64,000 nucleotides of DNA, taken from NCBI GenBank assembly GCA_004353515.1, contig SMNZ01000001.1:1364001-1428000 (forward strand). Reading direction: 5' to 3'. The position numbers and the translations under genes were made by a program. Below, piece by piece: positions 1-64,000 of the stretch. How positions within the stretch are numbered: the stretch's first letter is position 1; every line of letters starts with the position of its first letter. The notes beneath the pieces were generated by a model. The model saw only the letters and a list, made by a program, of their open reading frames with translations, searched no databases and was not told the origin of the DNA. Source of the stretch: Alteromonadaceae bacterium M269. Its GTDB lineage: Bacteria; Pseudomonadota; Gammaproteobacteria; Enterobacterales; Alteromonadaceae.

Positions 1-81
1 TGTGGCCCAATGGTTCGTTCCAGCTACCACGCTGATAAGCAAGCGGCTGGTATAGACGTTGTGAATTCTAAAGCTAAATGA
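1..81 (+). CDS. lipA: Lipoyl synthase C-terminus (partial; start lies before the window)
   Basis: Frame 1 reads CGPMVRSSYHADKQAAGIDV, the very conserved C-terminal segment of lipoyl synthase, the radical-SAM enzyme that inserts sulfur into octanoyl groups to make lipoate. Codons up to base 59 are host sequence. From base 60 the frame continues into the tip of the Tn7-like transposon, which adds a short foreign tail (VNSKAK) and a TGA stop at 79-81. The original ending (GNYKKVE, TAA) is now at 19,736-19,765. The insertion therefore swaps only the last few non-conserved residues, so the enzyme is probably still active. Identification is firm from the motif; retained activity is inference. Confidence 0.9.
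   Translation, partial: CGPMVRSSYHADKQAAGIDVVNSKAK
55..59. repeat. Target-site duplication, left copy (GACGT)
   Basis: GACGT directly precedes the TGTGAATTC tip of the transposon and is repeated directly after the other tip at 19,736-19,740. Five base pairs is the length known for Tn7-family elements. Confidence 0.9.
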
Positions 82-130
82 TACTGAACAATGCTATTTG
101 GTACTGAACATCGCTAAATGGTACTGGAAG
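60..130. repeat. Transposon end with three abutting TnsB-type sites
   Basis: After the TGTGAATTC tip, three 20-bp units follow head to tail at 71-90, 91-110 and 111-130, each close to NNGCTAAATGGTACTGAACA. The exact 20-bp period and absence of spacers resemble the overlapping TnsB sites of the Tn7 right end. The tnsE-like start codon lies only 11 bp beyond, so TnsB binding here could also affect its expression (inference). Confidence 0.85.
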
Positions 131-141
131 CATAGAAAACA

Positions 142-1881
142 GTGCCAGTATCCCAAGTGAAAACTAACACTATTTCGATCACTGAATTCCCCAAGGATGG
201 GAGATTTTGGATTGTTGACTGGTTAGGCGCTGTTGAAAAAAATCCAACTATAGAAAGCGAACCAACCTTTGAAGTTACTATTAGCCCTTTCCATAACAAC
301 TCTGATATTCACCTCCCCCCCAATAAAATAGTCAGTAAAGACGTCATTAGCTACGATGAACAACAATCTATCCAAGTCGGTGTTGGTCAATTGCCACTTG
401 TTAATATTGGTTCTATTTGGCTAGATGGAGAACGACAACTACAAGAAGCAGGAAGCGAAAAAGCCTATTACGATATAGAGATATCAGAAGAAACAACTCA
501 AACAATATTCGCCAGTCACAGAATCAAAGAAAGTGCTTTGATACCCTACAACTTTTATAGATATGGTTCGGGTAACAAGAACGCTCAACTCATGGCTATT
601 AAATATGAGAATGATCCACTGGGCATTTTAATCCCAATGATGGAACTTGCGCGGTTTTACTACACAGTCTCTACTGATTTAGCTCAAACTATATTCTCTG
701 GTGCGTTACAGCACAATATATCTTCTGTCGTTAATACAGAGAGAACAGGCCTTATTACTGATGAAAAACGGTGTGTTATAGGTTTAAGGCAACACTACAG
801 TAATGAAGATGGTTGGGTACTTGGTCGGATATTTTATGATAAAAACGCATGGAAAGGCGCTACTCTACCCCATGATGATATGATGAAGCATGCAATAAAC
901 AAAGAGCCAACCCATATTCGCTCTTGTTTTCCATTTGCTGGAGCAACAAATTTACGAGTAAGAGCTAAACCTATTAAGTGTTATGCGGACGATAGTTGGC
1001 GTTCATTAGTTTTATCGATAGAGCAATGCACAGCACCATTCCCATTTGAATATTTAACTGCAGATAGAGATAACAACGCCAAGAAAGCAGACCCAGACTC
1101 TGATATTCCTGACAACCAGAAAAAGCCAGCATTCCCCAAACCTCCCCCACCAAAACCTAAAAATGGAGATAAGCCGTTTCAAAGTAAACAAGCTCCGAGC
1201 AAGCACAATCAAGCCGAAACCCTTTCTTTACCATCTCAGCGATTCGCTGCTTTGATGGGTAAAGAAGTAGATATGCCAGAAAAAGAGCAATGTAATTATA
1301 TCAGCAAACGATTTAACGATGATAAAGCCAAAAAAACTAACAAACTCGGTACCGGAAAAGGAACTAGTGGAGAGTCTAATACAGGTAAAGGTTCGGTAAA
1401 CGTTAAGCATGTAAGGCGAGAAGCACTGCCAGCCAGCTTCGATGTTTTTAAAAATGCAATCATTGAGCTTAATCGAAAAGACGGTATTCAAGCGTTAATT
1501 CGCAACCTTGATACCAGAAACACAATTATTCCTTTGACTGGACCATCACACAAAAGACAATGGAGTTACCTTAACTCTGACGAATTGAGCAGAAGACAGA
1601 TTATTGCCGCTGACATAAAAACTAATAACCAAATTTTTACCCTAGTAGAAGTTCAAGGCAGGCCAAATCAAACTCTAAAGGTTGCACTCCTTAGCAAAGT
1701 CGATAAATCAAAGATCAACGAGAATGAGTTACATATATTATTGCTCAAATTGGCTTATTTAAAAGGTGTCTGGGACAATATGAACAATACCTCTATTGAA
1801 GATTTACAAATATCGACCATGAAACATACATGGCCAACAGCTCAAGACTTTTCTAATTCGATTCTCTTACGTATCAACTAA
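142..1881 (+). CDS. tnsE: TnsE-like transposition target-selection protein
   Basis: A 579-residue protein at the lipA-proximal tip of the transposon. Two stretches resemble Tn7 TnsE as I remember it: residues about 162-189 (IPMMELARFYY...) match the 'IPQLELAR' segment, and residues about 490-540 match the TnsE C-terminal domain (the FTLVEV and ALLSKVD area). A proline/lysine-rich low-complexity linker (about 330-350) separates the halves. In Tn7, TnsE directs insertion into lagging-strand DNA during replication and conjugation through the sliding clamp. The start is GTG at 142, because a TAG at 133-135 closes the frame; no clear ribosome site is visible. It is detached from tnsABC-tniQ and in the same direction as lipA. 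The family call is from remembered motifs, not an alignment. Confidence 0.65.
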   Translation: MPVSQVKTNTISITEFPKDGRFWIVDWLGAVEKNPTIESEPTFEVTISPFHNNSDIHLPPNKIVSKDVISYDEQQSIQVGVGQLPLVNIGSIWLDGERQLQEAGSEKAYYDIEISEETTQTIFASHRIKESALIPYNFYRYGSGNKNAQLMAIKYENDPLGILIPMMELARFYYTVSTDLAQTIFSGALQHNISSVVNTERTGLITDEKRCVIGLRQHYSNEDGWVLGRIFYDKNAWKGATLPHDDMMKHAINKEPTHIRSCFPFAGATNLRVRAKPIKCYADDSWRSLVLSIEQCTAPFPFEYLTADRDNNAKKADPDSDIPDNQKKPAFPKPPPPKPKNGDKPFQSKQAPSKHNQAETLSLPSQRFAALMGKEVDMPEKEQCNYISKRFNDDKAKKTNKLGTGKGTSGESNTGKGSVNVKHVRREALPASFDVFKNAIIELNRKDGIQALIRNLDTRNTIIPLTGPSHKRQWSYLNSDELSRRQIIAADIKTNNQIFTLVEVQGRPNQTLKVALLSKVDKSKINENELHILLLKLAYLKGVWDNMNNTSIEDLQISTMKHTWPTAQDFSNSILLRIN

Positions 1882-1893
1882 GCTATAGAGAAC

Positions 1894-1916
1894 AGAAAAG
1901 CCTGCGAGGAGCAGGC
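1894..1916 (-). terminator. Rho-independent terminator after the GHKL ATPase gene
   Basis: GCCTGC and GCAGGC form a six-pair stem with a five-base loop. Read on the minus strand, the stem is followed by TTTTCTGTT. It lies about 65 bp past the stop codon of the minus-strand ATPase gene. Confidence 0.55.
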
Positions 1917-1980
1917 AAAAATGCAAACTATTGTGGTGCGTGGCTACGCCAGTACTTCTTAGTAATCACACTAGTACACT

Positions 1981-3810
1981 TTAGCTATTACTTACTTTCT
2001 TTTTAATCATTGATATGATGAATGGTTCAAGTAGCTTGAAAGCTGGCTTTAAATCCATTGCATTATAGTTCCAATAAACACCAGAATGTTTTGTGCAATT
2101 TCCTCTGTCAGCTATATCTCTTATTATATTCTTAAGTTCTGATTTTTTCGTTTTATCAGATGTAAACTCAATTACCCTCGAACCTAAAAACTCTGGAAAT
2201 GCAGTTTTATCATTCCGTCCCAGCAAAGCAGTCAAACACTCCAAGAATGACCACGCACCAATATACATAAGTACAGAATGCTGTTTAAGCGAGAGCTTAC
2301 ACAAGGAATTATAAAGCTGTTCAACCTTAGCTTCTCTAAGTAATTTAAGAGTGTTTAGTAATTCATCAGATGCTTCTATCCTATTTTCGGGAAGAGGCTC
2401 AAAATTATTAGCACTACTGTTTCCTTCTGAACTACTTTGCCCATTATTTTCGCTATTTGAAGAAGTATCAGGGTCACCATGATTACTTGACTCACTTTCT
2501 CCTTTGCTCGTCGTGCCGTCAGTACCGTTTGGACTCTCAGTGCCACTGCCACCTTCTTTACTTTCTGAGCTTTCATGAGAACCATTTTCTGATTCATTCA
2601 CTTCGACTAATGGAGTTCCTTTTTTACCTATATTTACGATATTTCCCTGTTCAATTAGCTCTTTATATATTTCAGCATTAGGCGATTTTTTTTCTTCCTT
2701 ATTTCTAAATTTATCTGCCTGAAATAAAAGATCTGCATTATATTCATTCTGCAACCTGCTTCTTAGCTCATCGTAGAAAGGCTTTAAGTTTTCATTAAAA
2801 TTAGTCTTCATAAAATCGACAGGAAACTCATCCATATGTAATTCACCATAAATCCTTTGCGCGGCATATTTATTAACAGTTCCTAATAAATGTTCGGGTA
2901 TGTTGTTTCTAACAGTAGTGCCTTCAATTACTCTTTTATTCCTTAGAAGTCGCAAACCTGGTTGCTTATAACTTCCTTTGTTCCTCACCATTACAAACCC
3001 TGTAACCTTTCTGCCATTATATTTGAAATCAAGCGGTATTCTCCAGGAAACTAATACTTTTTGATTGATAATCGACCCTTTATCAATAGGCGGATATACC
3101 ATTACATCAGGCTCAAAAAGTTCGGCTTTAGATGGTTTAAGTCGATGCCCATCAAAGAATATCTCGATAGATAATATATCTAGGAACTTAACAAAGGTTT
3201 CCTTCAGAAAGGGAAAAACTGTCTCTTCATAATACCCCTTTGTTTCAGGCCTTATATGATTTTTGAAAGTCAAAACAGTATAGTGCTCTGAACTATCTGC
3301 TTGTTCCAATATTACAGGGGCTTCTGATTTACCTTCAGAGATTAGGTGCTTTAAATTAAAGTCAAATGACAACTTTTCACTCTCGCCAAGAGCTGATGTT
3401 CTAATAGACCAGCTTTCAGTGAACCAAATCGCTGAGCTTTTCATCCCTATTCCATATACACTGAGGCTTTTTTGTGAGTGTATTCCGAGTTGAACACCCA
3501 ACCTCAAAGCTCTCTGCATATCAGATTTTTTAATTCCTCCAGCATTATCCGATATTGTTATCATGTTTTCTGAAGTAGAGACATCAATACGAACATTAAG
3601 TTTAGGTTTAACGCCGTTTGCCAGTTTTTCTAAACCACTTTGATTGTCTAAAAACGATTGAATACTATTGTCGATAAGTTCAGCATAAGCGGTCTCTAGG
3701 TCGTAATTTAAGTGTTGCAAAACACCATATATCTGCATTTCGGGGGAGACATCGACTGGAAAGCTGTTACGTTGCTCCGGGTTACTATCTTCACTTCCAT
3801 AACGGGCCAT
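1981..3810 (-). CDS. GHKL (MORC/MutL-like) ATPase with possible C-terminal HEPN-like domain
   Basis: The N-terminal half has the GHKL ATP-binding signature: ELIDNS (N-box, E44, D47, N48), ISDNAGGI (about 87-93) and YGIGMKS (about 119-125). An S5-like middle region follows. Residues about 410-475 are a Ser/Gly/Glu/Asn-rich linker. The last ~120 residues are helical and contain RGNCTKH (R569-H575), an R-x5-H spacing like that of HEPN RNases; that domain call is speculative. Prokaryotic MORC-like ATPases are known beside C5 methylases in restriction-like operons, and here the methyltransferase gene lies 104 bp upstream on the same strand. A role in phage defence is inferred from this pairing and from being transposon cargo. 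Confidence 0.75.
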   Translation of the reverse strand: MARYGSEDSNPEQRNSFPVDVSPEMQIYGVLQHLNYDLETAYAELIDNSIQSFLDNQSGLEKLANGVKPKLNVRIDVSTSENMITISDNAGGIKKSDMQRALRLGVQLGIHSQKSLSVYGIGMKSSAIWFTESWSIRTSALGESEKLSFDFNLKHLISEGKSEAPVILEQADSSEHYTVLTFKNHIRPETKGYYEETVFPFLKETFVKFLDILSIEIFFDGHRLKPSKAELFEPDVMVYPPIDKGSIINQKVLVSWRIPLDFKYNGRKVTGFVMVRNKGSYKQPGLRLLRNKRVIEGTTVRNNIPEHLLGTVNKYAAQRIYGELHMDEFPVDFMKTNFNENLKPFYDELRSRLQNEYNADLLFQADKFRNKEEKKSPNAEIYKELIEQGNIVNIGKKGTPLVEVNESENGSHESSESKEGGSGTESPNGTDGTTSKGESESSNHGDPDTSSNSENNGQSSSEGNSSANNFEPLPENRIEASDELLNTLKLLREAKVEQLYNSLCKLSLKQHSVLMYIGAWSFLECLTALLGRNDKTAFPEFLGSRVIEFTSDKTKKSELKNIIRDIADRGNCTKHSGVYWNYNAMDLKPAFKLLEPFIISMIKKKVSNS

Positions 3811-3914
3811 CTACTTCTCCTTAATAAAAAACTTTGGGGGATGGGTACTATAGAAAACAACTAAGATGAGAGCTTATTTTTTACCACAAAAGCATGTACG
3901 GGTAAAGATATTAC

Positions 3915-5240
3915 CTAAATTAGTATCTTATTCAGGCTTTCTCCAATTTCTTGTACAATTTTTGCGTTAACTGCATTACCTATAGCTTTAAAGCTGCCCG
4001 ATTCACTATGAGGTATCATTCTGAGCCCATGTAAGTGCTGTAACTTTGCAGCTTCAAATTTCGAAATGTAGCGACATTGAGAACCAATTATCGGTGTTTG
4101 TGTTGATGTCATGGATATTAATGAAGGTGCAATTTCAGGTTTTGAGATTCTGATACCCGAAGCACGGAATTGGATTAAATGTTTGAATATATCAGGCAAA
4201 CTTCTATGCCCTCTCCATTCCAGTATCTGCCAACTATTGTTCCTTTTATCAAGCCCTACCTTCCAACTATCAATAAAAGACTGATTTTCTTCGTAAATTT
4301 TTCTACTATTTGATGCTGACTGATACACCCAATCAGCTACTCTTTTGTTCCTCCTAGTATAACTAGGCATTTTATCTAGCAACTCTTGCATACTATTGCA
4401 GCTTGAGAGGGGTTGCCCATAAGCACCTTTAAAGGCCTTCAATTCTTCTAGTGTTAAGTCACCGAAATCCATTGGATAAGTAGCACCAAACTCTGGGGCC
4501 ACTAGGCCCAAATGATTTAATCCAGCTCTTCCGATATGCTTAACGAGCACTTGCCAATGCCTAAGCTGATCCAATTTTTCCTTTTGCAATTCCTTGGTGC
4601 CTTCATCATCTAAGTATTCCTCGAGGAACTGTTGACTATAATCTTTACTTGCGGGCCATTCGAAATGATTAACATCAATATCTTCCCTACTAAGCATAAT
4701 GAATATCCTTTTCCTATTCTGTGGAATCCCTAAATCAACGGGAGATATTATTTTATGTTGTAGCTTATAGCCTATATCACTAAAGGCCTTATTGAGATAT
4801 GACCAAAACTGTCCTTCAGAAATAGTTTTAATCTTGGGAACATTCTCGAGAAGTATTACCTGCGGCTTATGATACTTCGCTATTCTGACAACTTCATCTA
4901 TCAGTTTACCCGACTTAGGGCATTTCCTGCCTTTCTGACTCCCTGCCAATGAAAAAGGCTGGCATGGAAATCCGGCACAAATGACATCGTGCTCTGGGAT
5001 TTCTTCTTCCCTGATATGGCGAATGTCTCCCACTGGAATTAAAGAATGGTTTACAGCGTACAGCTCTCTCAATTCATGATCTAACTCACTTGCAAAAACA
5101 CATTCAAACCCTGCGTTGGACATACCTACATGAAATCCACCAAGCCCAGCAAATAAATCTATAAACCTAACAGGTGAAGGGTTATATCGGGTAGAGCTGA
5201 AACTGGAGTAGGACTCATTAACTAAGCTTGATATGTCCAT
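3915..5240 (-). CDS. DNA (cytosine-5-)methyltransferase
   Basis: A 441-residue C5 methylase with motifs in normal order: I (FIDLFAGLGGF, about 26-36), IV with the catalytic cysteine (AGFPCQPFS, C93), VI (LLENV, E132), VIII (QNRKRIFIM), a variable target-recognition region, IX (about 370-390) and X (AIGNAVNAKIV). It transfers a methyl group from S-adenosylmethionine to cytosine in a specific site; the site cannot be read from sequence. It is upstream of the GHKL ATPase gene and divergent from the SprT-like gene, with a strong palindrome between them. No restriction nuclease or Vsr protein is adjacent, so it is either an orphan methylase or part of an unusual defence set with the ATPase. Confidence 0.93.
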   Translation of the reverse strand: MDISSLVNESYSSFSSTRYNPSPVRFIDLFAGLGGFHVGMSNAGFECVFASELDHELRELYAVNHSLIPVGDIRHIREEEIPEHDVICAGFPCQPFSLAGSQKGRKCPKSGKLIDEVVRIAKYHKPQVILLENVPKIKTISEGQFWSYLNKAFSDIGYKLQHKIISPVDLGIPQNRKRIFIMLSREDIDVNHFEWPASKDYSQQFLEEYLDDEGTKELQKEKLDQLRHWQVLVKHIGRAGLNHLGLVAPEFGATYPMDFGDLTLEELKAFKGAYGQPLSSCNSMQELLDKMPSYTRRNKRVADWVYQSASNSRKIYEENQSFIDSWKVGLDKRNNSWQILEWRGHRSLPDIFKHLIQFRASGIRISKPEIAPSLISMTSTQTPIIGSQCRYISKFEAAKLQHLHGLRMIPHSESGSFKAIGNAVNAKIVQEIGESLNKILI

Positions 5241-5262
5241 TTTACTTACCTATATTTTTTAT

Positions 5263-5293
5263 GCTATTGTTTTGTTTCGTACGATACAATAGC
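5263..5293. promoter_or_regulatory. Palindrome between the methyltransferase and SprT-like genes (candidate operator)
   Basis: GCTATTGT at 5,263-5,270 and its exact complement ACAATAGC at 5,286-5,293 frame a partly symmetrical centre. The repeat lies in the 59-bp gap between the divergent starts at 5,240 and 5,300, a natural place for a shared operator. The binding protein is unknown; the methyltransferase itself is one candidate. Confidence 0.45.
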
Positions 5294-5299
5294 ACAATT

Positions 5300-6052
5300 A
5301 TGATAGAGGTCAAGAAAACTACCAGAAGCTTATATGAGGCACTTGAAAAAGCGTTTGATCACTTCAATCAAACACTCTTTGATGGGAAGCTACCTAGATG
5401 CCTGATTACTCTGAGAAGCAATCGAGGGTATGCTGGTAGCTTATCGAAGGAAAGATGGCTTCACCCTAATGGCACCAAAACCCATGAATTATCTATCAAC
5501 CCTTTGTTTATTAACGATCAATGTCTAATTAAGTTATTCGAAGTCATAGTTCATGAGCAGGCTCATCTATTTCATGTGCTAAATGGTACCAGTTGTAGAT
5601 ATGGTTACCACGATAAAAACTGGGCAGAAACAATGGAGTCACTAGGCTTAGTACCAAGTCATAATGGGGAAGTGGGAGGAAAAAAGACAGGGCAGAAAAT
5701 GTCACAGTATGTTCTAAAAGGAGGTACGTTCTATGAAGCTTCCAAATCGTTGTTGTCTTCAGGCTTTAATCTAGAGTGGGTAGATTCCTTCTATATTAAT
5801 AGTAAGCAGGTGAGCACGAATACATTTTATAGCGCTATTACAAATAGTGATTTGGAGTCATTATTAAATGCCAATGTATCATTTGACATAGGTCAGTTAA
5901 TCCATAATTACAAATCGAATAGTAGCTCTTATGAGAAAAGGAAGTTCAAATATACTTGCTCTAAGTGTGGAGTTTCGGTATGGGGTAAAGCTAATTTAAA
6001 TTTAAACTGTGGAGACTGCAATATAGTGATGTGTAGAGCACCATTTAGATGA
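5300..6052 (+). CDS. SprT-like zinc metalloprotease (transposon cargo)
   Basis: A 250-residue protein starting at ATG 5,300 (MIEVKKTTRSLYEALEKAF); the reading frame extends 24 codons upstream but through AT-rich intergenic sequence and the palindrome. The SprT-like core carries the zinc-peptidase motif VHEQAHLFH. A C-terminal zinc ribbon has paired cysteines (CSKCG and CGDC). SprT/Spartan proteins degrade DNA-bound or crosslinked proteins; a similar role here is inference. The gene diverges from the methyltransferase and converges exactly on tniQ, whose stop begins at the next base. It is distinct from the chromosomal sprT at 19,865. Confidence 0.8.
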   Translation: MIEVKKTTRSLYEALEKAFDHFNQTLFDGKLPRCLITLRSNRGYAGSLSKERWLHPNGTKTHELSINPLFINDQCLIKLFEVIVHEQAHLFHVLNGTSCRYGYHDKNWAETMESLGLVPSHNGEVGGKKTGQKMSQYVLKGGTFYEASKSLLSSGFNLEWVDSFYINSKQVSTNTFYSAITNSDLESLLNANVSFDIGQLIHNYKSNSSSYEKRKFKYTCSKCGVSVWGKANLNLNCGDCNIVMCRAPFR

Positions 6053-7030
6053 CTAGCATTGTCTCCATTCAGCTAGACAAGGTTCATTTGAGTCTCGATA
6101 TAAATAATTTTTTTGAATAGCACCTTGGGATATCGCAATCTTTAATTTTTTGTTATTCGCGCCAATTAACCACCAAGCCATCTGCAACACATAGTGTCTC
6201 TCAGTAACACTTAGCGCTTCAAAGGATGATGAAAATTCAACCTTTTGCGGCCTGATTAGTGACTTAGCATGAATGTAGTCAGTTAATTTAGAATAATACC
6301 GATGTGATGAAAGTAATTTGCACACTTGATGCAAGAGTACTAACCGCTCGTAATTGAGGGGTCCAGAATTAACAAAATTTCTCTGCACTGCCTTCAATAC
6401 TCTGGTCCACATATTGAGTGATACTTGATTATCAATATCGATTGGCACTACAGGTGATTGTGTAAGTGACTCACCACACCTCCAACATTCATCTAAACCA
6501 GATATGTCAAATACGTTTGGCTTTCCAAGTTCTGTACGATGAAATGCAACTGGCGCATCACAGTTCCAGCACTTATTACTTAATAGAGTTCGGTGCTTAG
6601 GGCAGAATGTAAAAAAGCCGAGACGCCAAGCTAATCTAAAATATGGAGTATCATCCTCTGCAAGACAAAGCGGACAATATTGCATACCAAATCCTTTATA
6701 TACTCTATGAGTCATCTTTAAAGGCAATACCCACCTGAGTTGCCCAGATGTTTTCATCATTGGAAACAGACGCTTTTCGTAAAGCTTCAGAGTTGTTTTA
6801 TCTATAACTTTTAGGGAAGTACCGGTCTTTTCTGACATTGGAATCAAGATCCAATCAGGGGATTGACGATCTATATCACGGTTCCAAACCTGTTTTTGAT
6901 TGCCGAAAGCGCAAATGCTGAATGTCTGGATTTTTAAGCCATTAGCATGAGCAGTCCTGACTAACCAAGATGACAGGCATTCACCAGGCAAAGGGTGCGG
7001 ATGCATTGGCCAGAGTTTGCCAGAGAGCAT
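6053..7030 (-). CDS. tniQ: TniQ/TnsD-family target-selection protein
   Basis: A 325-residue TniQ-domain protein. The N-terminus has the family start (PHPLPGECLSSWLVRTAHANG), followed by zinc-binding pairs C119/C122, C143/H146, C154/C157 and C182/C185. It is shorter than Tn7 TnsD (about 500 residues), so part of the C-terminal DNA-reading region may be reduced. TnsD/TniQ proteins bind an attachment site and recruit TnsC; here the site would be the lipA 3' end. Its start overlaps the tnsC stop by one base, indicating translational coupling and a tnsA-B-C-tniQ operon. It is the only TniQ seen in the window, and no CRISPR-Cas genes accompany it. Confidence 0.9.
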   Translation of the reverse strand: MLSGKLWPMHPHPLPGECLSSWLVRTAHANGLKIQTFSICAFGNQKQVWNRDIDRQSPDWILIPMSEKTGTSLKVIDKTTLKLYEKRLFPMMKTSGQLRWVLPLKMTHRVYKGFGMQYCPLCLAEDDTPYFRLAWRLGFFTFCPKHRTLLSNKCWNCDAPVAFHRTELGKPNVFDISGLDECWRCGESLTQSPVVPIDIDNQVSLNMWTRVLKAVQRNFVNSGPLNYERLVLLHQVCKLLSSHRYYSKLTDYIHAKSLIRPQKVEFSSSFEALSVTERHYVLQMAWWLIGANNKKLKIAISQGAIQKNYLYRDSNEPCLAEWRQC

Positions 7031-7929
7031 TATCTAGCTCCAGTATCTAATCTCCGTTTGCGTTGAGAGGGTGTTACCCATCCAATGCTATCTAAAATTT
7101 TAGGAGTAATATATTCTTGCTTGCTGACAATCGCTTCAACACTAGCATCGCTCAATACTCTTGAGAGTTCACCGATATTTCCTTCACACATAGTAAATAA
7201 CCTGGCTGATAAACTTTTACTATGAAGTTTAGACGGTAACTGTAAAGGCAACATATGTTCAAAACTCACAAGCAACCTAAGGAAGTTCTCATCAAGAGTC
7301 CAGCGAGGTAATTCAGCCGGCTCAAACCTGTTTGCTATCTGAGGTTCAGTTTGCATAGCACGAAATGCGTCTTTCGTTCCGGCTGCAACAATTGAAATTT
7401 GTAATTCATTACTCAGATACTTGAGCACATTAAGAAAAGCACGTTGCTTGTTAATTGGGCCAGCTAGAATAGAGTGTATTTCGTCAATCACTAATACTTT
7501 TAATCCAACGTAACGCAGTATTTTAACAACCTGGAATTGCTTTCTATCTACTCTGTCATTAGCTTTGTAGGTAGCAAATACCGAATCAAGCAACGTATTA
7601 TAAAGTCGAGCTTCATCTGGAACTGGTGGAGATTGAATGTATAGTACTGGTGCTATTATCCCCTCACCTTCTGGATTATCTTCTGCAGGATGCTTATTGC
7701 AGAACCTTGTTACCAGGGATGTTTTACCATTATTCGATTCACCCACGATTAGCATGCTCGGCATACGACTCTTTCTTGGGTAAACCAACAAATCTTCTAG
7801 TTTTCTCAAAATACGTTGTGCTACGGGATAGCCAATCCACCGATCTGAACGAATTTTTTCGATCCGTTCGCCATCACTGAGTAAAAGCAGCTGAGCTGTT
7901 TCAGGTTTTAAATGACTTATATCACTCAT
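7030..7929 (-). CDS. tnsC: TnsC-type AAA+ ATPase transposition regulator
   Basis: A 299-residue AAA+ ATPase with Walker A GESNNGKT (63-70) and Walker B VLVIDE (D149, E150). TnsC/TniB proteins polymerise on target DNA with ATP and link the target selector (TniQ) to the transposase (TnsAB). The length is at the short end of the family, closer to TniB than to Tn7 TnsC (about 550 residues). The start overlaps the tnsB stop (ATGA), and the stop overlaps the tniQ start, so all are co-translated. Confidence 0.92.
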   Translation of the reverse strand: MSDISHLKPETAQLLLLSDGERIEKIRSDRWIGYPVAQRILRKLEDLLVYPRKSRMPSMLIVGESNNGKTSLVTRFCNKHPAEDNPEGEGIIAPVLYIQSPPVPDEARLYNTLLDSVFATYKANDRVDRKQFQVVKILRYVGLKVLVIDEIHSILAGPINKQRAFLNVLKYLSNELQISIVAAGTKDAFRAMQTEPQIANRFEPAELPRWTLDENFLRLLVSFEHMLPLQLPSKLHSKSLSARLFTMCEGNIGELSRVLSDASVEAIVSKQEYITPKILDSIGWVTPSQRKRRLDTGAR

Positions 7930-9791
7930 AAATCATCATCCAAATCATCAAAAGGCAGAATATCCAATTCTTCATCCTCACTGTTCGATATAATAGGCTC
8001 TATTGTCTTTTCTCTGCTAGTGTTAGGACTAGCCTTACGATGGTCCTTTTTGCGCTGCTGAGCTCGTCTGACAGCCTTAGATTTGATAACAGCTTTTTCT
8101 TCAATCTCCTTCATACGATCATAAGCATCGAAAATAGCTTGTTCATCAACTTTGCTATACCCCTCTTCGCTGAGCCGCCGATTAATTTCTCTCAATTCCC
8201 AAATAGAGATAGGTGGGTGTGATATATCTCGATAAGGGATCGGATAGTATTCTTGCACTTCAGGATCAAAAAAGTAGATAACGCTAATGTCTCTGGGATC
8301 CCGCCTGAAAATAAACTTACGTTTTTTGCCACCACCTTCAGGGTCAATCGCATTTATCCATCGGCGTAACACCTCATGGTAGTAATGGACTTTGTCTACT
8401 TGCACGCCATAATCTAAGATAGAGCGTATCTCAAAAGGCATAAAATCAAATCGTAATTTTTGCTCGTCCTCAATCTTTGGCTTTAATCCACTACCAGCAA
8501 AGTCGGCCGTACCTAGAATTCCCTGTTTATATTTTTCTAGAGGCGACATACCTATCATTGAGTGTTTTTTCTGATGGTAGACATCAACAACATAGTTCGC
8601 TAACCAAGTTTCGAACTCACTTAATGACAAGGCAGCTTGTTTTTCAGAATCATACTCACCACGTTCTTGAGTATTAGAAAATGTAGTACCAGGTAAGGTG
8701 TGAATCTCCTTAGAAAATGTACCCAACGCTCTCTCAACATGAGCACCAAAATGAGGGCGAGCTACAGGTCGCCATTCCAAATCAATACCGTATTCATCAC
8801 ATGCCTTTTGCAGCATATACCCACGAAACTCTTTGGCATTATCGACATGAACTTTATCTGGCAATCCCCAAACTGGCCATTCACCTGATACTTCATGCTT
8901 CACCAACCATTCATCCTTACTAAGGATAGAATGCGCCATGCATAATCCTGTTGCTAAAGCACCGGGAGGGTCAAAAGAAACATAAAAGCCTGTGACCATT
9001 CGACTGAAGACATCGAAAGCAAGCGTAATCCAAGGGCGACCTATAGGCTTTCTGTATATATCATCAACTAATATGATATCCAGTTTCGTATGATCTATTT
9101 GTACCACCATCAAAGGTGCATTGGCATCAGGAAACGCACCTTTTATCGGCTGAAAGTCGTTTTGATACTTCTTTTTGCCTTCTCGTTTTAGGGCTACCAG
9201 TGCACCGCTTAGATCCTTTATTCGATTGCGAATTGTATTATTGTGAGGCGGAGTTAGATTGGCTTCTTTGCAAGCTTTGCGAACTAGTTCACACACTTTT
9301 GCTTGGCTTTTTCGTTGACCAGAAAGGTATTCCGCTTTGACGACTTCCTCGACAATAGTTTCTACCTCATCCGTAAACTTGGTCCCCCCTCTGTCCGAAC
9401 GACTTTGAGGAAAAAGTGATGTGAGTAAACCAGAGTCCTCATAGGCTTTAATCCAGCGATAAATGGTATTTGTACCAACCTGATATTCTTTAGCTACTGA
9501 TTCAACATCTGATCGCTTACGATTGGCCATTTTGAGTAATGGCTTAATAATGCTGAATCGTTCTTGTGCTATTTGCCAGAGCTTTTGGTCAACAGAAACT
9601 AAATCTCGACTAGGGTTTACCCTAGAATCAGATGCTTTCAAGTCACTAACATTGGCTGTTAACAACTCTCCAGATTCAGGATCAAGAAGCAGTACTTCAG
9701 TTAAGTTAATGACCTTATTAATGCGATACTTAACTCTATTAAATTCTACCTCTGCACCTTGAGTTATATGCACTGACAACTTCTTAGACAT
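7926..9791 (-). CDS. tnsB: TnsB transposase (DDE integrase fold)
   Basis: A 621-residue DDE transposase. N-terminal helix-turn-helix regions (about 80-190) bind the end repeats. The catalytic triad is visible at D233 (VVQIDHTKLD), D317 (VHVDNAKEF) and E353 (AHVERALGTF), followed by a Mu-type C-terminal beta-barrel. The acidic C-terminal tail (EDEELDILPFDDLDDDL) probably contacts TnsC, as known for Tn7. It cuts and joins the 3' ends. It starts one base after the tnsA stop codon. Confidence 0.95.
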   Translation of the reverse strand: MSKKLSVHITQGAEVEFNRVKYRINKVINLTEVLLLDPESGELLTANVSDLKASDSRVNPSRDLVSVDQKLWQIAQERFSIIKPLLKMANRKRSDVESVAKEYQVGTNTIYRWIKAYEDSGLLTSLFPQSRSDRGGTKFTDEVETIVEEVVKAEYLSGQRKSQAKVCELVRKACKEANLTPPHNNTIRNRIKDLSGALVALKREGKKKYQNDFQPIKGAFPDANAPLMVVQIDHTKLDIILVDDIYRKPIGRPWITLAFDVFSRMVTGFYVSFDPPGALATGLCMAHSILSKDEWLVKHEVSGEWPVWGLPDKVHVDNAKEFRGYMLQKACDEYGIDLEWRPVARPHFGAHVERALGTFSKEIHTLPGTTFSNTQERGEYDSEKQAALSLSEFETWLANYVVDVYHQKKHSMIGMSPLEKYKQGILGTADFAGSGLKPKIEDEQKLRFDFMPFEIRSILDYGVQVDKVHYYHEVLRRWINAIDPEGGGKKRKFIFRRDPRDISVIYFFDPEVQEYYPIPYRDISHPPISIWELREINRRLSEEGYSKVDEQAIFDAYDRMKEIEEKAVIKSKAVRRAQQRKKDHRKASPNTSREKTIEPIISNSEDEELDILPFDDLDDDL

Positions 9792-9792
9792 A

Positions 9793-10440
9793 CTAATTAA
9801 GAATCCATATCTTGCTACTCATCGTAAGCTTTTGATTCAAATTACAACCAATTTGTTTGGTACCTACAAGATACCACATGCTAGGGATAAGCATGGCTTG
9901 ATTCCATTGGTCTTGGAATATGTTTTGAATAAGTAATGCCGGCGTAGTAACGTCTAATATTTTCAACTTTTCAATTAACAAATCCACATGAGCTTCATCC
10001 GAAGGCCCTTGTCGAACATAAGGAAGCAGGAATTTCACCGAATCGAGATACGAAGTCCTGATCTCTTTATCCGTGACCAACTTAAAGCGCCAACCTTCTT
10101 GTTTGGCAAAACGTATAGCAGCTCTAAATTTAGGTTTTAACGTTTGCCATTTCTCAGCTAATTCATTGCGATACTTCACCTCAAATAGCCTAGGGGGCCT
10201 GTTTTTCTTACGATAATGAATTAAGCCATCCGGGGTATAGCTTCTGTTTTTGCCCTCATCATCTATCCAATCTATACGGATAGGCTGAACTTCAAAGGAC
10301 TCAACATCTGAATCGAACTCCAGCAGAGATAAGAAATCCCGCTCTAAAGTAGATTCAAACATTGCCTTACCAACAGCTTTTTTATGAGCTGCTACACCGG
10401 TCACATTACGATAGTTTTTTGGAATAATTCTACTGGGCAT
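9793..10440 (-). CDS. tnsA: TnsA endonuclease
   Basis: A 215-residue restriction-like endonuclease that cuts the 5' ends of the transposon, allowing cut-and-paste rather than copy-in transposition. Likely catalytic residues are E33 (LERDF), D71 (YTPDGLI) and E87/K89 (FEVKY). First gene of the tnsABC-tniQ operon. In Tn7 it lies next to the right end, but here it is in the interior, about 9.3 kb from the right tip and 10.4 kb from the left tip. Confidence 0.93.
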   Translation of the reverse strand: MPSRIIPKNYRNVTGVAAHKKAVGKAMFESTLERDFLSLLEFDSDVESFEVQPIRIDWIDDEGKNRSYTPDGLIHYRKKNRPPRLFEVKYRNELAEKWQTLKPKFRAAIRFAKQEGWRFKLVTDKEIRTSYLDSVKFLLPYVRQGPSDEAHVDLLIEKLKILDVTTPALLIQNIFQDQWNQAMLIPSMWYLVGTKQIGCNLNQKLTMSSKIWILN

Positions 10441-10826
10441 ATTGTCTTAAGACTTCATTTTCGTATTTCAGGATATTTAACATCATCATTATAACAAGGA
10501 CCGATGCACTATCACGGTACCCGAAAGTTTTTTACGAGAACAACGAAAAATAGCCAACAGGTAGATTAGGAATAATCAGCGTAGTCTTAAATCAATAGCT
10601 TCAAAGACTTATTGACGTTCCAAACTGCAGGCATTAGTAGACAGGTGATTGTCAATCTTTTGAGACTGTTCTATATCAGTATTGCACAAAAGAGCTAATT
10701 ATTTTTTTGGAGAAAAATCGTTCAGAGTTATTAGATGTTATATTTACACCACCACTTTGATGTATATCTAATTTGCTAATGGAACTGATAATTATCGGCC
10801 AATGTGCTTATTATTTATTCCTATCT
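10441..10826. other. Non-coding stretch upstream of tnsA
   Basis: 386 bp between the tnsA start and the IS982 left end. It must hold the tnsABC-tniQ promoter unless the IS supplies one. I see no gene and no convincing copy of the 20-bp TnsB site here. Confidence 0.5.
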
Positions 10827-11798
10827 AACCTGAGCTGCGTATAAGAAAAATGAACTAATCGCCTGTTCCGGGATCTGATCTATCGACTAAAAAAGATAGC
10901 TCCCAAAGGAACAGGCATGACCAACTTAGACGCAATTTACGTCGATGTCGACGATTTTTGTTTACTGTTTGAGCCTCAGTGGCAAGCCCACTTAATTGAA
11001 ACTGGTGAAAAGCAACGAATAAAGCCTTCACGACTTAAATCCAGTGAGGTGATGACTCTTCTTATCGCATTCCATCACTCTGGGTTTAGAGATTTCAAAA
11101 CCTATTACACACAATTTGTCAGTCGATATTGGCGTGTCCACTTCCCCGATTTAGTCAGTTATACGAGGATGCTCAAACTCTTGCAAACTGTCTTACCTGC
11201 TTTATGCAGTTACCTCAAAAGGCGTTATGCAAAATCAACAGGGCTCGCCTTTGTTGATTCAACGACGCTAAAAGTCTGCCATAACTTACGTATCCCTCGC
11301 CATAAAGTATTCGATGGTATCGCCGAACGCGGTAAAGGAACTATGGGATGGTTTTATGGATTTAAACTACACCTAGTGATGAATGATGAAGGCGGTTTAT
11401 TAGGAGTAAAAGTCACAAAAGGTAATATCGATGATAGAAAGCCTGTTCTCGATATGATGGATAATGTCACAGGCAAGGTATACGCAGACAAAGGTTATGT
11501 ATCAGCCAACCTCAAGGCGCAATTAGCTGAGCAAGATATTGATTTTATTACAGGGCAACGCTCGAATATGAAACCTCAACATCTATCAGCTTGGGACAAA
11601 GCCATGCTATCAAAGCGATTCATCATTGAAACGGTATTCGACCAGCTCAAGAACATCGCACAAATAGACCATACACGACACCGCAGTTGTATCTCATTTA
11701 TGGTCAATTTAATGGCTGGACTTGTCGCGTATACCTTTAAAGACAAAAAGCCGAGCATTAGCGTGACTCGGCTTTAATTCTTATGCAGATCTCAGGTT
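10827..11798 (+). mobile_element. IS982-family insertion sequence, complete
   Basis: Imperfect inverted repeats begin AACCTGAG at 10,827 and end CTCAGGTT at 11,798; the homologous 18-19 bases also share the ATAAG/CTTAT inner part. ATCT occurs directly outside both ends (10,823-10,826 and 11,799-11,802), a likely 4-bp target duplication. The 972-bp length and single transposase frame fit the family. It interrupts the Tn7-like element upstream of tnsA. Confidence 0.82.
10917..11777 (+). CDS. IS982-family transposase
   Basis: A 286-residue DDE transposase. The family pattern is visible: FVDSTTLKVCHN with the first aspartate, KVYADKGYVS with the second, and IETVFDQLKN with the glutamate. The frame is intact. 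A GC-rich hairpin followed by TTTAATT overlaps its last codons (about 11,750-11,777) and probably terminates its transcript. It is unrelated to the Tn7-type genes. Confidence 0.93.
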   Translation: MTNLDAIYVDVDDFCLLFEPQWQAHLIETGEKQRIKPSRLKSSEVMTLLIAFHHSGFRDFKTYYTQFVSRYWRVHFPDLVSYTRMLKLLQTVLPALCSYLKRRYAKSTGLAFVDSTTLKVCHNLRIPRHKVFDGIAERGKGTMGWFYGFKLHLVMNDEGGLLGVKVTKGNIDDRKPVLDMMDNVTGKVYADKGYVSANLKAQLAEQDIDFITGQRSNMKPQHLSAWDKAMLSKRFIIETVFDQLKNIAQIDHTRHRSCISFMVNLMAGLVAYTFKDKKPSISVTRL

Positions 11799-11834
11799 AT
11801 CTAGCTGAATCAACAAATATCGCATTATCGTTAA

Positions 11835-12467
11835 TTGACTGTGTCTGTATCTAGTTTGATTTTTAAAAAGCTGCTTCGACTGAAACGGGGTACGCCATTT
11901 TCAATAGAGAGTTTCTACTCTCTTGGTACTACTACGGCTGTCCAAAAGGCCATGAGTCGACTGACACAAAAAGGGGAAATCGTCCGAGTTGATAAAGGGA
12001 TATACGTTAGGCCTAAACATATTGAAAGTATCCCATTCGTTAAAGTCACGGCAAAAGCTGAGGATGTTGCTAAAGTTTGGGCAAAAAGGCGTGGCTATGA
12101 GCTAGTTCCTCAAGGTTTAGAATCCGCATATAGATTGGGCCTACAAACACAAGCACCATTAAAAGTCATTTATTGGAGTTCTGGACCTTCCCGTATTTTT
12201 AGAGTCGAAAATCAGGTGGTTCAGATAAAGCACACCGCCAATTCCAAACTTCAGTGGCCAAATAAACCTGAAGGTGAACTACTACGAGGTTTGATGTTTG
12301 TCTCAGTTAAACATACCACTACACAACAACTAGAAGCTGCTCTGAGGCGTCTCAATATTTCTAGAGAAGAGAAGTTAATTGTTGTAGACAAACTCATTAA
12401 ATGCCGGAGTTTAAGTCTTTGGAAACATAAGCTGATTAAACTCAAGCAATACTTACAGCAGGTTTAA
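11835..12467 (+). CDS. AbiEi-like (DUF6088-type) transcriptional regulator/antitoxin
   Basis: A 210-residue protein with an N-terminal winged-helix (AVQKAMSRLTQKGEIVRVDKGIYV) followed by the C-terminal domain typical of AbiEi/DUF6088 proteins. These act as antitoxin or repressor of AbiE-type toxin-antitoxin abortive infection systems. The start TTG at 11,835 is uncertain; it lies only 36 bp after the IS end, so the IS may have removed its promoter. No AbiEii nucleotidyltransferase toxin follows: the next gene is a possible nuclease. Family call from the N-terminal pattern; function inferred. Confidence 0.65.
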   Translation: MTVSVSSLIFKKLLRLKRGTPFSIESFYSLGTTTAVQKAMSRLTQKGEIVRVDKGIYVRPKHIESIPFVKVTAKAEDVAKVWAKRRGYELVPQGLESAYRLGLQTQAPLKVIYWSSGPSRIFRVENQVVQIKHTANSKLQWPNKPEGELLRGLMFVSVKHTTTQQLEAALRRLNISREEKLIVVDKLIKCRSLSLWKHKLIKLKQYLQQV

Positions 12468-12669
12468 AAACTGTCTTCCAGTAACATGATTAGTTGTAAC
12501 TAAAGCAACACTTTTCGATAGCTGTCTGAAACAACCCAAGTAGACACTTTGCATAATCTACAAACTCTCTCTACTTAAATCATTTGATGCTCAGTACCTT
12601 CGTAAATTTATGGAGTTGCCCTCTTTTAATTGCGGGTACATAATCAACCCAAAAATGGGTGAGGCAATC

Positions 12670-13209
12670 ATGCAAAACTATTGCGCTATGACAGGAAAAG
12701 TGATTGATGGACCTAGCGATGCTATATGGGATGATGGTGAATGGATTAGCTGGGAATGGATAAATCATCAACTCCATAAGCAAGAATTAAGGGAAAGATA
12801 CCCTAATGCACCATTAGAGCTTATCTTGGTGTTTGAAGAGTTAGTCGCTAATGCGGCGGACTATAAGTCCATTACAGGACGCTACCTGCCAATATTTGGA
12901 GAACTCGGTGAGTTATTTGCTGAAATTACCTTTGGAATAAATCGTCACAAACCTCGGGCACAAGGCTCTGATGGCCGACTAGGAAATGACTTTATTGAAA
13001 TAAAAACAATAACGCCAGAGAAGAAATCTCAAGAGGTGAGAGTAAAGAGGCAAGGAAATTTCAACAAATTGTTAGTTGTTAATATTTCTGAAGATTTTGA
13101 CTTTGAAGCTCGTATCATAGATAGAAAAGAGATGAGCAGTGGAAATGGGAAAACAGCGACTGTTAAGTGGTCATCAATGAAAGGCAAACACACTGACAGA
13201 AGCCGATAA
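12670..13209 (+). CDS. Possible PD-(D/E)XK nuclease-like protein, unknown function
   Basis: A 179-residue protein starting MQNYCAMTGKVIDGPSDAIW. ATG 12,670 is preferred because GTGAGG lies five bases upstream; the frame is open from 12,610. The segment GSDGRLGNDFIEIKTITP followed by VRVKRQGN resembles the core of restriction-like nuclease folds (D, then E-x-K). That is a weak, by-eye fold guess. It could be the effector partner of the AbiEi-like gene upstream, or an independent cargo gene. I do not recognise a named family. Confidence 0.55.
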   Translation: MQNYCAMTGKVIDGPSDAIWDDGEWISWEWINHQLHKQELRERYPNAPLELILVFEELVANAADYKSITGRYLPIFGELGELFAEITFGINRHKPRAQGSDGRLGNDFIEIKTITPEKKSQEVRVKRQGNFNKLLVVNISEDFDFEARIIDRKEMSSGNGKTATVKWSSMKGKHTDRSR

Positions 13210-13280
13210 GCTTGTGGGTTGGTGGTAGCATTTAATGTATGTATATCAATTACTTTTGAATTAGAGGAACTATAAAGGTC

Positions 13281-13490
13281 ATGGGATTGCTAGTTGGATA
13301 TGTAGATGATGGGATTACTGTCTTAACAACCGTCAGTAGAGATGTTTTTGTGAGTTCAAGGCGGATAGGCATAGATGGATTAGAGTTAGCTCTTTGTCAG
13401 CAAGCTCCAACGGACAGTAAGAAGGAAGAATATAAATACACGCTTTCGTTAGCGGTGAATCAACATTTGTTAGAAACTCTCAAGTGGTAA
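13281..13490 (+). CDS. Hypothetical protein (69 aa)
   Basis: MGLLVGYVDDGITVLTT... with AAAGGTC just before the ATG. No signal peptide or membrane segment. Not recognised. It is followed by another small gene in the same direction, with only a few bases between them. Confidence 0.5.
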   Translation: MGLLVGYVDDGITVLTTVSRDVFVSSRRIGIDGLELALCQQAPTDSKKEEYKYTLSLAVNQHLLETLKW

Positions 13491-13507
13491 GGAACAAGTG
13501 GCATTAC

Positions 13508-13786
13508 ATGAGCAATGGTAATCTAGAGAAGGTCAAAAACGCATATTTCAGTGGTAAAGCGGATGAGAGATATTTAAAAACTCAAATATGTTTCTATGCC
13601 GATGCTATTCGAGGATGTAACAGCGAAAAAGATAGAAAGGTTGAAGCCACTGTTTTAAAGGACTTTATAGAAAACCTTATTGAACAAAACATAAGGCCTA
13701 TCAGTGCTGAAATGAAAGTAGAGTTAGAGGAAATAGTAGTTGTCGTTGAGCTATGCACTACAACAGGTAAGTTAAAGCATTTTTAA
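13508..13786 (+). CDS. Hypothetical protein (about 92 aa)
   Basis: A charged, helical small protein (MSNGNLEKVKNAYFSGKADE...). The frame is open from GTG 13,484, which would overlap the previous gene and give 100 residues; ATG 13,508 is my choice without strong ribosome-site support. It may be co-expressed with 13,281-13,490. Not recognised. Confidence 0.5.
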   Translation: MSNGNLEKVKNAYFSGKADERYLKTQICFYADAIRGCNSEKDRKVEATVLKDFIENLIEQNIRPISAEMKVELEEIVVVVELCTTTGKLKHF

Positions 13787-14503
13787 TGCAGTTTACGTCA
13801 TTTATAAATGTAAGTAATGATTATATTGGCGATGAAGGAATGAAAAAGGGTGGTATGCCGATAAAAAGGCAATTTAGTATCTAAATCATACTCATGAACC
13901 TTGATACAGCCAAACTATTTAATAATGGCACCTAGTTAGTTTACTTGTTGAGTCATTAAATGACAAAACGAACAAACAGAAGTCGTTTGACTCAGTTTAA
14001 ATAAGAGGTTGTAGCGTCTTAAGGTATCATTGATAATTTGCACAACGAGAATTTCAACTATGTAATTCCAAATAAAGTTAAGATTGGTGATGTAACGAAC
14101 TTAACAACTAGTGGAAGTTGGATGTATCATGCTATCTATCGTTATGGATTTATATTTTCATCGTATCGTAGTGTATGACGACTTATTTGGAGAGAAAAGC
14201 AATGATGAAATCCTATAACTTATATTAACCGCTAAAAGCTTGGTGTTTCACAGTACTAGAGGGTTACAAACCAGTAAAAATTATCGAAATTTACCAGCTA
14301 GTTATGGGAGGCGATGTTGGTGCTTATTGTGATATAAAGATATAACTTATAGCTACTAAAGGTAGATTGATGAGTTATGTCTTTTTGGTGGCCAGTAGAG
14401 TACGAGCAAAGTTCCAATTCACTGCCCATTAATATTGTGCTGAAGGGCTAATTAGTAGGCCTGTCACCGTGTAACTACTAACGCCGCACCTCTCGGCAAT
14501 GAC
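13787..14503. other. Gene-free stretch in transposon cargo
   Basis: 717 bp of AT-rich DNA between the small unknown genes and the PRC-barrel gene. I see no credible gene, RNA or repeat. A 32-codon frame from ATG 13,787 lacks a ribosome site. Confidence 0.4.
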
Positions 14504-14896
14504 TTATTGCTTTACACTGCGATTATAAAAGTCATCGACCTTATTCACCCATTGAATATCACTCATGTCTGGCCAACTATCATTGTCAAACGAAGGGACA
14601 TTAACTAAATCATCAATCTCGAGGTTAAGAGAGAAAAGCTGTGTTTTTTTGTTGAACGTAAGTGATTTCCAAGGCACTGCTGCAAATTTTTCTCCCATCC
14701 CCCAAATGCCACCATAAGCAATTATGCCATAAATAATTTCTCCTCGTGGAGCATCTATTATCAGCTTCTTTAGGTTGCCAAGTTTATGGTCATTACCGTT
14801 TCGTACTTCAGCATTGATAAGCTTACTCGTGGCAATGAGAGTAGGTCTATCGTTGTTGAGAGTAGTACTTTTTTCATTAATTACTGGAACTGTCAT
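14504..14896 (-). CDS. PRC-barrel domain protein
   Basis: About 130 residues. The core (LIATSKLINAEVRNGNDHKLG ... IIYGIIAYGGIWGMGEKFAAVPW) is a typical PRC-barrel, a small beta-barrel found in photosynthetic reaction-centre H subunits, RimM and many stress-linked proteins. ATG at 14,896 is preferred because GGGGAAG lies six bases upstream; the frame extends to 14,974 (156 residues). It sits alone in the right half of the transposon. Function unknown; proteins of this type often accompany envelope or osmotic stress genes. Confidence 0.75.
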   Translation of the reverse strand: MTVPVINEKSTTLNNDRPTLIATSKLINAEVRNGNDHKLGNLKKLIIDAPRGEIIYGIIAYGGIWGMGEKFAAVPWKSLTFNKKTQLFSLNLEIDDLVNVPSFDNDSWPDMSDIQWVNKVDDFYNRSVKQ

Positions 14897-15366
14897 GCTC
14901 TTCCCCATTGAATACTTTTTCAGGTTAACGAAAAAATTGTCAACCTCATCGATAACTCGCCAATTATTCTTCACATAGAGCTTTTAACATGATCTACTTC
15001 GTATCTAAGATGAACTTTTATATCGCCATCAATATTACCGGCGAACTTCAACGACTGAATAATATGACCAAAGGTCGATGGGATATTAAACGAATAATGC
15101 TTAAAGACCGTTCGATACACCACATAGGCATATATAAAGTTTGCTGAGAAAGAGCTTTATTTAAGCAGTATGATTCCTTCGTCGATGATGAAAGTACTAC
15201 TTATACCAATAGTTTATATAAGCCCTTTTCTTCTTGCGCTCAAAAGCTATGACTGATACTTCGAATAAGTGTGCCGCCGCACAGATAAGTGAAAGAGTCT
15301 TCGATATTCTTTGATTCTTAGCTATCTGCACTAACGTGGATAGCAGGACACAAAGAAGTAGAGAAT
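14897..15366. other. Mostly non-coding stretch
   Basis: 470 bp between the PRC-barrel gene and a small basic/acidic peptide gene. Part may belong to a longer PRC-barrel N-terminus (to 14,974). A 61-codon minus-strand frame at 15,197-15,382 is not convincing. Confidence 0.35.
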
Positions 15367-15504
15367 ATGATGCAAAATCCAAGCAAAGACAAGCAAGACA
15401 ATAAAGTCGATGACAAGACTAAGCCAACTGATACTGAGAAGAAGGCTGTTCCATCGACTGAGACTCCCAAACAAGAGGCGAAAGCACCAGTAGATAAAAA
15501 TTAA
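15367..15504 (+). CDS. Small highly charged protein (45 aa)
   Basis: MMQNPSKDKQDNKVDDKTKP... ending KAPVDKN: a low-complexity Lys/Asp/Thr/Pro-rich peptide, probably disordered. Codon-like composition and a T-rich hairpin downstream (15,680-15,710) give modest support. The start could also be ATG 15,370. Small disordered proteins of this kind are often stress-induced; no specific function can be assigned. Confidence 0.45.
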   Translation: MMQNPSKDKQDNKVDDKTKPTDTEKKAVPSTETPKQEAKAPVDKN

Positions 15505-15679
15505 ATTATCCCCCGTTATAAGTTGCCTTACATTAGATTTGAATTAGCCCTTAAATCTGAACTAAGTTGAGAAAATGGCAAGTTGTAGCAAAGTATTCTG
15601 CAGTTTTGCCAAACAATCGGAGAACCTATTCCATTTCAGTATCTAATGTGTGGAATTACAATACCTAAGCTTAAGTAAT

Positions 15680-15710
15680 GGCTTCTAACTAATAATTGGG
15701 AGCCTTTTTT
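15680..15710 (+). terminator. Probable rho-independent terminator
   Basis: GGCTTC pairs imperfectly with GGGAGCC, followed by six Ts. It is 175 bp past the stop of the 45-residue gene. Confidence 0.45.
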
Positions 15711-15979
15711 ATTGAAATAAGTGTAAACCTACTTTTAGACGGGTCATTGGATATGATCAGACTAGTACAAAACTGAGCTAGCGATAAGTAGGTAGTAAAT
15801 TAAAACTTACTTATACGATTAACTAAGCCTCTAAGCAGTCGGTGCCAAACTTTCACGAATCAATAAAAGTATATCTATCGTCCTTATGTTCGTCATCGAA
15901 CATACCTTTTCATTAATTCTGTTAGTATGCTTATAAGGCAATTATTAGGAGCTGCTCATGGAACTGCAAGTAAAAATGG

Positions 15980-16231
15980 ATGAATGGGAACATTGATTGT
16001 CGGGTAATAGCTAATACTTCATACCATTGGCCCAAAGCGTTAGTTAACTCGTTGGACTTATGCCTTATTTGCAGTTTGCCCAAAATGTGTAAACTGAACT
16101 ACACAGGTAAGCTGTGTGATTGTCAGAAGATTAACCCTGAATTAATTGAACGTGTAATTAGCCCTCATTGGCCAAAAGCTCAGGTAAGGAAATTGATTGA
16201 GAATCATTCCTACAGCTTTGGCGTTGTGTAA
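15980..16231 (+). CDS. Hypothetical cysteine-containing protein (83 aa)
   Basis: MNGNIDCRVIANTSYHWPKA ... CLICSLPKMCKLNYTGKLCDC..., with clustered cysteines that could bind metal, and a repeated HWPKA(L/Q)V phrase at both ends. The best ribosome site (AGGAG before ATG 15,958) feeds a different frame that stops after 12 codons (MELQVKMDEWEH), so the gene may have suffered a one-base shift near its start. Not recognised. Confidence 0.4.
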   Translation: MNGNIDCRVIANTSYHWPKALVNSLDLCLICSLPKMCKLNYTGKLCDCQKINPELIERVISPHWPKAQVRKLIENHSYSFGVV

Positions 16232-16304
16232 ATAGCCAACAGCTCCGCTAAAGCTAATTAGTGGGTGTATACAAAGTTGCAGTGATAAAAATTGGTAAGA
16301 GAAG

Positions 16305-17012
16305 ATGAGCAATCCGACGCAAAATAAACTATTGCAGGCTTTTCCTGAAGAAAGTAAGCGAAGGTTGTTTTCTCAGTTAAAGCCAACAGAGATGCCTCTG
16401 GGAAGGGTTTTGTACGAATCTGGGCAATGTATTTCAACCGTTTATTTCCCGACAGATTGCATTATATCTTTACTTTACGTAACGAAAGATGGCGCATCTG
16501 CAGAAATCTCGGTAGTTGGGAATGAGGGATTAGTAGGCATTGCCGTATTCATGGGCGGTGAAAGTACGCCTAACCGAGCCATAGTGCAAAGTGGTGGTTA
16601 TGCTTATCAATTGCCAGCGGCAGCCCTACGTTATGAATTTAACAATAGCCAGAGCATTCGAGTGTTGTTGCTCCGTTACACTCAGGCATTAATGTCACAA
16701 ATGGCACAAACTGCGGTGTGCAATCGTCATCACTCTATTGATCAACAACTGTGCCGTTGGTTACTGCTGTCCCTTGATAGGCTCTCTTCAAACAACCTAA
16801 TCATGACTCAGGAATTAATCGCTAATATGCTAGGGGTTAGGCGGGAAGGTGTAACAGAAGCCGCAGGGAAATTACAAAGGCTTGGCGTAATAACTTACAA
16901 GCGAGGACACATCACAGTTACTAACAGAGAAAGACTCGAGGAGCTCTGTTGCGAATGTTACGCTGTTGTAAAAAGCGAGACAGATCGACTGGAAGCTTAT
17001 ATATCTCATTAA
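16305..17012 (+). CDS. Crp/Fnr-family transcriptional regulator
   Basis: 235 residues: N-terminal cyclic-nucleotide-type beta-barrel (about 20-120, including AEISVVGNEGLVGIAVFMGG) and C-terminal winged helix (MTQELIANMLGVRREGVTEAAGKLQRLGVI). There is no Fnr-type cysteine cluster at the N-terminus, so it is unlikely to be an oxygen sensor; the ligand is unknown. It is the only dedicated regulator seen in the right cargo block and precedes hflK-hflC by about 130 bp in the same direction, so it may control them (inference). Confidence 0.88.
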   Translation: MSNPTQNKLLQAFPEESKRRLFSQLKPTEMPLGRVLYESGQCISTVYFPTDCIISLLYVTKDGASAEISVVGNEGLVGIAVFMGGESTPNRAIVQSGGYAYQLPAAALRYEFNNSQSIRVLLLRYTQALMSQMAQTAVCNRHHSIDQQLCRWLLLSLDRLSSNNLIMTQELIANMLGVRREGVTEAAGKLQRLGVITYKRGHITVTNRERLEELCCECYAVVKSETDRLEAYISH

Positions 17013-17146
17013 AGTCTAAAAGAGCTTTAACTCTTATATATCTTTTCCGCCATTGTATACCCCAAATTATTTTCAGGGATGAAGGGGATACCCATATTCT
17101 TCAATTGCAAAACACTTATTTTTGCATACAACAGGGAATCTATATC

Positions 17147-18205
17147 ATGTCGCAAGATAATGGCTCACCTAAAGATCCGTGGCAGCAAGGAAATAAAGGT
17201 CCCCCTGAACTCAATGAAACACTTGTTCAGGCTGTTAAGCGTTTTCAAAAGCTTCTTCCTGGTGGCAGTCCAAGAGGTTTTTTCATTATCCTGAGCCTCT
17301 TTTTACTCGGTACATTGATATGGACAGCCTTATATACAATACCTAGTGATTCCGTCGGCGTAGTCCAACGCTTTGGTAAATATATTTATGATGTCCCCCC
17401 AGGTCTTCACTTAAAATTCCCTTTGGGTATCGACACGGCAAAAGTTGTCCCGGTAAAACGACAGCTCAAGCAGGAATTTGGCTTTAATACGCCCCGCGCA
17501 ACCGACCAATTTCAAATCCCTCGAGGGTATAATCCCGTGCGTGAAACACAAATGGTCACCGGGGATTTGAACGCGGCATTAGTAGAGTGGGTAGTCCAAT
17601 ATCGCATCTCAGATCCGGTTAACTATTTATTTGAGGTTCGAGAACCCAGTGAAACACTGCGTTATGTGTCGGAATCCGTCATGCGGGAGGTTGTCGGTGA
17701 TCGTACAGTTGACGAGGTAATCACCATAGGTCGTCAGGAGATAGAATCAGAAGCTCTCGTAAAAATGCAGGCTTTGTCTACCAAATATATTATGGGTATC
17801 AGCATTGACCAAGTACAGTTAAAAAATATTAACCCTCCCCAACCTGTTCAGGAATCTTTTAATGAGGTGAATCAGGCACAACAGGAAAAAGAAAAACTCA
17901 TTAATGAAGCACGTCGAGATTACAACAAAGTGATACCCCTTGCGTTAGGTCAAAAAGACCAAAGGATCCGAGAAGCCGATGGCTACCGGATAAAGCGGAT
18001 CAATGAGGCAGAGGGCGATGCGGCTCGGTTTAATGCGCTATTTTCTGAATATGTCAAAGCACCAGAGGTAACTAAGCGACGGATTTATATCGAAACCATG
18101 CAAACAGTATTACCTAATATTCGAGCAAAAATAGTTATTGATGAAAGGGCAAATGGCATTTTGCCATTGTTAAACCTAGACGCAAAACTAGGAGAAAAAC
18201 CATGA
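17147..18205 (+). CDS. hflK: HflK-like SPFH (prohibitin) membrane protein
   Basis: 352 residues starting at ATG 17,147 (MSQDNGSPKDPWQQG); the frame runs further upstream only as an overlap with the Crp gene. It has the short glycine/proline-rich cytoplasmic start, one membrane segment (about 48-68), then an SPFH domain (SDSVGVVQRFGKYIYDVPPGLHLKFPLGID) and a coiled coil. HflK and HflC form a cage around the FtsH protease and modulate its activity; in E. coli they affect phage lambda lysogeny. Carriage on a transposon suggests an accessory second copy. It overlaps hflC by four bases. Confidence 0.88.
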   Translation: MSQDNGSPKDPWQQGNKGPPELNETLVQAVKRFQKLLPGGSPRGFFIILSLFLLGTLIWTALYTIPSDSVGVVQRFGKYIYDVPPGLHLKFPLGIDTAKVVPVKRQLKQEFGFNTPRATDQFQIPRGYNPVRETQMVTGDLNAALVEWVVQYRISDPVNYLFEVREPSETLRYVSESVMREVVGDRTVDEVITIGRQEIESEALVKMQALSTKYIMGISIDQVQLKNINPPQPVQESFNEVNQAQQEKEKLINEARRDYNKVIPLALGQKDQRIREADGYRIKRINEAEGDAARFNALFSEYVKAPEVTKRRIYIETMQTVLPNIRAKIVIDERANGILPLLNLDAKLGEKP

Positions 18206-19242
18206 GTACCTTTAAAAAACTCTCTACGCTTGCTGTCATTGTGTTTTTTGCCAGTACTGTGAAAGATGCTCTTTATGCAGTGAGTGAAGTTGAGCAGGTT
18301 ATTATTACCCAGTTCGGCAAGCCAGTAGGTCAGCCTGTAGTTAATGCTGGACTAAATATTAAACTTCCCTTTATTCAACAGGTGAATGCCATTGATAAGC
18401 GAGTATTAGAATGGGACGGCGAGCCCTCTGACATGCCTACTAAAGATAAACTCTATATTTCAGTGGATTTATTTGCACGCTGGCGTATTACCGATCCACT
18501 TCAGTATTTTTTGCGGTTACGAGATGAAAGGAGTGCACAATCAAGACTTGACGATATATTAGGCAGCGAAACACGTAATGCTGTAGCAAAGCATGAGCTT
18601 ATTGAGATTATACGAACCAGTAAAAACAGAGAACCCACGCAAGACGCGTTGTTGCTAAACGAAACAGAAGATGAATTGAAAATAGGGGTTTTAGTTCCAA
18701 TAAAAAAAGGTCGAAAGCTCGTAGAGCAGGAGATATTTAAAGCTGCTGCTGAAAAAGTGCAAGTATTTGGTATTGAACTGCTCGATATTCGCTTCAAACG
18801 TATTAACTATAATGAAAGCGTACGACCTAAAATTTATGAACGTATGGTCAGTGAACGCCGACAAATCGCCGAGCGATTTTTATCCGAAGGTAATGGTGAA
18901 GCAGCGAGAATAAGAGGCGATCGTGTAAGGGATCTAAATAAGATTGAATCCGAGGCTTACCGACAGGTCGAAGAGATCCGTGGGCAGGCTGACGCAAAAG
19001 CTGCAGAAATATACGCACGTGCCTATAATCAAACACCTCAGTCTATTAGACTCTATGAATTTACTCGCACTATGCAGTCATATCCAACCATTATTTCTGA
19101 TAATACAACGCTTGTTTTATCTACTCATAGTGATTTGCTGAAGTTCCTTAACGGCGTAGACGTGGAACAGGAAGAAGCTGGTCAAGACTCTTTATTTGAG
19201 TTAGAGCCTTCAACCCGTTTAGCAAAGGGGGATCTGCAATGA
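18202..19242 (+). CDS. hflC: HflC-like SPFH (prohibitin) membrane protein
   Basis: 346 residues. The N-terminal membrane anchor (about 8-28) is followed by the SPFH domain (SEVEQVIITQFGKPV...AGLNIKLPFIQQV) and the HflC C-terminal signature (RDLNKIESEAYRQVEEIRGQADAKAAEIYARAYNQ). It is the partner of HflK in the FtsH-associated complex. Its start overlaps the hflK stop (ATGA), so the two are co-translated in equal amounts. The usual chromosomal neighbour hflX is absent, consistent with cargo status. Confidence 0.9.
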   Translation: MSTFKKLSTLAVIVFFASTVKDALYAVSEVEQVIITQFGKPVGQPVVNAGLNIKLPFIQQVNAIDKRVLEWDGEPSDMPTKDKLYISVDLFARWRITDPLQYFLRLRDERSAQSRLDDILGSETRNAVAKHELIEIIRTSKNREPTQDALLLNETEDELKIGVLVPIKKGRKLVEQEIFKAAAEKVQVFGIELLDIRFKRINYNESVRPKIYERMVSERRQIAERFLSEGNGEAARIRGDRVRDLNKIESEAYRQVEEIRGQADAKAAEIYARAYNQTPQSIRLYEFTRTMQSYPTIISDNTTLVLSTHSDLLKFLNGVDVEQEEAGQDSLFELEPSTRLAKGDLQ

Positions 19243-19439
19243 CAACATCTAACCAAGAGATAATGTTGATGGAATATTATGGTATAACTAGTGAGCGGAG
19301 ACTGGTTTATCGATATAAGGGTTATCACTATAACAAGCTAGACGATGCCATCAATTTTGCTAGGCTGGATAACACTAATAGAATAGATTACAACTTAGAA
19401 TGTAAGGATGAAGAGATAGTTCAACGAGCAAAACGTTAA
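19239..19439 (+). CDS. Hypothetical small protein downstream of hflC (66 aa)
   Basis: Starts inside the hflC stop (ATGA overlap), which strongly suggests a real third cistron of the hflKC unit. Sequence MTTSNQEIMLMEYYGITSER...RYKGYHYNKLDDAINFA is soluble, with no membrane segment. Not recognised. Confidence 0.55.
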   Translation: MTTSNQEIMLMEYYGITSERRLVYRYKGYHYNKLDDAINFARLDNTNRIDYNLECKDEEIVQRAKR

Positions 19440-19621
19440 GGTGGCAAAGATTAAGTATTTACTTATCGCTTTTATCTTCGTTGTGAATTTGGTGAGCTGA
19501 TAATTTATTAGCTGCGGATGAATAAACGTTGATGCAAAAGATTACTTAGGCGGCATCACGGCACTCAGTTTTGTAAACTAATGACGTTGGAAGCTCTTTG
19601 GATACGATTGCGCTTTTGCAT

Positions 19622-19735
19622 AACCAGTATCGTTTAGCATTGTATTTCAGGTTATCTTATTTCTTCAGTATCAAATAGCGATGTATATTAATAAGAAGCT
19701 AGCTAGACCAGTACCACTTAGTATTGGAATTCACA
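19622..19735. repeat. Transposon end with spaced TnsB-type sites
   Basis: Inverted copies of the 20-bp site occur at about 19,623-19,642, 19,664-19,683 and 19,708-19,726, with spacers of about 20 bp, and the tip GAATTCACA is at 19,727-19,735. Cores read CAGTATCGTTTAGCAT, CAGTATCAAATAGCGAT and CAGTACCACTTAG. The dispersed spacing resembles the Tn7 left end. Confidence 0.85.
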
Positions 19736-19740
19736 GACGT
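19736..19740. repeat. Target-site duplication, right copy (GACGT)
   Basis: Exact repeat of 55-59, immediately outside the right tip of the transposon. Confidence 0.9.
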
Positions 19741-19765
19741 AGGAAACTACAAGAAAGTCGAATAA
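19736..19765 (+). pseudogene. lipA: Displaced 3' end of lipA
   Basis: Reads D-V-G-N-Y-K-K-V-E-stop in the frame that continues from bases 1-59 once the transposon and one GACGT copy are removed. These are the original last codons of lipA, now separated from the gene by 19.7 kb and not translated with it. Confidence 0.88.
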
Positions 19766-19770
19766 TGATA

Positions 19771-19803
19771 AAAAAGCTAAGCTCTAAGTGCTTAGCTTTT
19801 TTG
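19771..19803 (+). terminator. Original lipA terminator, displaced by the transposon
   Basis: AAAAAGCTAAGC and GCTTAGCTTTTTT form a strong stem followed by a T tract, directly after the displaced lipA stop codon. The intact lipA transcript no longer reaches it. Confidence 0.88.
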
Positions 19804-19864
19804 TTTTAATTCTCTTCGTGTTCACAAGTGCCCGACTAGGTTCAAAGACTATATATTAGACTCA

Positions 19865-20368
19865 ATGGCATTATCTCTTTCCAGTAGTGAAACCAACGCA
19901 TTGCTAGACGATGCGAATCAATGTGTCAGAGCCTGCTATGAGATTGCCGAATCCGTCCTGGGTCAACCGTTTGTTCTTCCCACAATCACTCTTAATCAAA
20001 GAGGGAAAATCGCGGGGTGCGCCAAGCTACAACAGAATCATTTGCGCCTTAATGCTTCTCTGTTTAAAGAAAATAAGGAAGAGTTTTTAGATGTAGTTAT
20101 TCCCCATGAAGTTTGTCACCTTCTAACTTATCAGCTCTATGGACGGGTCAAACCTCATGGTCGTGAATGGAAAGGGTTAATGAATAATTTATACGGATTG
20201 CCAGGCAAAGCAACACATAGCATGGATGTATCATCGGTGAGCCAAGCAACCTTCCCCTATCGATGCAATTGTGGACCTGTAGAACTCACAATCAGGCGAC
20301 ACAAGAAAGTACAGAAAGGTGTTCAATATTTTTGCAGGCGATGTAAAACACAACTGGAGCCGATATAA
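19865..20368 (+). CDS. sprT: SprT family zinc metalloprotease (chromosomal)
   Basis: 167 residues, the usual SprT length. Zinc-peptidase motif PHEVCHLL (H-E-x-x-H) about residue 80, with a third histidine in PHGREWK. The C-terminal zinc ribbon has CNCG and CRRC pairs. The SprT family is predicted to act on DNA-associated proteins. It begins about 100 bp after the displaced lipA end and converges on ylqF with 12 bp between stops. Confidence 0.9.
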   Translation: MALSLSSSETNALLDDANQCVRACYEIAESVLGQPFVLPTITLNQRGKIAGCAKLQQNHLRLNASLFKENKEEFLDVVIPHEVCHLLTYQLYGRVKPHGREWKGLMNNLYGLPGKATHSMDVSSVSQATFPYRCNCGPVELTIRRHKKVQKGVQYFCRRCKTQLEPI

Positions 20369-20380
20369 GTAATCCGAGCC

Positions 20381-21376
20381 TCAGTGTTTCTTACGAGACC
20401 GTCTTTCTTTCCTTTCTTGGCGTTGAGCAGTTTTGATATCGTACTTACTCATGCCTTTTTTCCCTTGTTTGAAACGTTCCTTACGAGCTGCATCTGCCGC
20501 TTTCTTTTCCGCGAGCTCTTCAGCCATCAGTTGTTCTTCTTTTTCCACCATTTCAGGAAGTTCAAGAGTCACGTTTCCTAATTTACCGGAACGAAATTCA
20601 TTGATCAGAACTTCACATATTTTGTGTAGATTGGCACGACCACCAGACCTCAACGCACCGCGATTCGCTGCAGCCATGTCGAGAAACTCAACTTCGGTTT
20701 CAGGTATATAATCAAGCTTAAATCGCTCTTGCACTACATCGGGGTAAGCCTTGATTAAAAAGTCAGCCAGATAAAACCCTATATCTTCATAGTCTATAGC
20801 TGTATCTTTAATGGCGGCACAAGCGGCCAACCGATAACCACTGTTAGGGTTTTCTATTTTGGGCCACAAAATACCTGGCGTATCCAATAGAGTTATACCT
20901 TCACCAAGATTAATCTTCTGCTGACTTTTAGTGACTGCAGGCTCATTACCCGTCTTGGCAATGATACGGTCAGATAAGATATTAATCAGCGTCGACTTAC
21001 CTACATTAGGTATGCCACAGATCATAACCTTGATATTTTTGATACCCGCCTCTTTCTCCGGCAGCATCTGGCGGCACAGGTCCTTTATTTGTTTGATTTT
21101 TCCCGTTTCATCCGAGCGAGTGGCAATAGTCTTAACATCTGATTCTTGCTCAAAATAAGCTTGCCATTTTGCCGTTGATTCAGGGTCAGCAAGGTCAGTT
21201 TTTGTCAAAACCTTAATGCAAGGCTTGTCTCTTCGTATTGATGCAATCAATGGGTTTTTACTTGAATAGGGTATCCGAGCGTCAAGCACCTCTATAAATA
21301 AGTCAATAGAGGGTAAGACTTCTTTCATTTCTTTTTGGGCCTTATGCATATGCCCTGGATACCACTGAATTGCCAT
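20381..21376 (-). CDS. ylqF: Ribosome biogenesis GTPase YlqF/RbgA
   Basis: 331 residues with the circularly permuted GTPase order: G4 (TKTD) first, then G1 (GIPNVGKST), and G3 (DTPG). Starts with the family hallmark MAIQWYPGHMHKAQKEM. It assists late large-subunit ribosome assembly. The C-terminus carries a basic, helical tail (KERFKQGKKGMSK...RSRKKH) not present in all homologues, likely for RNA binding. A terminator hairpin sits between it and the upstream gene, so it has its own promoter. Confidence 0.93.
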   Translation of the reverse strand: MAIQWYPGHMHKAQKEMKEVLPSIDLFIEVLDARIPYSSKNPLIASIRRDKPCIKVLTKTDLADPESTAKWQAYFEQESDVKTIATRSDETGKIKQIKDLCRQMLPEKEAGIKNIKVMICGIPNVGKSTLINILSDRIIAKTGNEPAVTKSQQKINLGEGITLLDTPGILWPKIENPNSGYRLAACAAIKDTAIDYEDIGFYLADFLIKAYPDVVQERFKLDYIPETEVEFLDMAAANRGALRSGGRANLHKICEVLINEFRSGKLGNVTLELPEMVEKEEQLMAEELAEKKAADAARKERFKQGKKGMSKYDIKTAQRQERKERRSRKKH

Positions 21377-21393
21377 TGAATAGACCTTGTTAG

Positions 21394-21427
21394 AAAAATC
21401 GCGGCTATTGTACTGTACTAGCCGCGA
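21394..21427 (-). terminator. Rho-independent terminator upstream of ylqF
   Basis: Perfect nine-pair stem TCGCGGCTA/TAGCCGCGA with an 11-base loop; on the minus strand it is followed by TTTTTC. It ends the transcript of the 21,443-22,233 pair. Confidence 0.75.
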
Positions 21428-21442
21428 GTCGGCTCACAAAAA

Positions 21443-21907
21443 TTAACTTCGACTTCGAATAATGGTTAGAGACAGCTTATCCCATTCAGCCGTCCCATAG
21501 CTTTGAACAAAATCAAGGTTCATAGAAGGAAACTCATCCAAAACCTGTTGATTCAACCCAATCGCTGTTAAGTATCCACTCCCTGCAACGACGAAGTGTC
21601 GCTTATAGGGCAATAAATATGACTCTTGACGTAAAAGATGAATCTCACGTGCCTCGGAATATGAAGAAAACCAATGATTAATCAAGCTATCGCAAGCAGG
21701 CGCATGAAAGAAAGTGCCAAAGTCGGCACTTTCAGGAGATTTACATTTACCTGATAATAGCTCACTGGCATGTTGCCATGAGTTAAATCCCATAGACATA
21801 GAAACCTCTTGTAAGTAGTGCTTTAACTGTTTAGAGCTTTCTTCTACTCGTTCTTTCTTTAATGCAATTTTGGCTTTTATCTTTATCTCATTTAACGCCA
21901 ACTTCAT
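21443..21907 (-). CDS. Hypothetical protein (154 aa)
   Basis: Lys/Glu-rich helical N-terminus (EIKIKAKIALKKERVEESSKQLKHYLQEV) followed by SMGFNSWQHASELLSG, a short motif seen in several uncharacterised or toxin-antitoxin-associated proteins. No membrane segment. Its start overlaps the stop of 21,904-22,233 (ATGA), so the two form an operon closed by the terminator at 21,394. Function unknown. Confidence 0.6.
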   Translation of the reverse strand: MKLALNEIKIKAKIALKKERVEESSKQLKHYLQEVSMSMGFNSWQHASELLSGKCKSPESADFGTFFHAPACDSLINHWFSSYSEAREIHLLRQESYLLPYKRHFVVAGSGYLTAIGLNQQVLDEFPSMNLDFVQSYGTAEWDKLSLTIIRSRS

Positions 21908-22233
21908 ACCAACTCTCCTTCCGAAAAATCCGGTTTAATAAAGCGGGCGGACAAAGCATTTGAAAGACTGTCGTTTAACAACAAAAAACCTGTCAGCATC
22001 AAGTGCATAGGCAACATAACTGACGCAGCAGAAACCTTAATATTGCTTATTTGATGTAATTCATAGAAAGCTTGTTCCAAATCGAGATTACCGTTTAACA
22101 ACATACTCATTCCAACAGGAATAAAGGTTGATAAAGTAATAGCAGCTAGTGATTTGTATGCTAAATCATCATAGACGTGGCAATATGATGGCGTTGGGGA
22201 TGAATAATAAATAGATGTGTTCGAAGAAGACAC
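21904..22233 (-). CDS. Hypothetical membrane protein (109 aa)
   Basis: Two likely hydrophobic segments (SLAAITLSTFIPVGMSMLL and VMLPMHLMLTGFLLL). Upstream partner of the 154-residue gene with overlapping codons. I do not recognise it. A small membrane protein paired with a soluble partner could be a regulatory or toxin-antitoxin-like unit, but nothing in the sequence proves that. Confidence 0.55.
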   Translation of the reverse strand: MSSSNTSIYYSSPTPSYCHVYDDLAYKSLAAITLSTFIPVGMSMLLNGNLDLEQAFYELHQISNIKVSAASVMLPMHLMLTGFLLLNDSLSNALSARFIKPDFSEGELV

Positions 22234-22450
22234 AATTCATATACCTCTAAGTCGTTATGGCGTTCCGCTGTGCCTACTTAGTTCGTAATGAACTGTTCTA
22301 AAAATATACCCGTCATCTTTGAAAATGCTTGTTTGTTGCACGCATTTCCAATTATTTAGGGTTCAGTTTAACAAGAGTGACTTCGTCTTTTGCGGATAGG
22401 CGTCTCTAAAGCCTTTTTATAAATTACCCGACCTCTCCTTGAGAGTCAAA

Positions 22451-23617
22451 CTACTCAGACTTTGGCGCAGCTCTCCGTCCATTTAACAGCCAGCCAATGG
22501 GAGTCCACTTAACAAAAACAACGTAAGTTAATAAGCCAATGAATAGCGTCCCCAATGAGCTCATTGCAAATTGAGTTAGCATTGAGAACTTAGTATCAAG
22601 CAACTTGAATTGGATAAACCAAAGGACCGGAAGATGAATGATGTATATCCAATACGAAGAGTCAGCAATAAACTTAACGAGCGAGTGGCGCACATCTGCA
22701 TAGCGTTGTCCCCAAACCAAGAGACACAAACTCATGTATACCCCAACATAAACTTCCAAAGCGGCAATGCCTAGTTGTCTTAATGAAAAATCTGGCGGCG
22801 ACATGAGTGCCAAAGAGTCTTCCATACTGATGCTACTTGGCATCAAACGAAAAAAAACCACGTACGCGACAACACCAGCTATCAACATAAACCAGCGATA
22901 AGGACTTAGCTTTTCTATAAAAGCTGGATACTGATAAAGTCCCCATCCCAATAGATAAAACAATCCATAAAAGCCGAATGACCATAATTGAGGCATGAAC
23001 TGCTCGGGCGCTGGAATAGGCGCGTGTTGGGTAACGAGTGCAGGTACTAGCAACATAGGAGCAACGAGTATGAAAGTAAGAGGCGATTTAAACACCTGAC
23101 TTCCCCAGTCCCATTTACTCCATTTCACAATGATCAAAGTCAGTAGATAAAAGAACGTGAGATTATATAGAAACCACAAATGCGTCGTTGTCAGAGGTGG
23201 TGATGGCGCATCTGGGTTTTGTGCCATAAAGCTCATCATTTGCAACATGGATGATTTGTTGTTTATGTTTTCAATTGCCCATCCAAAGATAATTACATAG
23301 CTAGCGATCACAACGGGCAGGAAAATAACGAAAGGCAGCGTGACGCGACTTAATCTGTTTTTGATCATGCCAACAGAACCGTATTTTTTAGTCAACAAAG
23401 CGGCGAAGAACCCTGCCAAAATGAAAAATAAAGGCATACGGAAGGTATGACTAAAGTACGCAAACACATCCATGGCTATTGAATTTTCGTGTGCGGCTGT
23501 TGGCCAGACTTGGCTTAACATAGGACCATAAGCTAGAGCTGCGTGGAAAAGCACACCTAACAACATGGCGAATGCGCGTAAATTGTCCATGTAATGGACA
23601 CGACTCATGCTACTCAT
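22451..23617 (-). CDS. Acyltransferase-3 family membrane protein (OpgC/MdoC-like)
   Basis: 388 residues with about ten membrane segments. The start (MDNLRAFAMLLGVLFHAALAYG) is the acyltransferase-3 signature, with the conserved histidine in VLFHA; FRMPLFFILAGFF is also typical. Such enzymes transfer acyl groups (often succinyl) to periplasmic glucans or surface sugars. OpgC-like by the overall pattern; substrate uncertain. It stands alone, with no opgG/opgH nearby. Confidence 0.8.
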   Translation of the reverse strand: MSSMSRVHYMDNLRAFAMLLGVLFHAALAYGPMLSQVWPTAAHENSIAMDVFAYFSHTFRMPLFFILAGFFAALLTKKYGSVGMIKNRLSRVTLPFVIFLPVVIASYVIIFGWAIENINNKSSMLQMMSFMAQNPDAPSPPLTTTHLWFLYNLTFFYLLTLIIVKWSKWDWGSQVFKSPLTFILVAPMLLVPALVTQHAPIPAPEQFMPQLWSFGFYGLFYLLGWGLYQYPAFIEKLSPYRWFMLIAGVVAYVVFFRLMPSSISMEDSLALMSPPDFSLRQLGIAALEVYVGVYMSLCLLVWGQRYADVRHSLVKFIADSSYWIYIIHLPVLWFIQFKLLDTKFSMLTQFAMSSLGTLFIGLLTYVVFVKWTPIGWLLNGRRAAPKSE

Positions 23618-23802
23618 AAGAGCATCTCCTTAAAAAGAATCGAATGATGACGGGAGAGAGCCTCTCCCAGGCTTAAGCTACATACCCAAAATCATTGGCG
23701 ACCGGCAAACGAATGCGCCCACAAGCCTAGATAAACTCAGTGATTGCGATGAGCTGATACTGCCAGCCGACAGGCACTTTCAAAGATAATGGGAATACAT
23801 AC

Positions 23803-24474
23803 TTACATAAAACACTGTTGCCTTGATTTGATACCAATAGTGCCGAGTGTTATCGACACTATGAGTACAATTTCGACAGCGATAATTTTGAAAACTGTAG
23901 GGGAGAAAACGGCGACATCTCCCCATAAGTTGTTACCGATATCGGGAATTCGAGCCATTGAGAATAAAAACACATTAAAAAATAAGTTTAGAACAACCAT
24001 GCTGACAATAGTTATAGGCTCTGAACCTGACAGAATACCGATACTCAACAGCAAAGCAGTCGCAACTAATATTTCAAGGGAACACACTATGGCCATGGGT
24101 AGAAGGCCATCTGATAAGCCACTGATATCAATTGCAAATACTAGCGTGGCTACAATAACAACCCAACACACACTGTAAATAGCGAGGACGCCTAAGGTCT
24201 TAGATATGACATAGTCAGTGACATTCAAAGGCAATCCCATAATAAAGGACAACTGATCTTCTTTCTTTTCAGTCACAACGGAAGAGATAGAAATATGAGC
24301 GCTAGCGCCAATTAAAACCGTAACCAGCAATACCTGTCCAATGTAATATGCAACAACAGATGGCGCTATCATCAGGAATGTTGCAGCGATACCGAGAACA
24401 CTATAGGCCACAATATAGCGACGGTACAACATCCAATCTTTCTTCACTAAGGCCTTTATCATCGGGATATTCAT
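23803..24474 (-). CDS. ABC transporter permease (ABC-2 type)
   Basis: 223 residues with about six hydrophobic segments and a cytoplasmic start typical of ABC-2 permeases (MIKALVKKDWMLYRRY). Its start overlaps the ATPase stop by four bases (ATGA). Together with the GntR regulator and ATPase this is a YtrA-YtrB-like exporter unit of unknown substrate; similar operons respond to cell-wall antibiotics in Firmicutes, but the gammaproteobacterial ones are uncharacterised. Confidence 0.8.
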   Translation of the reverse strand: MNIPMIKALVKKDWMLYRRYIVAYSVLGIAATFLMIAPSVVAYYIGQVLLVTVLIGASAHISISSVVTEKKEDQLSFIMGLPLNVTDYVISKTLGVLAIYSVCWVVIVATLVFAIDISGLSDGLLPMAIVCSLEILVATALLLSIGILSGSEPITIVSMVVLNLFFNVFLFSMARIPDIGNNLWGDVAVFSPTVFKIIAVEIVLIVSITLGTIGIKSRQQCFM

Positions 24475-25367
24475 ACCTTTTCTCCTGCTCTGCGATAATT
24501 CACATTGGCTAAGAATATCTCTTCCAATGTCATATTATCTGCTGCATGAACTTTAATATTTTGCTGTTTGTAAGCTTCAATCACTGCTTCATCGAACTGA
24601 TTACAAATGACTGATGCAATACGGCCGTCTTGTTCAACATTTATCGTAGAACCCAATGGTGTCAAAGGGTGTGTACTAGGTAACTCCAGCTGTATTCTTT
24701 TCCAGTTATCCAGAAAGCTCTCTTTGTTATCAGTATTGATAATGGCACCACGATCGATAAAGGTAATTTGATCGGATATCTTTTCCACATCAGCTGTATT
24801 GTGAGATGAAAACAAAACGGTCCGTGATTCATCGTTTAATATCAGAGCTAATTCCTGATTAACCTCTTGCCTGGCAACGGGATCAAGCCCAGTTGTAGGT
24901 TCATCAAGCACTAACAAATCAGGTTTACGCGCTAATACAAGTAACAGTTGTGCCTTGATATGTTGTCCTTTTGAAAACTGTTTAATGTTTTGTTCGAGGT
25001 TCAAATCAAATCGACCAAGCAATTCCTTTGCATATTTATCATCCCAGTGAGGGTAGATAGATTTAATAAATTCAATATGCCAACCAAGGTTTTTACTCCC
25101 ATACAACTTCATCTCTTCCGAGCTAAAACCGACTCGTTGCTTCACCTGAGTCTGCATTTCAGGCATGTTCATTCCCATCACAGAGACTTGCCCGCTATCT
25201 GCTTGCATCAAGCCCATAATCAAACGAATCGTTGTCGACTTACCTGCTCCATTAGCACCAACAAACCCCATAATTTGCCCTTTAGGCAATTCGAGGTTGA
25301 TGTCTTTCAAATCGAAATAATTAAAGTGTTTATTAACACCTGTTAATTGAATAGCGAGATCACTCAT
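24471..25367 (-). CDS. ABC transporter ATP-binding protein
   Basis: 298 residues from ATG 25,367 (MSDLAIQLTGVNKHF), chosen because GGGAG and AGG precede it; the frame is open to 25,406. Walker A GANGAGKST, a signature FSKGQ in place of LSGGQ (as in many ABC-2 ATPases), and Walker B LLVLDEP are visible. It powers the adjacent permease. Confidence 0.92.
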   Translation of the reverse strand: MSDLAIQLTGVNKHFNYFDLKDINLELPKGQIMGFVGANGAGKSTTIRLIMGLMQADSGQVSVMGMNMPEMQTQVKQRVGFSSEEMKLYGSKNLGWHIEFIKSIYPHWDDKYAKELLGRFDLNLEQNIKQFSKGQHIKAQLLLVLARKPDLLVLDEPTTGLDPVARQEVNQELALILNDESRTVLFSSHNTADVEKISDQITFIDRGAIINTDNKESFLDNWKRIQLELPSTHPLTPLGSTINVEQDGRIASVICNQFDEAVIEAYKQQNIKVHAADNMTLEEIFLANVNYRRAGEKV

Positions 25368-25386
25368 CCTATCTCCCACCCTTGCG

Positions 25387-25785
25387 TTAGTTACTGTATT
25401 TTTCATTGAGAATATCGCTCAGCCTTGTCTGCACTTGCTCAGCACTCAAACCAAGCGACTGTGCTTCTTCAACGGCGTCTTTAAGCTTGTTATCCAGAGC
25501 TTCAAACTGGAGCTCGGAGCGTATAGCCTGAGTATCGGCTATAAAGGAACCTTTTCCTTGCTGGGTATAAATCACCTTTTCGCGTTCCAGTTCCAAATAT
25601 GCTCGTTTAACCGTAATCACACTAACACCTATGCTTGACGCCATTTCTCTAATGGATGGCAAATGAAAGCCTGCTTGCCAGTCACCTACCATTACCTTCT
25701 GTTTTATTTGGGCCATGATCTGCAGATACATGGGCCGATTGTCTGTCTGCGAAAGAAAGAGTTTAATCGTCATTAAACACATCAC
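25387..25785 (-). CDS. GntR-family transcriptional regulator (YtrA type)
   Basis: 132 residues: N-terminal winged helix (PMYLQIMAQIKQKVMVGDWQ ... SIREMASSIGVSVITVKRAYLELEREKVI) and a short ~50-residue helical tail, the hallmark of the YtrA subfamily, which lacks a large ligand domain. The likely start is within MMCLMTIKLF. It probably represses its own operon through the palindrome at 25,784-25,808. Confidence 0.88.
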   Translation of the reverse strand: MMCLMTIKLFLSQTDNRPMYLQIMAQIKQKVMVGDWQAGFHLPSIREMASSIGVSVITVKRAYLELEREKVIYTQQGKGSFIADTQAIRSELQFEALDNKLKDAVEEAQSLGLSAEQVQTRLSDILNEKYSN

Positions 25786-25808
25786 TGTATATATTCAATA
25801 TGCACAGT
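25784..25808. promoter_or_regulatory. Candidate GntR operator
   Basis: ACTGT and ACAGT face each other across 15 AT-rich bases, overlapping the regulator's start region. The position and symmetry fit autoregulation of a YtrA-type repressor. Confidence 0.45.
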
Positions 25809-25978
25809 ATACACACACATACACAGTCAGCAAGATCTTTTTGTTGTTTTTTTGTTCAACAAAACTTGGAGAAGGACAAACTAGGTGGAAAAGAGGTTCT
25901 TAAGGTATTGATAAATAATGAGTTTAAGAGGTAGAGGGAGCTAACTCCCTCATATGTTGATCTATTGTTAGGCGGTGA

Positions 25979-27265
25979 TCAGTTTTGTTCCAATAGTCTT
26001 TTGATAAAAACTGCGGCTCTTTGCGTTGCAAACAACATGGAGTCAATTTCCATTGTTTCCCCCGGCGCGTGTGCACCAGAGCCACTAACACCTAAACCAT
26101 CCATCGAGGTGACATAAGGTGCAATAAAGCTAATATCGGCAGCACCACGCCTTTCTGGTGGAAAGCTCTTAGCTTCTTCAACACCCAAATCTGCATGCAA
26201 CACATTCAGCTTCGCTAACAGAGCTTTATTAGCTTCTGTTTCTTCCATAGCAGGGTATCGATCTTCAAAGGTCATCACAGATTGGCTATGAGGCAAACTG
26301 TCTTCTGCAATTTTACGCATAGCAAGACGAGCTCGCTCTTTCTGGTCTTCATTCATAAAACGCAACCCTCCATGCATTATGGCTTTTTGAGCGACGACAT
26401 TCGTTTTCCCAGATACCGTTTGCGTTGTTTTAGCGTTGCCTTGTTCGATAGAAGTTCCACCAGCAATAATCCCAGGATTAAAGGTCAGCCCAAACTCTCC
26501 ACGCACTTCACCATAAATGCGATTCAAAACACGGGACATTTCAAATACAGCACCAGCCCCAACACTATCTCTAAATATTCCTGAAGAATGCGCTTGTTTA
26601 GCCGTAACTTCTAACGACCAGCTTGAAGAACCTCTTCGTCCGATAACAGCCCAACCTTCACTTCCTCCCTCAAAATTTAATGCGACATCGGCTCTTTTAC
26701 CTGCCTCAATAAGATCCTTACGCGCGAGTTCTAGTGGTTTACCAACAGATTCTTCGTCCCCAGTGAAAAAGACTGTGACAGTTCCTTTATTCAATGATGT
26801 ACTTTCAATTAAGGCCTGCAATGCATATAGAGCGGTAACATCGCCGCCTTTCATGTCGCTAATACCTGGGCCTTTAGCAGTATTTCCGTCAACAGAAAAA
26901 GACTGAAATGGGCTATCTGGTTCAAAGACAGTATCAATATGACCAATCAGTAATACGTGCGGGCCAGGTCCAAAGCGTTTTGTTGCAATTAAATGTCCTG
27001 CTCTTTTCATTGAGCTTGGCATGTCTATCCACTGAGTTTCAAATCCAAGGCGATCAAACTCCTTCTGAAACACAGCCCCGACTTCCTTAACGCCTTTAAC
27101 GTTGAGTGTTCCCGAATTCAGATTAACTACGCGTTCCAAAAATGTAACTTGCTCAGAAAAACGGTTTTCAACAGCATTAACCACTCGTTTCTCATCTGAA
27201 GTAAGTTCGGCGTGGGATACAATTGAAAAGCTGAATATCAATATTCCCAGTAGGTATCGTTTCAT
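25979..27265 (-). CDS. M20-family zinc carboxypeptidase (glutamate carboxypeptidase-like), secreted
   Basis: 428 residues with a signal peptide (about 1-19, cleaved near SHA). M20 features: LLIGHIDTVF (zinc histidine and aspartate), GISDMKGGD (bridging aspartate), FTGDEES (catalytic and zinc glutamates) and SGAHAPGE (C-terminal histidine). A dimerisation domain lies between. It resembles carboxypeptidase G2 and should release C-terminal amino acids from peptides or folates in the periplasm. It appears monocistronic. Confidence 0.9.
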   Translation of the reverse strand: MKRYLLGILIFSFSIVSHAELTSDEKRVVNAVENRFSEQVTFLERVVNLNSGTLNVKGVKEVGAVFQKEFDRLGFETQWIDMPSSMKRAGHLIATKRFGPGPHVLLIGHIDTVFEPDSPFQSFSVDGNTAKGPGISDMKGGDVTALYALQALIESTSLNKGTVTVFFTGDEESVGKPLELARKDLIEAGKRADVALNFEGGSEGWAVIGRRGSSSWSLEVTAKQAHSSGIFRDSVGAGAVFEMSRVLNRIYGEVRGEFGLTFNPGIIAGGTSIEQGNAKTTQTVSGKTNVVAQKAIMHGGLRFMNEDQKERARLAMRKIAEDSLPHSQSVMTFEDRYPAMEETEANKALLAKLNVLHADLGVEEAKSFPPERRGAADISFIAPYVTSMDGLGVSGSGAHAPGETMEIDSMLFATQRAAVFIKRLLEQN

Positions 27266-27506
27266 AAATCCCCTTACTATTTTTCTTCTTATTTAAATAA
27301 TTGGCTTTTTATTTTTTAATTTAACCAACTTTTAGTGTTTTTCATGCGACTAACAGTTAGCGGAAAAGTCATTTTTTCTATTAATCAATGAGTTACAGGA
27401 ATGGCTTAACTTTTGCTTTTAAGCTTACATTCCTTTTCGGCATCCATATAAAGCCGAAATAATTGAAGACTATAACAAGACTCAACCAAGAGTTCAGGAG
27501 AACAAC

Positions 27507-28172
27507 ATGCGATTAAATAACGTTAGGTACATACTCGCGGCAACAATACTTGCCTCAATGATGTCGGGCTGTATCGTTCATGTCGGCGGAGGCGGTGGCG
27601 GCCTAAAAGTCGAGAGAGTTTTCGGTGACATAGATGTTGATGAGTCTTCACATGTTAAGGATGTTAGTACGGTTAATGGAAGCATCGATATCGATGACAA
27701 CAGCTCCGCAAAAGATGTTGAAACTGTTAATGGCAGTATTGATTTAGGTGACTACGTCAATGTAAGGAGCGCCGAAACGGTCAATGGCGATATTGAAGCA
27801 GGCAACAACCTTACATCAGAGCGTTCAATCGTAACCGTCAATGGCGATATATCTGTAGAAAGAGAGTCAAGAATCGGCGGCGATGTAGAAACAGTGAACG
27901 GTGATATTGAACTGAATGATGTTGACGTTAGCAATAACATAGTGACCAATAATGGAGACGTCACTTTACGCGAGGGGACAGTTGTTGAAGGAGATATTAT
28001 CTTCCAACGTTCAAACTACCGCGGATGGAGTAAGCGCCGTCACGAGCCTAAACTAACTATAGAAAAAGGCGTTGTTGTCAAAGGCGAAATTATTCTAGAA
28101 AAGCCCGTCAAACTCGATATCGAAGACGCAGACCTTAATGACAAAGTCCAAAGACACTATTCTGACGAATAA
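27507..28172 (+). CDS. Lipoprotein with repetitive beta-helix
   Basis: 221 residues. A lipoprotein signal ends at MMSGC, followed by a glycine run. Residues about 38-160 consist of about seven imperfect repeats of roughly 20 residues with a TVNG(S/D)I core, predicting a right-handed beta-helix like bactofilins or DUF4097 adhesion-type proteins. The C-terminus is charged. AGGAG lies just before the ATG at 27,507. It is probably an envelope structural or polymer-binding lipoprotein; the exact role is unknown. Confidence 0.75.
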   Translation: MRLNNVRYILAATILASMMSGCIVHVGGGGGGLKVERVFGDIDVDESSHVKDVSTVNGSIDIDDNSSAKDVETVNGSIDLGDYVNVRSAETVNGDIEAGNNLTSERSIVTVNGDISVERESRIGGDVETVNGDIELNDVDVSNNIVTNNGDVTLREGTVVEGDIIFQRSNYRGWSKRRHEPKLTIEKGVVVKGEIILEKPVKLDIEDADLNDKVQRHYSDE

Positions 28173-28203
28173 CTAAAACACCTATTCCAGAAACGGATAT
28201 TCT

Positions 28204-28242
28204 CGCCCAGTTTTATAGAAGTAACGCTTAGAAAACTGGGCG
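28204..28242. terminator. Bidirectional hairpin between convergent genes
   Basis: A perfect 11-pair stem (CGCCCAGTTTT/AAAACTGGGCG) with a 17-base loop lies between the convergent lipoprotein and serine hydrolase genes. The paired A/T runs inside the stem could serve termination in both directions. Confidence 0.6.
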
Positions 28243-28283
28243 ACATAGTTTTACCTAACACCTATAAAATCACTCAAACTCAA

Positions 28284-29489
28284 TCATTCGAAGTCCATCA
28301 AACTATCTGCAATGGCCTGAAATGCAGCTAGGCTTTTATGGATGCTTTCATATTCATTTTGGCTAAATTCAGTATTGGCACTGTTTTTAACGATTACGAC
28401 ACCAGCTCGTTGATTAATGTAGATAAATTGATCGTATATGCCGAGAGCAAAAAACTCCTGCTCTCCATTTTCTGGTATCCACCACTGGTAACCGTATCCA
28501 AATACTGAATCAGAAGAATTACGTTTTCCTGGCATCAAATGCGGCGCATCGGGTGTTACGCTATCTTTAATCCATTGTTCAGGAACTATCTGTTGCTCCC
28601 CTATTCGGCCATTATCCCGAAACAGAGCTCCTAACTTGGCATAATCGCGAGTGCTCGCATTTAACCCACCAAGAACCAGTGGTTGCCCCTCACCATCAAC
28701 CAAGTAAGACGCATCATGCTCGTTCCCCAACTTGCTCAGTAATTTACTATCAAGGTATTGTTGAATGCTGACACCTGTCGCACTGCGCAGCACCATACCT
28801 AATACATGAGTATTAACACTCACGTATTTCATATACTGTCCTTGCTCACGTTCAGATGTCAGGCTGGCAGCAAACTCATCGAAGCTCCCACTCAATGCCA
28901 TTGTTCGGCCTAAGCGATTTATATCGCTGTTATAGTCATCATAATCTTCATTAAAAGCAACGCCTGTGCTCATTTGCAGAACGTTTTTAATACTGACTCC
29001 ATCATAGCCACTCCCGACTAATTCAGGCACATAGTCAGTTACCGGCGCATGAAGATCTGGAATCAACCCATCATGTACAGCAATACCAAAAATGGCACTT
29101 AAATAGCTTTTGGAAACCGACCAAGATATCCGTAAGTCATCAGGACTCGTTCCAAGATAATAATCCTCAAAGACAATGTCATCGTCTTTCAGTACCAGAA
29201 AAGCCGTCGTTCGAGTTTGCTGTAAAAATGCCTCTAAGTTTTCTGCTTTACCTTGATAGACAAAGCTGGATGGCAGGTATCGAGGCATTTCATTAAACCG
29301 GCGAACAGTACCGGATCGTTCCATTCTTGTCGTCGGCATAATGTCCTTCATATTCGAGAAATTCTTCACGATCAATTCGGGTTCGAATAAACGGGTGAAA
29401 TGGTAAAGTTGCTTAATCTCCTGCTGATAACTCAAACCTGCTAACAACAAAATTGCGACAATGAAAAGCGAAAGTCCTTTAAGTTTCAT
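28284..29489 (-). CDS. Serine hydrolase of the class C beta-lactamase/esterase family
   Basis: 401 residues with an N-terminal membrane anchor or signal (about 6-21). The catalytic tetrad SVSK (S124, K127) and the downstream GYGYQWW segment identify the penicillin-binding-like serine hydrolase fold. Family members are often esterases rather than beta-lactamases. It begins nine bases after the monooxygenase stop in the same operon, which suggests it cleaves the ester product of that enzyme (inference). A role in antibiotic resistance is not supported. Confidence 0.85.
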   Translation of the reverse strand: MKLKGLSLFIVAILLLAGLSYQQEIKQLYHFTRLFEPELIVKNFSNMKDIMPTTRMERSGTVRRFNEMPRYLPSSFVYQGKAENLEAFLQQTRTTAFLVLKDDDIVFEDYYLGTSPDDLRISWSVSKSYLSAIFGIAVHDGLIPDLHAPVTDYVPELVGSGYDGVSIKNVLQMSTGVAFNEDYDDYNSDINRLGRTMALSGSFDEFAASLTSEREQGQYMKYVSVNTHVLGMVLRSATGVSIQQYLDSKLLSKLGNEHDASYLVDGEGQPLVLGGLNASTRDYAKLGALFRDNGRIGEQQIVPEQWIKDSVTPDAPHLMPGKRNSSDSVFGYGYQWWIPENGEQEFFALGIYDQFIYINQRAGVVIVKNSANTEFSQNEYESIHKSLAAFQAIADSLMDFE

Positions 29490-29498
29490 GCACTTTCC

Positions 29499-30983
29499 TT
29501 ATGCTCGTTTAGCCGCTGGTTGCTTTATATTGACGCTATCCAAGGGCTTAAATTGTAGAATGCCATCTTCCAGAGATACATCGCGTAACTTCTTTTTATC
29601 TATATTGTAATTTTGATCCAACCGCCACGGCTGCACAGCACCTTGCTTAGGGATTTTATCTTGGACTCGAGTGATATAGCCTGAATTTAAGTTTAAGAAT
29701 AGTTCGCGTTTAACTTGTTCTAGATCTTGCGGCACCGCAATCGGATGATGATGCTGATCCATATGGTTGATTACCCGTGCTATATACTGCGCAACCAATT
29801 CAACTTTTAACGTCCAACTTGCATTGGTGTAGCCGAATACCATGCCGAGGTTTGGTGTGTCTTCTAACATCACGCCTCGGTAGAACATCTTATCGCCTAG
29901 CGGAACCAACTCGCCATCGACTGTTAACTCAACGCCTGATAACACTTCTAAATTCAAACCCGTGGCACTAACAACAATATCAGCTTCGAGATGTTCTCCT
30001 GATTTCAATTGAATTCCCTTTTCAGTGAAGTGTTCAATATGATCCGTTTTGATTTCAGCCTTTCTGCTATTTAGGCTCTCAAACAAATCACCATCGGGGA
30101 CAAGACATAGACGCTGGTCCCAGGGGTTGTAGGCAGGAGTAAAATGCTTTCTATCAATGTGATTTCCGAGAACTTTATTCTGCTGTTTTGCAATAAACTT
30201 TTTGGCTTTTTCAGGGTTCTTAACCATGTAGTGATAGAAGAGATTTCCCAACAACACGTTTTTCTTACGTACGATATTCGAAACCCAATTTTGAGGTAGA
30301 ACTAGGCTTAAAAGTTTTTGGATTAAGTCTCGTTGTGGCCGAGAAATAATGTAAGTCGGAGAACGCTGCAACATGGTGACTTTTTCAGCGTGTTTCGCCA
30401 AGTTTGGAATGAGCGTGACAGCAGTAGCCCCACTACCAATAACAACCACTTTTTTGTCCTGATAGTTTAGGTCCTCAGGCCAATGCTGAGGATGAACAAA
30501 CCTCCCTTTGTACTCCTCCAGGCCTTTGAATGCGGGTTGATAACCAGACTCATAGTTGTAATAACCTGTGCAACATAATACAAATTGGCACTGATAATGT
30601 TTAGTCTCATCCGCTACATCAACAACTAACGACCATAGGCCAGCACTGGAACTCCAGTCTAATTTTTTCACTCGATGCTGATAGCGAACTTTTTCGTTAA
30701 GCTTAAATTTCTCTGTCGTATCTTTTAGGTAACTTAATAGCTTCTCTCCTGAAGCTAATGAATCAGAATCCGTCCAAGGATTAAAGGTATAACCATAGGT
30801 AAACATATCGCTGTCGCTACGAATACCTGGATATTTAAATAAATCCCAAGTTCCCCCTAGAGCTTCTCTCCCTTCAAAAATAACTAAAGACTTTTGTGGG
30901 CAGTTTTTCTGCAAATAGTAGGCACTGCCAATACCCGATAATCCTGCCCCAATAACGATGATATCTATATACTCAGGTTTCAT
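29499..30983 (-). CDS. Flavin monooxygenase, Baeyer-Villiger type
   Basis: 494 residues from ATG 30,983 (MKPEYIDIIVIGAG), preceded by GGGGTAGG; the longer open frame overlaps the dehydrogenase gene. The FAD motif GAGLSGIG is at the N-terminus and the NADPH motif GSGATA is central. Between them YKGRFVHPQHWP matches the Baeyer-Villiger fingerprint (F/Y-x-G-x3-H-x3-W-P). Such enzymes insert oxygen beside a ketone to give an ester or lactone. Translationally close to both neighbours: four bases after the dehydrogenase stop. Confidence 0.9.
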   Translation of the reverse strand: MKPEYIDIIVIGAGLSGIGSAYYLQKNCPQKSLVIFEGREALGGTWDLFKYPGIRSDSDMFTYGYTFNPWTDSDSLASGEKLLSYLKDTTEKFKLNEKVRYQHRVKKLDWSSSAGLWSLVVDVADETKHYQCQFVLCCTGYYNYESGYQPAFKGLEEYKGRFVHPQHWPEDLNYQDKKVVVIGSGATAVTLIPNLAKHAEKVTMLQRSPTYIISRPQRDLIQKLLSLVLPQNWVSNIVRKKNVLLGNLFYHYMVKNPEKAKKFIAKQQNKVLGNHIDRKHFTPAYNPWDQRLCLVPDGDLFESLNSRKAEIKTDHIEHFTEKGIQLKSGEHLEADIVVSATGLNLEVLSGVELTVDGELVPLGDKMFYRGVMLEDTPNLGMVFGYTNASWTLKVELVAQYIARVINHMDQHHHPIAVPQDLEQVKRELFLNLNSGYITRVQDKIPKQGAVQPWRLDQNYNIDKKKLRDVSLEDGILQFKPLDSVNIKQPAAKRA

Positions 30984-30987
30984 TAGC

Positions 30988-31827
30988 CTACCCCAAAATC
31001 TTTTTAACGATACTTTGGTAGCGTGTCGGTAAAAATCGTTGGATAAGATCGAGCATTTTTGCGTCACTACCGACTAAAATCCGGGCTTTCTTCTTCGCTA
31101 TACCATCGAAAATAATCTGAGCAGCCTGTTCTGGAGTTGTCTTAGCCAAACGCTCGTTGAAATCCCTTCGACTTTCTTCTCGACTCATACGCCCCGCTTT
31201 ACCTACTTTGTCTCCACCATCACGGCTAGCGTTGGCAATATTCGTTTTAATCCCTCCTGGATGCACACAACTTACAGCGATATTAGGATGCGTAATGGCC
31301 ATTTCTATACGCAAGCTCTCAGTAAATCCACGCACAGCAAATTTCGACGCGTTGTAGGCTGAAGTATTGGGCGTGCTAATTAGGCCGAATAAACTGGAAA
31401 TATTAATGATATGGCCCCATTGGGCGTTCTCTATAAACGGTAAGAAAGCTTTGCTGCCATAAACGACACCCCAGAAGTTAATATCCATTAACCATTCAAA
31501 ATCTTCATAATTCATAGAACTGACTGAGCTACTCAACGCCACGCCAGCATTGTTGATAATGATATTTATCTCACCAAAGTGCGTATTGATGTCATTCGCC
31601 CAGTTCGAAAATGCGTCTTTATCAGTAACATCAAGTTTATTAATCATGACTTGGCACTCAGGATATTGGAGTTTTAATTCACCACAAGTGACCTCCAACT
31701 TATCCAGAGCAATATCACTTAACGCAATGCGCATATTGTGAGAAGCAGCCTGCATTGCCAAAGCTTTTCCAATACCTGAACCTGCACCAGTAATGGCTAT
31801 CACCGCCTGTTCTAACGTATTCGACAT
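30988..31827 (-). CDS. Short-chain dehydrogenase/reductase
   Basis: 279 residues. Rossmann motif TGAGSGIGKA (about 14-23), NNAGVA, catalytic serine in NISSLFG and the YNASK tyrosine/lysine pair. It interconverts alcohols and ketones with NAD(P). First gene of the three-gene operon with the monooxygenase and serine hydrolase, and divergent from an AraC-type regulator. Confidence 0.92.
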   Translation of the reverse strand: MSNTLEQAVIAITGAGSGIGKALAMQAASHNMRIALSDIALDKLEVTCGELKLQYPECQVMINKLDVTDKDAFSNWANDINTHFGEINIIINNAGVALSSSVSSMNYEDFEWLMDINFWGVVYGSKAFLPFIENAQWGHIINISSLFGLISTPNTSAYNASKFAVRGFTESLRIEMAITHPNIAVSCVHPGGIKTNIANASRDGGDKVGKAGRMSREESRRDFNERLAKTTPEQAAQIIFDGIAKKKARILVGSDAKMLDLIQRFLPTRYQSIVKKILG

Positions 31828-31954
31828 AAAGGCTCTCTCAGTTTATTGACTCTATACTAGAGTGCGTTTTTCTCTGCTTTATATGAACTATCGCTTATTG
31901 GTCTATGTCGGAAAAGGTGATAACGTGGCAATTTACTGGTTTTTTGAGGTCAGC

Positions 31955-32974
31955 ATGAAAAGAGTCAAGAATGAAGCTGTTGTCACCCGTGATTACATCT
32001 TGCATTTAAGAGATTTCTGCCTCACTAATGGCATTCCAACAAAAACCTTACTCCAAGGTAGCGGCCATACAGTAGCATTGCTGCTAGATCCCCCTGAGTC
32101 TATTCCGCAAGAGACCTTTACGCTCATGAGCGAAAACATGTTTTCGACTTTCGATTCTGTTTCTCAGGGAGTTTTAGCCTATGCGAAGTCGTTGGTACTT
32201 TCGTGTCACGGCCCGCTGGGAATGGCTATTCAGGGAGCACAGAACTTAACTCAGGCTCTACCAATTGCGCAGCGCTATTTTGCAGTGCGAACACACCGTC
32301 AAGGACTTGTCTTAGTAGAAGACGACAACCATATTGGTTTGGCTTTTTCCCCCGATTTCACCGTTGCAAGCAATGCTACTCAGCTCGCTTTACTACTCAG
32401 TTTCGCGTTTATTCTTCAAGATTTGCTCAAAGAAGAAAATCTGACTGGGCAAATGCAGGTGGATACATCCTTAGCGCCTCTTGATGACTTCCAGTGGGAT
32501 TCATTAGAAGGCATTAACATCAACTTCTCCACTCAACATGAGCGCATAGTTGCTCCCAAAGATTGGGGAGAGCTGCAATTCCCGCTTAGCGATCCTGAAT
32601 TACTTTTAATCGCGCAACGCCAATGCGAAAAGGACCTTGAACAGCTCTACCCTTCAGACCTTCTTCAAGAGATTCTTTCAAAGCTTACTAATACCGCAAA
32701 CGACAAGATGACATTAGGAGAGATGGCTTATCAACTCCATGTTTCGTCCAGCACCTTACAAAGGCGTTTGAGGGAATACGGAGTCACTTATAAAGAATTA
32801 AAAGCACAAGCCAAGCTAACCGAAGCTAAGCATTTATTGAGAGACCATCAGTTAAGTTTAGAGAACATTTCCAATACATTAGGGTTCTGTGATGCTTCAG
32901 CTTTTACCAAATCTTTTAAGACCTATACGGGTTTAACGCCTTCTCAGTACCGAAAGCAACTTGACCTTAATTAA
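31955..32974 (+). CDS. AraC-family transcriptional regulator
   Basis: 339 residues from ATG 31,955 (MKRVKNEAVVTRDYIL), preceded by GAGGT; the frame is open from 31,862. The N-terminal ~200 residues match the 'arabinose-binding' domain of OruR/ArgR-type regulators (CHGPLGMAIQGAQNL), and the C-terminus has the double helix-turn-helix ending FTKSFKTYTGLTPSQYRKQ. It probably activates the divergent dehydrogenase-monooxygenase-hydrolase operon and perhaps the next gene. Regulators of this type are commonly found with alcohol and ketone oxidation genes. Confidence 0.9.
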   Translation: MKRVKNEAVVTRDYILHLRDFCLTNGIPTKTLLQGSGHTVALLLDPPESIPQETFTLMSENMFSTFDSVSQGVLAYAKSLVLSCHGPLGMAIQGAQNLTQALPIAQRYFAVRTHRQGLVLVEDDNHIGLAFSPDFTVASNATQLALLLSFAFILQDLLKEENLTGQMQVDTSLAPLDDFQWDSLEGININFSTQHERIVAPKDWGELQFPLSDPELLLIAQRQCEKDLEQLYPSDLLQEILSKLTNTANDKMTLGEMAYQLHVSSSTLQRRLREYGVTYKELKAQAKLTEAKHLLRDHQLSLENISNTLGFCDASAFTKSFKTYTGLTPSQYRKQLDLN

Positions 32975-33075
32975 CCAAAAAGTTGATTTTGATTAACCTG
33001 TCACACTTTAAAACTCTAAGCCATATTAAGATCCACAGACTCTAAATATTACGAAATTAGCCCTTTGGGGGATAT

Positions 33076-33957
33076 ATGGCGCAGGTTAACAACAAACATC
33101 ATCAAGAACTGGAAATTAAGCCCAGACACATGGACTTCCCATTTGGTTCGTTGAAGAGTATGAAATTCTTCGACAATAATATCTATAAATCAGCGTTTGT
33201 TGCCCAATTATCAGCAACCTTTCCTGTAGGTGAAGCTGAATTCTTAAACTCTGTTCGAAACCTGCGAAAGGAAGTCAAAAATGAAAAGCTGCTCAAACAA
33301 ATGAGAGGCTTTATTGGACAGGAAGGCCATCACAGTCATCAGCACGATCAAATAAACAAAGAGCTCGACCGCCTTGGTTATGATACCAACAGTATCCACC
33401 TAAAACTAAAAGCCATCATCGATAAAAAAGTCAAAAAAATGAGCCATAAATTTCGTTTGGCTTACACCGTTTCCGCAGAACATTTTACGGCAATCATGGC
33501 GGAACATGCTTTAAGAGATGAGCACTTTTTAGATGGCATGGAAGCCCCCATGAAAGACTTATTGTACTGGCATGCAGTCGAAGAGATCGAACACAAGTCA
33601 GTGGCGTTTGATGTTTATATGGAATGTTTTGGCGATATCAAGTTCCTACACCGAGTCATGAAGTTTTTAATTGTAATGCTGCATATCCGCATGGGCAGCT
33701 ATACGCTTAATATGGCTTTTAACTCTCCGCATTGGAAAAGTTGGCCTGAGTTCAAAGGTTTTATGTCTTGGATGTTCGGCAAAGGCGGCATGTGGCGTTC
33801 TTTGCGTCGCCCCTATCGAGCTTTTTACCGCGAGAACTTCCATCCATGGGAAAGTGGTGGATTTGATTTAATTGAGGTTTGGGACAAACAATATGCCCGT
33901 CCGGAACAAAATAGAGCCAACCCTGAGTATGTTCCTTCTGTCGCTATAAATACCTAA
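33076..33957 (+). CDS. Predicted metal-dependent hydrolase (PF10118 family)
   Basis: 293 residues. The histidine- and glutamate-rich helical core (FIGQEGHHSHQHDQINKEL, AEHALRDEH, WHAVEEIEHKSVAFDVY) suggests a di-metal, ferritin-like active site, as predicted for this family. Homologues often lie next to AraC-type regulators, short-chain dehydrogenases and Baeyer-Villiger monooxygenases, as here. The reaction is unknown. It starts about 100 bp after the AraC gene in the same direction. Confidence 0.8.
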   Translation: MAQVNNKHHQELEIKPRHMDFPFGSLKSMKFFDNNIYKSAFVAQLSATFPVGEAEFLNSVRNLRKEVKNEKLLKQMRGFIGQEGHHSHQHDQINKELDRLGYDTNSIHLKLKAIIDKKVKKMSHKFRLAYTVSAEHFTAIMAEHALRDEHFLDGMEAPMKDLLYWHAVEEIEHKSVAFDVYMECFGDIKFLHRVMKFLIVMLHIRMGSYTLNMAFNSPHWKSWPEFKGFMSWMFGKGGMWRSLRRPYRAFYRENFHPWESGGFDLIEVWDKQYARPEQNRANPEYVPSVAINT

Positions 33958-34193
33958 TTCAATTAATCACCAATGGCGGACTGAGAGAGTTATCTCTGAG
34001 TGTCTAAAAGTATGACAATACCGAGTTAACTCCACCGCTACGTCTAAAGTGCGTCACCCTAGTTTTAATTCATCTCAAAAGCCTGCAAATTGGACGATAA
34101 CTGCGCAAAATAACGTATTTGTGCGGTTTACCTGAAACTTCATCAGCTATATGCTTGTCTTTATTATTTAAAGAGTCAATAAAGAGCCGATGT

Positions 34194-36794
34194 ATGAGTG
34201 CAACGCCGTTACAAAAGAAGATATTTGTACTGGTTGTCAGTTTGTTAACTCTCGTTTTTATCCTTACTGTCTTTAGTGTCTACAACGCAGCCTATAACCA
34301 AGCACAAGGTGCCTTCTCTAAACGCCTGAATGTAGGTCGAAATGTTTTCTTCAATGAGATTAATGTCGCTAAAGATCATTTGGATTCCAGTGTTGAAACT
34401 ATCGCTAAAGATTGGGCTCTCAGGCGCGCTGTTGGTCAAGGTGTGGATACAGAATCTATCAACAGCATTCTGTTTAATCACAGCAGCCGCATAAAAGCCG
34501 ATATTGCTTATATCCTGGATAACGACAACTCGCTTGTTGCTAGATATGGTGCCAAGGAAGGGACTGCGAGTGATGTCATTACACAACATCTAGACGAAAA
34601 TCATAAAACTAAAGCTTGGATAACGTTACTCGGCAAGCAGCCCTATTTGATGTCCGCTGAGCCTATCACGGCACCCGCTCAAATTGGTTGGCTAGTCATG
34701 GGCAAGAAGCTCAACATGGACTTTCTGCAACGAATCAAAGAGCTGATTTCACTCGATATTAGCATCCTTGTTTATACTCCTGAAACCAACCAGCTTGCTT
34801 TAACAACAAACGTCAATGCCGAGAAGGTTAATGCGAGTTTCAACAACCCGAGTGCAACCCCACTCAACGAACAAAACGAACGGATATTAACTCTTCCTTT
34901 AGGCGACGAATCAGTCGTTGTGATGCCATTTTCCCTGTTCACTGAACAAGAAATGCAATTTGTCGTCGTATTGCAGGACTCTATCAGCGCATCACTATCA
35001 CCGTTGAATAAATTTCTAGTGGAGCTTATCCCCTTCTTTATTATCGGTTTATTGCTGTCTGTCTTAGGTTCCTACTACGTTGCACGCAGTATCACACGCC
35101 CAGTTGGTAGACTATTAAATGCGGTCAAATTAGTTGCAGGTGGTAAGTACACCGAGGATATTGATGTTTCTGAAGAAGGCGAGCTAGGCGAGTTGGCCAG
35201 AGAATTCAGAAACATGAAAAATGCCGTCATGGAACGTGAACAAAAAATCCGAATCCAATCAGAAGAACTTGCTGAGAGTCATAAGATAAAACTTGAAGCA
35301 AACATCGCTCACAAAGAGAAACTGCTTGCTGAAGAAGCTACTGAAGCTAAAAGCCGTTTCTTGGCGAGTATCAGTCACGAAATTAGAACGCCGCTTAATT
35401 CAATTATTGGCTATTCGGAGATGCTCAATGATAAGAGCGTACAGGCAAAAGAAAGAACGCACGCATCAAGAGCTATCAACGCAGGCGGCAAGCACCTATT
35501 GAGTATAGTAAACGACGTCCTTGATGTATCGAAAATCGAAGCCAGCAAGATTGAACTTGAGTCTTTAGATACCTGCCTGGTCTCACTGCTAGCGGAAGTC
35601 AGTAGTTATGTCGATGCACCCGCTCGCAAAAAAGGACTCGATTTTCAAATTAACTGGAGCTTCCCTCTTCCTTCTTTATTCGTTACAGACCCTACCCGAC
35701 TTAAACAGATTCTTATCAACCTGTGTAATAACGCCGTTAAATTTACGCAGAGAGGTAAAGTTGAGCTTTCAATTACACTCGACCAAAGCAAAAAGCGCTT
35801 TATCTTTGTTGTTTCGGATACAGGACCAGGTATTAACGAAGAGCAACAAGCTAAATTATTCAATGCCTTTACCCAAGCGGATCAAGCAACCACTAGAAAG
35901 TTTGGTGGCACGGGTTTAGGTCTTTATATTTCTAAAGAACTCGCACAGTTGATGGGCGGACATATCAAGGTTACCAGCCAAGTAGGAATAGGAACTCAAT
36001 TTGCGGTGTATTTACCTTGGGTTACTGCCAACAACAGTGAATTTATCCATAACGAGATCGAAGCCGAGCAAGTGCTCGAAAGGAATGTACAACAGAGCCT
36101 AGAAATACCTTTCCTAGACGCTCATATTCTTTGTGCTGACGATAATGAGGACAATAGGCGCTTAGTGTCTTATCTGGTGCAGAAAACTGGTGCAAGACTA
36201 ACGCTCGCAGAGGATGGCGCTAAAGCACTGACTTTAGCAAACAATGAGTCATTCGACCTGATTCTAATGGATATGCAAATGCCTGTTATGGATGGTGTTG
36301 AGGCAACAGCTGGTTTAAAAAGCGCCGGATATAACAAACCTATCGTCATGCTAACGGCAAACAACGACGCCCTTAGCCAAAAACAAATTGCAGAGTGTGG
36401 AGCCGATGGGCACTTTACAAAACCCATAGACACCCAACGCTTCTACGATATGTTAAGCCGTCACCTGAAACCGAAAAACGAAGAGAAAGAGGAACCAAAA
36501 GCTTCATCGGCTTTTGAAGAACTCATTGCCAGTTACGCTAGTCGACTGCCTCAAAAGCTCGCCGATTTAAATGAAGCTTTTGAACAACAGAATTGGGCTG
36601 AGTTTAAACAGCAAATCCACAAACTAAAAGGCTCTGCTGGTAGCTACGGCTTTACGCTGCTGAGTGAAATCGCAGAAGAAGTCGATATACAGGTCACTGA
36701 TGAAAATTATCAGAATGCAGGCATTGCTTTTGAGAAATTACAAAAAGCGGTGCAGGATATCTCTAAACCTGAGTTGTACGTTATTAACTCTTAG
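34194..36794 (+). CDS. Hybrid sensor histidine kinase with receiver and HPt domains
   Basis: 866 residues from ATG 34,194 (MSATPLQKKIFVLV); the frame is open from 34,119. Order: membrane segment (about 8-30), periplasmic sensor domain (to about 255), second membrane segment (about 262-285), HAMP, dimerisation domain with the phospho-histidine (SHEIRTPLN, about residue 395), ATPase domain (NAVKFT, DTGPGI, GGTGLGL), receiver (phospho-aspartate in LMDMQMP, about 692) and HPt (HKLKGSAGSYGF, about 809). This is a complete ArcB/BarA-like phosphorelay in one chain. No cognate response regulator is adjacent; signal unknown. Confidence 0.93.
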   Translation: MSATPLQKKIFVLVVSLLTLVFILTVFSVYNAAYNQAQGAFSKRLNVGRNVFFNEINVAKDHLDSSVETIAKDWALRRAVGQGVDTESINSILFNHSSRIKADIAYILDNDNSLVARYGAKEGTASDVITQHLDENHKTKAWITLLGKQPYLMSAEPITAPAQIGWLVMGKKLNMDFLQRIKELISLDISILVYTPETNQLALTTNVNAEKVNASFNNPSATPLNEQNERILTLPLGDESVVVMPFSLFTEQEMQFVVVLQDSISASLSPLNKFLVELIPFFIIGLLLSVLGSYYVARSITRPVGRLLNAVKLVAGGKYTEDIDVSEEGELGELAREFRNMKNAVMEREQKIRIQSEELAESHKIKLEANIAHKEKLLAEEATEAKSRFLASISHEIRTPLNSIIGYSEMLNDKSVQAKERTHASRAINAGGKHLLSIVNDVLDVSKIEASKIELESLDTCLVSLLAEVSSYVDAPARKKGLDFQINWSFPLPSLFVTDPTRLKQILINLCNNAVKFTQRGKVELSITLDQSKKRFIFVVSDTGPGINEEQQAKLFNAFTQADQATTRKFGGTGLGLYISKELAQLMGGHIKVTSQVGIGTQFAVYLPWVTANNSEFIHNEIEAEQVLERNVQQSLEIPFLDAHILCADDNEDNRRLVSYLVQKTGARLTLAEDGAKALTLANNESFDLILMDMQMPVMDGVEATAGLKSAGYNKPIVMLTANNDALSQKQIAECGADGHFTKPIDTQRFYDMLSRHLKPKNEEKEEPKASSAFEELIASYASRLPQKLADLNEAFEQQNWAEFKQQIHKLKGSAGSYGFTLLSEIAEEVDIQVTDENYQNAGIAFEKLQKAVQDISKPELYVINS

Positions 36795-36819
36795 CGCCTG
36801 TTTTCTAGTTACATAGCCT

Positions 36820-37395
36820 ATGCAAAAAAGCACAATACAAATGATAAAAGCCGCCTCATTCGAAGCAGCTTTTGTCGTATTCGGTGTACTCTTAGCGTTA
36901 GCGGCTAATGAATGGCGTAATAAAATTGCTGAAGACAAAGCGTCTGCAAGAGCTCTTCAATCTACTTACAGAGAACTTAGTGACAACCAAAAGCTCGTTG
37001 AAGCTTCGTATCAATATCATCAAGGAACATCACGCGTTTTATATACGTTGAATGGAAAGGCCGATGTGAAAATGTTCTCGAAAGGCTTTGTTTTTCCGGC
37101 CAGGGTTACATCCAATGCTTGGTTAACAGCCTCAGAAACTGGTGCACTTAAAAATGCGTCTTATGAGAAAGTACTCACGCTAGCTAACGTCTACAGTGCG
37201 CAGAAGAGCTACGAAAGCCAGTCATCCACGATTGGCGGTCTTATCTATGAGAAACTATTCCAAGGGGGCACGGATTCAATCATCAATTCTCCCTCTCAAT
37301 TAGCAACTATCATCGCAACAATGTCTTATCGAGAGAGAGAATTATTAGCGCTTTACGAAAAGGTTCTTGAGGCAATCTACCAACAACGAACTTAG
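36820..37395 (+). CDS. Hypothetical single-pass membrane protein (191 aa)
   Basis: N-terminal membrane segment (FEAAFVVFGVLLALAANEW) then a helical domain likely in the periplasm. The start resembles a family of uncharacterised proteins beginning with 'FVVFGVLLALAANEWR'. It lies 25 bp after the hybrid kinase gene and may be co-transcribed; it converges on the DUF885 gene. Function unknown. Confidence 0.7.
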   Translation: MQKSTIQMIKAASFEAAFVVFGVLLALAANEWRNKIAEDKASARALQSTYRELSDNQKLVEASYQYHQGTSRVLYTLNGKADVKMFSKGFVFPARVTSNAWLTASETGALKNASYEKVLTLANVYSAQKSYESQSSTIGGLIYEKLFQGGTDSIINSPSQLATIIATMSYRERELLALYEKVLEAIYQQRT

Positions 37396-37429
37396 CTCAA
37401 CACCTGAAAAGGCAAATTAAGTATTTAGG

Positions 37430-39166
37430 CTATTGCTCGTTAACGAACTGCTTAATTTGATTTTCAAGCAACTCCATAGGCAACGCACCATTTTGCAAAA
37501 TCGCATCATGGAATTCACGTATATCAAAATCTGCACCTAAGCTTTTCTCAGCAAATCGTCTGAACTCCCACATCTTGAGCTCTCCCAATTTGTAGCTTAA
37601 TGCCTGCCCTGGCCAGGAAATATAGCGATCTACTTCCGCTCTAACATTAGCTAGAGACAATGATGTATTGTTAGCTAAGAAATCAATACCTTCCTGACGC
37701 GTCCAACCTTTAGCATGAATGCCTGTATCGATAACTAATCGACAAGCCCGCCACATCTCATAACTCAAACGCCCAAAATGCTCATAAGGGGTCTGATACA
37801 CATCCATTTCTATACCGAGCTTCTCTGAATACAAACCCCATCCTTCACCAAACGCACTGAGATATAAGCGTTGCCTAAACTTCGGAACGTTCTCTAACTC
37901 TTGAGACATCGCATTCTGGTGATGATGCCCAGGTACAGACTCATGCAGCGTTAGTGCGACAAGCTCGTATAAGGGACGCTGATCTAGCTGATAGGTGTTA
38001 ACAACATAAGTACCGCCTTTGCTTCCTCCTGATGTCGCAGGCCAATACGCAGCTGTCGTGTAGTTGGGTGCTATCTCACTCGGTACAGGCTCAATACCAT
38101 AAGGTAAACGTGGCAAGGTACCGAAGAAACCCGGCATACGATGATCAATACGTTTAGCTATGTAAGAAGCGTGTTTGAGTAAATCAACTTCAGTTTTCGC
38201 ATAAAAAGATGGCTCAGTTCTTAAATAATGGACAAAGTCATCGAAGCTACCTTCAAATTCCAACTCATCTATCAACTCTTGCATTTCACGCTTGATCCTA
38301 GCGACTTCAGACAGTCCAACTTCATGGATCTCTTCAGCAGTTTTATCTGTTGACGTGACATATCGCTTTATTTGATGCGCATAGTAATTTTTGCCGTTAG
38401 ACATTTGATAAGCACCGAACGATTCACGAGTCTGTGGCAAGTATTCTTCTTTTAAAAATTGATATAGGTTTTCAAATGCTCCGTTCGCATAAGATGAAAT
38501 CGCTTCCTCAGCTTTCTTTCTCAGCTCCTCTTGTCGCTTCTGAGATATACCAGCAGGAAACTTATTGAGAGGTCCATACAAGGCGCTATTTTTAGGATCG
38601 TCATAGATTTGCGCTTTGGCAACAGGAATAACACCTTCAATTACAATCTTAGGCTGAGTGAAGCCACTTTTAAGTCCCGAGCGCATATTATCGATATTTT
38701 GCTCGAAATATTTAGGCAACTTGGTAATACGTTCAATATAGGCGACATAGTCACTTTCATTATTGAAAGCTGCATTGGACATAGTTCGAATAGAGCCAGT
38801 AAAAAAACTTGAGAATGTAGTCAGCGGCACGCGATAAGTACCGAGTTCAAATTCGCCAATTTGTTCTTCAATCAACCAACGCAGCAAGTCATAGTTAACT
38901 TGATCTAAAGCGTTTAATTGGCTTCGGTCTATCTCATTTAATTGCTCTAAAAACCCTTTATTCTGCTCATACAGTCTTTTCTGAGCTGGCAGGCTGACAT
39001 CCGGTAGAAGATGGTTGTAACGTTTATCTCCACGCTGTGTGGCAGCTAACGGGTTTGACTTGAGCATATGCTGCCAGTGCGCTTCAATAAATTCATGAAA
39101 CGAGTCTTCTGTGGGGTTAGCGTTACAAATAAAGGGAAGTAGAAGCAATATTAATAGCTTGCGCAT
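37430..39166 (-). CDS. DUF885-family secreted protein (predicted metallopeptidase-like)
   Basis: 578 residues from ATG 39,166 (MRKLLILLLLPFICNA), preceded by AGGA, with a signal peptide of about 16 residues; the frame is open to 39,265. Contains the zinc-peptidase-like motif LTLHESVPGHHHQ and GEGWGLYSE, which define DUF885. Members are predicted periplasmic peptidases distantly related to thermolysin-type enzymes; the substrate is unknown. Confidence 0.85.
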   Translation of the reverse strand: MRKLLILLLLPFICNANPTEDSFHEFIEAHWQHMLKSNPLAATQRGDKRYNHLLPDVSLPAQKRLYEQNKGFLEQLNEIDRSQLNALDQVNYDLLRWLIEEQIGEFELGTYRVPLTTFSSFFTGSIRTMSNAAFNNESDYVAYIERITKLPKYFEQNIDNMRSGLKSGFTQPKIVIEGVIPVAKAQIYDDPKNSALYGPLNKFPAGISQKRQEELRKKAEEAISSYANGAFENLYQFLKEEYLPQTRESFGAYQMSNGKNYYAHQIKRYVTSTDKTAEEIHEVGLSEVARIKREMQELIDELEFEGSFDDFVHYLRTEPSFYAKTEVDLLKHASYIAKRIDHRMPGFFGTLPRLPYGIEPVPSEIAPNYTTAAYWPATSGGSKGGTYVVNTYQLDQRPLYELVALTLHESVPGHHHQNAMSQELENVPKFRQRLYLSAFGEGWGLYSEKLGIEMDVYQTPYEHFGRLSYEMWRACRLVIDTGIHAKGWTRQEGIDFLANNTSLSLANVRAEVDRYISWPGQALSYKLGELKMWEFRRFAEKSLGADFDIREFHDAILQNGALPMELLENQIKQFVNEQ

Positions 39167-39390
39167 ATTTTCATCCTGGACCTGGGTTCGTACCACATGA
39201 CTCTTAATTCTATGGTCTGTGGCTAACTGCCTGCTTATACAGGTTCTATTAAAGTAATCATACAATTAAGCTGAATATACTATCCCAAAAAACTTACCTT
39301 AGCTGCACAGATAACGAACTTTTGTTTTGCTATGTGGTTCATGACCGTTACGCCCCTTTTAAGCCAGTTATTCAGTTTAGTTTCAAATAC

Positions 39391-39416
39391 AAAAAAGCCG
39401 CTGTATAGCGGCTTTT
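39391..39416 (-). terminator. Terminator after the SulP transporter gene
   Basis: AAAAAAGCCGCTGTATAGCGGCTTTT forms a stem of GCCGCT/AGCGGC flanked by A and T runs; on the minus strand it ends in six Ts, 34 bp past the transporter stop. Confidence 0.85.
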
Positions 39417-39449
39417 CATCAGTGCAGTCTATGACTTACAACATAAGAA

Positions 39450-41111
39450 TTAGGCAGGTTGCGGCTGCACCAAGCTAACCTGCTCACCTTTTTTTGCTTT
39501 AGCGTCCGCCTGCGATATGACATCAGCGGCAGATTTCAATGCGTCAAGGCGCGTAGTAAAGATAGATGAATCGTCATAATGTTCATCAACACCTAAACCA
39601 GTAAGCACACTTTCAACGTCAGAACTTAAGCCCGACACATAGAGCAGCTTACCGCTAGCTTTCGCATCAACGGCAATTGTTTCTACAGCACGTGCCGCCG
39701 ATACATCCATAAAGGGAACACGTTCGAAGTCAAGAATAAGAACTTGTGCGCTGTCTTTCACTTTTTCTCTAACGTGGTGCCCTACATCAGCAGCAGCACC
39801 AAAGCTTAAAGGACCACCAAAGTCAAATACTCTAACCTGACCATGGGCTTGTTCTAATAACGCATGCTCTTCAGGATCATCTAAATGGTCAGGCATATTT
39901 TTAAGCTTATCTAACTGAACTTGCGCAACTTGCTTAACATAAGCAATAGCCGCTAGTACAACACCGACACCAACAGCTTGAATCAGGTCAACAAAAACTG
40001 TCATAGCGACAACGATAGCCATAAGAATCAAGTCAAAACGAGGACCTTTATGAGCTTTTCTGATATAGCTCCAATCAATGATATCAGCACCAGCTTTAAC
40101 CAAAATACCAGCTAATACAGCATGTGGAATATAAGACGCCAAGCTACCTAGGCCAAGTACGATAGCTAATAACAATAGTGCGTGGACCATACCAGATATT
40201 TGACCACGGCCACCGGTACGGATGTTTACGAAAGTACGCATCGTTGCGCCAGCACCTGCGATACCGCCAATAAAGCCAGCAAATGCATTACCAATACCTT
40301 GACCTACTAGTTCTTTATTACTGTTATGACGTGTACGTGTCATGTTATCAGCAACGAGTGAAGTCAAAAGACTGTCGATAGCACCAAGTACAGCTAAGAT
40401 AATTGCAGCTTCAAGAACAAGAGCGAAGCTGTCACCAGTAAATACAGGCATTACCAATTCAGGTAATCCAGTTGGGATATCACCTAAAATAGGAACGTTA
40501 CCTACAATCAAGCTCGCAAACGTACCAATTAACAAGGCAGCTAACGTACCTGGAACATACTTACCCCAGCTAGGTGGCCATTTATAAGCAATGATCAATG
40601 TACCTATGCCTAAGGCTAGCGTATAAGGGTTAATCGCTGATACAGCTGCAGGAATATCACCAATCGCATCTAGCGTATTACTTGGAGATGGATGCCCCAT
40701 AAGTACGATAACCTGAAGGCTGATAATGATGATACCGATACCACTCATAAAGCCAGAAATAACTGGATAAGGAACTAGACGGATATAATCGCCAAGCCCC
40801 AAGAATCCCATTGCTATTTGGATAGCACCTGCCAGCATAACGGCAGTAAAAATTAATGCAGGGTTGCCAGTTAAGCTTGCGAATAAACCAGCTAATACAA
40901 CAACCATTGGGCCTGTTGGGCCTGAAATTTGAGAAGGAGTGCCACCGAAAAGTGCCGCAAAGAAGCCAACTGCGATAGCACCATACATACCGGCTATCGG
41001 ACCTAACCCAGAAGCAACACCAAATGCCAATGCTAGAGGTAGTGCAACAATACCGGCCGTAATACCACCAGTAATATCACCTCTAAGATTCGAGGTATCA
41101 ATTTTAATCAT
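39450..41111 (-). CDS. SulP-family anion transporter, BicA-like (probable bicarbonate uptake)
   Basis: 553 residues, with about 12-14 membrane segments and a C-terminal STAS domain (about 430-530). It is close in pattern to the cyanobacterial Na+/bicarbonate transporter BicA: LPLALAFGVASG near the start, FFAALFGGTPSQISGPTGPM, VISGFMSGIGI, and TRTRHNSNKELVGQGIGN before the last helices. SulP proteins carry sulfate, bicarbonate or other anions; bicarbonate is inferred from the BicA resemblance and the carbonic-anhydrase-like gene nearby. It diverges from a LysR-type regulator, with a candidate operator between them. A terminator follows. Confidence 0.85.
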   Translation of the reverse strand: MIKIDTSNLRGDITGGITAGIVALPLALAFGVASGLGPIAGMYGAIAVGFFAALFGGTPSQISGPTGPMVVVLAGLFASLTGNPALIFTAVMLAGAIQIAMGFLGLGDYIRLVPYPVISGFMSGIGIIIISLQVIVLMGHPSPSNTLDAIGDIPAAVSAINPYTLALGIGTLIIAYKWPPSWGKYVPGTLAALLIGTFASLIVGNVPILGDIPTGLPELVMPVFTGDSFALVLEAAIILAVLGAIDSLLTSLVADNMTRTRHNSNKELVGQGIGNAFAGFIGGIAGAGATMRTFVNIRTGGRGQISGMVHALLLLAIVLGLGSLASYIPHAVLAGILVKAGADIIDWSYIRKAHKGPRFDLILMAIVVAMTVFVDLIQAVGVGVVLAAIAYVKQVAQVQLDKLKNMPDHLDDPEEHALLEQAHGQVRVFDFGGPLSFGAAADVGHHVREKVKDSAQVLILDFERVPFMDVSAARAVETIAVDAKASGKLLYVSGLSSDVESVLTGLGVDEHYDDSSIFTTRLDALKSAADVISQADAKAKKGEQVSLVQPQPA

Positions 41112-41228
41112 ATCTATATCCTATACAGAAACAGCGAAACACCTTGCTCTTCCTTGATTAGCCGAGTGCTTTTTATTTATTCCAACCACTATGGCTTGAT
41201 AGTCATATAGAAAGATATATAATTTGGT

Positions 41229-41245
41229 GATAGCTTTTATCTATC
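41229..41245. promoter_or_regulatory. Candidate LysR-type operator
   Basis: GATAG and CTATC face each other across seven bases (GATAGcttttatCTATC), a T-N11-A-like box between the divergent transporter and LysR genes. Its place, about 30 bp before the proposed LysR start, argues against translation beginning further upstream. Confidence 0.45.
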
Positions 41246-41274
41246 AAAATACTAATGTAAACCAAAGGATACAA

Positions 41275-42210
41275 ATTATCAAAAATAAGCCCACTATCAA
41301 ACAGCTTATTTACTTTGAAGCTGTTGCTTCAACGTTAAATTTCCGTCAGGCGGCGCAGAGTCTTGGTATTACTCAGCCAACACTAACTTTGCAGATTAAC
41401 AGTTTAGAGCAGCAGATAGGGTTTCAGTTATTTGAGCGCTCACGTTCAGGCACATTGTTGTCAGTGCAAGGTCGCGAACTATTGCCTTTAGCTAAGAAGA
41501 TATTGGAAGCAAACGATGCATTTTTAGATACCGCAGATTGGATCAAAAATGGCCCAGTAACAACATTCAAAATGGGTGTACCACCAACGCTTGGTCCCTA
41601 CTTGTTACCTTCTGTCCTTCCTGAATTGCATAAGCAGTATGATGAGCTAAAACTTTACGTAAGAGAAGCACCACCAAAGCTTTTACAACAACAGTTATTG
41701 GACGGAGAGTTTGATTTAATCCTCTCGCCCTTACCCGCTGCATCAAGCGAGTTAGCTATACAGCCTCTATTCATTGAGCCAATAAAATTTGTTGTTCCTG
41801 CGGATCACAAATTAGCGTCAAGCGGTGATGTGTCTGCCTCTCAGATAGCCGGCGAGAACGTGTTGACTTTGGAAGAACAACATTATCTCCATAGGCAAGT
41901 TCAGGATATTTGTCAGCAGTTTGGTGCGAACTTGATGCGCGATTTTGAAGGTACAAGCCTAGATACCCTAAGACAAATGATTGTGATGGGACTAGGTGTC
42001 GCCTTTCTACCAGGGCTTTATATTCATTCAGAAATGCACCGGCCTGAAGCCCTGCACGTATGCGAGCTGCGGGACATTCCCATTAGTCGAAAACACGCAC
42101 TTATCTGGCGTCCTAAGTCACCAAGCCGAGTGTTCTTCAGGGAGTTGGCAAGTCAATTCCGTGAAATTATTAAAGACAGACTAGATAAAGTTGTCACCGT
42201 TATTGAGTAA
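41275..42210 (+). CDS. LysR-family regulator, OxyR-like but lacking the peroxidatic cysteine
   Basis: About 311 residues: winged helix (IKQLIYFEAVASTLNFRQAAQSLGITQPTLTLQINSLEQQIG) and a LysR substrate domain closest to OxyR (TLGPYLLPSVLPELH; TSLDTLRQMIVMG). At the OxyR redox site, the first cysteine is tyrosine (EEQHYLHRQ) while the second is kept (DICQQF), so peroxide sensing by disulfide is unlikely. I propose an ATT start at 41,275 because AAAGGA lies five bases upstream and gives the normal length; in-frame TTG 41,224 or GTG 41,227 would put the operator inside the gene. It probably controls the divergent transporter and the next gene. Confidence 0.8.
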   Translation: MIKNKPTIKQLIYFEAVASTLNFRQAAQSLGITQPTLTLQINSLEQQIGFQLFERSRSGTLLSVQGRELLPLAKKILEANDAFLDTADWIKNGPVTTFKMGVPPTLGPYLLPSVLPELHKQYDELKLYVREAPPKLLQQQLLDGEFDLILSPLPAASSELAIQPLFIEPIKFVVPADHKLASSGDVSASQIAGENVLTLEEQHYLHRQVQDICQQFGANLMRDFEGTSLDTLRQMIVMGLGVAFLPGLYIHSEMHRPEALHVCELRDIPISRKHALIWRPKSPSRVFFRELASQFREIIKDRLDKVVTVIE

Positions 42211-42357
42211 ACCACTCACTACTCAACTTGTAACATTTCTCACTTGAAAAGATTGACAAAAAAGTTACAAACTATGACCCTTGATAGATCTATTGTTAAC
42301 AAAAACGCGTAATGCGATAGAATGAACTTATCAACATAGCTAATAGAGGGGATATTT

Positions 42358-42837
42358 ATGAGCTCATCAATAACAGAACAAGAATTAACAGAAGCGCGCA
42401 AAATATGGGGTGATGCCCTTGTTGCCATTTCCACAGCATACGACGAGCAAGGTCTTGATGCGGCAACAGAATTGGCTAACGGCGCACTTGACGCAGCCTA
42501 TGGTTACAACCTAGGCCCAGTTCTTTTCAAGCCAACACTAGCAAGCGGTGAAAAGACATTCCGCCCTACACGCGAAGGCGCTCTGTCTTACTTCGTAGGT
42601 CACAATGATCAATACCCACTAGACGGTGGTTTCGGTCTTAAGAGCTGGCGCTCAGTTGTATCAGAGACATCTGCTAGCTTTATCAACGGTGACGTTGCAA
42701 TGTGGATGGGATGGGTTACTTTTACCGATAAAGATGGCAACGTAACTAAAGTCGATAAGAGCTGGGGTTACAAGAAGGACGAAGAAGGTACATTACGTAT
42801 CGTTCTACACCACTCTTCACTTCCTTTTCAGCCTTAA
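42358..42837 (+). CDS. NTF2-like protein, candidate iota-class carbonic anhydrase
   Basis: 159 residues, no signal peptide. The NTF2/CaMKII-association-like fold ends with MWMGWVTFTDKDG ... LRIVLHHSSLPF; the HHSS-x-P ending is characteristic of iota-class carbonic anhydrases, which work without a bound metal in some members. Similar proteins are often labelled SnoaL-like or, misleadingly, phosphoribosyl-AMP cyclohydrolase. It lies beyond the LysR gene that separates it from a BicA-like transporter, which supports a role in CO2/bicarbonate interconversion. Codon choice looks optimised, hinting at high expression. Followed by a strong terminator. Family placement is from motif memory. Confidence 0.6.
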   Translation: MSSSITEQELTEARKIWGDALVAISTAYDEQGLDAATELANGALDAAYGYNLGPVLFKPTLASGEKTFRPTREGALSYFVGHNDQYPLDGGFGLKSWRSVVSETSASFINGDVAMWMGWVTFTDKDGNVTKVDKSWGYKKDEEGTLRIVLHHSSLPFQP

Positions 42838-42858
42838 TAATCAGTGAATTTTTATGGC

Positions 42859-42886
42859 AAAACCCGATCAATATGATCGGGTTTTA
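42859..42886 (+). terminator. Rho-independent terminator
   Basis: CCCGATCA/TGATCGGG stem with a three-base loop, flanked by AAAA and TTTTA, just after the carbonic-anhydrase-like gene. Confidence 0.88.
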
Positions 42887-43105
42887 TTTATCCTCAACTA
42901 AACCCATCAAGTTTCAAATTACGCTGTGTTGAACAACCTGACTAGGCGTTATCTATTTTACTTAAGAGCAATTTTCCATCAACAAATAACGCACGAAACA
43001 TTAGCAAACTGTAAACTTATCTTGAACAGCTCGCAGCCCAAACCTAACTTTTTCATCACGGCTGACATATAAGGTAACAATTCACCTTATACGCCAACTT
43101 TGAAA

Positions 43106-43963
43106 TTAACGTCTATGACTTTGACGTTGCTTGAGCTTATGTTTTTTCACAGAACGACGCATACGACTGATGCGCACATGATCAAGCTTATTTTTTCTTT
43201 CATTCACTAAGGTTTGAGTTTCGGGAGGCAACCCAACTGATTTACGCAACAGATTTAACTCAGGTAACTCAAGTTCAACCCAACCACCTTGAGGAAGACG
43301 TTTCTGCAGTTCAATTTCACCGTAGCGCAGCCTAATTAAACGACTAACTTGCAAATCCTGAGATTCCCACATACGTCGTACTTCACGATTACGTCCTTCA
43401 GAGAGCGTCACATCAAACCATTGATTTATCGCTTCCTCATCAGCAGCACGACGCACAACTTTGGTAAATTTAGCCAAACCATCTTCGAGTTGAACACCTT
43501 TCGTTAATTTAGCTAAGACATCATTATCAACTTCTCCAAATACGCGAACGGCGTACTCGCGCTCAATTTCGTGCTTAGGGTGCATCATCCTATTAGCCAG
43601 TTCGCCATCATTGGTGAATAAAAGCAAACCACTGGTATTAATATCTAATCGCCCTACCGCTATCCAACGTCCTGGTGTAATAGCAGGGAGTCGGTCAAAG
43701 ACAGTTCGTCGTCCTTCCGGATCACTTCGTGTACACAACTCACCTTCTGGCTTGTTGTACATGAGAACACGGCAAACTGCTTTTTGTTGTTCTCTGGCAA
43801 CACTTCTACCATCAACGAGGATCTTATCACTCAATTCAACACGTTCTCCTAGTTGAGCGATCTTCCCATTAACGTTAATTCTTCCTTGTTCAATCCACTT
43901 TTCCATTTCACGGCGTGAACCAAACCCGGCGTTTGCTAATACTTTTTGTAATTTTTCACTCAT
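43106..43963 (-). CDS. rluB: 23S rRNA pseudouridine synthase RluB
   Basis: 285 residues: N-terminal S4 RNA-binding domain ([34 protein letters not shown]) and RsuA-type synthase core with the catalytic aspartate in [17 protein letters not shown]. Strongly similar to E. coli RluB, which modifies U2605 of 23S rRNA. The basic C-terminal tail is usual. The start overlaps the scpB stop by one base (TAATG). Confidence 0.95.
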
Positions 43964-44616
43964 TAGTGTAACTGATTCTCTTTCATATCTATGGGGTTGG
44001 GCAACTCATCAGCAGCGGATGGCGTTTTTTCAGCAGCGGCTTCAAAACTCAACGGCTCATCACTCCTGTCATCTAGTACAGCACTTTCCAAAGACTCTAT
44101 AGAAGGTAGCTCCGAAAGGCTGCTTAAGCCAAAATAATTGAGGAATTGTGGTGTGGTCGCATAAAGCGCAGGACGTCCAGGCACTTCTTTGTGTCCGACA
44201 ACCTTAACCCACTCTCTTTCAAGCATGGTTTTTACAATGTTGCTACTTACGGCAACACCTCTAACATCTTCAATCTCACCACGAGTAATAGGCTGTCTAT
44301 AAGCAATGAGTGCGAGTGTTTCTAACATAGCTCGTGAATATCGTGGCGCGTGCTCTTGCCATAAGCGGCCTAACCAAGGGCTCAAACTATCATTTGATTG
44401 AAACCGATAACCTGAAGCCACTTTTACCAATTGAACACCCCTGGGGAGATAATCAAGGCGCAGTGATTCGAGTGCTTTGTCCAACCTCTTTTTACTCACC
44501 TTTAAATCGGATAGAACCGTGTCAAACAAACGTTCTTTAGATAAGGGTTTATCGGCAACGAAAATAGCTGCTTCGACAAGCTGTTTTAGTTGTTCATCCG
44601 ATATTCTCGCAGCCAT
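43963..44616 (-). CDS. scpB: Segregation and condensation protein B
   Basis: 217 residues with two winged-helix domains ([48 protein letters not shown]), the ScpB pattern. ScpB dimerises and binds ScpA in the SMC condensin-like complex. Its gene follows scpA by six bases and overlaps rluB. The C-terminal 40 residues are acidic and poorly conserved. Confidence 0.94.
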
Positions 44617-44622
44617 AACTAC

Positions 44623-45444
44623 CTAACTTGCCATTTTTATATGTATATTCGCAAAAGGTTGCGCTTGAACAATTTCGATCAAATCCTCTTTAACCAGCTC
44701 GAGTACGGCTAAAAAGGTAACTACCACACCGGCTTTTCCTTCCTCGACATCAAATAGTTTATCGAAACCGGTATAAGTTGTAGGTCCAATGATATCAAGA
44801 ATATGAGACATCCTCTCCCTAGTTGATAAAACTTCTTTTTCGATATGATGATGTTCAAGGTTTTTCGCTTTTTTCATTGCTTGCTGGAAGCTTAATACAA
44901 GCTCCTGCAAGGTCACCTCGGGCAGTATTCTGATGGGCTCAACTGATTCATCCACATCCGCTTGAACAACAAAGAAATCGCGCTGTTGCCTCGGCAACTT
45001 ATCAATTTCTTCCGCTGCATACTTAACAACTTCATATTCTCGCAGTCGACGAATAAGCTCTGCTCTGGGGTCTTCCTCTTCGTCATCCGCATCTTCATGT
45101 TTTGGCAGCAACATTCTTGATTTAACTTCCGCCAAAATAGCCGCCATTAAGAGATACTCTCCCGCCAGTTCAAGCTTGAGCTCTTTCATAACATCAACAT
45201 AATCCATGTACTGTCGAGTAATCTGCAAAATGGGCAAATTAATGATATCAAGCTTTTGTCGGCGGATAAGGTACAACAATAAATCTAACGGCCCTTCGAA
45301 GGTTTCCAGAATAACTTCTAGAGCGTCGGGAGGAATATAAAGATCTTCAGGTTTCTCTATTAGCGCTTCGCCATTGATAAAGGCTAACGGCAGAGGTTGT
45401 TGAACAGGCTCTTGAACTACCTGAGGCTGAGGTTCATCAGACAC
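44623..45444 (-). CDS. scpA: Segregation and condensation protein A (kleisin)
   Basis: 273 residues. Kleisin N-terminal motif LETFEGPLDLLLYLIRRQKLDI and C-terminal winged helix are visible. ScpA bridges the heads of SMC-type ATPases. Gammaproteobacteria with scpAB usually carry a stand-alone smc elsewhere. Part of the yciO-scpA-scpB-rluB operon. Confidence 0.94.
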   Translation of the reverse strand: MSDEPQPQVVQEPVQQPLPLAFINGEALIEKPEDLYIPPDALEVILETFEGPLDLLLYLIRRQKLDIINLPILQITRQYMDYVDVMKELKLELAGEYLLMAAILAEVKSRMLLPKHEDADDEEEDPRAELIRRLREYEVVKYAAEEIDKLPRQQRDFFVVQADVDESVEPIRILPEVTLQELVLSFQQAMKKAKNLEHHHIEKEVLSTRERMSHILDIIGPTTYTGFDKLFDVEEGKAGVVVTFLAVLELVKEDLIEIVQAQPFANIHIKMAS

Positions 45445-45451
45445 TCGCTAG

Positions 45452-46072
45452 TCACCCAAAAACACTGCTATCGCCATTTCCTTCGCGAATAATCACACTC
45501 TCCCCTTCAGACATATCAACAACAGTCGTTGGTTGTTCTCCGATATAACCACCATGGATAATCAAGCCAACTTGTTTTTCCAACTTATCTCTAATTTCAT
45601 CAGGATCAGACTCAGCTACATCTTCACCTGGAAGCATCAAGGTTGTTGACATCAGCGGCTCGCCAAACTCTTGCAAAAGCGCATGTGCAATTACATTTCC
45701 TGGTACTCGAATTCCAATGGTTTTGCGCTTGGGATTCATTAACCGTTTAGGCACTTCTTTTGTCGCTTTGAGAATAAAGGTGTAAGGGCCTGGCGTATTG
45801 TTTTTAATCTGCCGAAAAACCTGATTATCAACTCGTGCATAATTGGATATCTCAGACATATCCTTACACATCAAGGTAAAATTGTGATCCTTACCAATGT
45901 CGCGAATGCGGCAGATTTGCTCCAGTGCATTCTTGTTATCCATTTGGCAACCAATTGCATAACCGGAATCTGTAGGGTAAACGACGACATCACCTTGACG
46001 AATAATTTCGCATGCCTGTCGAATGAGCCTTGTTTGTGGCGTGTCGGGATGAATATAGAAAAACTGACTCAT
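45452..46072 (-). CDS. yciO: YciO, threonylcarbamoyl-AMP synthase-like protein
   Basis: 206 residues beginning MSQFFYIHPDTPQTRLI, nearly the E. coli YciO start. YrdC fold with PTDSGYAIGCQM and the NFTLMCKD segment. YciO resembles the TsaC/Sua5 enzymes that start t6A tRNA modification, but is a separate subfamily of less certain function. It is seven bases upstream of scpA, in the same operon. Confidence 0.93.
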   Translation of the reverse strand: MSQFFYIHPDTPQTRLIRQACEIIRQGDVVVYPTDSGYAIGCQMDNKNALEQICRIRDIGKDHNFTLMCKDMSEISNYARVDNQVFRQIKNNTPGPYTFILKATKEVPKRLMNPKRKTIGIRVPGNVIAHALLQEFGEPLMSTTLMLPGEDVAESDPDEIRDKLEKQVGLIIHGGYIGEQPTTVVDMSEGESVIIREGNGDSSVFG

Positions 46073-46158
46073 GGTTAGACGTGCCTAGGATAATAATAGA
46101 TAACTCTAATAATAGTAACCCGCCAACACTAAAATGTCCTTAAATTTCTAGTGGTTTA

Positions 46159-47001
46159 TCACGATTCAACTAGACCCCACCCTTGCCAAACAGGCGTTAG
46201 TTCATCAGGAAGTGTTAGGCTTCTACCTAATTCGGTCCAGCGACTCGGAAAGTGAAAATCGGAGCCAGCAGACGCCAGCAAATCATATTCTTTAGCATAG
46301 ATTGCCATTTGTCTTTTGCGGTCCGGCGATAAACTGGTGTGGATCACTTCCATACCGTCGCCGCCATACAATTTAAATTCAGAAATCAATCTACGTAGCC
46401 ACTTGGCCGTCATATCATAATGACCTGGGTGAGCAATAACAGCTTGACCATTCGCTTCATGGATCCACTTAACAGCCTCAGGAATGTCTATCCACTGCGG
46501 TTTGAAATAAGCTTTTTTATCTTTACCCAGATACTTCTTGAACGCTTGCTGGTTGTCTTTTACCAGCCGTCTTTTAACCAAAACCCGAGCAAAGTGCGCT
46601 CTGGTTAATTGTCCTTTACCCGCTAGCGCTTTCGCTTCATCTAGCGTTCCTTCGATACCCACTTTAGCTAACTTATCTGCGATAGCAGCGCCTCGGATGT
46701 TACGTCTTTCGGTTTGTTCAGACAGCCTTTCTAGAAAGGTTTCATTTTGATGATCGACGTTTAAACCTAAAATATGTATTTCGAAACCATGCCAACGTGT
46801 AGATATTTCAACACCTGGGATAACTCTCAAAGTACGTTTTTGTGTCTCTTGATAGGATATGGCCTCATCAATCGCCGCGACTGTGTCATGATCAGTTATA
46901 GACAATACATCCACCTGCATATTATGTGCTCTATCAATGAGCTCTTTGGGCGACAAATGCCCATCCGAGTAGTGAGTATGCGAATGCAGGTCTATTTTCA
47001 T
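46159..47001 (-). CDS. rnm: RNase AM (PHP-domain 5'-3' exoribonuclease, YciV/TrpH family)
   Basis: 280 residues with the PHP metal-binding pattern: MKIDLHSHTHYSDG, ITDHDT, PGVEIS, IAHPGHYD and SAGSDFH. E. coli RNase AM trims 5' ends of rRNAs and degrades short RNAs; the family also hydrolyses 3',5'-bisphosphate nucleotides. Divergent from the trp operon, as in E. coli, hence the older name TrpH. Confidence 0.93.
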   Translation of the reverse strand: MKIDLHSHTHYSDGHLSPKELIDRAHNMQVDVLSITDHDTVAAIDEAISYQETQKRTLRVIPGVEISTRWHGFEIHILGLNVDHQNETFLERLSEQTERRNIRGAAIADKLAKVGIEGTLDEAKALAGKGQLTRAHFARVLVKRRLVKDNQQAFKKYLGKDKKAYFKPQWIDIPEAVKWIHEANGQAVIAHPGHYDMTAKWLRRLISEFKLYGGDGMEVIHTSLSPDRKRQMAIYAKEYDLLASAGSDFHFPSRWTELGRSLTLPDELTPVWQGWGLVES

Positions 47002-47025
47002 TTAATGAAAAATCCAAAATAAATG

Positions 47026-47060
47026 TTGACAGGGAAAGCATAATGCTTTTTTCTATATAG
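47026..47060 (+). promoter_or_regulatory. Candidate trp operon promoter with internal palindrome
   Basis: TTGACA at 47,026-47,031 is a consensus -35 element. The perfect palindrome AAAGCATAATGCTTT (47,035-47,049) occupies the spacer, and AT-rich CTATATA follows as a rough -10. The palindrome is a candidate operator, but it does not match the E. coli TrpR consensus. Confidence 0.45.
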
Positions 47061-47149
47061 GCGAATTGTACCTGATTGAAGCGATATAAAGTTCAGTCAG
47101 AAGAAATAAATTTAGAATTTTAGATAAAGAAATTAAGTAAAACCGACAT

Positions 47150-47209
47150 GCAACAGACTTTTTCAACAACTAACTGGTGGTGGCACGACTCTTCAGGCGG
47201 GCTATGATT
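47150..47209 (+). CDS. trpL: trp operon leader peptide
   Basis: A 19-codon frame, MQQTFSTTNWWWHDSSGGL, with three consecutive tryptophan codons at 47,177-47,185. It is followed by the attenuator hairpins, as expected for ribosome-mediated attenuation: ribosome stalling at the Trp codons when charged tRNA-Trp is scarce lets transcription continue into trpE. The ribosome site is weak. The triple Trp run and position make the identification firm. Confidence 0.93.
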
Positions 47210-47261
47210 CTATGTGCATGTAGAAAAATTTCTAGAAGGCCCGCATAATGCGGGCCTTTTT
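47199..47261 (+). terminator. trp attenuator (regions 2, 3 and 4)
   Basis: GCGGGC at 47,199-47,204 (region 2) can pair with GCCCGC at 47,239-47,244 (region 3) to form the antiterminator. Alternatively region 3 pairs with TGCGGGCC at 47,249-47,256 (region 4), giving an eight-pair terminator with a three-base loop and a T tract. The two structures are mutually exclusive. Confidence 0.93.
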
Positions 47262-47374
47262 CGTTTTTAGGCTCTGAAAATAAGGGCTGAGAGCCAAGTA
47301 TCGATAAAGTAAACATTTCCTGCGACAACAGGAATTGACAAGTAAATTTCAATTAAAGTGACTGAGACGAGATA

Positions 47375-48973
47375 ATGAGTTTAGCGGAATTAAGCGAAAA
47401 ACCGGGAAAAGTTGAGACCCTCTCCATCGTTGGTGAGTATATCGCAGACCCTTTAAATACATTTGAGACACTATGCCAGCAACAAACGAATTGTTTGTTG
47501 TTAGAGTCAGCAGAAATTGATAGCAAAGACAATGTGAAAAGCTTAATTCTGGTTGATGCTGCAATGCGACTGGAATGCCATGGTCAGACGGTAACCTGCA
47601 AAGCATTAACAGATAATGGCGCATCCGTCATACCACTGCTCAAAGAACATTGCCCTTCTCATGCAGAACTCAGTGCAAACAATAATGAAATACAACTCAC
47701 TTTCGAATTACCCAGTCAGCAACTAGACGAAGACAGTCGCTTAAAAGCACCTTATGTTTTTGACGCTTTGCGTAGCCTTATCAAAAATATTCAACCTATT
47801 CGCCAACACGACCAAGCATTATTTTTAGGCGGTGTGTTAGCTTATGACCTTCTCGCTAGCTTTGAACAACTCCCAGATGTCGCTGACAGTGAGAATAGTT
47901 GTCCTGACTTTGTGTTTTATCTCGCAGAAACACTACTCATTATTGACCATAAAGAGCAGCAAACTGAAATTATTGGTAGTGTGTTTAGTGGTGACAATGT
48001 TGGTAACAACTACTTCACTATCAGTAAACGAATGGAAGAGTTGAATCAACAAGTTAAACAAGGCAATTCGCCAATAGCGCAACCTACAACATCAACGGAA
48101 ACATTAGAAACACAGGTTGATAAATCAGATGCCGAATATGTAGCCGACGTTGAGCAGTTAAAGCAGAACATATTGGCAGGTGATGTTTTCCAAGTGGTTC
48201 CTTCTCGCACTTTCAGCTTACCTTGCCCTAACCCTTATCTCGCTTACGAAAAACTCAAACAGCAAAACCCTAGTCCTTACATGTTTTTCCTCCAAGACCA
48301 AGACTTCTGTATTTTCGGTGCATCCCCCGAGTCGGCATTGAAATACACCAAAGATACTAATGAAGTTGAAGTTTACCCGATTGCAGGCACTAGACCTCGC
48401 GGTAAAAACAGCGACGGTAGCATAGACGCTGATTTAGATAGTCGTATTGAGCTCGATCTACGCCAAGATGAAAAGGAAAAAGCAGAGCACCTTATGTTGG
48501 TCGACTTGGCACGCAATGATATCGCCAGAGTTGCCGAGCCTGGAACACGCTCTGTCAAAGAACTATTGAAAGTAGACAGATATTCGCATGTTATGCATCT
48601 TGTATCTCGCGTTGTTGGCTCTCTAAGAAATGAGCTTGATGCACTGCATGCTTATCAAGCCTGTATGAATATGGGTACATTGGTCGGTGCACCGAAGGTA
48701 AAAGCTGCACAGCTTATTCGCGATACCGAAGGTAAAAGAAGAGGTAGCTATGGCGGTGCTATTGGTTATATCAATGGTAAAGGCGATATGGATACCTGCA
48801 TCGTCATTCGCAGTGCGTTCGTAAGAAACAATACAGCCTATGTTCAAGCTGGTGCAGGTGTTGTATTTGATTCCAATCCACAGGCTGAAGCCGATGAGAC
48901 ACGAGGAAAAGCACAGGCAGTGATAACTGCCATACGCTCTGCTCATCAGGCATCAAACGGAGGAGTTCAGTAA
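47375..48973 (+). CDS. trpE: Anthranilate synthase component I
   Basis: 532 residues. Chorismate-using core with IAGTRPRGKN, DLARNDIARVAEPGTRSV and the C-terminal GGAIGYINGKGDMDTCIVIRS. The N-terminal LLLESAEI segment is the known tryptophan feedback-inhibition element (LLES). With TrpG it converts chorismate and glutamine to anthranilate, the first step of tryptophan synthesis. The stop is one base before trpG. Confidence 0.96.
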   Translation: MSLAELSEKPGKVETLSIVGEYIADPLNTFETLCQQQTNCLLLESAEIDSKDNVKSLILVDAAMRLECHGQTVTCKALTDNGASVIPLLKEHCPSHAELSANNNEIQLTFELPSQQLDEDSRLKAPYVFDALRSLIKNIQPIRQHDQALFLGGVLAYDLLASFEQLPDVADSENSCPDFVFYLAETLLIIDHKEQQTEIIGSVFSGDNVGNNYFTISKRMEELNQQVKQGNSPIAQPTTSTETLETQVDKSDAEYVADVEQLKQNILAGDVFQVVPSRTFSLPCPNPYLAYEKLKQQNPSPYMFFLQDQDFCIFGASPESALKYTKDTNEVEVYPIAGTRPRGKNSDGSIDADLDSRIELDLRQDEKEKAEHLMLVDLARNDIARVAEPGTRSVKELLKVDRYSHVMHLVSRVVGSLRNELDALHAYQACMNMGTLVGAPKVKAAQLIRDTEGKRRGSYGGAIGYINGKGDMDTCIVIRSAFVRNNTAYVQAGAGVVFDSNPQAEADETRGKAQAVITAIRSAHQASNGGVQ

Positions 48974-48974
48974 C

Positions 48975-49577
48975 ATGAGTCATACCAATAATACACGTAT
49001 CTTTTTAATCGATAATTTCGACTCTTTTACCTATAACTTGGTCGATGAAATGCGCCGCTCCGGTTATTTACTCACCATTTATCGCAACAACGTAGACGCA
49101 CAATTTATCGTTGAACAAATTGAACAATGCGAAGAGCAAGTTATTGTTATGCTCTCTCCCGGCCCAGGAACACCATCAAAAGCGGGGTCAATGCCCGAGC
49201 TTATTAAACTGATTGCTGGTCGCTACCCTATTATCGGAATCTGCTTAGGACACCAAGCTATTGTTGAATACTATGGTGGTGAAGTGGGTCGTGCGGGACA
49301 GGTTAAACACGGTAAATCATCACTGATTAGTCATTGTGGGGATCGCATGTTCGAATCTCTTCCTTCTCCACTACCTGTAGCTCGATATCATTCGCTTATG
49401 GCAACACAAGTGCCAGAAAACCTGTCTATTGTCGCTGAGTATAACGATATACCTATGGCGGTTTACAACGCCGAAGATAAAATACTCGGGTTTCAGTTTC
49501 ACCCAGAATCCATATTAACGTCACATGGCAGCCAATTGCTTTCGCAGAGCATTAGTTACCTAAGCCAAAGAGATTAA
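48975..49577 (+). CDS. trpG: Anthranilate synthase component II (glutamine amidotransferase)
   Basis: 200 residues, class I glutamine amidotransferase: oxyanion segment MLSPGPGTP, catalytic cysteine in GICLGHQAI, and histidine/glutamate in FQFHPESI. It supplies ammonia to TrpE. It is separate from trpD here, unlike the E. coli TrpGD fusion. Confidence 0.95.
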   Translation: MSHTNNTRIFLIDNFDSFTYNLVDEMRRSGYLLTIYRNNVDAQFIVEQIEQCEEQVIVMLSPGPGTPSKAGSMPELIKLIAGRYPIIGICLGHQAIVEYYGGEVGRAGQVKHGKSSLISHCGDRMFESLPSPLPVARYHSLMATQVPENLSIVAEYNDIPMAVYNAEDKILGFQFHPESILTSHGSQLLSQSISYLSQRD

Positions 49578-49583
49578 TTTGTT

Positions 49584-50603
49584 ATGTCAAAAACACTGCC
49601 AGTTTTAGAAAAACTCTATGCTCAGCAAGGGATGACGCAAAGTGAGTCAGAGTCATTCTTCTCCGACGTTGTCGCAGGTGAAGTCGACAATATCATTTTG
49701 TCTTCGGTACTGACTGCGTTAAAGATTAAAGGTGAAACTCCTGAAGAGATTGCGGGCGCGGCGAATGCCCTCATTAACAATGCTACACCATTCTCTAGTC
49801 CAGAAGGTGTTTTCGCAGACATCGTTGGTACGGGTGGCGATGGACACAACACGATTAATATATCCTCTGCTGCCGCAATTGTTGCAGCAAGCTGTGGCTT
49901 AACAGTTGCTAAGCATGGTAACCGAAGCGTATCCAGTAAATCTGGTTCAGCGGACTTAATCGAAGGCTTCGGCATGAACTTAATGATGGAACCTGAAGTT
50001 GCTCGCAAGTGCTTGGATGAAGCAAACTTTTGTTTCTTCTTTGCGCCGAAATACCACGCGGGTATTCGTCATGCGATGCCTGTTCGCAACACATTAAAGA
50101 CCAGAACGTTGTTTAACTTGCTCGGGCCTTTAGCTAATCCGGCTCGCCCTACGCATATGATGATAGGGGTTTATACACCTGAACTAATAACACCATTTGC
50201 CGAAACGTTGCATCTATTAGGATATAAAAAAGCACTCGTTGTGCATGGCAGTGGCTTAGATGAACTGGCACTACATGGCGAGTCGCAAATCGCCGAGCTC
50301 AGCGATGGTGAAATCACTTATTCAACGCTTTCACCTGAAAGTTTTGACCTAGAACAATATCCATTAAAAGCAATTGAAGGCGGCGAGCCAGAACTTAACA
50401 AGCAACTCATTGAATCTATCCTGAAAGGTCAAGGGGATATTGCTCATCAATCTGCTGTTGCTATGAACGCTGGTGCGTTACTTAAGTTAACAGGTAAAGC
50501 ATCCAATTATAAAGAAGGCGCTGAAATGGCTATTCAAGCAATGCAATCTGGCAAAGCATTGGAAACTATCCTGCAAGCCGCTAACGTCAGTCAACAATCT
50601 TAA
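49584..50603 (+). CDS. trpD: Anthranilate phosphoribosyltransferase
   Basis: 339 residues. PRPP-binding [17 protein letters not shown] and [16 protein letters not shown] are diagnostic. Transfers phosphoribose to anthranilate, the second step of the pathway. A stand-alone enzyme, six bases after trpG. Confidence 0.96.
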
Positions 50604-50620
50604 AAGGTAAAGAGATTAGA

Positions 50621-52003
50621 ATGAGTAATGTATTAACAAAGATCGTTGACGATAAACGCATCGAAATTGAGCAGAGAAAAAAGGCTCTGCCTTTAGAAAG
50701 CTTTCTTGACAATCTCACGCCTTCGAAAAAAAGCTTATATGGTGCGCTATCACAGGCTAACGCTGGATTTATCTTTGAGTGCAAGAAAGCATCACCATCA
50801 AAGGGGCTTATTCGTCCGGTATTTGATTTAGATGAGATTTTGTCAGCATACAAGCCTTACGCTTCAGCTATCTCAGTCTTAACTGATGAGAAATATTTTC
50901 AAGGTAAGTTTGAATACCTAGATTACGTTACTGCTCGAGTTGAACAACCCGTTCTCAATAAAGACTTTTTTATTAACGAATACCAAGTTCATTTAGCTCG
51001 AAAATACAATGCTGATGCAATTTTGTTGATGTTATCGGTATTAAATGATGAAGAATATCAAACGCTGGCCAAGCTAGCCGATTCCTATCAGCTCGATATC
51101 CTCACTGAGGTTAGTAATCAAGAAGAAGCCGAAAGAGCAATTGCATTAGGCGCAAAGATAATCGGTATCAACAACCGTAACCTTAGAGATTTGAGTACCG
51201 ATTTAGCCATGACTGAACAATTGGCGCCATATCTGCGTACTAATGCACCAGATGCCGTCATTGTTTCGGAATCAGGCATCTACACGAATGATGATGTAAG
51301 ACGACTAGCGCCTTTATCAGATGGATTCCTGGTTGGAAGTTCGTTGATGGCGCAAAAAGATATCACCGCTGCAATAAAACGCATGCTTTTTGGTGACATC
51401 AAAGTTTGTGGAATTACTCGACAAGAAGACGCGACAAGCATCGCCCAAATCGGTGCTAGCTATATGGGGCTTATTTTTGCAGAAAAGTCTAAGAGAGATA
51501 TCTCATTGCAGGATGCCCTAAACATAGTTAACGCAGTGCCATTCAACTATGTCGGTGTTTTTGTTAATGCACCTGTTGAGGATATCGCTGAAAAGTCTCA
51601 AGCCCTTAACCTTAAAGCTGTGCAACTACATGGTGAAGAAGATCAAGCTTATATCTCGGCTTTAAAACCGCAACTACCTGATGGATGTGAAATATGGCAA
51701 GCCAAAGGGGTTGTTGATGAGCTACCGGAATTAGATGAAAAACAGGTAGATAAGTTTTTGCTTGACTGCAAAGTCGGTAATCAGAGCGGCGGCACAGGGC
51801 AAGCATTTGATTGGACCTTGTTAGAAAACATCCAAGAGCCTAGCAAGCTAGTTTTAGCTGGCGGTATAGGCCCAGACAATATAGTGCAGGCAACACAGAT
51901 GAAAGCTTCAATCATAGATGTTAATTCATTGGTTGAAAGTGCGCCTGGTGTTAAAGATTCAGAAAAATTGAAAACGTTATTTGAACGTCTTAGACAGTAT
52001 TAA
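50621..52003 (+). CDS. trpCF: Bifunctional indole-3-glycerol-phosphate synthase/phosphoribosylanthranilate isomerase
   Basis: 460 residues. The N-terminal TrpC barrel (about 1-257) has [15 protein letters not shown] and [13 protein letters not shown]. The C-terminal TrpF barrel (about 258-460) starts [12 protein letters not shown] with the catalytic cysteine, and includes VQLHGEED and LAGGIGPDN. The fused arrangement matches enterobacterial TrpC and performs steps three and four. In frame throughout. Confidence 0.95.
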
Positions 52004-52017
52004 ATCGAGGACTTTTT

Positions 52018-53205
52018 ATGAACAAACTAGACTCAAAATTTGGTGACTTCGGGGGAATGTATGTCCCTGAATTGCTCATCCCTGCCCTCGATCAGCTAGA
52101 ACAAGCTTTTATCGATGCGCAACAAGATCCCGAGTTCCAAAAAGAATTTATGGATCTGCTTAATAACTACGCTGGTAGACCAACGGCTATGACGCTGTCA
52201 AAGAACTTGGTCAGCAACCCTAAGGTGAAGTTGTACTTGAAACGTGAAGACCTGCTTCACGGTGGAGCTCATAAAACCAATCAGGTTCTCGGCCAAGCTT
52301 TGCTCACTAAGCGTATGGGTAAAACAGAAGTCATTGCCGAAACAGGCGCTGGGCAACATGGAGTTGCGACAGCTCTTGCTTGTGCCTTGATGGGACTGAA
52401 AGCTCGCATTTATATGGGAGCGAAAGACGTAGAACGCCAAGCACCTAATGTATTCAGAATGCGCTTGATGGGTGCCGAAGTTATCCCTGTTGATTCAGGT
52501 TCAGGCACATTGAAAGATGCGGTCAATGAGGCATTGCGGGATTGGTCGGCGAACTACGACAAGGCTCACTACTTATTAGGCACAGCGGCAGGCCCTCACC
52601 CCTTCCCGACTATCGTAAGAGAGTTTCATAGAATGATAGGCGAAGAGACAAGAGCTCAAATTATGGAGCGAGAGGGTCGACTACCTGATGCTGTTGTAGC
52701 TTGTGTCGGCGGTGGTTCTAATGCAATTGGCATGTTTGCTGATTTTATTGATACGCCTGAAGTTAAATTAATCGGTGTAGAGCCTGCTGGTAAAGGCTTA
52801 CATACAGAAGAGCATGGTGCTGCTATATGTAAGGGTACAAAAGGGATTCTGCACGGCACTTACAGCTATATTATGCAAGATAAGTTTGGTCAAATTGAAG
52901 AGTCCTATTCAGTCTCCGCAGGCTTGGACTATCCAGCAGTAGGACCTCAACACGCCTACCTTAACGACATAGGCCGAGCTGAGTATGTCGCGGCAAGTGA
53001 TGAGGAAGCATTAAATGCTTTCCAGCTTTTATCTCGCAAAGAAGGAATTATTCCAGCTCTTGAGTCATCACACGCGCTTGCTCATGCCTTGAATATGGCA
53101 GATGAAGCCGAAGAAGAAACAATCATAGTCGTCAACCTTTCCGGTCGTGGCGATAAAGACTTAGCACACGTACGTAGCGTTTTAGGAGATGCTTACGATG
53201 GATAG
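52018..53205 (+). CDS. trpB: Tryptophan synthase beta subunit
   Basis: 395 residues. The PLP lysine lies in [14 protein letters not shown]; phosphate-binding [12 protein letters not shown] and the C-terminal [10 protein letters not shown] are present. Joins indole with serine. Its end overlaps the trpA start by eight bases. Confidence 0.97.
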
Positions 53206-54001
53206 ATATGCCAAGATGTTTAATCGCCTTAATGACGCAAAAGAAGGGGCTTTCGTTCCCTTCGTTACAGTAGGCGATCCTGACCAAGAAACCAGCATTA
53301 GCATTATGCAATGCTTGATAGATAATGGTGCGGACGCATTAGAATTAGGAATTCCGTACTCGGATCCAATCGCTGATGGCCCTACAATCCAGCATGCTAG
53401 TATTAGAGCACTGTCTTCAGGAGCAACACCTGATACCTGCTTCGATGCTATAGCTCAGATACGCAAAGATAATCCAGACATGCCTATCGGATTACTACTC
53501 TATAGCAATCTGGTTATGGTAAAAGGATTAGAAAGTTTCTATCAACAAGCTGCCGACGCTGGTGTCGATTCAATTCTGGTTGCTGATGTTCCTTTACGTG
53601 AAGCAGAGCCTTTTATTGAGGTCGCTAACAAAACCGGAATCAAACAAATTCTCATTGCACCACCTAATGCAACAGATGAAACCTTTGCAGCTATTGGTGA
53701 AAAATCTCAAGGCTATACCTATCTGCTAGGTCGTGCTGGAGTAACTGGCGCGGAAACCGCAGTTGAAATTCCTGCGGATGAACTCATTTCTAAACTGAAG
53801 CAGCATAAAGTTGCACCGCCATTACTTGGTTTTGGTATTTCTAAACCGCAACAGGTGAAAGATGCCATTGCAGCAGGTGCTGCTGGTGCTATTTCAGGGT
53901 CTGCAACGGTTAATATTATTGCTGAGAACTTAGACAACAAAGACGTGATGCTAAAGAACCTAGGCAACTTTGTTCAAGAAATGAAAGCTGCCACTAAGTA
54001 A
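53198..54001 (+). CDS. trpA: Tryptophan synthase alpha subunit
   Basis: 267 residues from ATG 53,198 ([11 protein letters not shown]), which has GGAGA nine bases upstream and matches the E. coli start; an ATG nine bases earlier lies too close to that ribosome site. Catalytic glutamate and aspartate are in [15 protein letters not shown], and the loop GRAGVTGAE binds phosphate. Cleaves indole-glycerol-phosphate to indole. Last gene of the operon. Confidence 0.96.
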
Positions 54002-54007
54002 GGCTTA

Positions 54008-54262
54008 CGTTCGTTCGCGGATAAATCTTGCTCCTACCTGTTGTAAACCCTGCCTCGTAGGAGCAGAGCTTGTTCTCAAATAAGTGATAAAGCCAACATT
54101 ATTTCGCGGATAAACCCTGTTCCAACTTCTCGCGAATCCTGCCTTGTCGGAGCAGACTTGTTCGAGAATAGGTGATAAAGCCAACATTATTTCGTGGATA
54201 AACCCTGTTCCAACTTCTTGCGAATTTTCCTTTGTAGGAGCGTACTTTAGTAGCGAACCTTC
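54008..54262. repeat. Tandem REP-like repeats after trpA
   Basis: About two and a half imperfect copies of an 88-bp unit containing GTGATAAAGCCAACATTATTTCG and palindromic GTAGGAGC...GCGAA pieces. The phrase GTGATAAAGCC recurs at 54,084 and 54,172. The hairpin-forming GGAGCAGA/CTTGTTC parts resemble REP elements. An 90-codon minus-strand frame here is an artefact of the repeats. Confidence 0.75.
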
Positions 54263-54410
54263 AATTCCCTTAAACACACCGACATTCGTTGATAAATCAG
54301 ACGCCTACAGTTTTAAGAATAGGCAATGACTGCAAATAAGAATTAGTTTTATTAGAAGGGTTTTAAACAGACAAGTAGCCCTACAAGCCTTTAGAGGGCG
54401 TAGAAAAAAG

Positions 54411-54435
54411 AAAAGATGCCTTAAAGCATCTTTTT
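54411..54435 (-). terminator. Terminator for the 86-residue membrane protein gene
   Basis: AAAAGATGC/GCATCTTTTT stem with a short loop and flanking A and T runs; on the minus strand it is followed by a T-rich tail. Confidence 0.75.
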
Positions 54436-54440
54436 ATACA

Positions 54441-54701
54441 TTAATGATGAGTCGCTCTCGCGTGATCTTCCGCAAACAACTCATTATTTTCCAGATATTT
54501 ATCGCGTCGAATTCGCCATTCAGCTAAATCGACTTTCATCATCTCGTGATCTTCAATCTTTTCAATTCGTTGAAGTTCAGCTAGCAACAACACAGCAACA
54601 TGATTATCAAACTTTCTTTTACTGCGAAAGCTAGGCACTGCAAAGTAAGCTGTTGCTACAAGCATAATCAAAATAAATATCGTAACTAGGATAATATCCA
54701 T
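54441..54701 (-). CDS. Hypothetical membrane protein (86 aa)
   Basis: An N-terminal membrane segment (IILVTIFILIMLVATAYFAV) followed by a charged helical domain (AELQRIEKIEDHEMMKVDLAEW). Own terminator downstream. Not recognised. Confidence 0.65.
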   Translation of the reverse strand: MDIILVTIFILIMLVATAYFAVPSFRSKRKFDNHVAVLLLAELQRIEKIEDHEMMKVDLAEWRIRRDKYLENNELFAEDHARATHH

Positions 54702-55049
54702 ATCAGCTCCATTTCAAACTTCTGTCGAACACAAAGCGATTCAATGTTAGCGGCGTACAAACAACATTCATTACAAACACCATTTATTAAAACATACAAC
54801 TCAGCGCATGCTTTCCTAATGACAGTGATCCTACCAGCTAATCTAACTCACAAACATTAGACGTATGGATAGTCATTATTCCATTATAAGCCATAATCTA
54901 ACAACTCGAATGGGTATTGATCGTAACCATACAGCAACCCATCGTGTTTAGAATCTCATTAGGTAAATAATACACCCTTTTGATGGATTTGTAACTAGCC
55001 AATGGCAAGTTATAAGACCAGTCTACTAAGTAACTAGAAACTAAAGCAA
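54702..55049. other. Gene-free stretch
   Basis: 348 bp between two minus-strand membrane protein genes. I see no gene, RNA or repeat; it must hold the promoter of the 86-residue gene. Confidence 0.4.
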
Positions 55050-55571
55050 TTACTCATGCCATTTTGAGTAAGGGATATCTTTCTTCACAATAAACTTGTA
55101 ATAAAACATGATAAATAGGGGGAAATAGCCAATTGCAATAAACATAACATTCCCCGCATAAACTAACTCCCTGTAAAATATATTCGTAAGTCCGATATCT
55201 AAATAAACCCTATCGTACATTCTAATTAAGTAGGTAAATATTAAAATAACCGCAATTACTGACGAATAAGCTACTTGATCAACCCTTACAAACCTAAGCT
55301 TTGCTAAAACTACGAGTACGAAAATATATAAAAACTCTGTAAACGCCCACTTTCCATACCGGAATAGGTTATTTGAATTGAACAGTTGCTGGAAAAAGCA
55401 TGACGACGCAAAATTGGTCATGTAGAAAAAAGTTAAAATGGAAGAAAAGACTATGAGTTTTGGGCGTCGGGTCATAATACATAACCCGACTAAGATAATA
55501 CACGCTAATATATTATAGCTTCCTAAAATTCTATTTGAAAGATCAGCAAGGCCTGCAAAGCACTCATGCAT
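55050..55571 (-). CDS. Hypothetical multi-pass membrane protein (173 aa)
   Basis: About five hydrophobic segments (for example NILACIILVGLCIM, LIVFSSILTFFYMTNF, VAYSSVIAVILIFTYLI and VMFIAIGYFPLFIMFYYKF) with few charged residues between. AAGGAAG precedes ATG 55,571. It is unusually AT-rich compared with its neighbours. It lies 75 bp downstream of a 24-codon peptide gene in the same direction. No family recognised. Confidence 0.65.
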   Translation of the reverse strand: MHECFAGLADLSNRILGSYNILACIILVGLCIMTRRPKLIVFSSILTFFYMTNFASSCFFQQLFNSNNLFRYGKWAFTEFLYIFVLVVLAKLRFVRVDQVAYSSVIAVILIFTYLIRMYDRVYLDIGLTNIFYRELVYAGNVMFIAIGYFPLFIMFYYKFIVKKDIPYSKWHE

Positions 55572-55645
55572 AAAAAGAACTTCCTTAGAATCTGAACTTA
55601 GTATTGAATATCATTATACAACGGCAATCTCTATATTAATTTGAC

Positions 55646-55720
55646 TTAACGACCACCAATGTCTGGTGGATTATCGTCATTTTGCTCATCACCTTCACCA
55701 GGCACTATATAATCTCTCAT
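55646..55720 (-). CDS. Candidate small acidic peptide gene (24 aa)
   Basis: MRDYIVPGEGDEQNDDNPPDIGGR with a good ribosome site (AAAGGA, seven bases before ATG on the minus strand). The peptide is acidic and rich in Gly/Pro/Asn. A perfect hairpin (55,756-55,774) lies in its leader. It is upstream of the multi-pass membrane protein gene. Too short for certainty; it could be a leader peptide, a signal peptide precursor or chance. Confidence 0.4.
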   Translation of the reverse strand: MRDYIVPGEGDEQNDDNPPDIGGR

Positions 55721-55755
55721 ATCGTAATCCTTTTTTTAAAAAGTTTCATTTAATC

Positions 55756-55774
55756 GCGCTGGTAGAACCAGCGC
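55756..55774. promoter_or_regulatory. Leader hairpin upstream of the small peptide gene
   Basis: GCGCTGG/CCAGCGC, a perfect seven-pair stem with a five-base loop, 36 bp before the peptide ATG on the minus strand. No T tract follows on either strand, so it is more likely a 5' leader structure than a terminator. Confidence 0.4.
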
Positions 55775-56043
55775 ATAAAGAGTGTGCTTTTTGCGACACA
55801 ATCTGTCAATAAAATTAGCTGAATCAAGCGAATAACCTAGGCTTTACGGATATTTTTTGTTCCCACGCCGCGCAATTTCTGACCTCAAGGTAATAAATTG
55901 GTACAGAAAGTTAGCCCCAATATTATGTCTCCAAAAGAAGACACTACATACAAAAAATATCCATAGGAAATTGCAAGAACAGCCTCTGATAATGATAGGA
56001 TCAAAGTATTAATCAATCATGAATATTACTTACAGGTAGAGTT

Positions 56044-56346
56044 ATGTGGTACGTTATTTTTTCTCAGGATATTGAGAATAGTTTGTCATTGAGAATGGAA
56101 GCGCGCCCTGCCCATGTCGCACGCTTAAAAGAATTACAAGAGCAAGGCCGTTTGCTTGTTGCAGGTCCATGTCCTGCTATAGACAGTGAAGATCCTGGTG
56201 ATGCAGGCTTTACAGGTTCTGTAGTAATTGCTGAGTTTGATAGCTTAGAAGGCGCTCAGAAATGGGCAGATGCAGACCCTTATATTGCTGCAGGAGTTTA
56301 TCAAAGTAGCATTGTAAAACCTTATAAAAAGGTTCTGCCAGCTTAA
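56044..56346 (+). CDS. yciI: YciI-family protein
   Basis: 100 residues ([45 protein letters not shown]), the full YciI domain with its conserved histidine. A dimeric alpha-beta fold related to muconolactone isomerases; the function in bacteria is unclear. In E. coli yciI lies in the same general trp-yci region. Confidence 0.9.
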
Positions 56347-56356
56347 TGTGTTGTTA

Positions 56357-57529
56357 CTAAGCGACAGCCTGCGTAAAGAATTTTTGAAAATCGATTTTGT
56401 AGTCTTCCGCTTTAATCACTTCTTCAATCTCTTCTTTACAATGGCTGGCTGCTAAATTGATATCTCGGCTCGCTAGATAGTGCCGGTTCTTTGCACAGTA
56501 AAAGATTTTAACTTCAGGCTCCAAAGGCTTAGCTTGATTCACTTTAGTCACCAACCCAACTTTCTGGCTCTTCATCTTCACCAAGGTTCCGGCAGGATAT
56601 AGACCGATACACTGAATAAACTTACGCACTAGATCGCCATCAAAGTGCACACCACTCTCTCGCATAAGAATCTTCATGGCTTTCATTGATGGCATACCCT
56701 TTTTGTATACCCGTTCTGCGGTCATTGCATCGTAGCAATCAACAATAGAAATCATTCGGCCATACATGCCAATTTCATCATCTCTCAATTTGTTGGGATA
56801 ACCGGTGCCATCGATTTTCTCATGATGCTGCATAACAGTTTCAAGGATGGAAGGTTCTAGGTCATCAAACTGGGAAAGGTAGTCGCCACCGTAATTCACA
56901 TGATTACGCATAATGACAAACTCATCATCGGTCAACTTACCTGGTTTATGTAAAATTTCATCAGGCACTTTAATCTTGCCGATATCGTGAATAACACCTG
57001 CAAAGGCTAATTTCTGGATTTTGGCTTTATCAAACCCAAGATAAGTTGCGAATGTGGCGAGCATAATGCCAACATTAATAGAGTGCTCTAACAAATAGCT
57101 ATCTTTCTCTCGAATACTCGTTAAACACAATAAAGCGTTAGAGTTCCGCTCCAACGAATCCACCAACTTATTAGACATCGCTTCAACCTGTTTAACATCA
57201 ATAGCGATTTCACGGTCAACGGCGTTAAGAAGTTTCTTTTGGAATGATTTGGCTTGTTGATATAAGCCTGTTGCTCTAGAAAGTTCGTTATCAAAAGAGA
57301 TGGGCTTTTGCTTTTCAGACTTTTCTTTATTTTCAGATTCTGTCTTTGCGACGAGCGTTTTGCTCGTGTCGATTTCTACTTCGAGGATTCCTTTTGCAAT
57401 AAGTCCTTTCATAGCGGCTTCGGTTTTAATCCAACCAGCCATCGTCAGATTCATATTGCCAGTTTGCTTTACGAACCTAGTGACATACATGCCAATTTCG
57501 AGCTTACTACTTTTTATTGTCCTTAACAT
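56357..57529 (-). CDS. HD-GYP domain cyclic-di-GMP phosphodiesterase
   Basis: 390 residues. An N-terminal DUF3391 domain (MLRTIKSSKLEIGMYVTRF...) precedes the HD-GYP core: HSINVGIML, IHDIGKIKVP, and HHEKIDGTGYPNKL containing the GYP signature. Degrades cyclic di-GMP and so influences motility versus attachment. Metal-binding histidines and aspartates appear intact, so it is probably active. Monocistronic. Confidence 0.92.
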   Translation of the reverse strand: MLRTIKSSKLEIGMYVTRFVKQTGNMNLTMAGWIKTEAAMKGLIAKGILEVEIDTSKTLVAKTESENKEKSEKQKPISFDNELSRATGLYQQAKSFQKKLLNAVDREIAIDVKQVEAMSNKLVDSLERNSNALLCLTSIREKDSYLLEHSINVGIMLATFATYLGFDKAKIQKLAFAGVIHDIGKIKVPDEILHKPGKLTDDEFVIMRNHVNYGGDYLSQFDDLEPSILETVMQHHEKIDGTGYPNKLRDDEIGMYGRMISIVDCYDAMTAERVYKKGMPSMKAMKILMRESGVHFDGDLVRKFIQCIGLYPAGTLVKMKSQKVGLVTKVNQAKPLEPEVKIFYCAKNRHYLASRDINLAASHCKEEIEEVIKAEDYKIDFQKFFTQAVA

Positions 57530-57607
57530 AGAAACGACTTATTCATGACCCACTTCAGCGGATTTTTTTATAGTATCCCTCTAGATTAAACAAATTAGTC
57601 ATGGTTC

Positions 57608-58327
57608 TCAATTAGCTTGCGGTATTTTGTTAATAAGGCGCTCATTCATATCGCTCATCACTTGGCGAGTAAAGTCCCCCGACCTGTCTTCTTCCATCAG
57701 GTTTTCGATATAAGCTTTGTACTCTTCGATCTCAACCAGCTCAAGGTTAACGCGTATGGTTTTAAAAACTTTTGGGAATCGGTTAACACCTGGCTTTTGA
57801 ATATGGTGCAACCCACCACTATAGACAAAAAGGATTTTTCCATGCTCTATATTTTGCAGAATATCAGCCACGCCGCCTCTAACGCGCATGGTTCTGCCAA
57901 ACTTATCTAATCCATTTGCACGCTTCATACGTCCTTCGGGCAAAATGGCAGCAACAGTGTCATCATTCACACGATCCAAAAACTGAGACCAGCTATCATC
58001 TTTTTTACGAGTAATAGGTATAGCTCCTGGCAGAATTAACTTAAGCAGCTTCCCTGTTAACGGGCGCTGCATAGTCACATCTGCTCCAGGCACAATGAGC
58101 CTTCGAGCCAACAACCAAACATAGCGCCATGAAGCAAAGCGAATGAAAACAGGTTCAAATAAGCTCGTGTGATTAAGCAGAACCATCAACTTCACGTCTT
58201 TCAGTTCGCTTTTTTGAGCGTCACTTAACCACTTTTCTTCCCCTCGGTAAAAGATATGACACAACACTTTTATGAGTGCGAAAGAAATAAAACTCGTGAT
58301 ATACCTCAAAGCCTGCCCTAGTACCAT
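57608..58327 (-). CDS. PlsC-like lysophospholipid acyltransferase
   Basis: About 239 residues from ATG 58,327 (MVLGQALRYITSF). The frame is open to 58,408, but a TATAAT box lies in that extension on the minus strand, about 20 bp before the internal ATG, which favours the shorter start. Motif NHTSLFEP replaces the usual NHxxxxD with glutamate, and PEGRMKR is the second acyltransferase motif. Probably acylates a lysophospholipid or a related alcohol; the D-to-E change makes the reaction uncertain. Confidence 0.75.
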   Translation of the reverse strand: MVLGQALRYITSFISFALIKVLCHIFYRGEEKWLSDAQKSELKDVKLMVLLNHTSLFEPVFIRFASWRYVWLLARRLIVPGADVTMQRPLTGKLLKLILPGAIPITRKKDDSWSQFLDRVNDDTVAAILPEGRMKRANGLDKFGRTMRVRGGVADILQNIEHGKILFVYSGGLHHIQKPGVNRFPKVFKTIRVNLELVEIEEYKAYIENLMEEDRSGDFTRQVMSDMNERLINKIPQAN

Positions 58328-58773
58328 AGAAAAATTGGGCCGAATTATACTAGAGCGTGTTGCTCTTTGCTGTACAGTTTTGCAACGAATTATTTGTTGT
58401 TTAGACAAAGAAGGGGCTGCGCAATTTAGTCACCTCGGCTCTGGCGTCCTGCTTCGCTCTAACTCATGCATCCATGCAATCGTAAATAAGAAAGCTCTAA
58501 AGGAACGAACAATTCCTATGCTCTTTATTCAACTGTTACAATTACGATGGTACGTATAGCTCAACGAACAACAGCAGTACAGTAGCTTTTGTTAACAACG
58601 ACTGAGTTCAGTTGGGATTCAGGCTTACCGACATAATCTAAGCAAGAGTAGAACTTATGCAGCCTTTTAATTAATATGATGGCAATATGATAGAGATTTC
58701 TACAAAACACTAAGGCTCAGTAGCCGGTAGCCAGAAGCAATAAGGTAGTTTTAGTGAGACTTTACGTTCCAAT
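58328..58773. other. Mostly non-coding stretch
   Basis: About 446 bp between divergent genes (the acyltransferase gene on the minus strand and the PepSY gene on the plus strand). It holds the acyltransferase promoter (TATAAT near 58,345 on the minus strand) and presumably that of the PepSY-PhoP-PhoQ-like operon. No gene recognised. Confidence 0.4.
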
Positions 58774-59094
58774 ATGAAGCTTTTTTCCAGTTTAACCCGT
58801 TCTAATACTTATAGAAAAATAGCATCTATTCTCTTTGCTATTGTCCTATGTATCACGTTCCCTGCAACAGCAGCGCAATCTCAAAAGAAAGTCGAACAAA
58901 AACCTGAGATTAATAAAGCACAAGCTGCCCGAAAAGCTAAGCAAAAGGTCAATGGCCGGGTTTTAAGGGTTGAGCAAAACAAAAAGAGATACCGTGTAAA
59001 AATGCTCAAAAAATCCGGCAGGGTTGTTTCTGTCGACGTTGATAAGCGCTCTGGAAAAGTGAGTGAAGCAAAAAAAAGTGGGAAAGAGAATTAA
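58774..59094 (+). CDS. PepSY-domain periplasmic protein
   Basis: 106 residues: signal peptide (cleaved about ATAA, residue 34) then a basic PepSY-type domain (INKAQAARKAKQKVNGRVLRVEQNKKRYRVKMLKKSGRVVSVDVDKRSGKV). Small PepSY proteins often sit before PhoP/PhoQ-type systems and may modulate the sensor. Its stop overlaps the response regulator start by one base. Confidence 0.82.
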   Translation: MKLFSSLTRSNTYRKIASILFAIVLCITFPATAAQSQKKVEQKPEINKAQAARKAKQKVNGRVLRVEQNKKRYRVKMLKKSGRVVSVDVDKRSGKVSEAKKSGKEN

Positions 59095-59768
59095 TGCGTA
59101 TTTTAGTTGTTGAAGATGATAGCCGTTTATTAACACAACTCGATATGTTGTTAAGACAAAATGGTTACAGTGTTGATCTAGCCGATGACGGCCAAAAAGC
59201 CGAGTTCTTACTCCAAGAATACCCTTACGATTTAGCTATTATTGATATTGGGCTACCTATTATTGACGGCTTAACCGTTGTACGTAATGCGCGTAAGAAA
59301 GACGTTTCATGTCCTTTTCTAATTTTGACAGCCAGAGATAGGTGGCAGGAAAAAGTTGAAGGCCTTGATGCTGGCGCAGACGACTACATGACCAAACCTT
59401 TCCACAATGAAGAACTACTGGCTCGAGCTAAAGCACTGATTAGACGTTCCTCAGGCCAAGCCAATCCGTCCATTGAACGTGGACCAATTAAGCTGGACAC
59501 GTTAGCAGATGAAGTAACGGTTAATGACGAATACGTTGAACTCACTGCATATGAATACAAAGTGCTTGAATACTTGTTGATGAACGAACAGAAAGTTGTC
59601 TCTAAGACCGAGTTAACTGAGCACATCTATGATCAAGACTTTGACTTAGACAGCAACGTTATCGAAGTCTTTGTCGGGCGTCTTCGTAAAAAATTAGATC
59701 CTGAGAATCAATATAAGCCGATAGAAACAGTACGCGGCAGAGGTTACAGAATAAATCGTAATCTATGA
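59094..59768 (+). CDS. OmpR/PhoP-type response regulator
   Basis: 224 residues: receiver domain with the phospho-aspartate in LAIIDIGLPIIDG and lysine in TKPF, then a winged-helix DNA-binding domain (LTAYEYKVLEYLL...VEVFVGRLRKKL pattern). Overlaps the kinase start by four bases. PhoP-like by its context with a PhoQ-like kinase. Confidence 0.92.
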   Translation: MRILVVEDDSRLLTQLDMLLRQNGYSVDLADDGQKAEFLLQEYPYDLAIIDIGLPIIDGLTVVRNARKKDVSCPFLILTARDRWQEKVEGLDAGADDYMTKPFHNEELLARAKALIRRSSGQANPSIERGPIKLDTLADEVTVNDEYVELTAYEYKVLEYLLMNEQKVVSKTELTEHIYDQDFDLDSNVIEVFVGRLRKKLDPENQYKPIETVRGRGYRINRNL

Positions 59769-61081
59769 TGAAGCGTTCGTTAAAATTCAGGAGTTTTTTA
59801 GCGGCCGTTCTCGCGCTTATTATTTTTATCCCTTTAGCAGCCGTGGCATTGGAACGTGCCTTTGTTAATAACTTAACCCAATCCGTCCTTGAACAACTTC
59901 GCGTTCATAGCTTAACGCTCATCACCGAATTTGAGTTTGAGGACAATAACGTGATGATGCCGCAGTTTTTGTATAACGAAAAACTGAACATGCCTGAGTC
60001 AGGGCTCTACGCTTATATTAGAACATCGCAATCGCAAGTCTGGCGTTCAGAGTCCAGTATCAGCACGGAAGCACCAACACTTCTAGACTCACCTTTGACA
60101 GGTGAAGAAAGCTTCGATAGCAATGTAGACAGTGAAAACCCTTATTTTAAATACAGTTATACCGCTGAGTTTGAAGGACAAAACACTTACATACCCGTTA
60201 CCTTTCATCTATTCCAAAGTACAGATGAGTTTAATCAGCATCTTCAAGAATACAGATTAACGCTTTGGTACTGGCTAGGCATTGTCTCTTTATTATTAAT
60301 GGCTTTGCTTTTATTCAGTTTAAATACTGCATTGATGCCTATTAGCCAGTTGATTAAACAAATAAAACGCATAGAAAAAGGCGAGTTACACGAAATACAA
60401 CAGAGTTACCCAGAGGAGCTAGAACAACTCAAAACCAGCATAAATCATCTTTTAAAAGCTGAAATGCAGCAGAGACAACGCTACAAAAACGGTTTAGGCG
60501 ATTTGGCTCATAGCCTAAAAACACCATTGGCGGTACTTAATAGCCAAGACAATATGCCAGAAGCCACCATTCAACCTTTGCAGCAGATTCAAAACAGTAT
60601 TGCCAGACAACTGAAACGCTCTATCGGGGCAGATAGTGCTTGGCTTGCTCTACAACCGCTACATGAGATATCAACGCAAATCATCGGTGCGATGAAAAAA
60701 GTTTACGCAGATAAATCATTGGATATCAGTCTTATTTGTGAAGAAAACATTCGTTTTCGTTGTGACAAAACTGATCTCATGGAAATGATGGGTAATATTT
60801 TGGATAACGCCTGTAAAGCAGCCAACAGCAAAATTCTTGTCACAGTATCACAACCCGCAGATTTGATGATTCAAGTAGAAGATGATGGCCCGGGTATATC
60901 TGAGGAAAATAAAGAGTTATTACTAAGCAGAGGCGCTAGATTAGACACCTATGCTGAAGGTCAAGGTATTGGTATGGCAGTAGTGAGTGATTTAGTCAGT
61001 GCATACGCAGGTTCTTTAAATATCGAAAAAAGTGAACTTGGTGGCGCTAAAATTGTTGTCACCTTCTCACCTGAGCAATAG
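59765..61081 (+). CDS. PhoQ-like sensor histidine kinase
   Basis: 438 residues: membrane segment (about 10-30), periplasmic sensor (about 31-165), second membrane segment (about 166-188), HAMP, dimerisation helix with GLGDLAHSLKTPLAVL, which closely follows the PhoQ pattern 'HSLKTPLAVL', and ATPase motifs NILDNACKAA, DDGPGI and GQGIGMAV. Overlaps the regulator gene. The signal is unknown; PhoQ relatives sense divalent cations, acid and peptides. Confidence 0.92.
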   Translation: MMKRSLKFRSFLAAVLALIIFIPLAAVALERAFVNNLTQSVLEQLRVHSLTLITEFEFEDNNVMMPQFLYNEKLNMPESGLYAYIRTSQSQVWRSESSISTEAPTLLDSPLTGEESFDSNVDSENPYFKYSYTAEFEGQNTYIPVTFHLFQSTDEFNQHLQEYRLTLWYWLGIVSLLLMALLLFSLNTALMPISQLIKQIKRIEKGELHEIQQSYPEELEQLKTSINHLLKAEMQQRQRYKNGLGDLAHSLKTPLAVLNSQDNMPEATIQPLQQIQNSIARQLKRSIGADSAWLALQPLHEISTQIIGAMKKVYADKSLDISLICEENIRFRCDKTDLMEMMGNILDNACKAANSKILVTVSQPADLMIQVEDDGPGISEENKELLLSRGARLDTYAEGQGIGMAVVSDLVSAYAGSLNIEKSELGGAKIVVTFSPEQ

Positions 61082-61202
61082 TTTCAATACTCATAATTAT
61101 TCGTACTGTTTATTTTTAAATCACTCTTTGACTTAAAAAGATTATTTTTTGCACGTTATCTCAATAATTTTTATCTTGTTAAAACAAAATGCAAATTTAC
61201 GG

Positions 61203-61230
61203 TTGACACCAACAAGAGCATACCTATAAT
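61203..61230 (+). promoter_or_regulatory. Promoter of the tRNA-Val pair
   Basis: Consensus -35 TTGACA (61,203-61,208) and -10 TATAAT (61,225-61,230) with a 16-bp spacer. The GC-rich stretch after the -10 box (AGCGCTCC) resembles a stringent-response discriminator, as usual for stable RNA promoters. Confidence 0.85.
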
Positions 61231-61280
61231 AGCGCTCCACTTGCTTAGGGAGCTTCTCTAAACAAGACATAAAGATAGAT

Positions 61281-61356
61281 GGACGCTTAGCTCAGTTGGG
61301 AGAGCATCGCCCTTACAAGGCGAGGGTCACTGGTTCAAGCCCAGTAGCGTCCACCA
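61281..61356 (+). tRNA. tRNA-Val (anticodon TAC), copy 1
   Basis: 76 bases with encoded CCA. The anticodon loop CTTACAA gives anticodon TAC (valine). GGACGCT pairs with AGCGTCC in the acceptor stem, and GGTTCAAGC is the T loop region. Identical to copy 2, 22 bp downstream. Confidence 0.97.
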
Positions 61357-61378
61357 CTTATCTTTAGCTTCAAAAAAT

Positions 61379-61454
61379 GGACGCTTAGCTCAGTTGGGAG
61401 AGCATCGCCCTTACAAGGCGAGGGTCACTGGTTCAAGCCCAGTAGCGTCCACCA
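61379..61454 (+). tRNA. tRNA-Val (anticodon TAC), copy 2
   Basis: Base-for-base identical to copy 1, separated by a 22-bp spacer; surely transcribed together from the promoter at 61,203. Such identity suggests a recent or homogenised tandem duplication. Confidence 0.97.
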
Positions 61455-61508
61455 TATCTTTTCGAATATTTAATTGTTAGCGATGATTGTTGCCGCTTTT
61501 TCAAGAGA

Positions 61509-61540
61509 TAAGGCGAGTGATTTAAGCCCATTAACGTCCT
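61509..61540 (+). pseudogene. Relic of a third tRNA-Val (3' half)
   Basis: AAGGCGAG...TTTAAGCCCATTAACGTCC aligns with the 3' half of the adjacent tRNAs (AAGGCGAG...TTCAAGCCCAGTAGCGTCC), with a short deletion in the variable/T region and no CCA. It is best explained as a decayed third copy. Confidence 0.55.
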
Positions 61541-61744
61541 CTCTTCTATACCATTGACTCAATTATATATTTTAAAACCACTAAAGATTTTTATTTTCAT
61601 CAGCTTAACAACTATTTGAAATACATAAATATTTTGGCTCAAGTCCGGAATAGAATTTTGTATCGGCTAACGAGAAAGCCGAGAATCTGCAATTTATTTA
61701 CATACATTCTGTAATAATCTCTTTTTCCAATCGTCATAGTTAGT

Positions 61745-62293
61745 ATGGGAGAACATGCTATCACTTTGATTACCGATTCTCAGACAGGTGAGAACTACGC
61801 TGCGTCTGGCTTTGATGTGCTATTTACAGCTCATCATAGCACGGTGCTTCGCGCAGCTTACCGCGTTACTGGGAGCATGCAAGATGCAGAAGACGTACTG
61901 CAGACGGTTTTCTTGCGCCTGCTTAATCGTCGCGAAACTAGTGTCGACAGCACAAAACTTGAGAGCTATTTATGTCGCTCTGCGGTAAATGCTGGCATCG
62001 ATCTTATTCGTTCACGCCAAAGAGCACCGACAGAGATGTTAATCGAAGATGAGCATCATTCGCCTTTTGGCTCTGCCGATGGCGAAACGCGACAACGCGA
62101 GCTGAGAGAACGATTGCGACAAGCACTATTGACGATAGATCCACACTCGGCTGAAGTATTTGCTTTGCGCTTCTTTGAAGACTTTAGCAATGCGGAAATT
62201 GCTGAGTTGATGGATTCTTCTCCTAAGACTATTGCAGTAACTGTGCATCGCGCACGAGAAAAGCTGCAACACCTAATTGGGCAAGATTGGTAA
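61745..62293 (+). CDS. ECF-type RNA polymerase sigma factor
   Basis: 182 residues: sigma region 2 (LRAAYRVTGSMQDAEDVLQTVFLRLL) and region 4 (VFALRFFEDFSNAEIAELMDSSPKTIAVTVHRAREKLQHLI). Recruits RNA polymerase to specific promoters. Followed after 20 bp by a FecR-domain gene, the usual partner arrangement in which the FecR protein controls the sigma factor. Confidence 0.92.
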   Translation: MGEHAITLITDSQTGENYAASGFDVLFTAHHSTVLRAAYRVTGSMQDAEDVLQTVFLRLLNRRETSVDSTKLESYLCRSAVNAGIDLIRSRQRAPTEMLIEDEHHSPFGSADGETRQRELRERLRQALLTIDPHSAEVFALRFFEDFSNAEIAELMDSSPKTIAVTVHRAREKLQHLIGQDW

Positions 62294-62313
62294 CTCAATA
62301 AAGGAGATATCCA

Positions 62314-64000
62314 ATGAACGACAAAACACATGACAAGCTTAGTGAAGCCGTTGATGCCATTAAGGCCGATATACCCACAGATGCGGAAATATCAGGCGCT
62401 GCAGAACGTGTAAAAGCTGCGATAGAGAATAAGCGTGGGCCACAAACAGTAATTTCATCAGATAGCTGGGATTCGATAGAGGATTATATTTCTGCAATAC
62501 CTGCCTATCTCGATAAAACGCTGACAGAACAACAAACCTTATTATTTGATGAGGAATTGCGCAGTTCTCTTCCACTGAGACGGGCATTGAATGAAGCTCG
62601 AGGGCATCACAGCAAAAGTGCTGATTCATTCAAACAAAAATCTCGATTCAAAACGATGCGCTGGCTTGCGTCTGCCGCCACTATTGCAGCCCTAGCTTTC
62701 CTATTTATCGCAGTTTCGCCAGATCTTCCATCGTTTAATCAAACTCGTCTTGCACAGGTCAGTGCTGTTGACGGTGAGATTTATCAGATAGTTGACGGTG
62801 GTTTACAAGAACTAACGCCTGGCAGTTGGATTGATGGACGACAACGCATACGTTCTGCTGCTGGCAGCTCTGCCATTATCACTTTGGATGATGGTTCAGA
62901 AATTGAAGTTGATGAACGCTCCGAGCTCAGCATGACTCGACGTGGTTCAGGGAATCGTATCGATGTTTCGCGAGGCCGCATATTGGTTGTTGCCTCGCCT
63001 CAGGGCTCTGGAACGCTAGACGTATTTACTGATGAGTTTATGGTATCGGTTACGGGCACTATCTTCGAAGTTGCGCATGGTGCAAAAGGTTCGCGTGTGG
63101 CAGTGATCGAAGGTTCAGTCAACGTATCCTTAGAAGGCAACGTTTCTAGCCTTGTTCCTGGTGAAGCTCTAGGTTCCCGGTCGGAATTCAAATCGCTCAA
63201 CCTGGAAAACGAAATTACCTGGAGTCAGGACGCTGATGAGTATATCGCGATGCTAAAAGAAGTGTCAGCGCTGCAAAAAGATATTCAAGCCGCCATGGAC
63301 TCACCAGAGCGATTTTCTACTCGGTTGCTCAACCTTGTACCGGAAAACACTGCCGCCTATATAGCAGTGCCCAATGCCCCAGAGAAAATAGCCGAGGTGT
63401 ATGAAGTCATACACAAGCGTGTGCAAAGTAGCACCGTACTCACTAATTCGTGGACTGAATTCGAGTCAACTGAAGAAAGTGAGCATCTAGAGACAATCAT
63501 GGCGTGGATGCAAGAAATTGGCGACACACTGGGAGACGAAACAGTGCTTGCGCTTGCGATAAAGGATGGCGAGTTTACTGGTGTTCGCGGCGATACGCAG
63601 GGTGAGAACGATCATCTTACGCCGGTAGTTTTATCAGAAGTGGATGCTGATGCATTTCGTGCATCTTTTGGTAAACAAGTAGCACAACTCGCTGAAAGTT
63701 TAAAAGCTGAAGGTTTCGACGACGAGGGAAATGAGTTTGAAATCGACATCGTTATTGTTGACGACGCATCTGACGCAGTTGATGACCAGCTTTCAGTATT
63801 GTTGATTGATGATCTACTGGTTGCGTCTGCCGATGCCGAAACCCTGCAAACGATGCAAGCAAATATAGCGTCCGGAAGCAGTTCATTCGTCGGCTCCGAA
63901 CTGCATCAATTGTTAGAGTCTTCCTACAGTCAAGGTACTGAAATTCTAGGTGCCATAAACGTTGTTGAGTTCGTTTCACCTTTCGCTCATTCTTCGAAAA
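62314..64000 (+). CDS. FecR-domain membrane protein (runs off the window)
   Basis: At least 562 residues with no stop before base 64,000. AAGGAG precedes ATG 62,314. A cytoplasmic N-terminal region (about 1-110), one membrane segment (about 112-135, WLASAATIAALAFLFIAV), and a FecR domain (about 150-290: VSAVDGEIY..., GSSAIITLDDGSEIEVDERSEL, VSVTGTIFEV) are clear. After the FecR domain, a long extension (LVPENTAAYIAVPNAPEKI...) resembles DUF3352-type periplasmic proteins. Probably the anti-sigma or sensor partner of the ECF factor. Confidence 0.88.
   Translation, partial: MNDKTHDKLSEAVDAIKADIPTDAEISGAAERVKAAIENKRGPQTVISSDSWDSIEDYISAIPAYLDKTLTEQQTLLFDEELRSSLPLRRALNEARGHHSKSADSFKQKSRFKTMRWLASAATIAALAFLFIAVSPDLPSFNQTRLAQVSAVDGEIYQIVDGGLQELTPGSWIDGRQRIRSAAGSSAIITLDDGSEIEVDERSELSMTRRGSGNRIDVSRGRILVVASPQGSGTLDVFTDEFMVSVTGTIFEVAHGAKGSRVAVIEGSVNVSLEGNVSSLVPGEALGSRSEFKSLNLENEITWSQDADEYIAMLKEVSALQKDIQAAMDSPERFSTRLLNLVPENTAAYIAVPNAPEKIAEVYEVIHKRVQSSTVLTNSWTEFESTEESEHLETIMAWMQEIGDTLGDETVLALAIKDGEFTGVRGDTQGENDHLTPVVLSEVDADAFRASFGKQVAQLAESLKAEGFDDEGNEFEIDIVIVDDASDAVDDQLSVLLIDDLLVASADAETLQTMQANIASGSSSFVGSELHQLLESSYSQGTEILGAINVVEFVSPFAHSSK

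Follow-up and report, generated by a model that had tools for sequence, protein, structure and literature searches.

Carbonic anhydrase (CA) is a classic zinc enzyme. What, then, does a predicted metal-free CA do beside a putative bicarbonate transporter and a LysR-type regulator? We address this question for a locus in a 64,000-nucleotide stretch of DNA from Alteromonadaceae bacterium M269 (the stretch is referred to as the window and the genome as G000). The initial annotation had proposed a compact triad of genes for a SulP transporter, a LysR regulator, and an iota-CA within 39450-42837, and all three are found there (Table 1). We think it probable, though well short of certain, that the locus serves as a bicarbonate-supply unit, with a metal-free cytosolic iota-CA in place of the zinc beta-CA of its relatives.

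Table 1. Features of the locus, with positions in the window.
Feature	Position	Strand	Basis
BicA-type SulP transporter with STAS domain (553 aa)	39450..41111	-	Pfam, NCBIfam, PDB, ligand residues
Candidate dual operator before LysR: TTGATAG... + GTGATAG-N7-CTATCA, 31 bp apart	41196..41246	+	motif score 36.4
Sigma-70-like promoter of LysR, TTGATA-16-TATAAT	41196..41223	+	consensus match only, 11/12 positions
LysR-type regulator, OxyR-like	41224..42210 (listed ORF); likely start ATT 41275	+	Pfam, NCBIfam, structure matches
Candidate dual operator before iota-CA: TTGATAGATCTATTG + GCGATAG-N7-TTATCA, 33 bp apart	42281..42333	+	motif score 18.3
Sigma-70-like promoter of iota-CA, TTAACA-16-TAGAAT	42296..42323	+	consensus match only, 10/12 positions
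Iota-CA, metal-independent COG4337 type, leaderless (cytoplasmic), 159 aa	42358..42837	+	sequence, profile, structure matches
Hairpin resembling intrinsic terminator, 3' of iota-CA	42859..42885	+	sequence

The protein with the C-terminus HHSSLPFQP had been proposed as an iota-CA from its HHSS-x-P ending, and a profile search of 42,358-42,837 against iota-CA and SnoaL families agrees. At E <= 1, NCBIfam yields a single match, NF047901 (“metal-independent carbonic anhydrase”; E = 8e-61), with an alignment that spans residues 3-158. The score of 205 bits is below the equivalog cut-off of 350; seven other members from different subgroups, including one with a leader, likewise score only 125-225 bits. 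A Pfam search at E <= 1 gave zero matches and therefore no SnoaL-family match, which rules out membership in that family; SnoaL2 structures are distant fold matches of the common NTF2-like kind (Foldseek E = 4e-4). The closest solved structures are the iota-CAs 7c5x/7c5y (E = 2e-79, summed over three domains), followed by 7c5v/7c5w (E = 2e-52). The AlphaFold2 model (pLDDT 91.5) is a cone-shaped NTF2-like alpha+beta barrel and matches 7c5v, to which the protein is 55% identical, with a TM score of 0.95 and an rmsd of 1.0. The four residues that are important for catalysis in Anabaena all2909 (Thr106, Tyr124, His197, and Ser199; PMC8132391) are all conserved, as T60, Y78, H151, and S153. They are kept in 123/123 aligned iota-CA copies, the window copy counted (in the named loci, the scan patterns had already selected in part for the Thr and Tyr). 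Sequence and model together support the assignment of this predicted enzyme to the metal-independent COG4337 iota class.

The SulP protein contains the Pfam domains Sulfate_transp and STAS. Its best NCBIfam model is BicA (NF050096; 521.7 bits, under the equivalog cut-off of 880), and its top PDB match is 6ki1, which is entitled “Low affinity sulfate transporter” and which we take to be the membrane domain of Synechocystis BicA. The likeness to BicA that was noted initially is strengthened by the residues that bind bicarbonate and Na+ in BicA (T69, D258, T262, G300, A301, and T302; PMC13249358): all six are identical in the window protein (T66, D246, T250, G288, A289, and T290), given a mapping in which the PDB chain index is inferred to be offset by one residue. 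The ligand string TDTGAT occurs in the window SulP, in that of a second genome with the same locus (G006), and in 8/8 relatives. Ligand conservation is not proof of bicarbonate uptake, because uptake is reported as not significant for a Richelia protein that has all six, though its expression was low (PMC12596568). Overall, the evidence supports a BicA-type protein and a predicted bicarbonate transporter.

The protein between them has the HTH_1 and LysR_substrate domains of the LysR regulator that had been annotated, and it is OxyR-like: the nearest named NCBIfam group is OxyR (NF008361; 190.2 bits, under the cut-off of 329). All three proteins of the locus are below their NCBIfam equivalog cut-offs. 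At the position of OxyR’s peroxidatic Cys199, the window protein has Tyr, and Tyr or His is found in 9/9 aligned orthologues, which rules out peroxide sensing via this cysteine. The true start is probably the ATT rather than the TTG at 41224, because G006 has an in-frame stop just upstream; between that stop and the conserved domain, G006 has no ATG, GTG, or TTG.

Candidate operators were scored with a composite motif that was trained solely on seven beta-CA-type relatives with LysR, in all of which the dual operator is kept. The highest score in the 64-kb window lies in the SulP-LysR gap, and the second highest lies upstream of the iota-CA gene. The latter score (18.3) was reached by 0/1293 other tiles and by 1/5000 shuffles of the gap; it is inside the range of random maxima for the whole 64 kb (mean 15.3, sd 2.9, largest 26.3, n = 60) and is informative for the 147-bp gap only. 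This second operator is weaker, both in its second element (GCGATAG...TTATCA) and in its spacing (33 versus 31), and it is present before the iota-CA gene in both G000 and G006. The short pattern ATAGN7YTAT occurs 6 times in the window, versus 5.86 expected, and so is not enriched. Because the iota-CA operator has the same orientation as the LysR-side operator, and because the -10 element of the iota-CA promoter overlaps the second operator element, repression of the iota-CA gene is as possible as activation. (The stretch has six promoter-like matches; shuffles average 4.2.)

What do related bacteria have at this place? A zinc-type beta-CA adjoins the orthologous SulP gene in 8/8 relatives, and the same LysR is present in 7/8. 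Across the family, 82 of 98 genomes have a beta-CA (PF00484). We did not find it in G000 or G006 (the control was positive in 9/14), nor did we find alpha-CA or DabA in either genome. G006, which belongs to another genus, keeps the triad (SulP 89%, LysR 82%, and CA 95% identity), and the flanking genes that were tested do not match there (its contig stops 3.2 kb past the CA gene). Since the triad is kept despite non-matching flanks, the arrangement is more than chance. These two genomes hold the only window-type loci. Gene pairs and fusions of CA and SulP are known; the pairing of SulP with an iota-CA had been called little described in heterotrophs, and the literature that we searched contained none. 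The joint role in inorganic carbon that had been suggested for the locus gains support from the beta-CA at the same place in all eight relatives and from the shared operator. Because the relatives hold a beta-CA there, because none was found in G000 or G006, and because the operator precedes the iota-CA gene, it looks like a zinc beta-CA was replaced by a metal-free iota-CA inside an existing bicarbonate regulon; we infer replacement, as opposed to independent gain plus loss. The window genome still has two or more hexapeptide genes that look gamma-CA-like by eye, and the iota enzyme may therefore not be its sole CA.

As a bicarbonate-supply unit, the locus might work as follows. SulP would bring in bicarbonate together with sodium, the iota-CA would turn cytosolic CO2 into bicarbonate, and bicarbonate from both sources would supply bicarbonate-requiring carboxylases. 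The divergent LysR, OxyR-like and without the peroxidatic Cys, would control the promoter region of SulP and LysR and also the promoter of the iota-CA gene, by putative binding to the common dual TGATAG / GATAG-N7-(C/T)TATC operator.

It is conceivable, if rather unlikely, that the unit instead serves pH or sodium homeostasis and not the supply of bicarbonate to carboxylases. BicA-type transport depends on sodium (PMC12596568), and LysR relatives on plasmids (39% identity) lie opposite genes for a zinc-ribbon protein, beta-CA, NhaA, and universal stress proteins, while others lie opposite a stress protein and Mrp-type antiporter subunits; the gap beside them holds the same palindrome as the window operator. 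However, CA and a BicA-type transporter are linked genes in 8/8 close relatives. The two roles are not mutually exclusive, and the parts list is compatible with either.

We consider it improbable that the iota-CA is a zinc-sparing housekeeping CA whose adjacency to LysR is incidental and which LysR does not control. The gene does have its own promoter-like and terminator-like sites, and a tblastn search with the window proteins in the fetched flanks of 80 named loci found SulP in 2/80 and LysR in 3/80. Also, 3/5 inspected plasmid copies of iota-CA (on Sagittula, Thioclava, and Phaeobacter plasmids) sit in zinc-starvation-type clusters, in which COG0523-type GTPases occur together with paralogues of HisI or ThrRS, with znu genes, or with DUF1826. 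(Most plasmid-borne relatives carry the annotation hypothetical or “phosphoribosyl-AMP cyclohydrolase.”) But a tblastn search for zinc-cluster genes (COG0523, znu, and zur) at E <= 1e-8 found none in the 64-kb window and none in the 11 kb of G006 (L022), and on this ground we reject membership of the window locus in such a cluster; the operator precedes the iota-CA gene in both genomes, and the triad stays together while the flanks differ. Finally, it is very unlikely that the functioning CA is a gamma-CA homologue, with the iota protein being NTF2-like and either inactive or accessory: G000 does have the gamma-CA-like proteins, and the iota protein’s activity is only predicted, but all four key residues are conserved, the model is 1.0 A from an enzyme of proven activity, and the protein is 95% identical between two genera.

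The window iota-CA belongs to a leaderless clade that is present in several phyla, and the holders of leaderless iota-CAs are mostly without beta-CA (leaders were called by eye, from N-terminal extensions). In 50 of the 80 named genomes, beta-CA is present in 8/44 leaderless versus 5/6 leadered holders. In the alphaproteobacterial family of G389 (a holder whose lack of beta-CA was known when it was chosen), the counts are 3/11 leaderless holders versus 128/138 others, with a 60% identity limit that was set post hoc. In the window’s family, iota-CA of any type is weakly associated with the lack of beta-CA (5/14 holders versus 11/84 others; Fisher p = 0.049), and these exclusion statistics ignore shared ancestry. 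Another leaderless type in that family, with Gln for the second His of HHSS, coexists with beta-CA in 6/7 genomes. An iota-CA beside BicA is not the general rule: only L117 and L123 among the 80 named loci have SulP, and these SulPs are without the BicA ligands (AECGVI and AECSVI). L036, from a genome of the same order (G026), has a SulP with 5/6 of the ligands (TDTGAF). On plasmids, SulP had no match at E <= 1e-100; in viral contigs, there was one relative of the iota-CA (43%). Tentatively, leaderless metal-free iota-CA may be a horizontally spread substitute for the housekeeping beta-CA, a zinc enzyme, in marine and other bacteria (alphaproteobacteria, SAR11 and roseobacters among them, gammaproteobacteria, Acidobacteriota, Verrucomicrobiota, and Actinomycetota), captured here by a CO2/bicarbonate- or pH-responsive OxyR-like regulator that would control CAs of any class via the GATAG-N7-CTATC operator.

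Our predictions suggest that metal-free CAs may be able to assume routine bicarbonate-making inside bacterial cells. If this class can be the main cytosolic CA, then bacteria in zinc-poor water can shed the zinc need of their bicarbonate supply. Such an enzyme may also escape counts of inorganic-carbon genes, because the window iota-CA has no Pfam match and a survey of such genes counted them by Pfam, including Pfam08332 (PMC10880623). The operator and the regulator make the link between CA and regulator directly testable.

How does the locus compare with known systems? The window SulP is like cyanobacterial BicA in the six ligands and the STAS domain, with 52% identity over the membrane domain, whereas its bicarbonate transport is predicted. 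OxyR structures are the nearest to LysR, and the ATAG-N7-CTAT half-site, which the OxyR site contains, is shared; unlike OxyR, LysR is without the peroxidatic Cys and under the OxyR cut-off. The window enzyme shares its fold, the HHSS end, and the key residues with COG4337 iota-CAs (all2909, 7c5v; Bigelowiella Bn86287, 7c5x), and their Phe138 and Lys180 are likewise present, but it adjoins a transporter and a regulator, unlike these reference enzymes, and it has no signal peptide, whereas most bacterial COG4337 members are predicted to be leadered (PMC8132391). The iota-CA relatives on three plasmids are in clusters like the Zur-regulated clusters of zinc-independent paralogues, for which the source names gamma-class Cam and has no “COG4337” in its main text (PMC2770081); the window locus, in contrast, is without matched zinc genes across 64 kb. 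A further comparison is with the pairs of SulP and beta-CA: SulP orthologues are common to eight of these relatives and LysR orthologues to seven, and the window differs in that its CA is an iota-CA that lies beyond LysR, behind its own copy of the operator.

The initial annotation had described a compact inorganic-carbon locus with a BicA-like SulP transporter, a LysR regulator and a candidate iota-class carbonic anhydrase (iota-CA), and these three genes were present, positioned as claimed and correctly identified (see the table). The candidate enzyme is of the metal-independent COG4337 type. In the profile search that had been proposed for it, NF047901 was the single NCBIfam match of the 159-residue protein, and its strong PDB matches were solved iota-CAs only. 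Four residues that are reported to be important in all2909 from Anabaena (Thr106, Tyr124, His197 and Ser199; available text of PMC8132391) correspond to T60, Y78, H151 and S153, each numbered 46 lower in an alignment free of gaps. The AlphaFold2 model, built from an alignment of 14 sequences (pLDDT 91.5), matched 7c5v with a TM score of 0.95 and an rmsd of 1.0. The enzyme is predicted to be cytoplasmic because its open frame has just 165 codons, which leaves no room for a signal peptide. SulP has sulfate-transporter and STAS domains, and its likeness to BicA held up: all six residues listed for bicarbonate and sodium binding (available text of PMC13249358) are present if the PDB chain index is the residue number minus one, a shift that we inferred because all six residues fit under it. 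Residue conservation by itself is no proof of transport (PMC12596568, seen as excerpts), and we consider this protein a putative BicA-type bicarbonate/sodium transporter.

Positions of the features discussed, in the window or in the fetched loci
Stretch	Position	Strand	Feature
Window	39450-41111	-	SulP
Window	41224-42210	+	LysR, open frame as listed
Window	41224-41277		ATT start region of LysR
Window	42358-42837	+	iota-CA
L022 (G006)	6195-6260		Equivalent LysR start region
L035	6315-6776		HQSS-type iota-CA
L073 (G106)	8826-11009		Second tandem SulP-beta-CA pair
L139 (Acidimicrobiia MAG)	1294-1758		Leaderless iota-CA, one copy
L139 (Acidimicrobiia MAG)	8778-9242		Leaderless iota-CA, other copy
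L217 (viral contig)	4001-4468		Distant iota-CA relative
L219 (Klebsiella pneumoniae plasmid)	6923-7483		iota-CA
L221 (plasmid)	4880-6933		OxyR-like LysR locus
L223 (plasmid)	1-6927		OxyR-like LysR locus

Judging from gene order, the iota-CA occupies the place that a zinc-type beta-CA has in relatives, where it shares their regulator and transporter set and is preceded by a copy of the predicted operator. SulP with at least 67% identity was found in ten of the family's 98 genomes, the window genome being one of them. Leaving aside the window genome and G006, a relative with the same three genes, all eight have a beta-CA immediately upstream of SulP and co-oriented with it, and in seven of the eight a divergent LysR orthologue adjoins the CA-SulP genes. 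The eighth, G343, has no LysR orthologue beside them, and a short LysR match (42%) lies at the edge of its fetched stretch. In G106, a second SulP-beta-CA pair intervenes between LysR and the CA-SulP genes; the SulP of this pair is without the BicA ligand residues (AESQVI). In both the window genome and G006, the iota-CA is downstream of LysR, and no beta-CA was found at the locus or in the whole genome, nor any alpha-CA or DabA. Inspection by eye of seven hexapeptide stretches fetched from the window genome indicated that it retains two or more gamma-CA-like genes. The 15-kb G006 stretch, whose contig ends 3.2 kb past the CA, holds no orthologue of any of the eight window flanking genes tested; the sole match (30%) was to another pseudouridine synthase. 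The three genes therefore keep company in differing surroundings.

All seven LysR/beta-CA gaps contain CTGATA(G/A)-N4-ATAG and, 31 bp on, G(T/C)GATA(G/A)-N7-CTATCA. The window's SulP-LysR gap has a nearly identical dual element, and upstream of the iota-CA we found TTGATAGATCTATTG and, 33 bp on, GCGATAG-N7-TTATCA; both elements likewise precede the iota-CA of G006. With a matrix trained on the seven relatives alone, these two gaps rank first (36.4) and second (18.3) in the window. Across 64 kb a score of 18.3 is unremarkable, since the maximum in 60 random sequences of that length averaged 15.3 (sd 2.9, largest 26.3); for the 147-bp iota-CA gap it is notable, being reached by none of 1293 other tiles and by 1 of 5000 shuffles. 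GATAGN7YTATC occurs at just these two places in the window (three matches on both strands versus 0.33 expected; 2 of 100 shuffles reach three), and the shorter ATAGN7YTAT is not enriched there (6 found versus 5.86). Promoter-like matches at the locus are weak evidence, being no commoner than in shuffles (6 versus 4.2, sd 2.3).

Upstream of 123 other iota-CAs (up to 300 bp each, window excluded), the palindrome GATA(A/G)N7(C/T)TATC precedes six (L022, L035, L038, L088, L161 and L162), against a background of five occurrences in 1.14 Mb of the best 80 named loci, L161 and L162 included. At L162 (a Hyphomonadaceae MAG), it lies in the gap between a leadered iota-CA, one with a signal peptide, and an opposing related LysR (35%). 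On two plasmids, related OxyR-like LysR genes also have it in the gap; one faces a zinc-ribbon protein, a beta-CA and NhaA, the other a stress protein and Mrp-type antiporter genes. Because these related genes bear the palindrome beside such neighbors, a CA-, pH- or sodium-linked regulator that would bind the operator is plausible. A third plasmid LysR has no CA beside it; its neighbors are a YdcH-family gene, an SLC13 permease and a calcium/sodium antiporter.

The closest relative group of the window's LysR is OxyR. The position of the peroxidatic cysteine is Tyr in the window and Tyr or His in nine of nine orthologues, all of which retain the resolving cysteine. The listed TTG start directly adjoins the operator, and the start is likely the ATT at 41275, after AAAGGA. 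This rare start codon is probably conserved in G006, where no canonical upstream start is possible because an in-frame stop immediately precedes the equivalent stretch, and none occurs before the conserved domain.

At the best 80 of at least 80 loci from a scan of named genomes, leaderless iota-CAs (no signal peptide) were present at 69 (70 copies) and leadered ones at 11, as judged by eye. In a quick tree of 123 sequences picked by similarity to the window's iota-CA, a branch with SH-aLRT 96 set the 81 labelled leaderless rows, together with the proteins of the window and G006, apart from the rest. Horizontal transfer is suggested by the placement of the window's iota-CA among sequences of Verrucomicrobiota, Acidobacteriota, Hyphomicrobiales and Pseudomonadales, which come mostly from MAGs, some of them possibly misbinned. 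A second leaderless type, with HQSS for the C-terminal HHSS, occurs at L031, L032, L034, L035, L037, L038, L087, L088, L089 and L091; in the window's family this type lies outside the leaderless clade. L035, L038 and L088 may belong to the LysR regulon, because GATAG-N7-CTATC lies within 300 bp upstream. L139 has two leaderless copies inside 8 kb, and L217 is a distant relative (43% identity) on one viral contig.

Across 50 genomes out of the best 80 named, beta-CA matched in 8 of the 44 with a leaderless iota-CA (three partial, about 70 of 156 positions) and in 5 of the 6 with a leadered one. In the family that includes Leisingera sp. ANG-M1, itself picked as a known holder without beta-CA, beta-CA was found in 131 of the 149 genomes, which are of unstated completeness, and 14 carry an iota-CA of any kind. 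Eleven of these are leaderless at 60% identity or more, a limit fixed after the hits were seen, and 3 of the 11 have beta-CA (one match weak and partial) compared with 128 of the remaining 138 genomes (p = 1.2e-6 by Fisher's test, ignoring ancestry); of the three other iota-CA holders, two have it. Exclusion is weaker in the window's own family: of the 14 genomes with any iota-CA, 5 lack beta-CA, compared with 11 of the other 84 (p = 0.049), and it is retained by 6 of the 7 with the leaderless HQSS type.

Zinc sparing is a reasonable selective cause, though it is not evident at the window locus, because zinc-cluster genes were near only 4 of the best 80 named loci and had no match in the 64-kb window. 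Among five plasmid copies inspected, those from Sagittula, Thioclava and Phaeobacter (leaderless) lie within zinc-starvation-type clusters with COG0523-kind GTP-binding proteins (our reading of the annotation), HisI or ThrRS paralogues, and DUF1826 or znu; no such cluster surrounds the copies from Klebsiella and Agrobacterium. The Klebsiella copy is on a conjugative plasmid, with IS elements and a group II intron around it. Plasmid COG4337 proteins are often annotated as phosphoribosyl-AMP cyclohydrolase, and a separate hisI is nearby in Thioclava and Phaeobacter. Clusters of the COG0523/paralogue kind have been described as Zur-regulated (PMC2770081); there the gamma-class Cam is named and "COG4337" is absent from the main text as available. 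One literature search found no paper on a metal-free CA that acts as a zinc-sparing paralogue, a role that may be undescribed. Likewise, the literature searched, some of it as partial texts, gave no paper on an iota-CA paired with SulP. The protein families and the pairing of transporter with CA are already known; what appears to be new is the choice of CA enzyme and its likely regulation.
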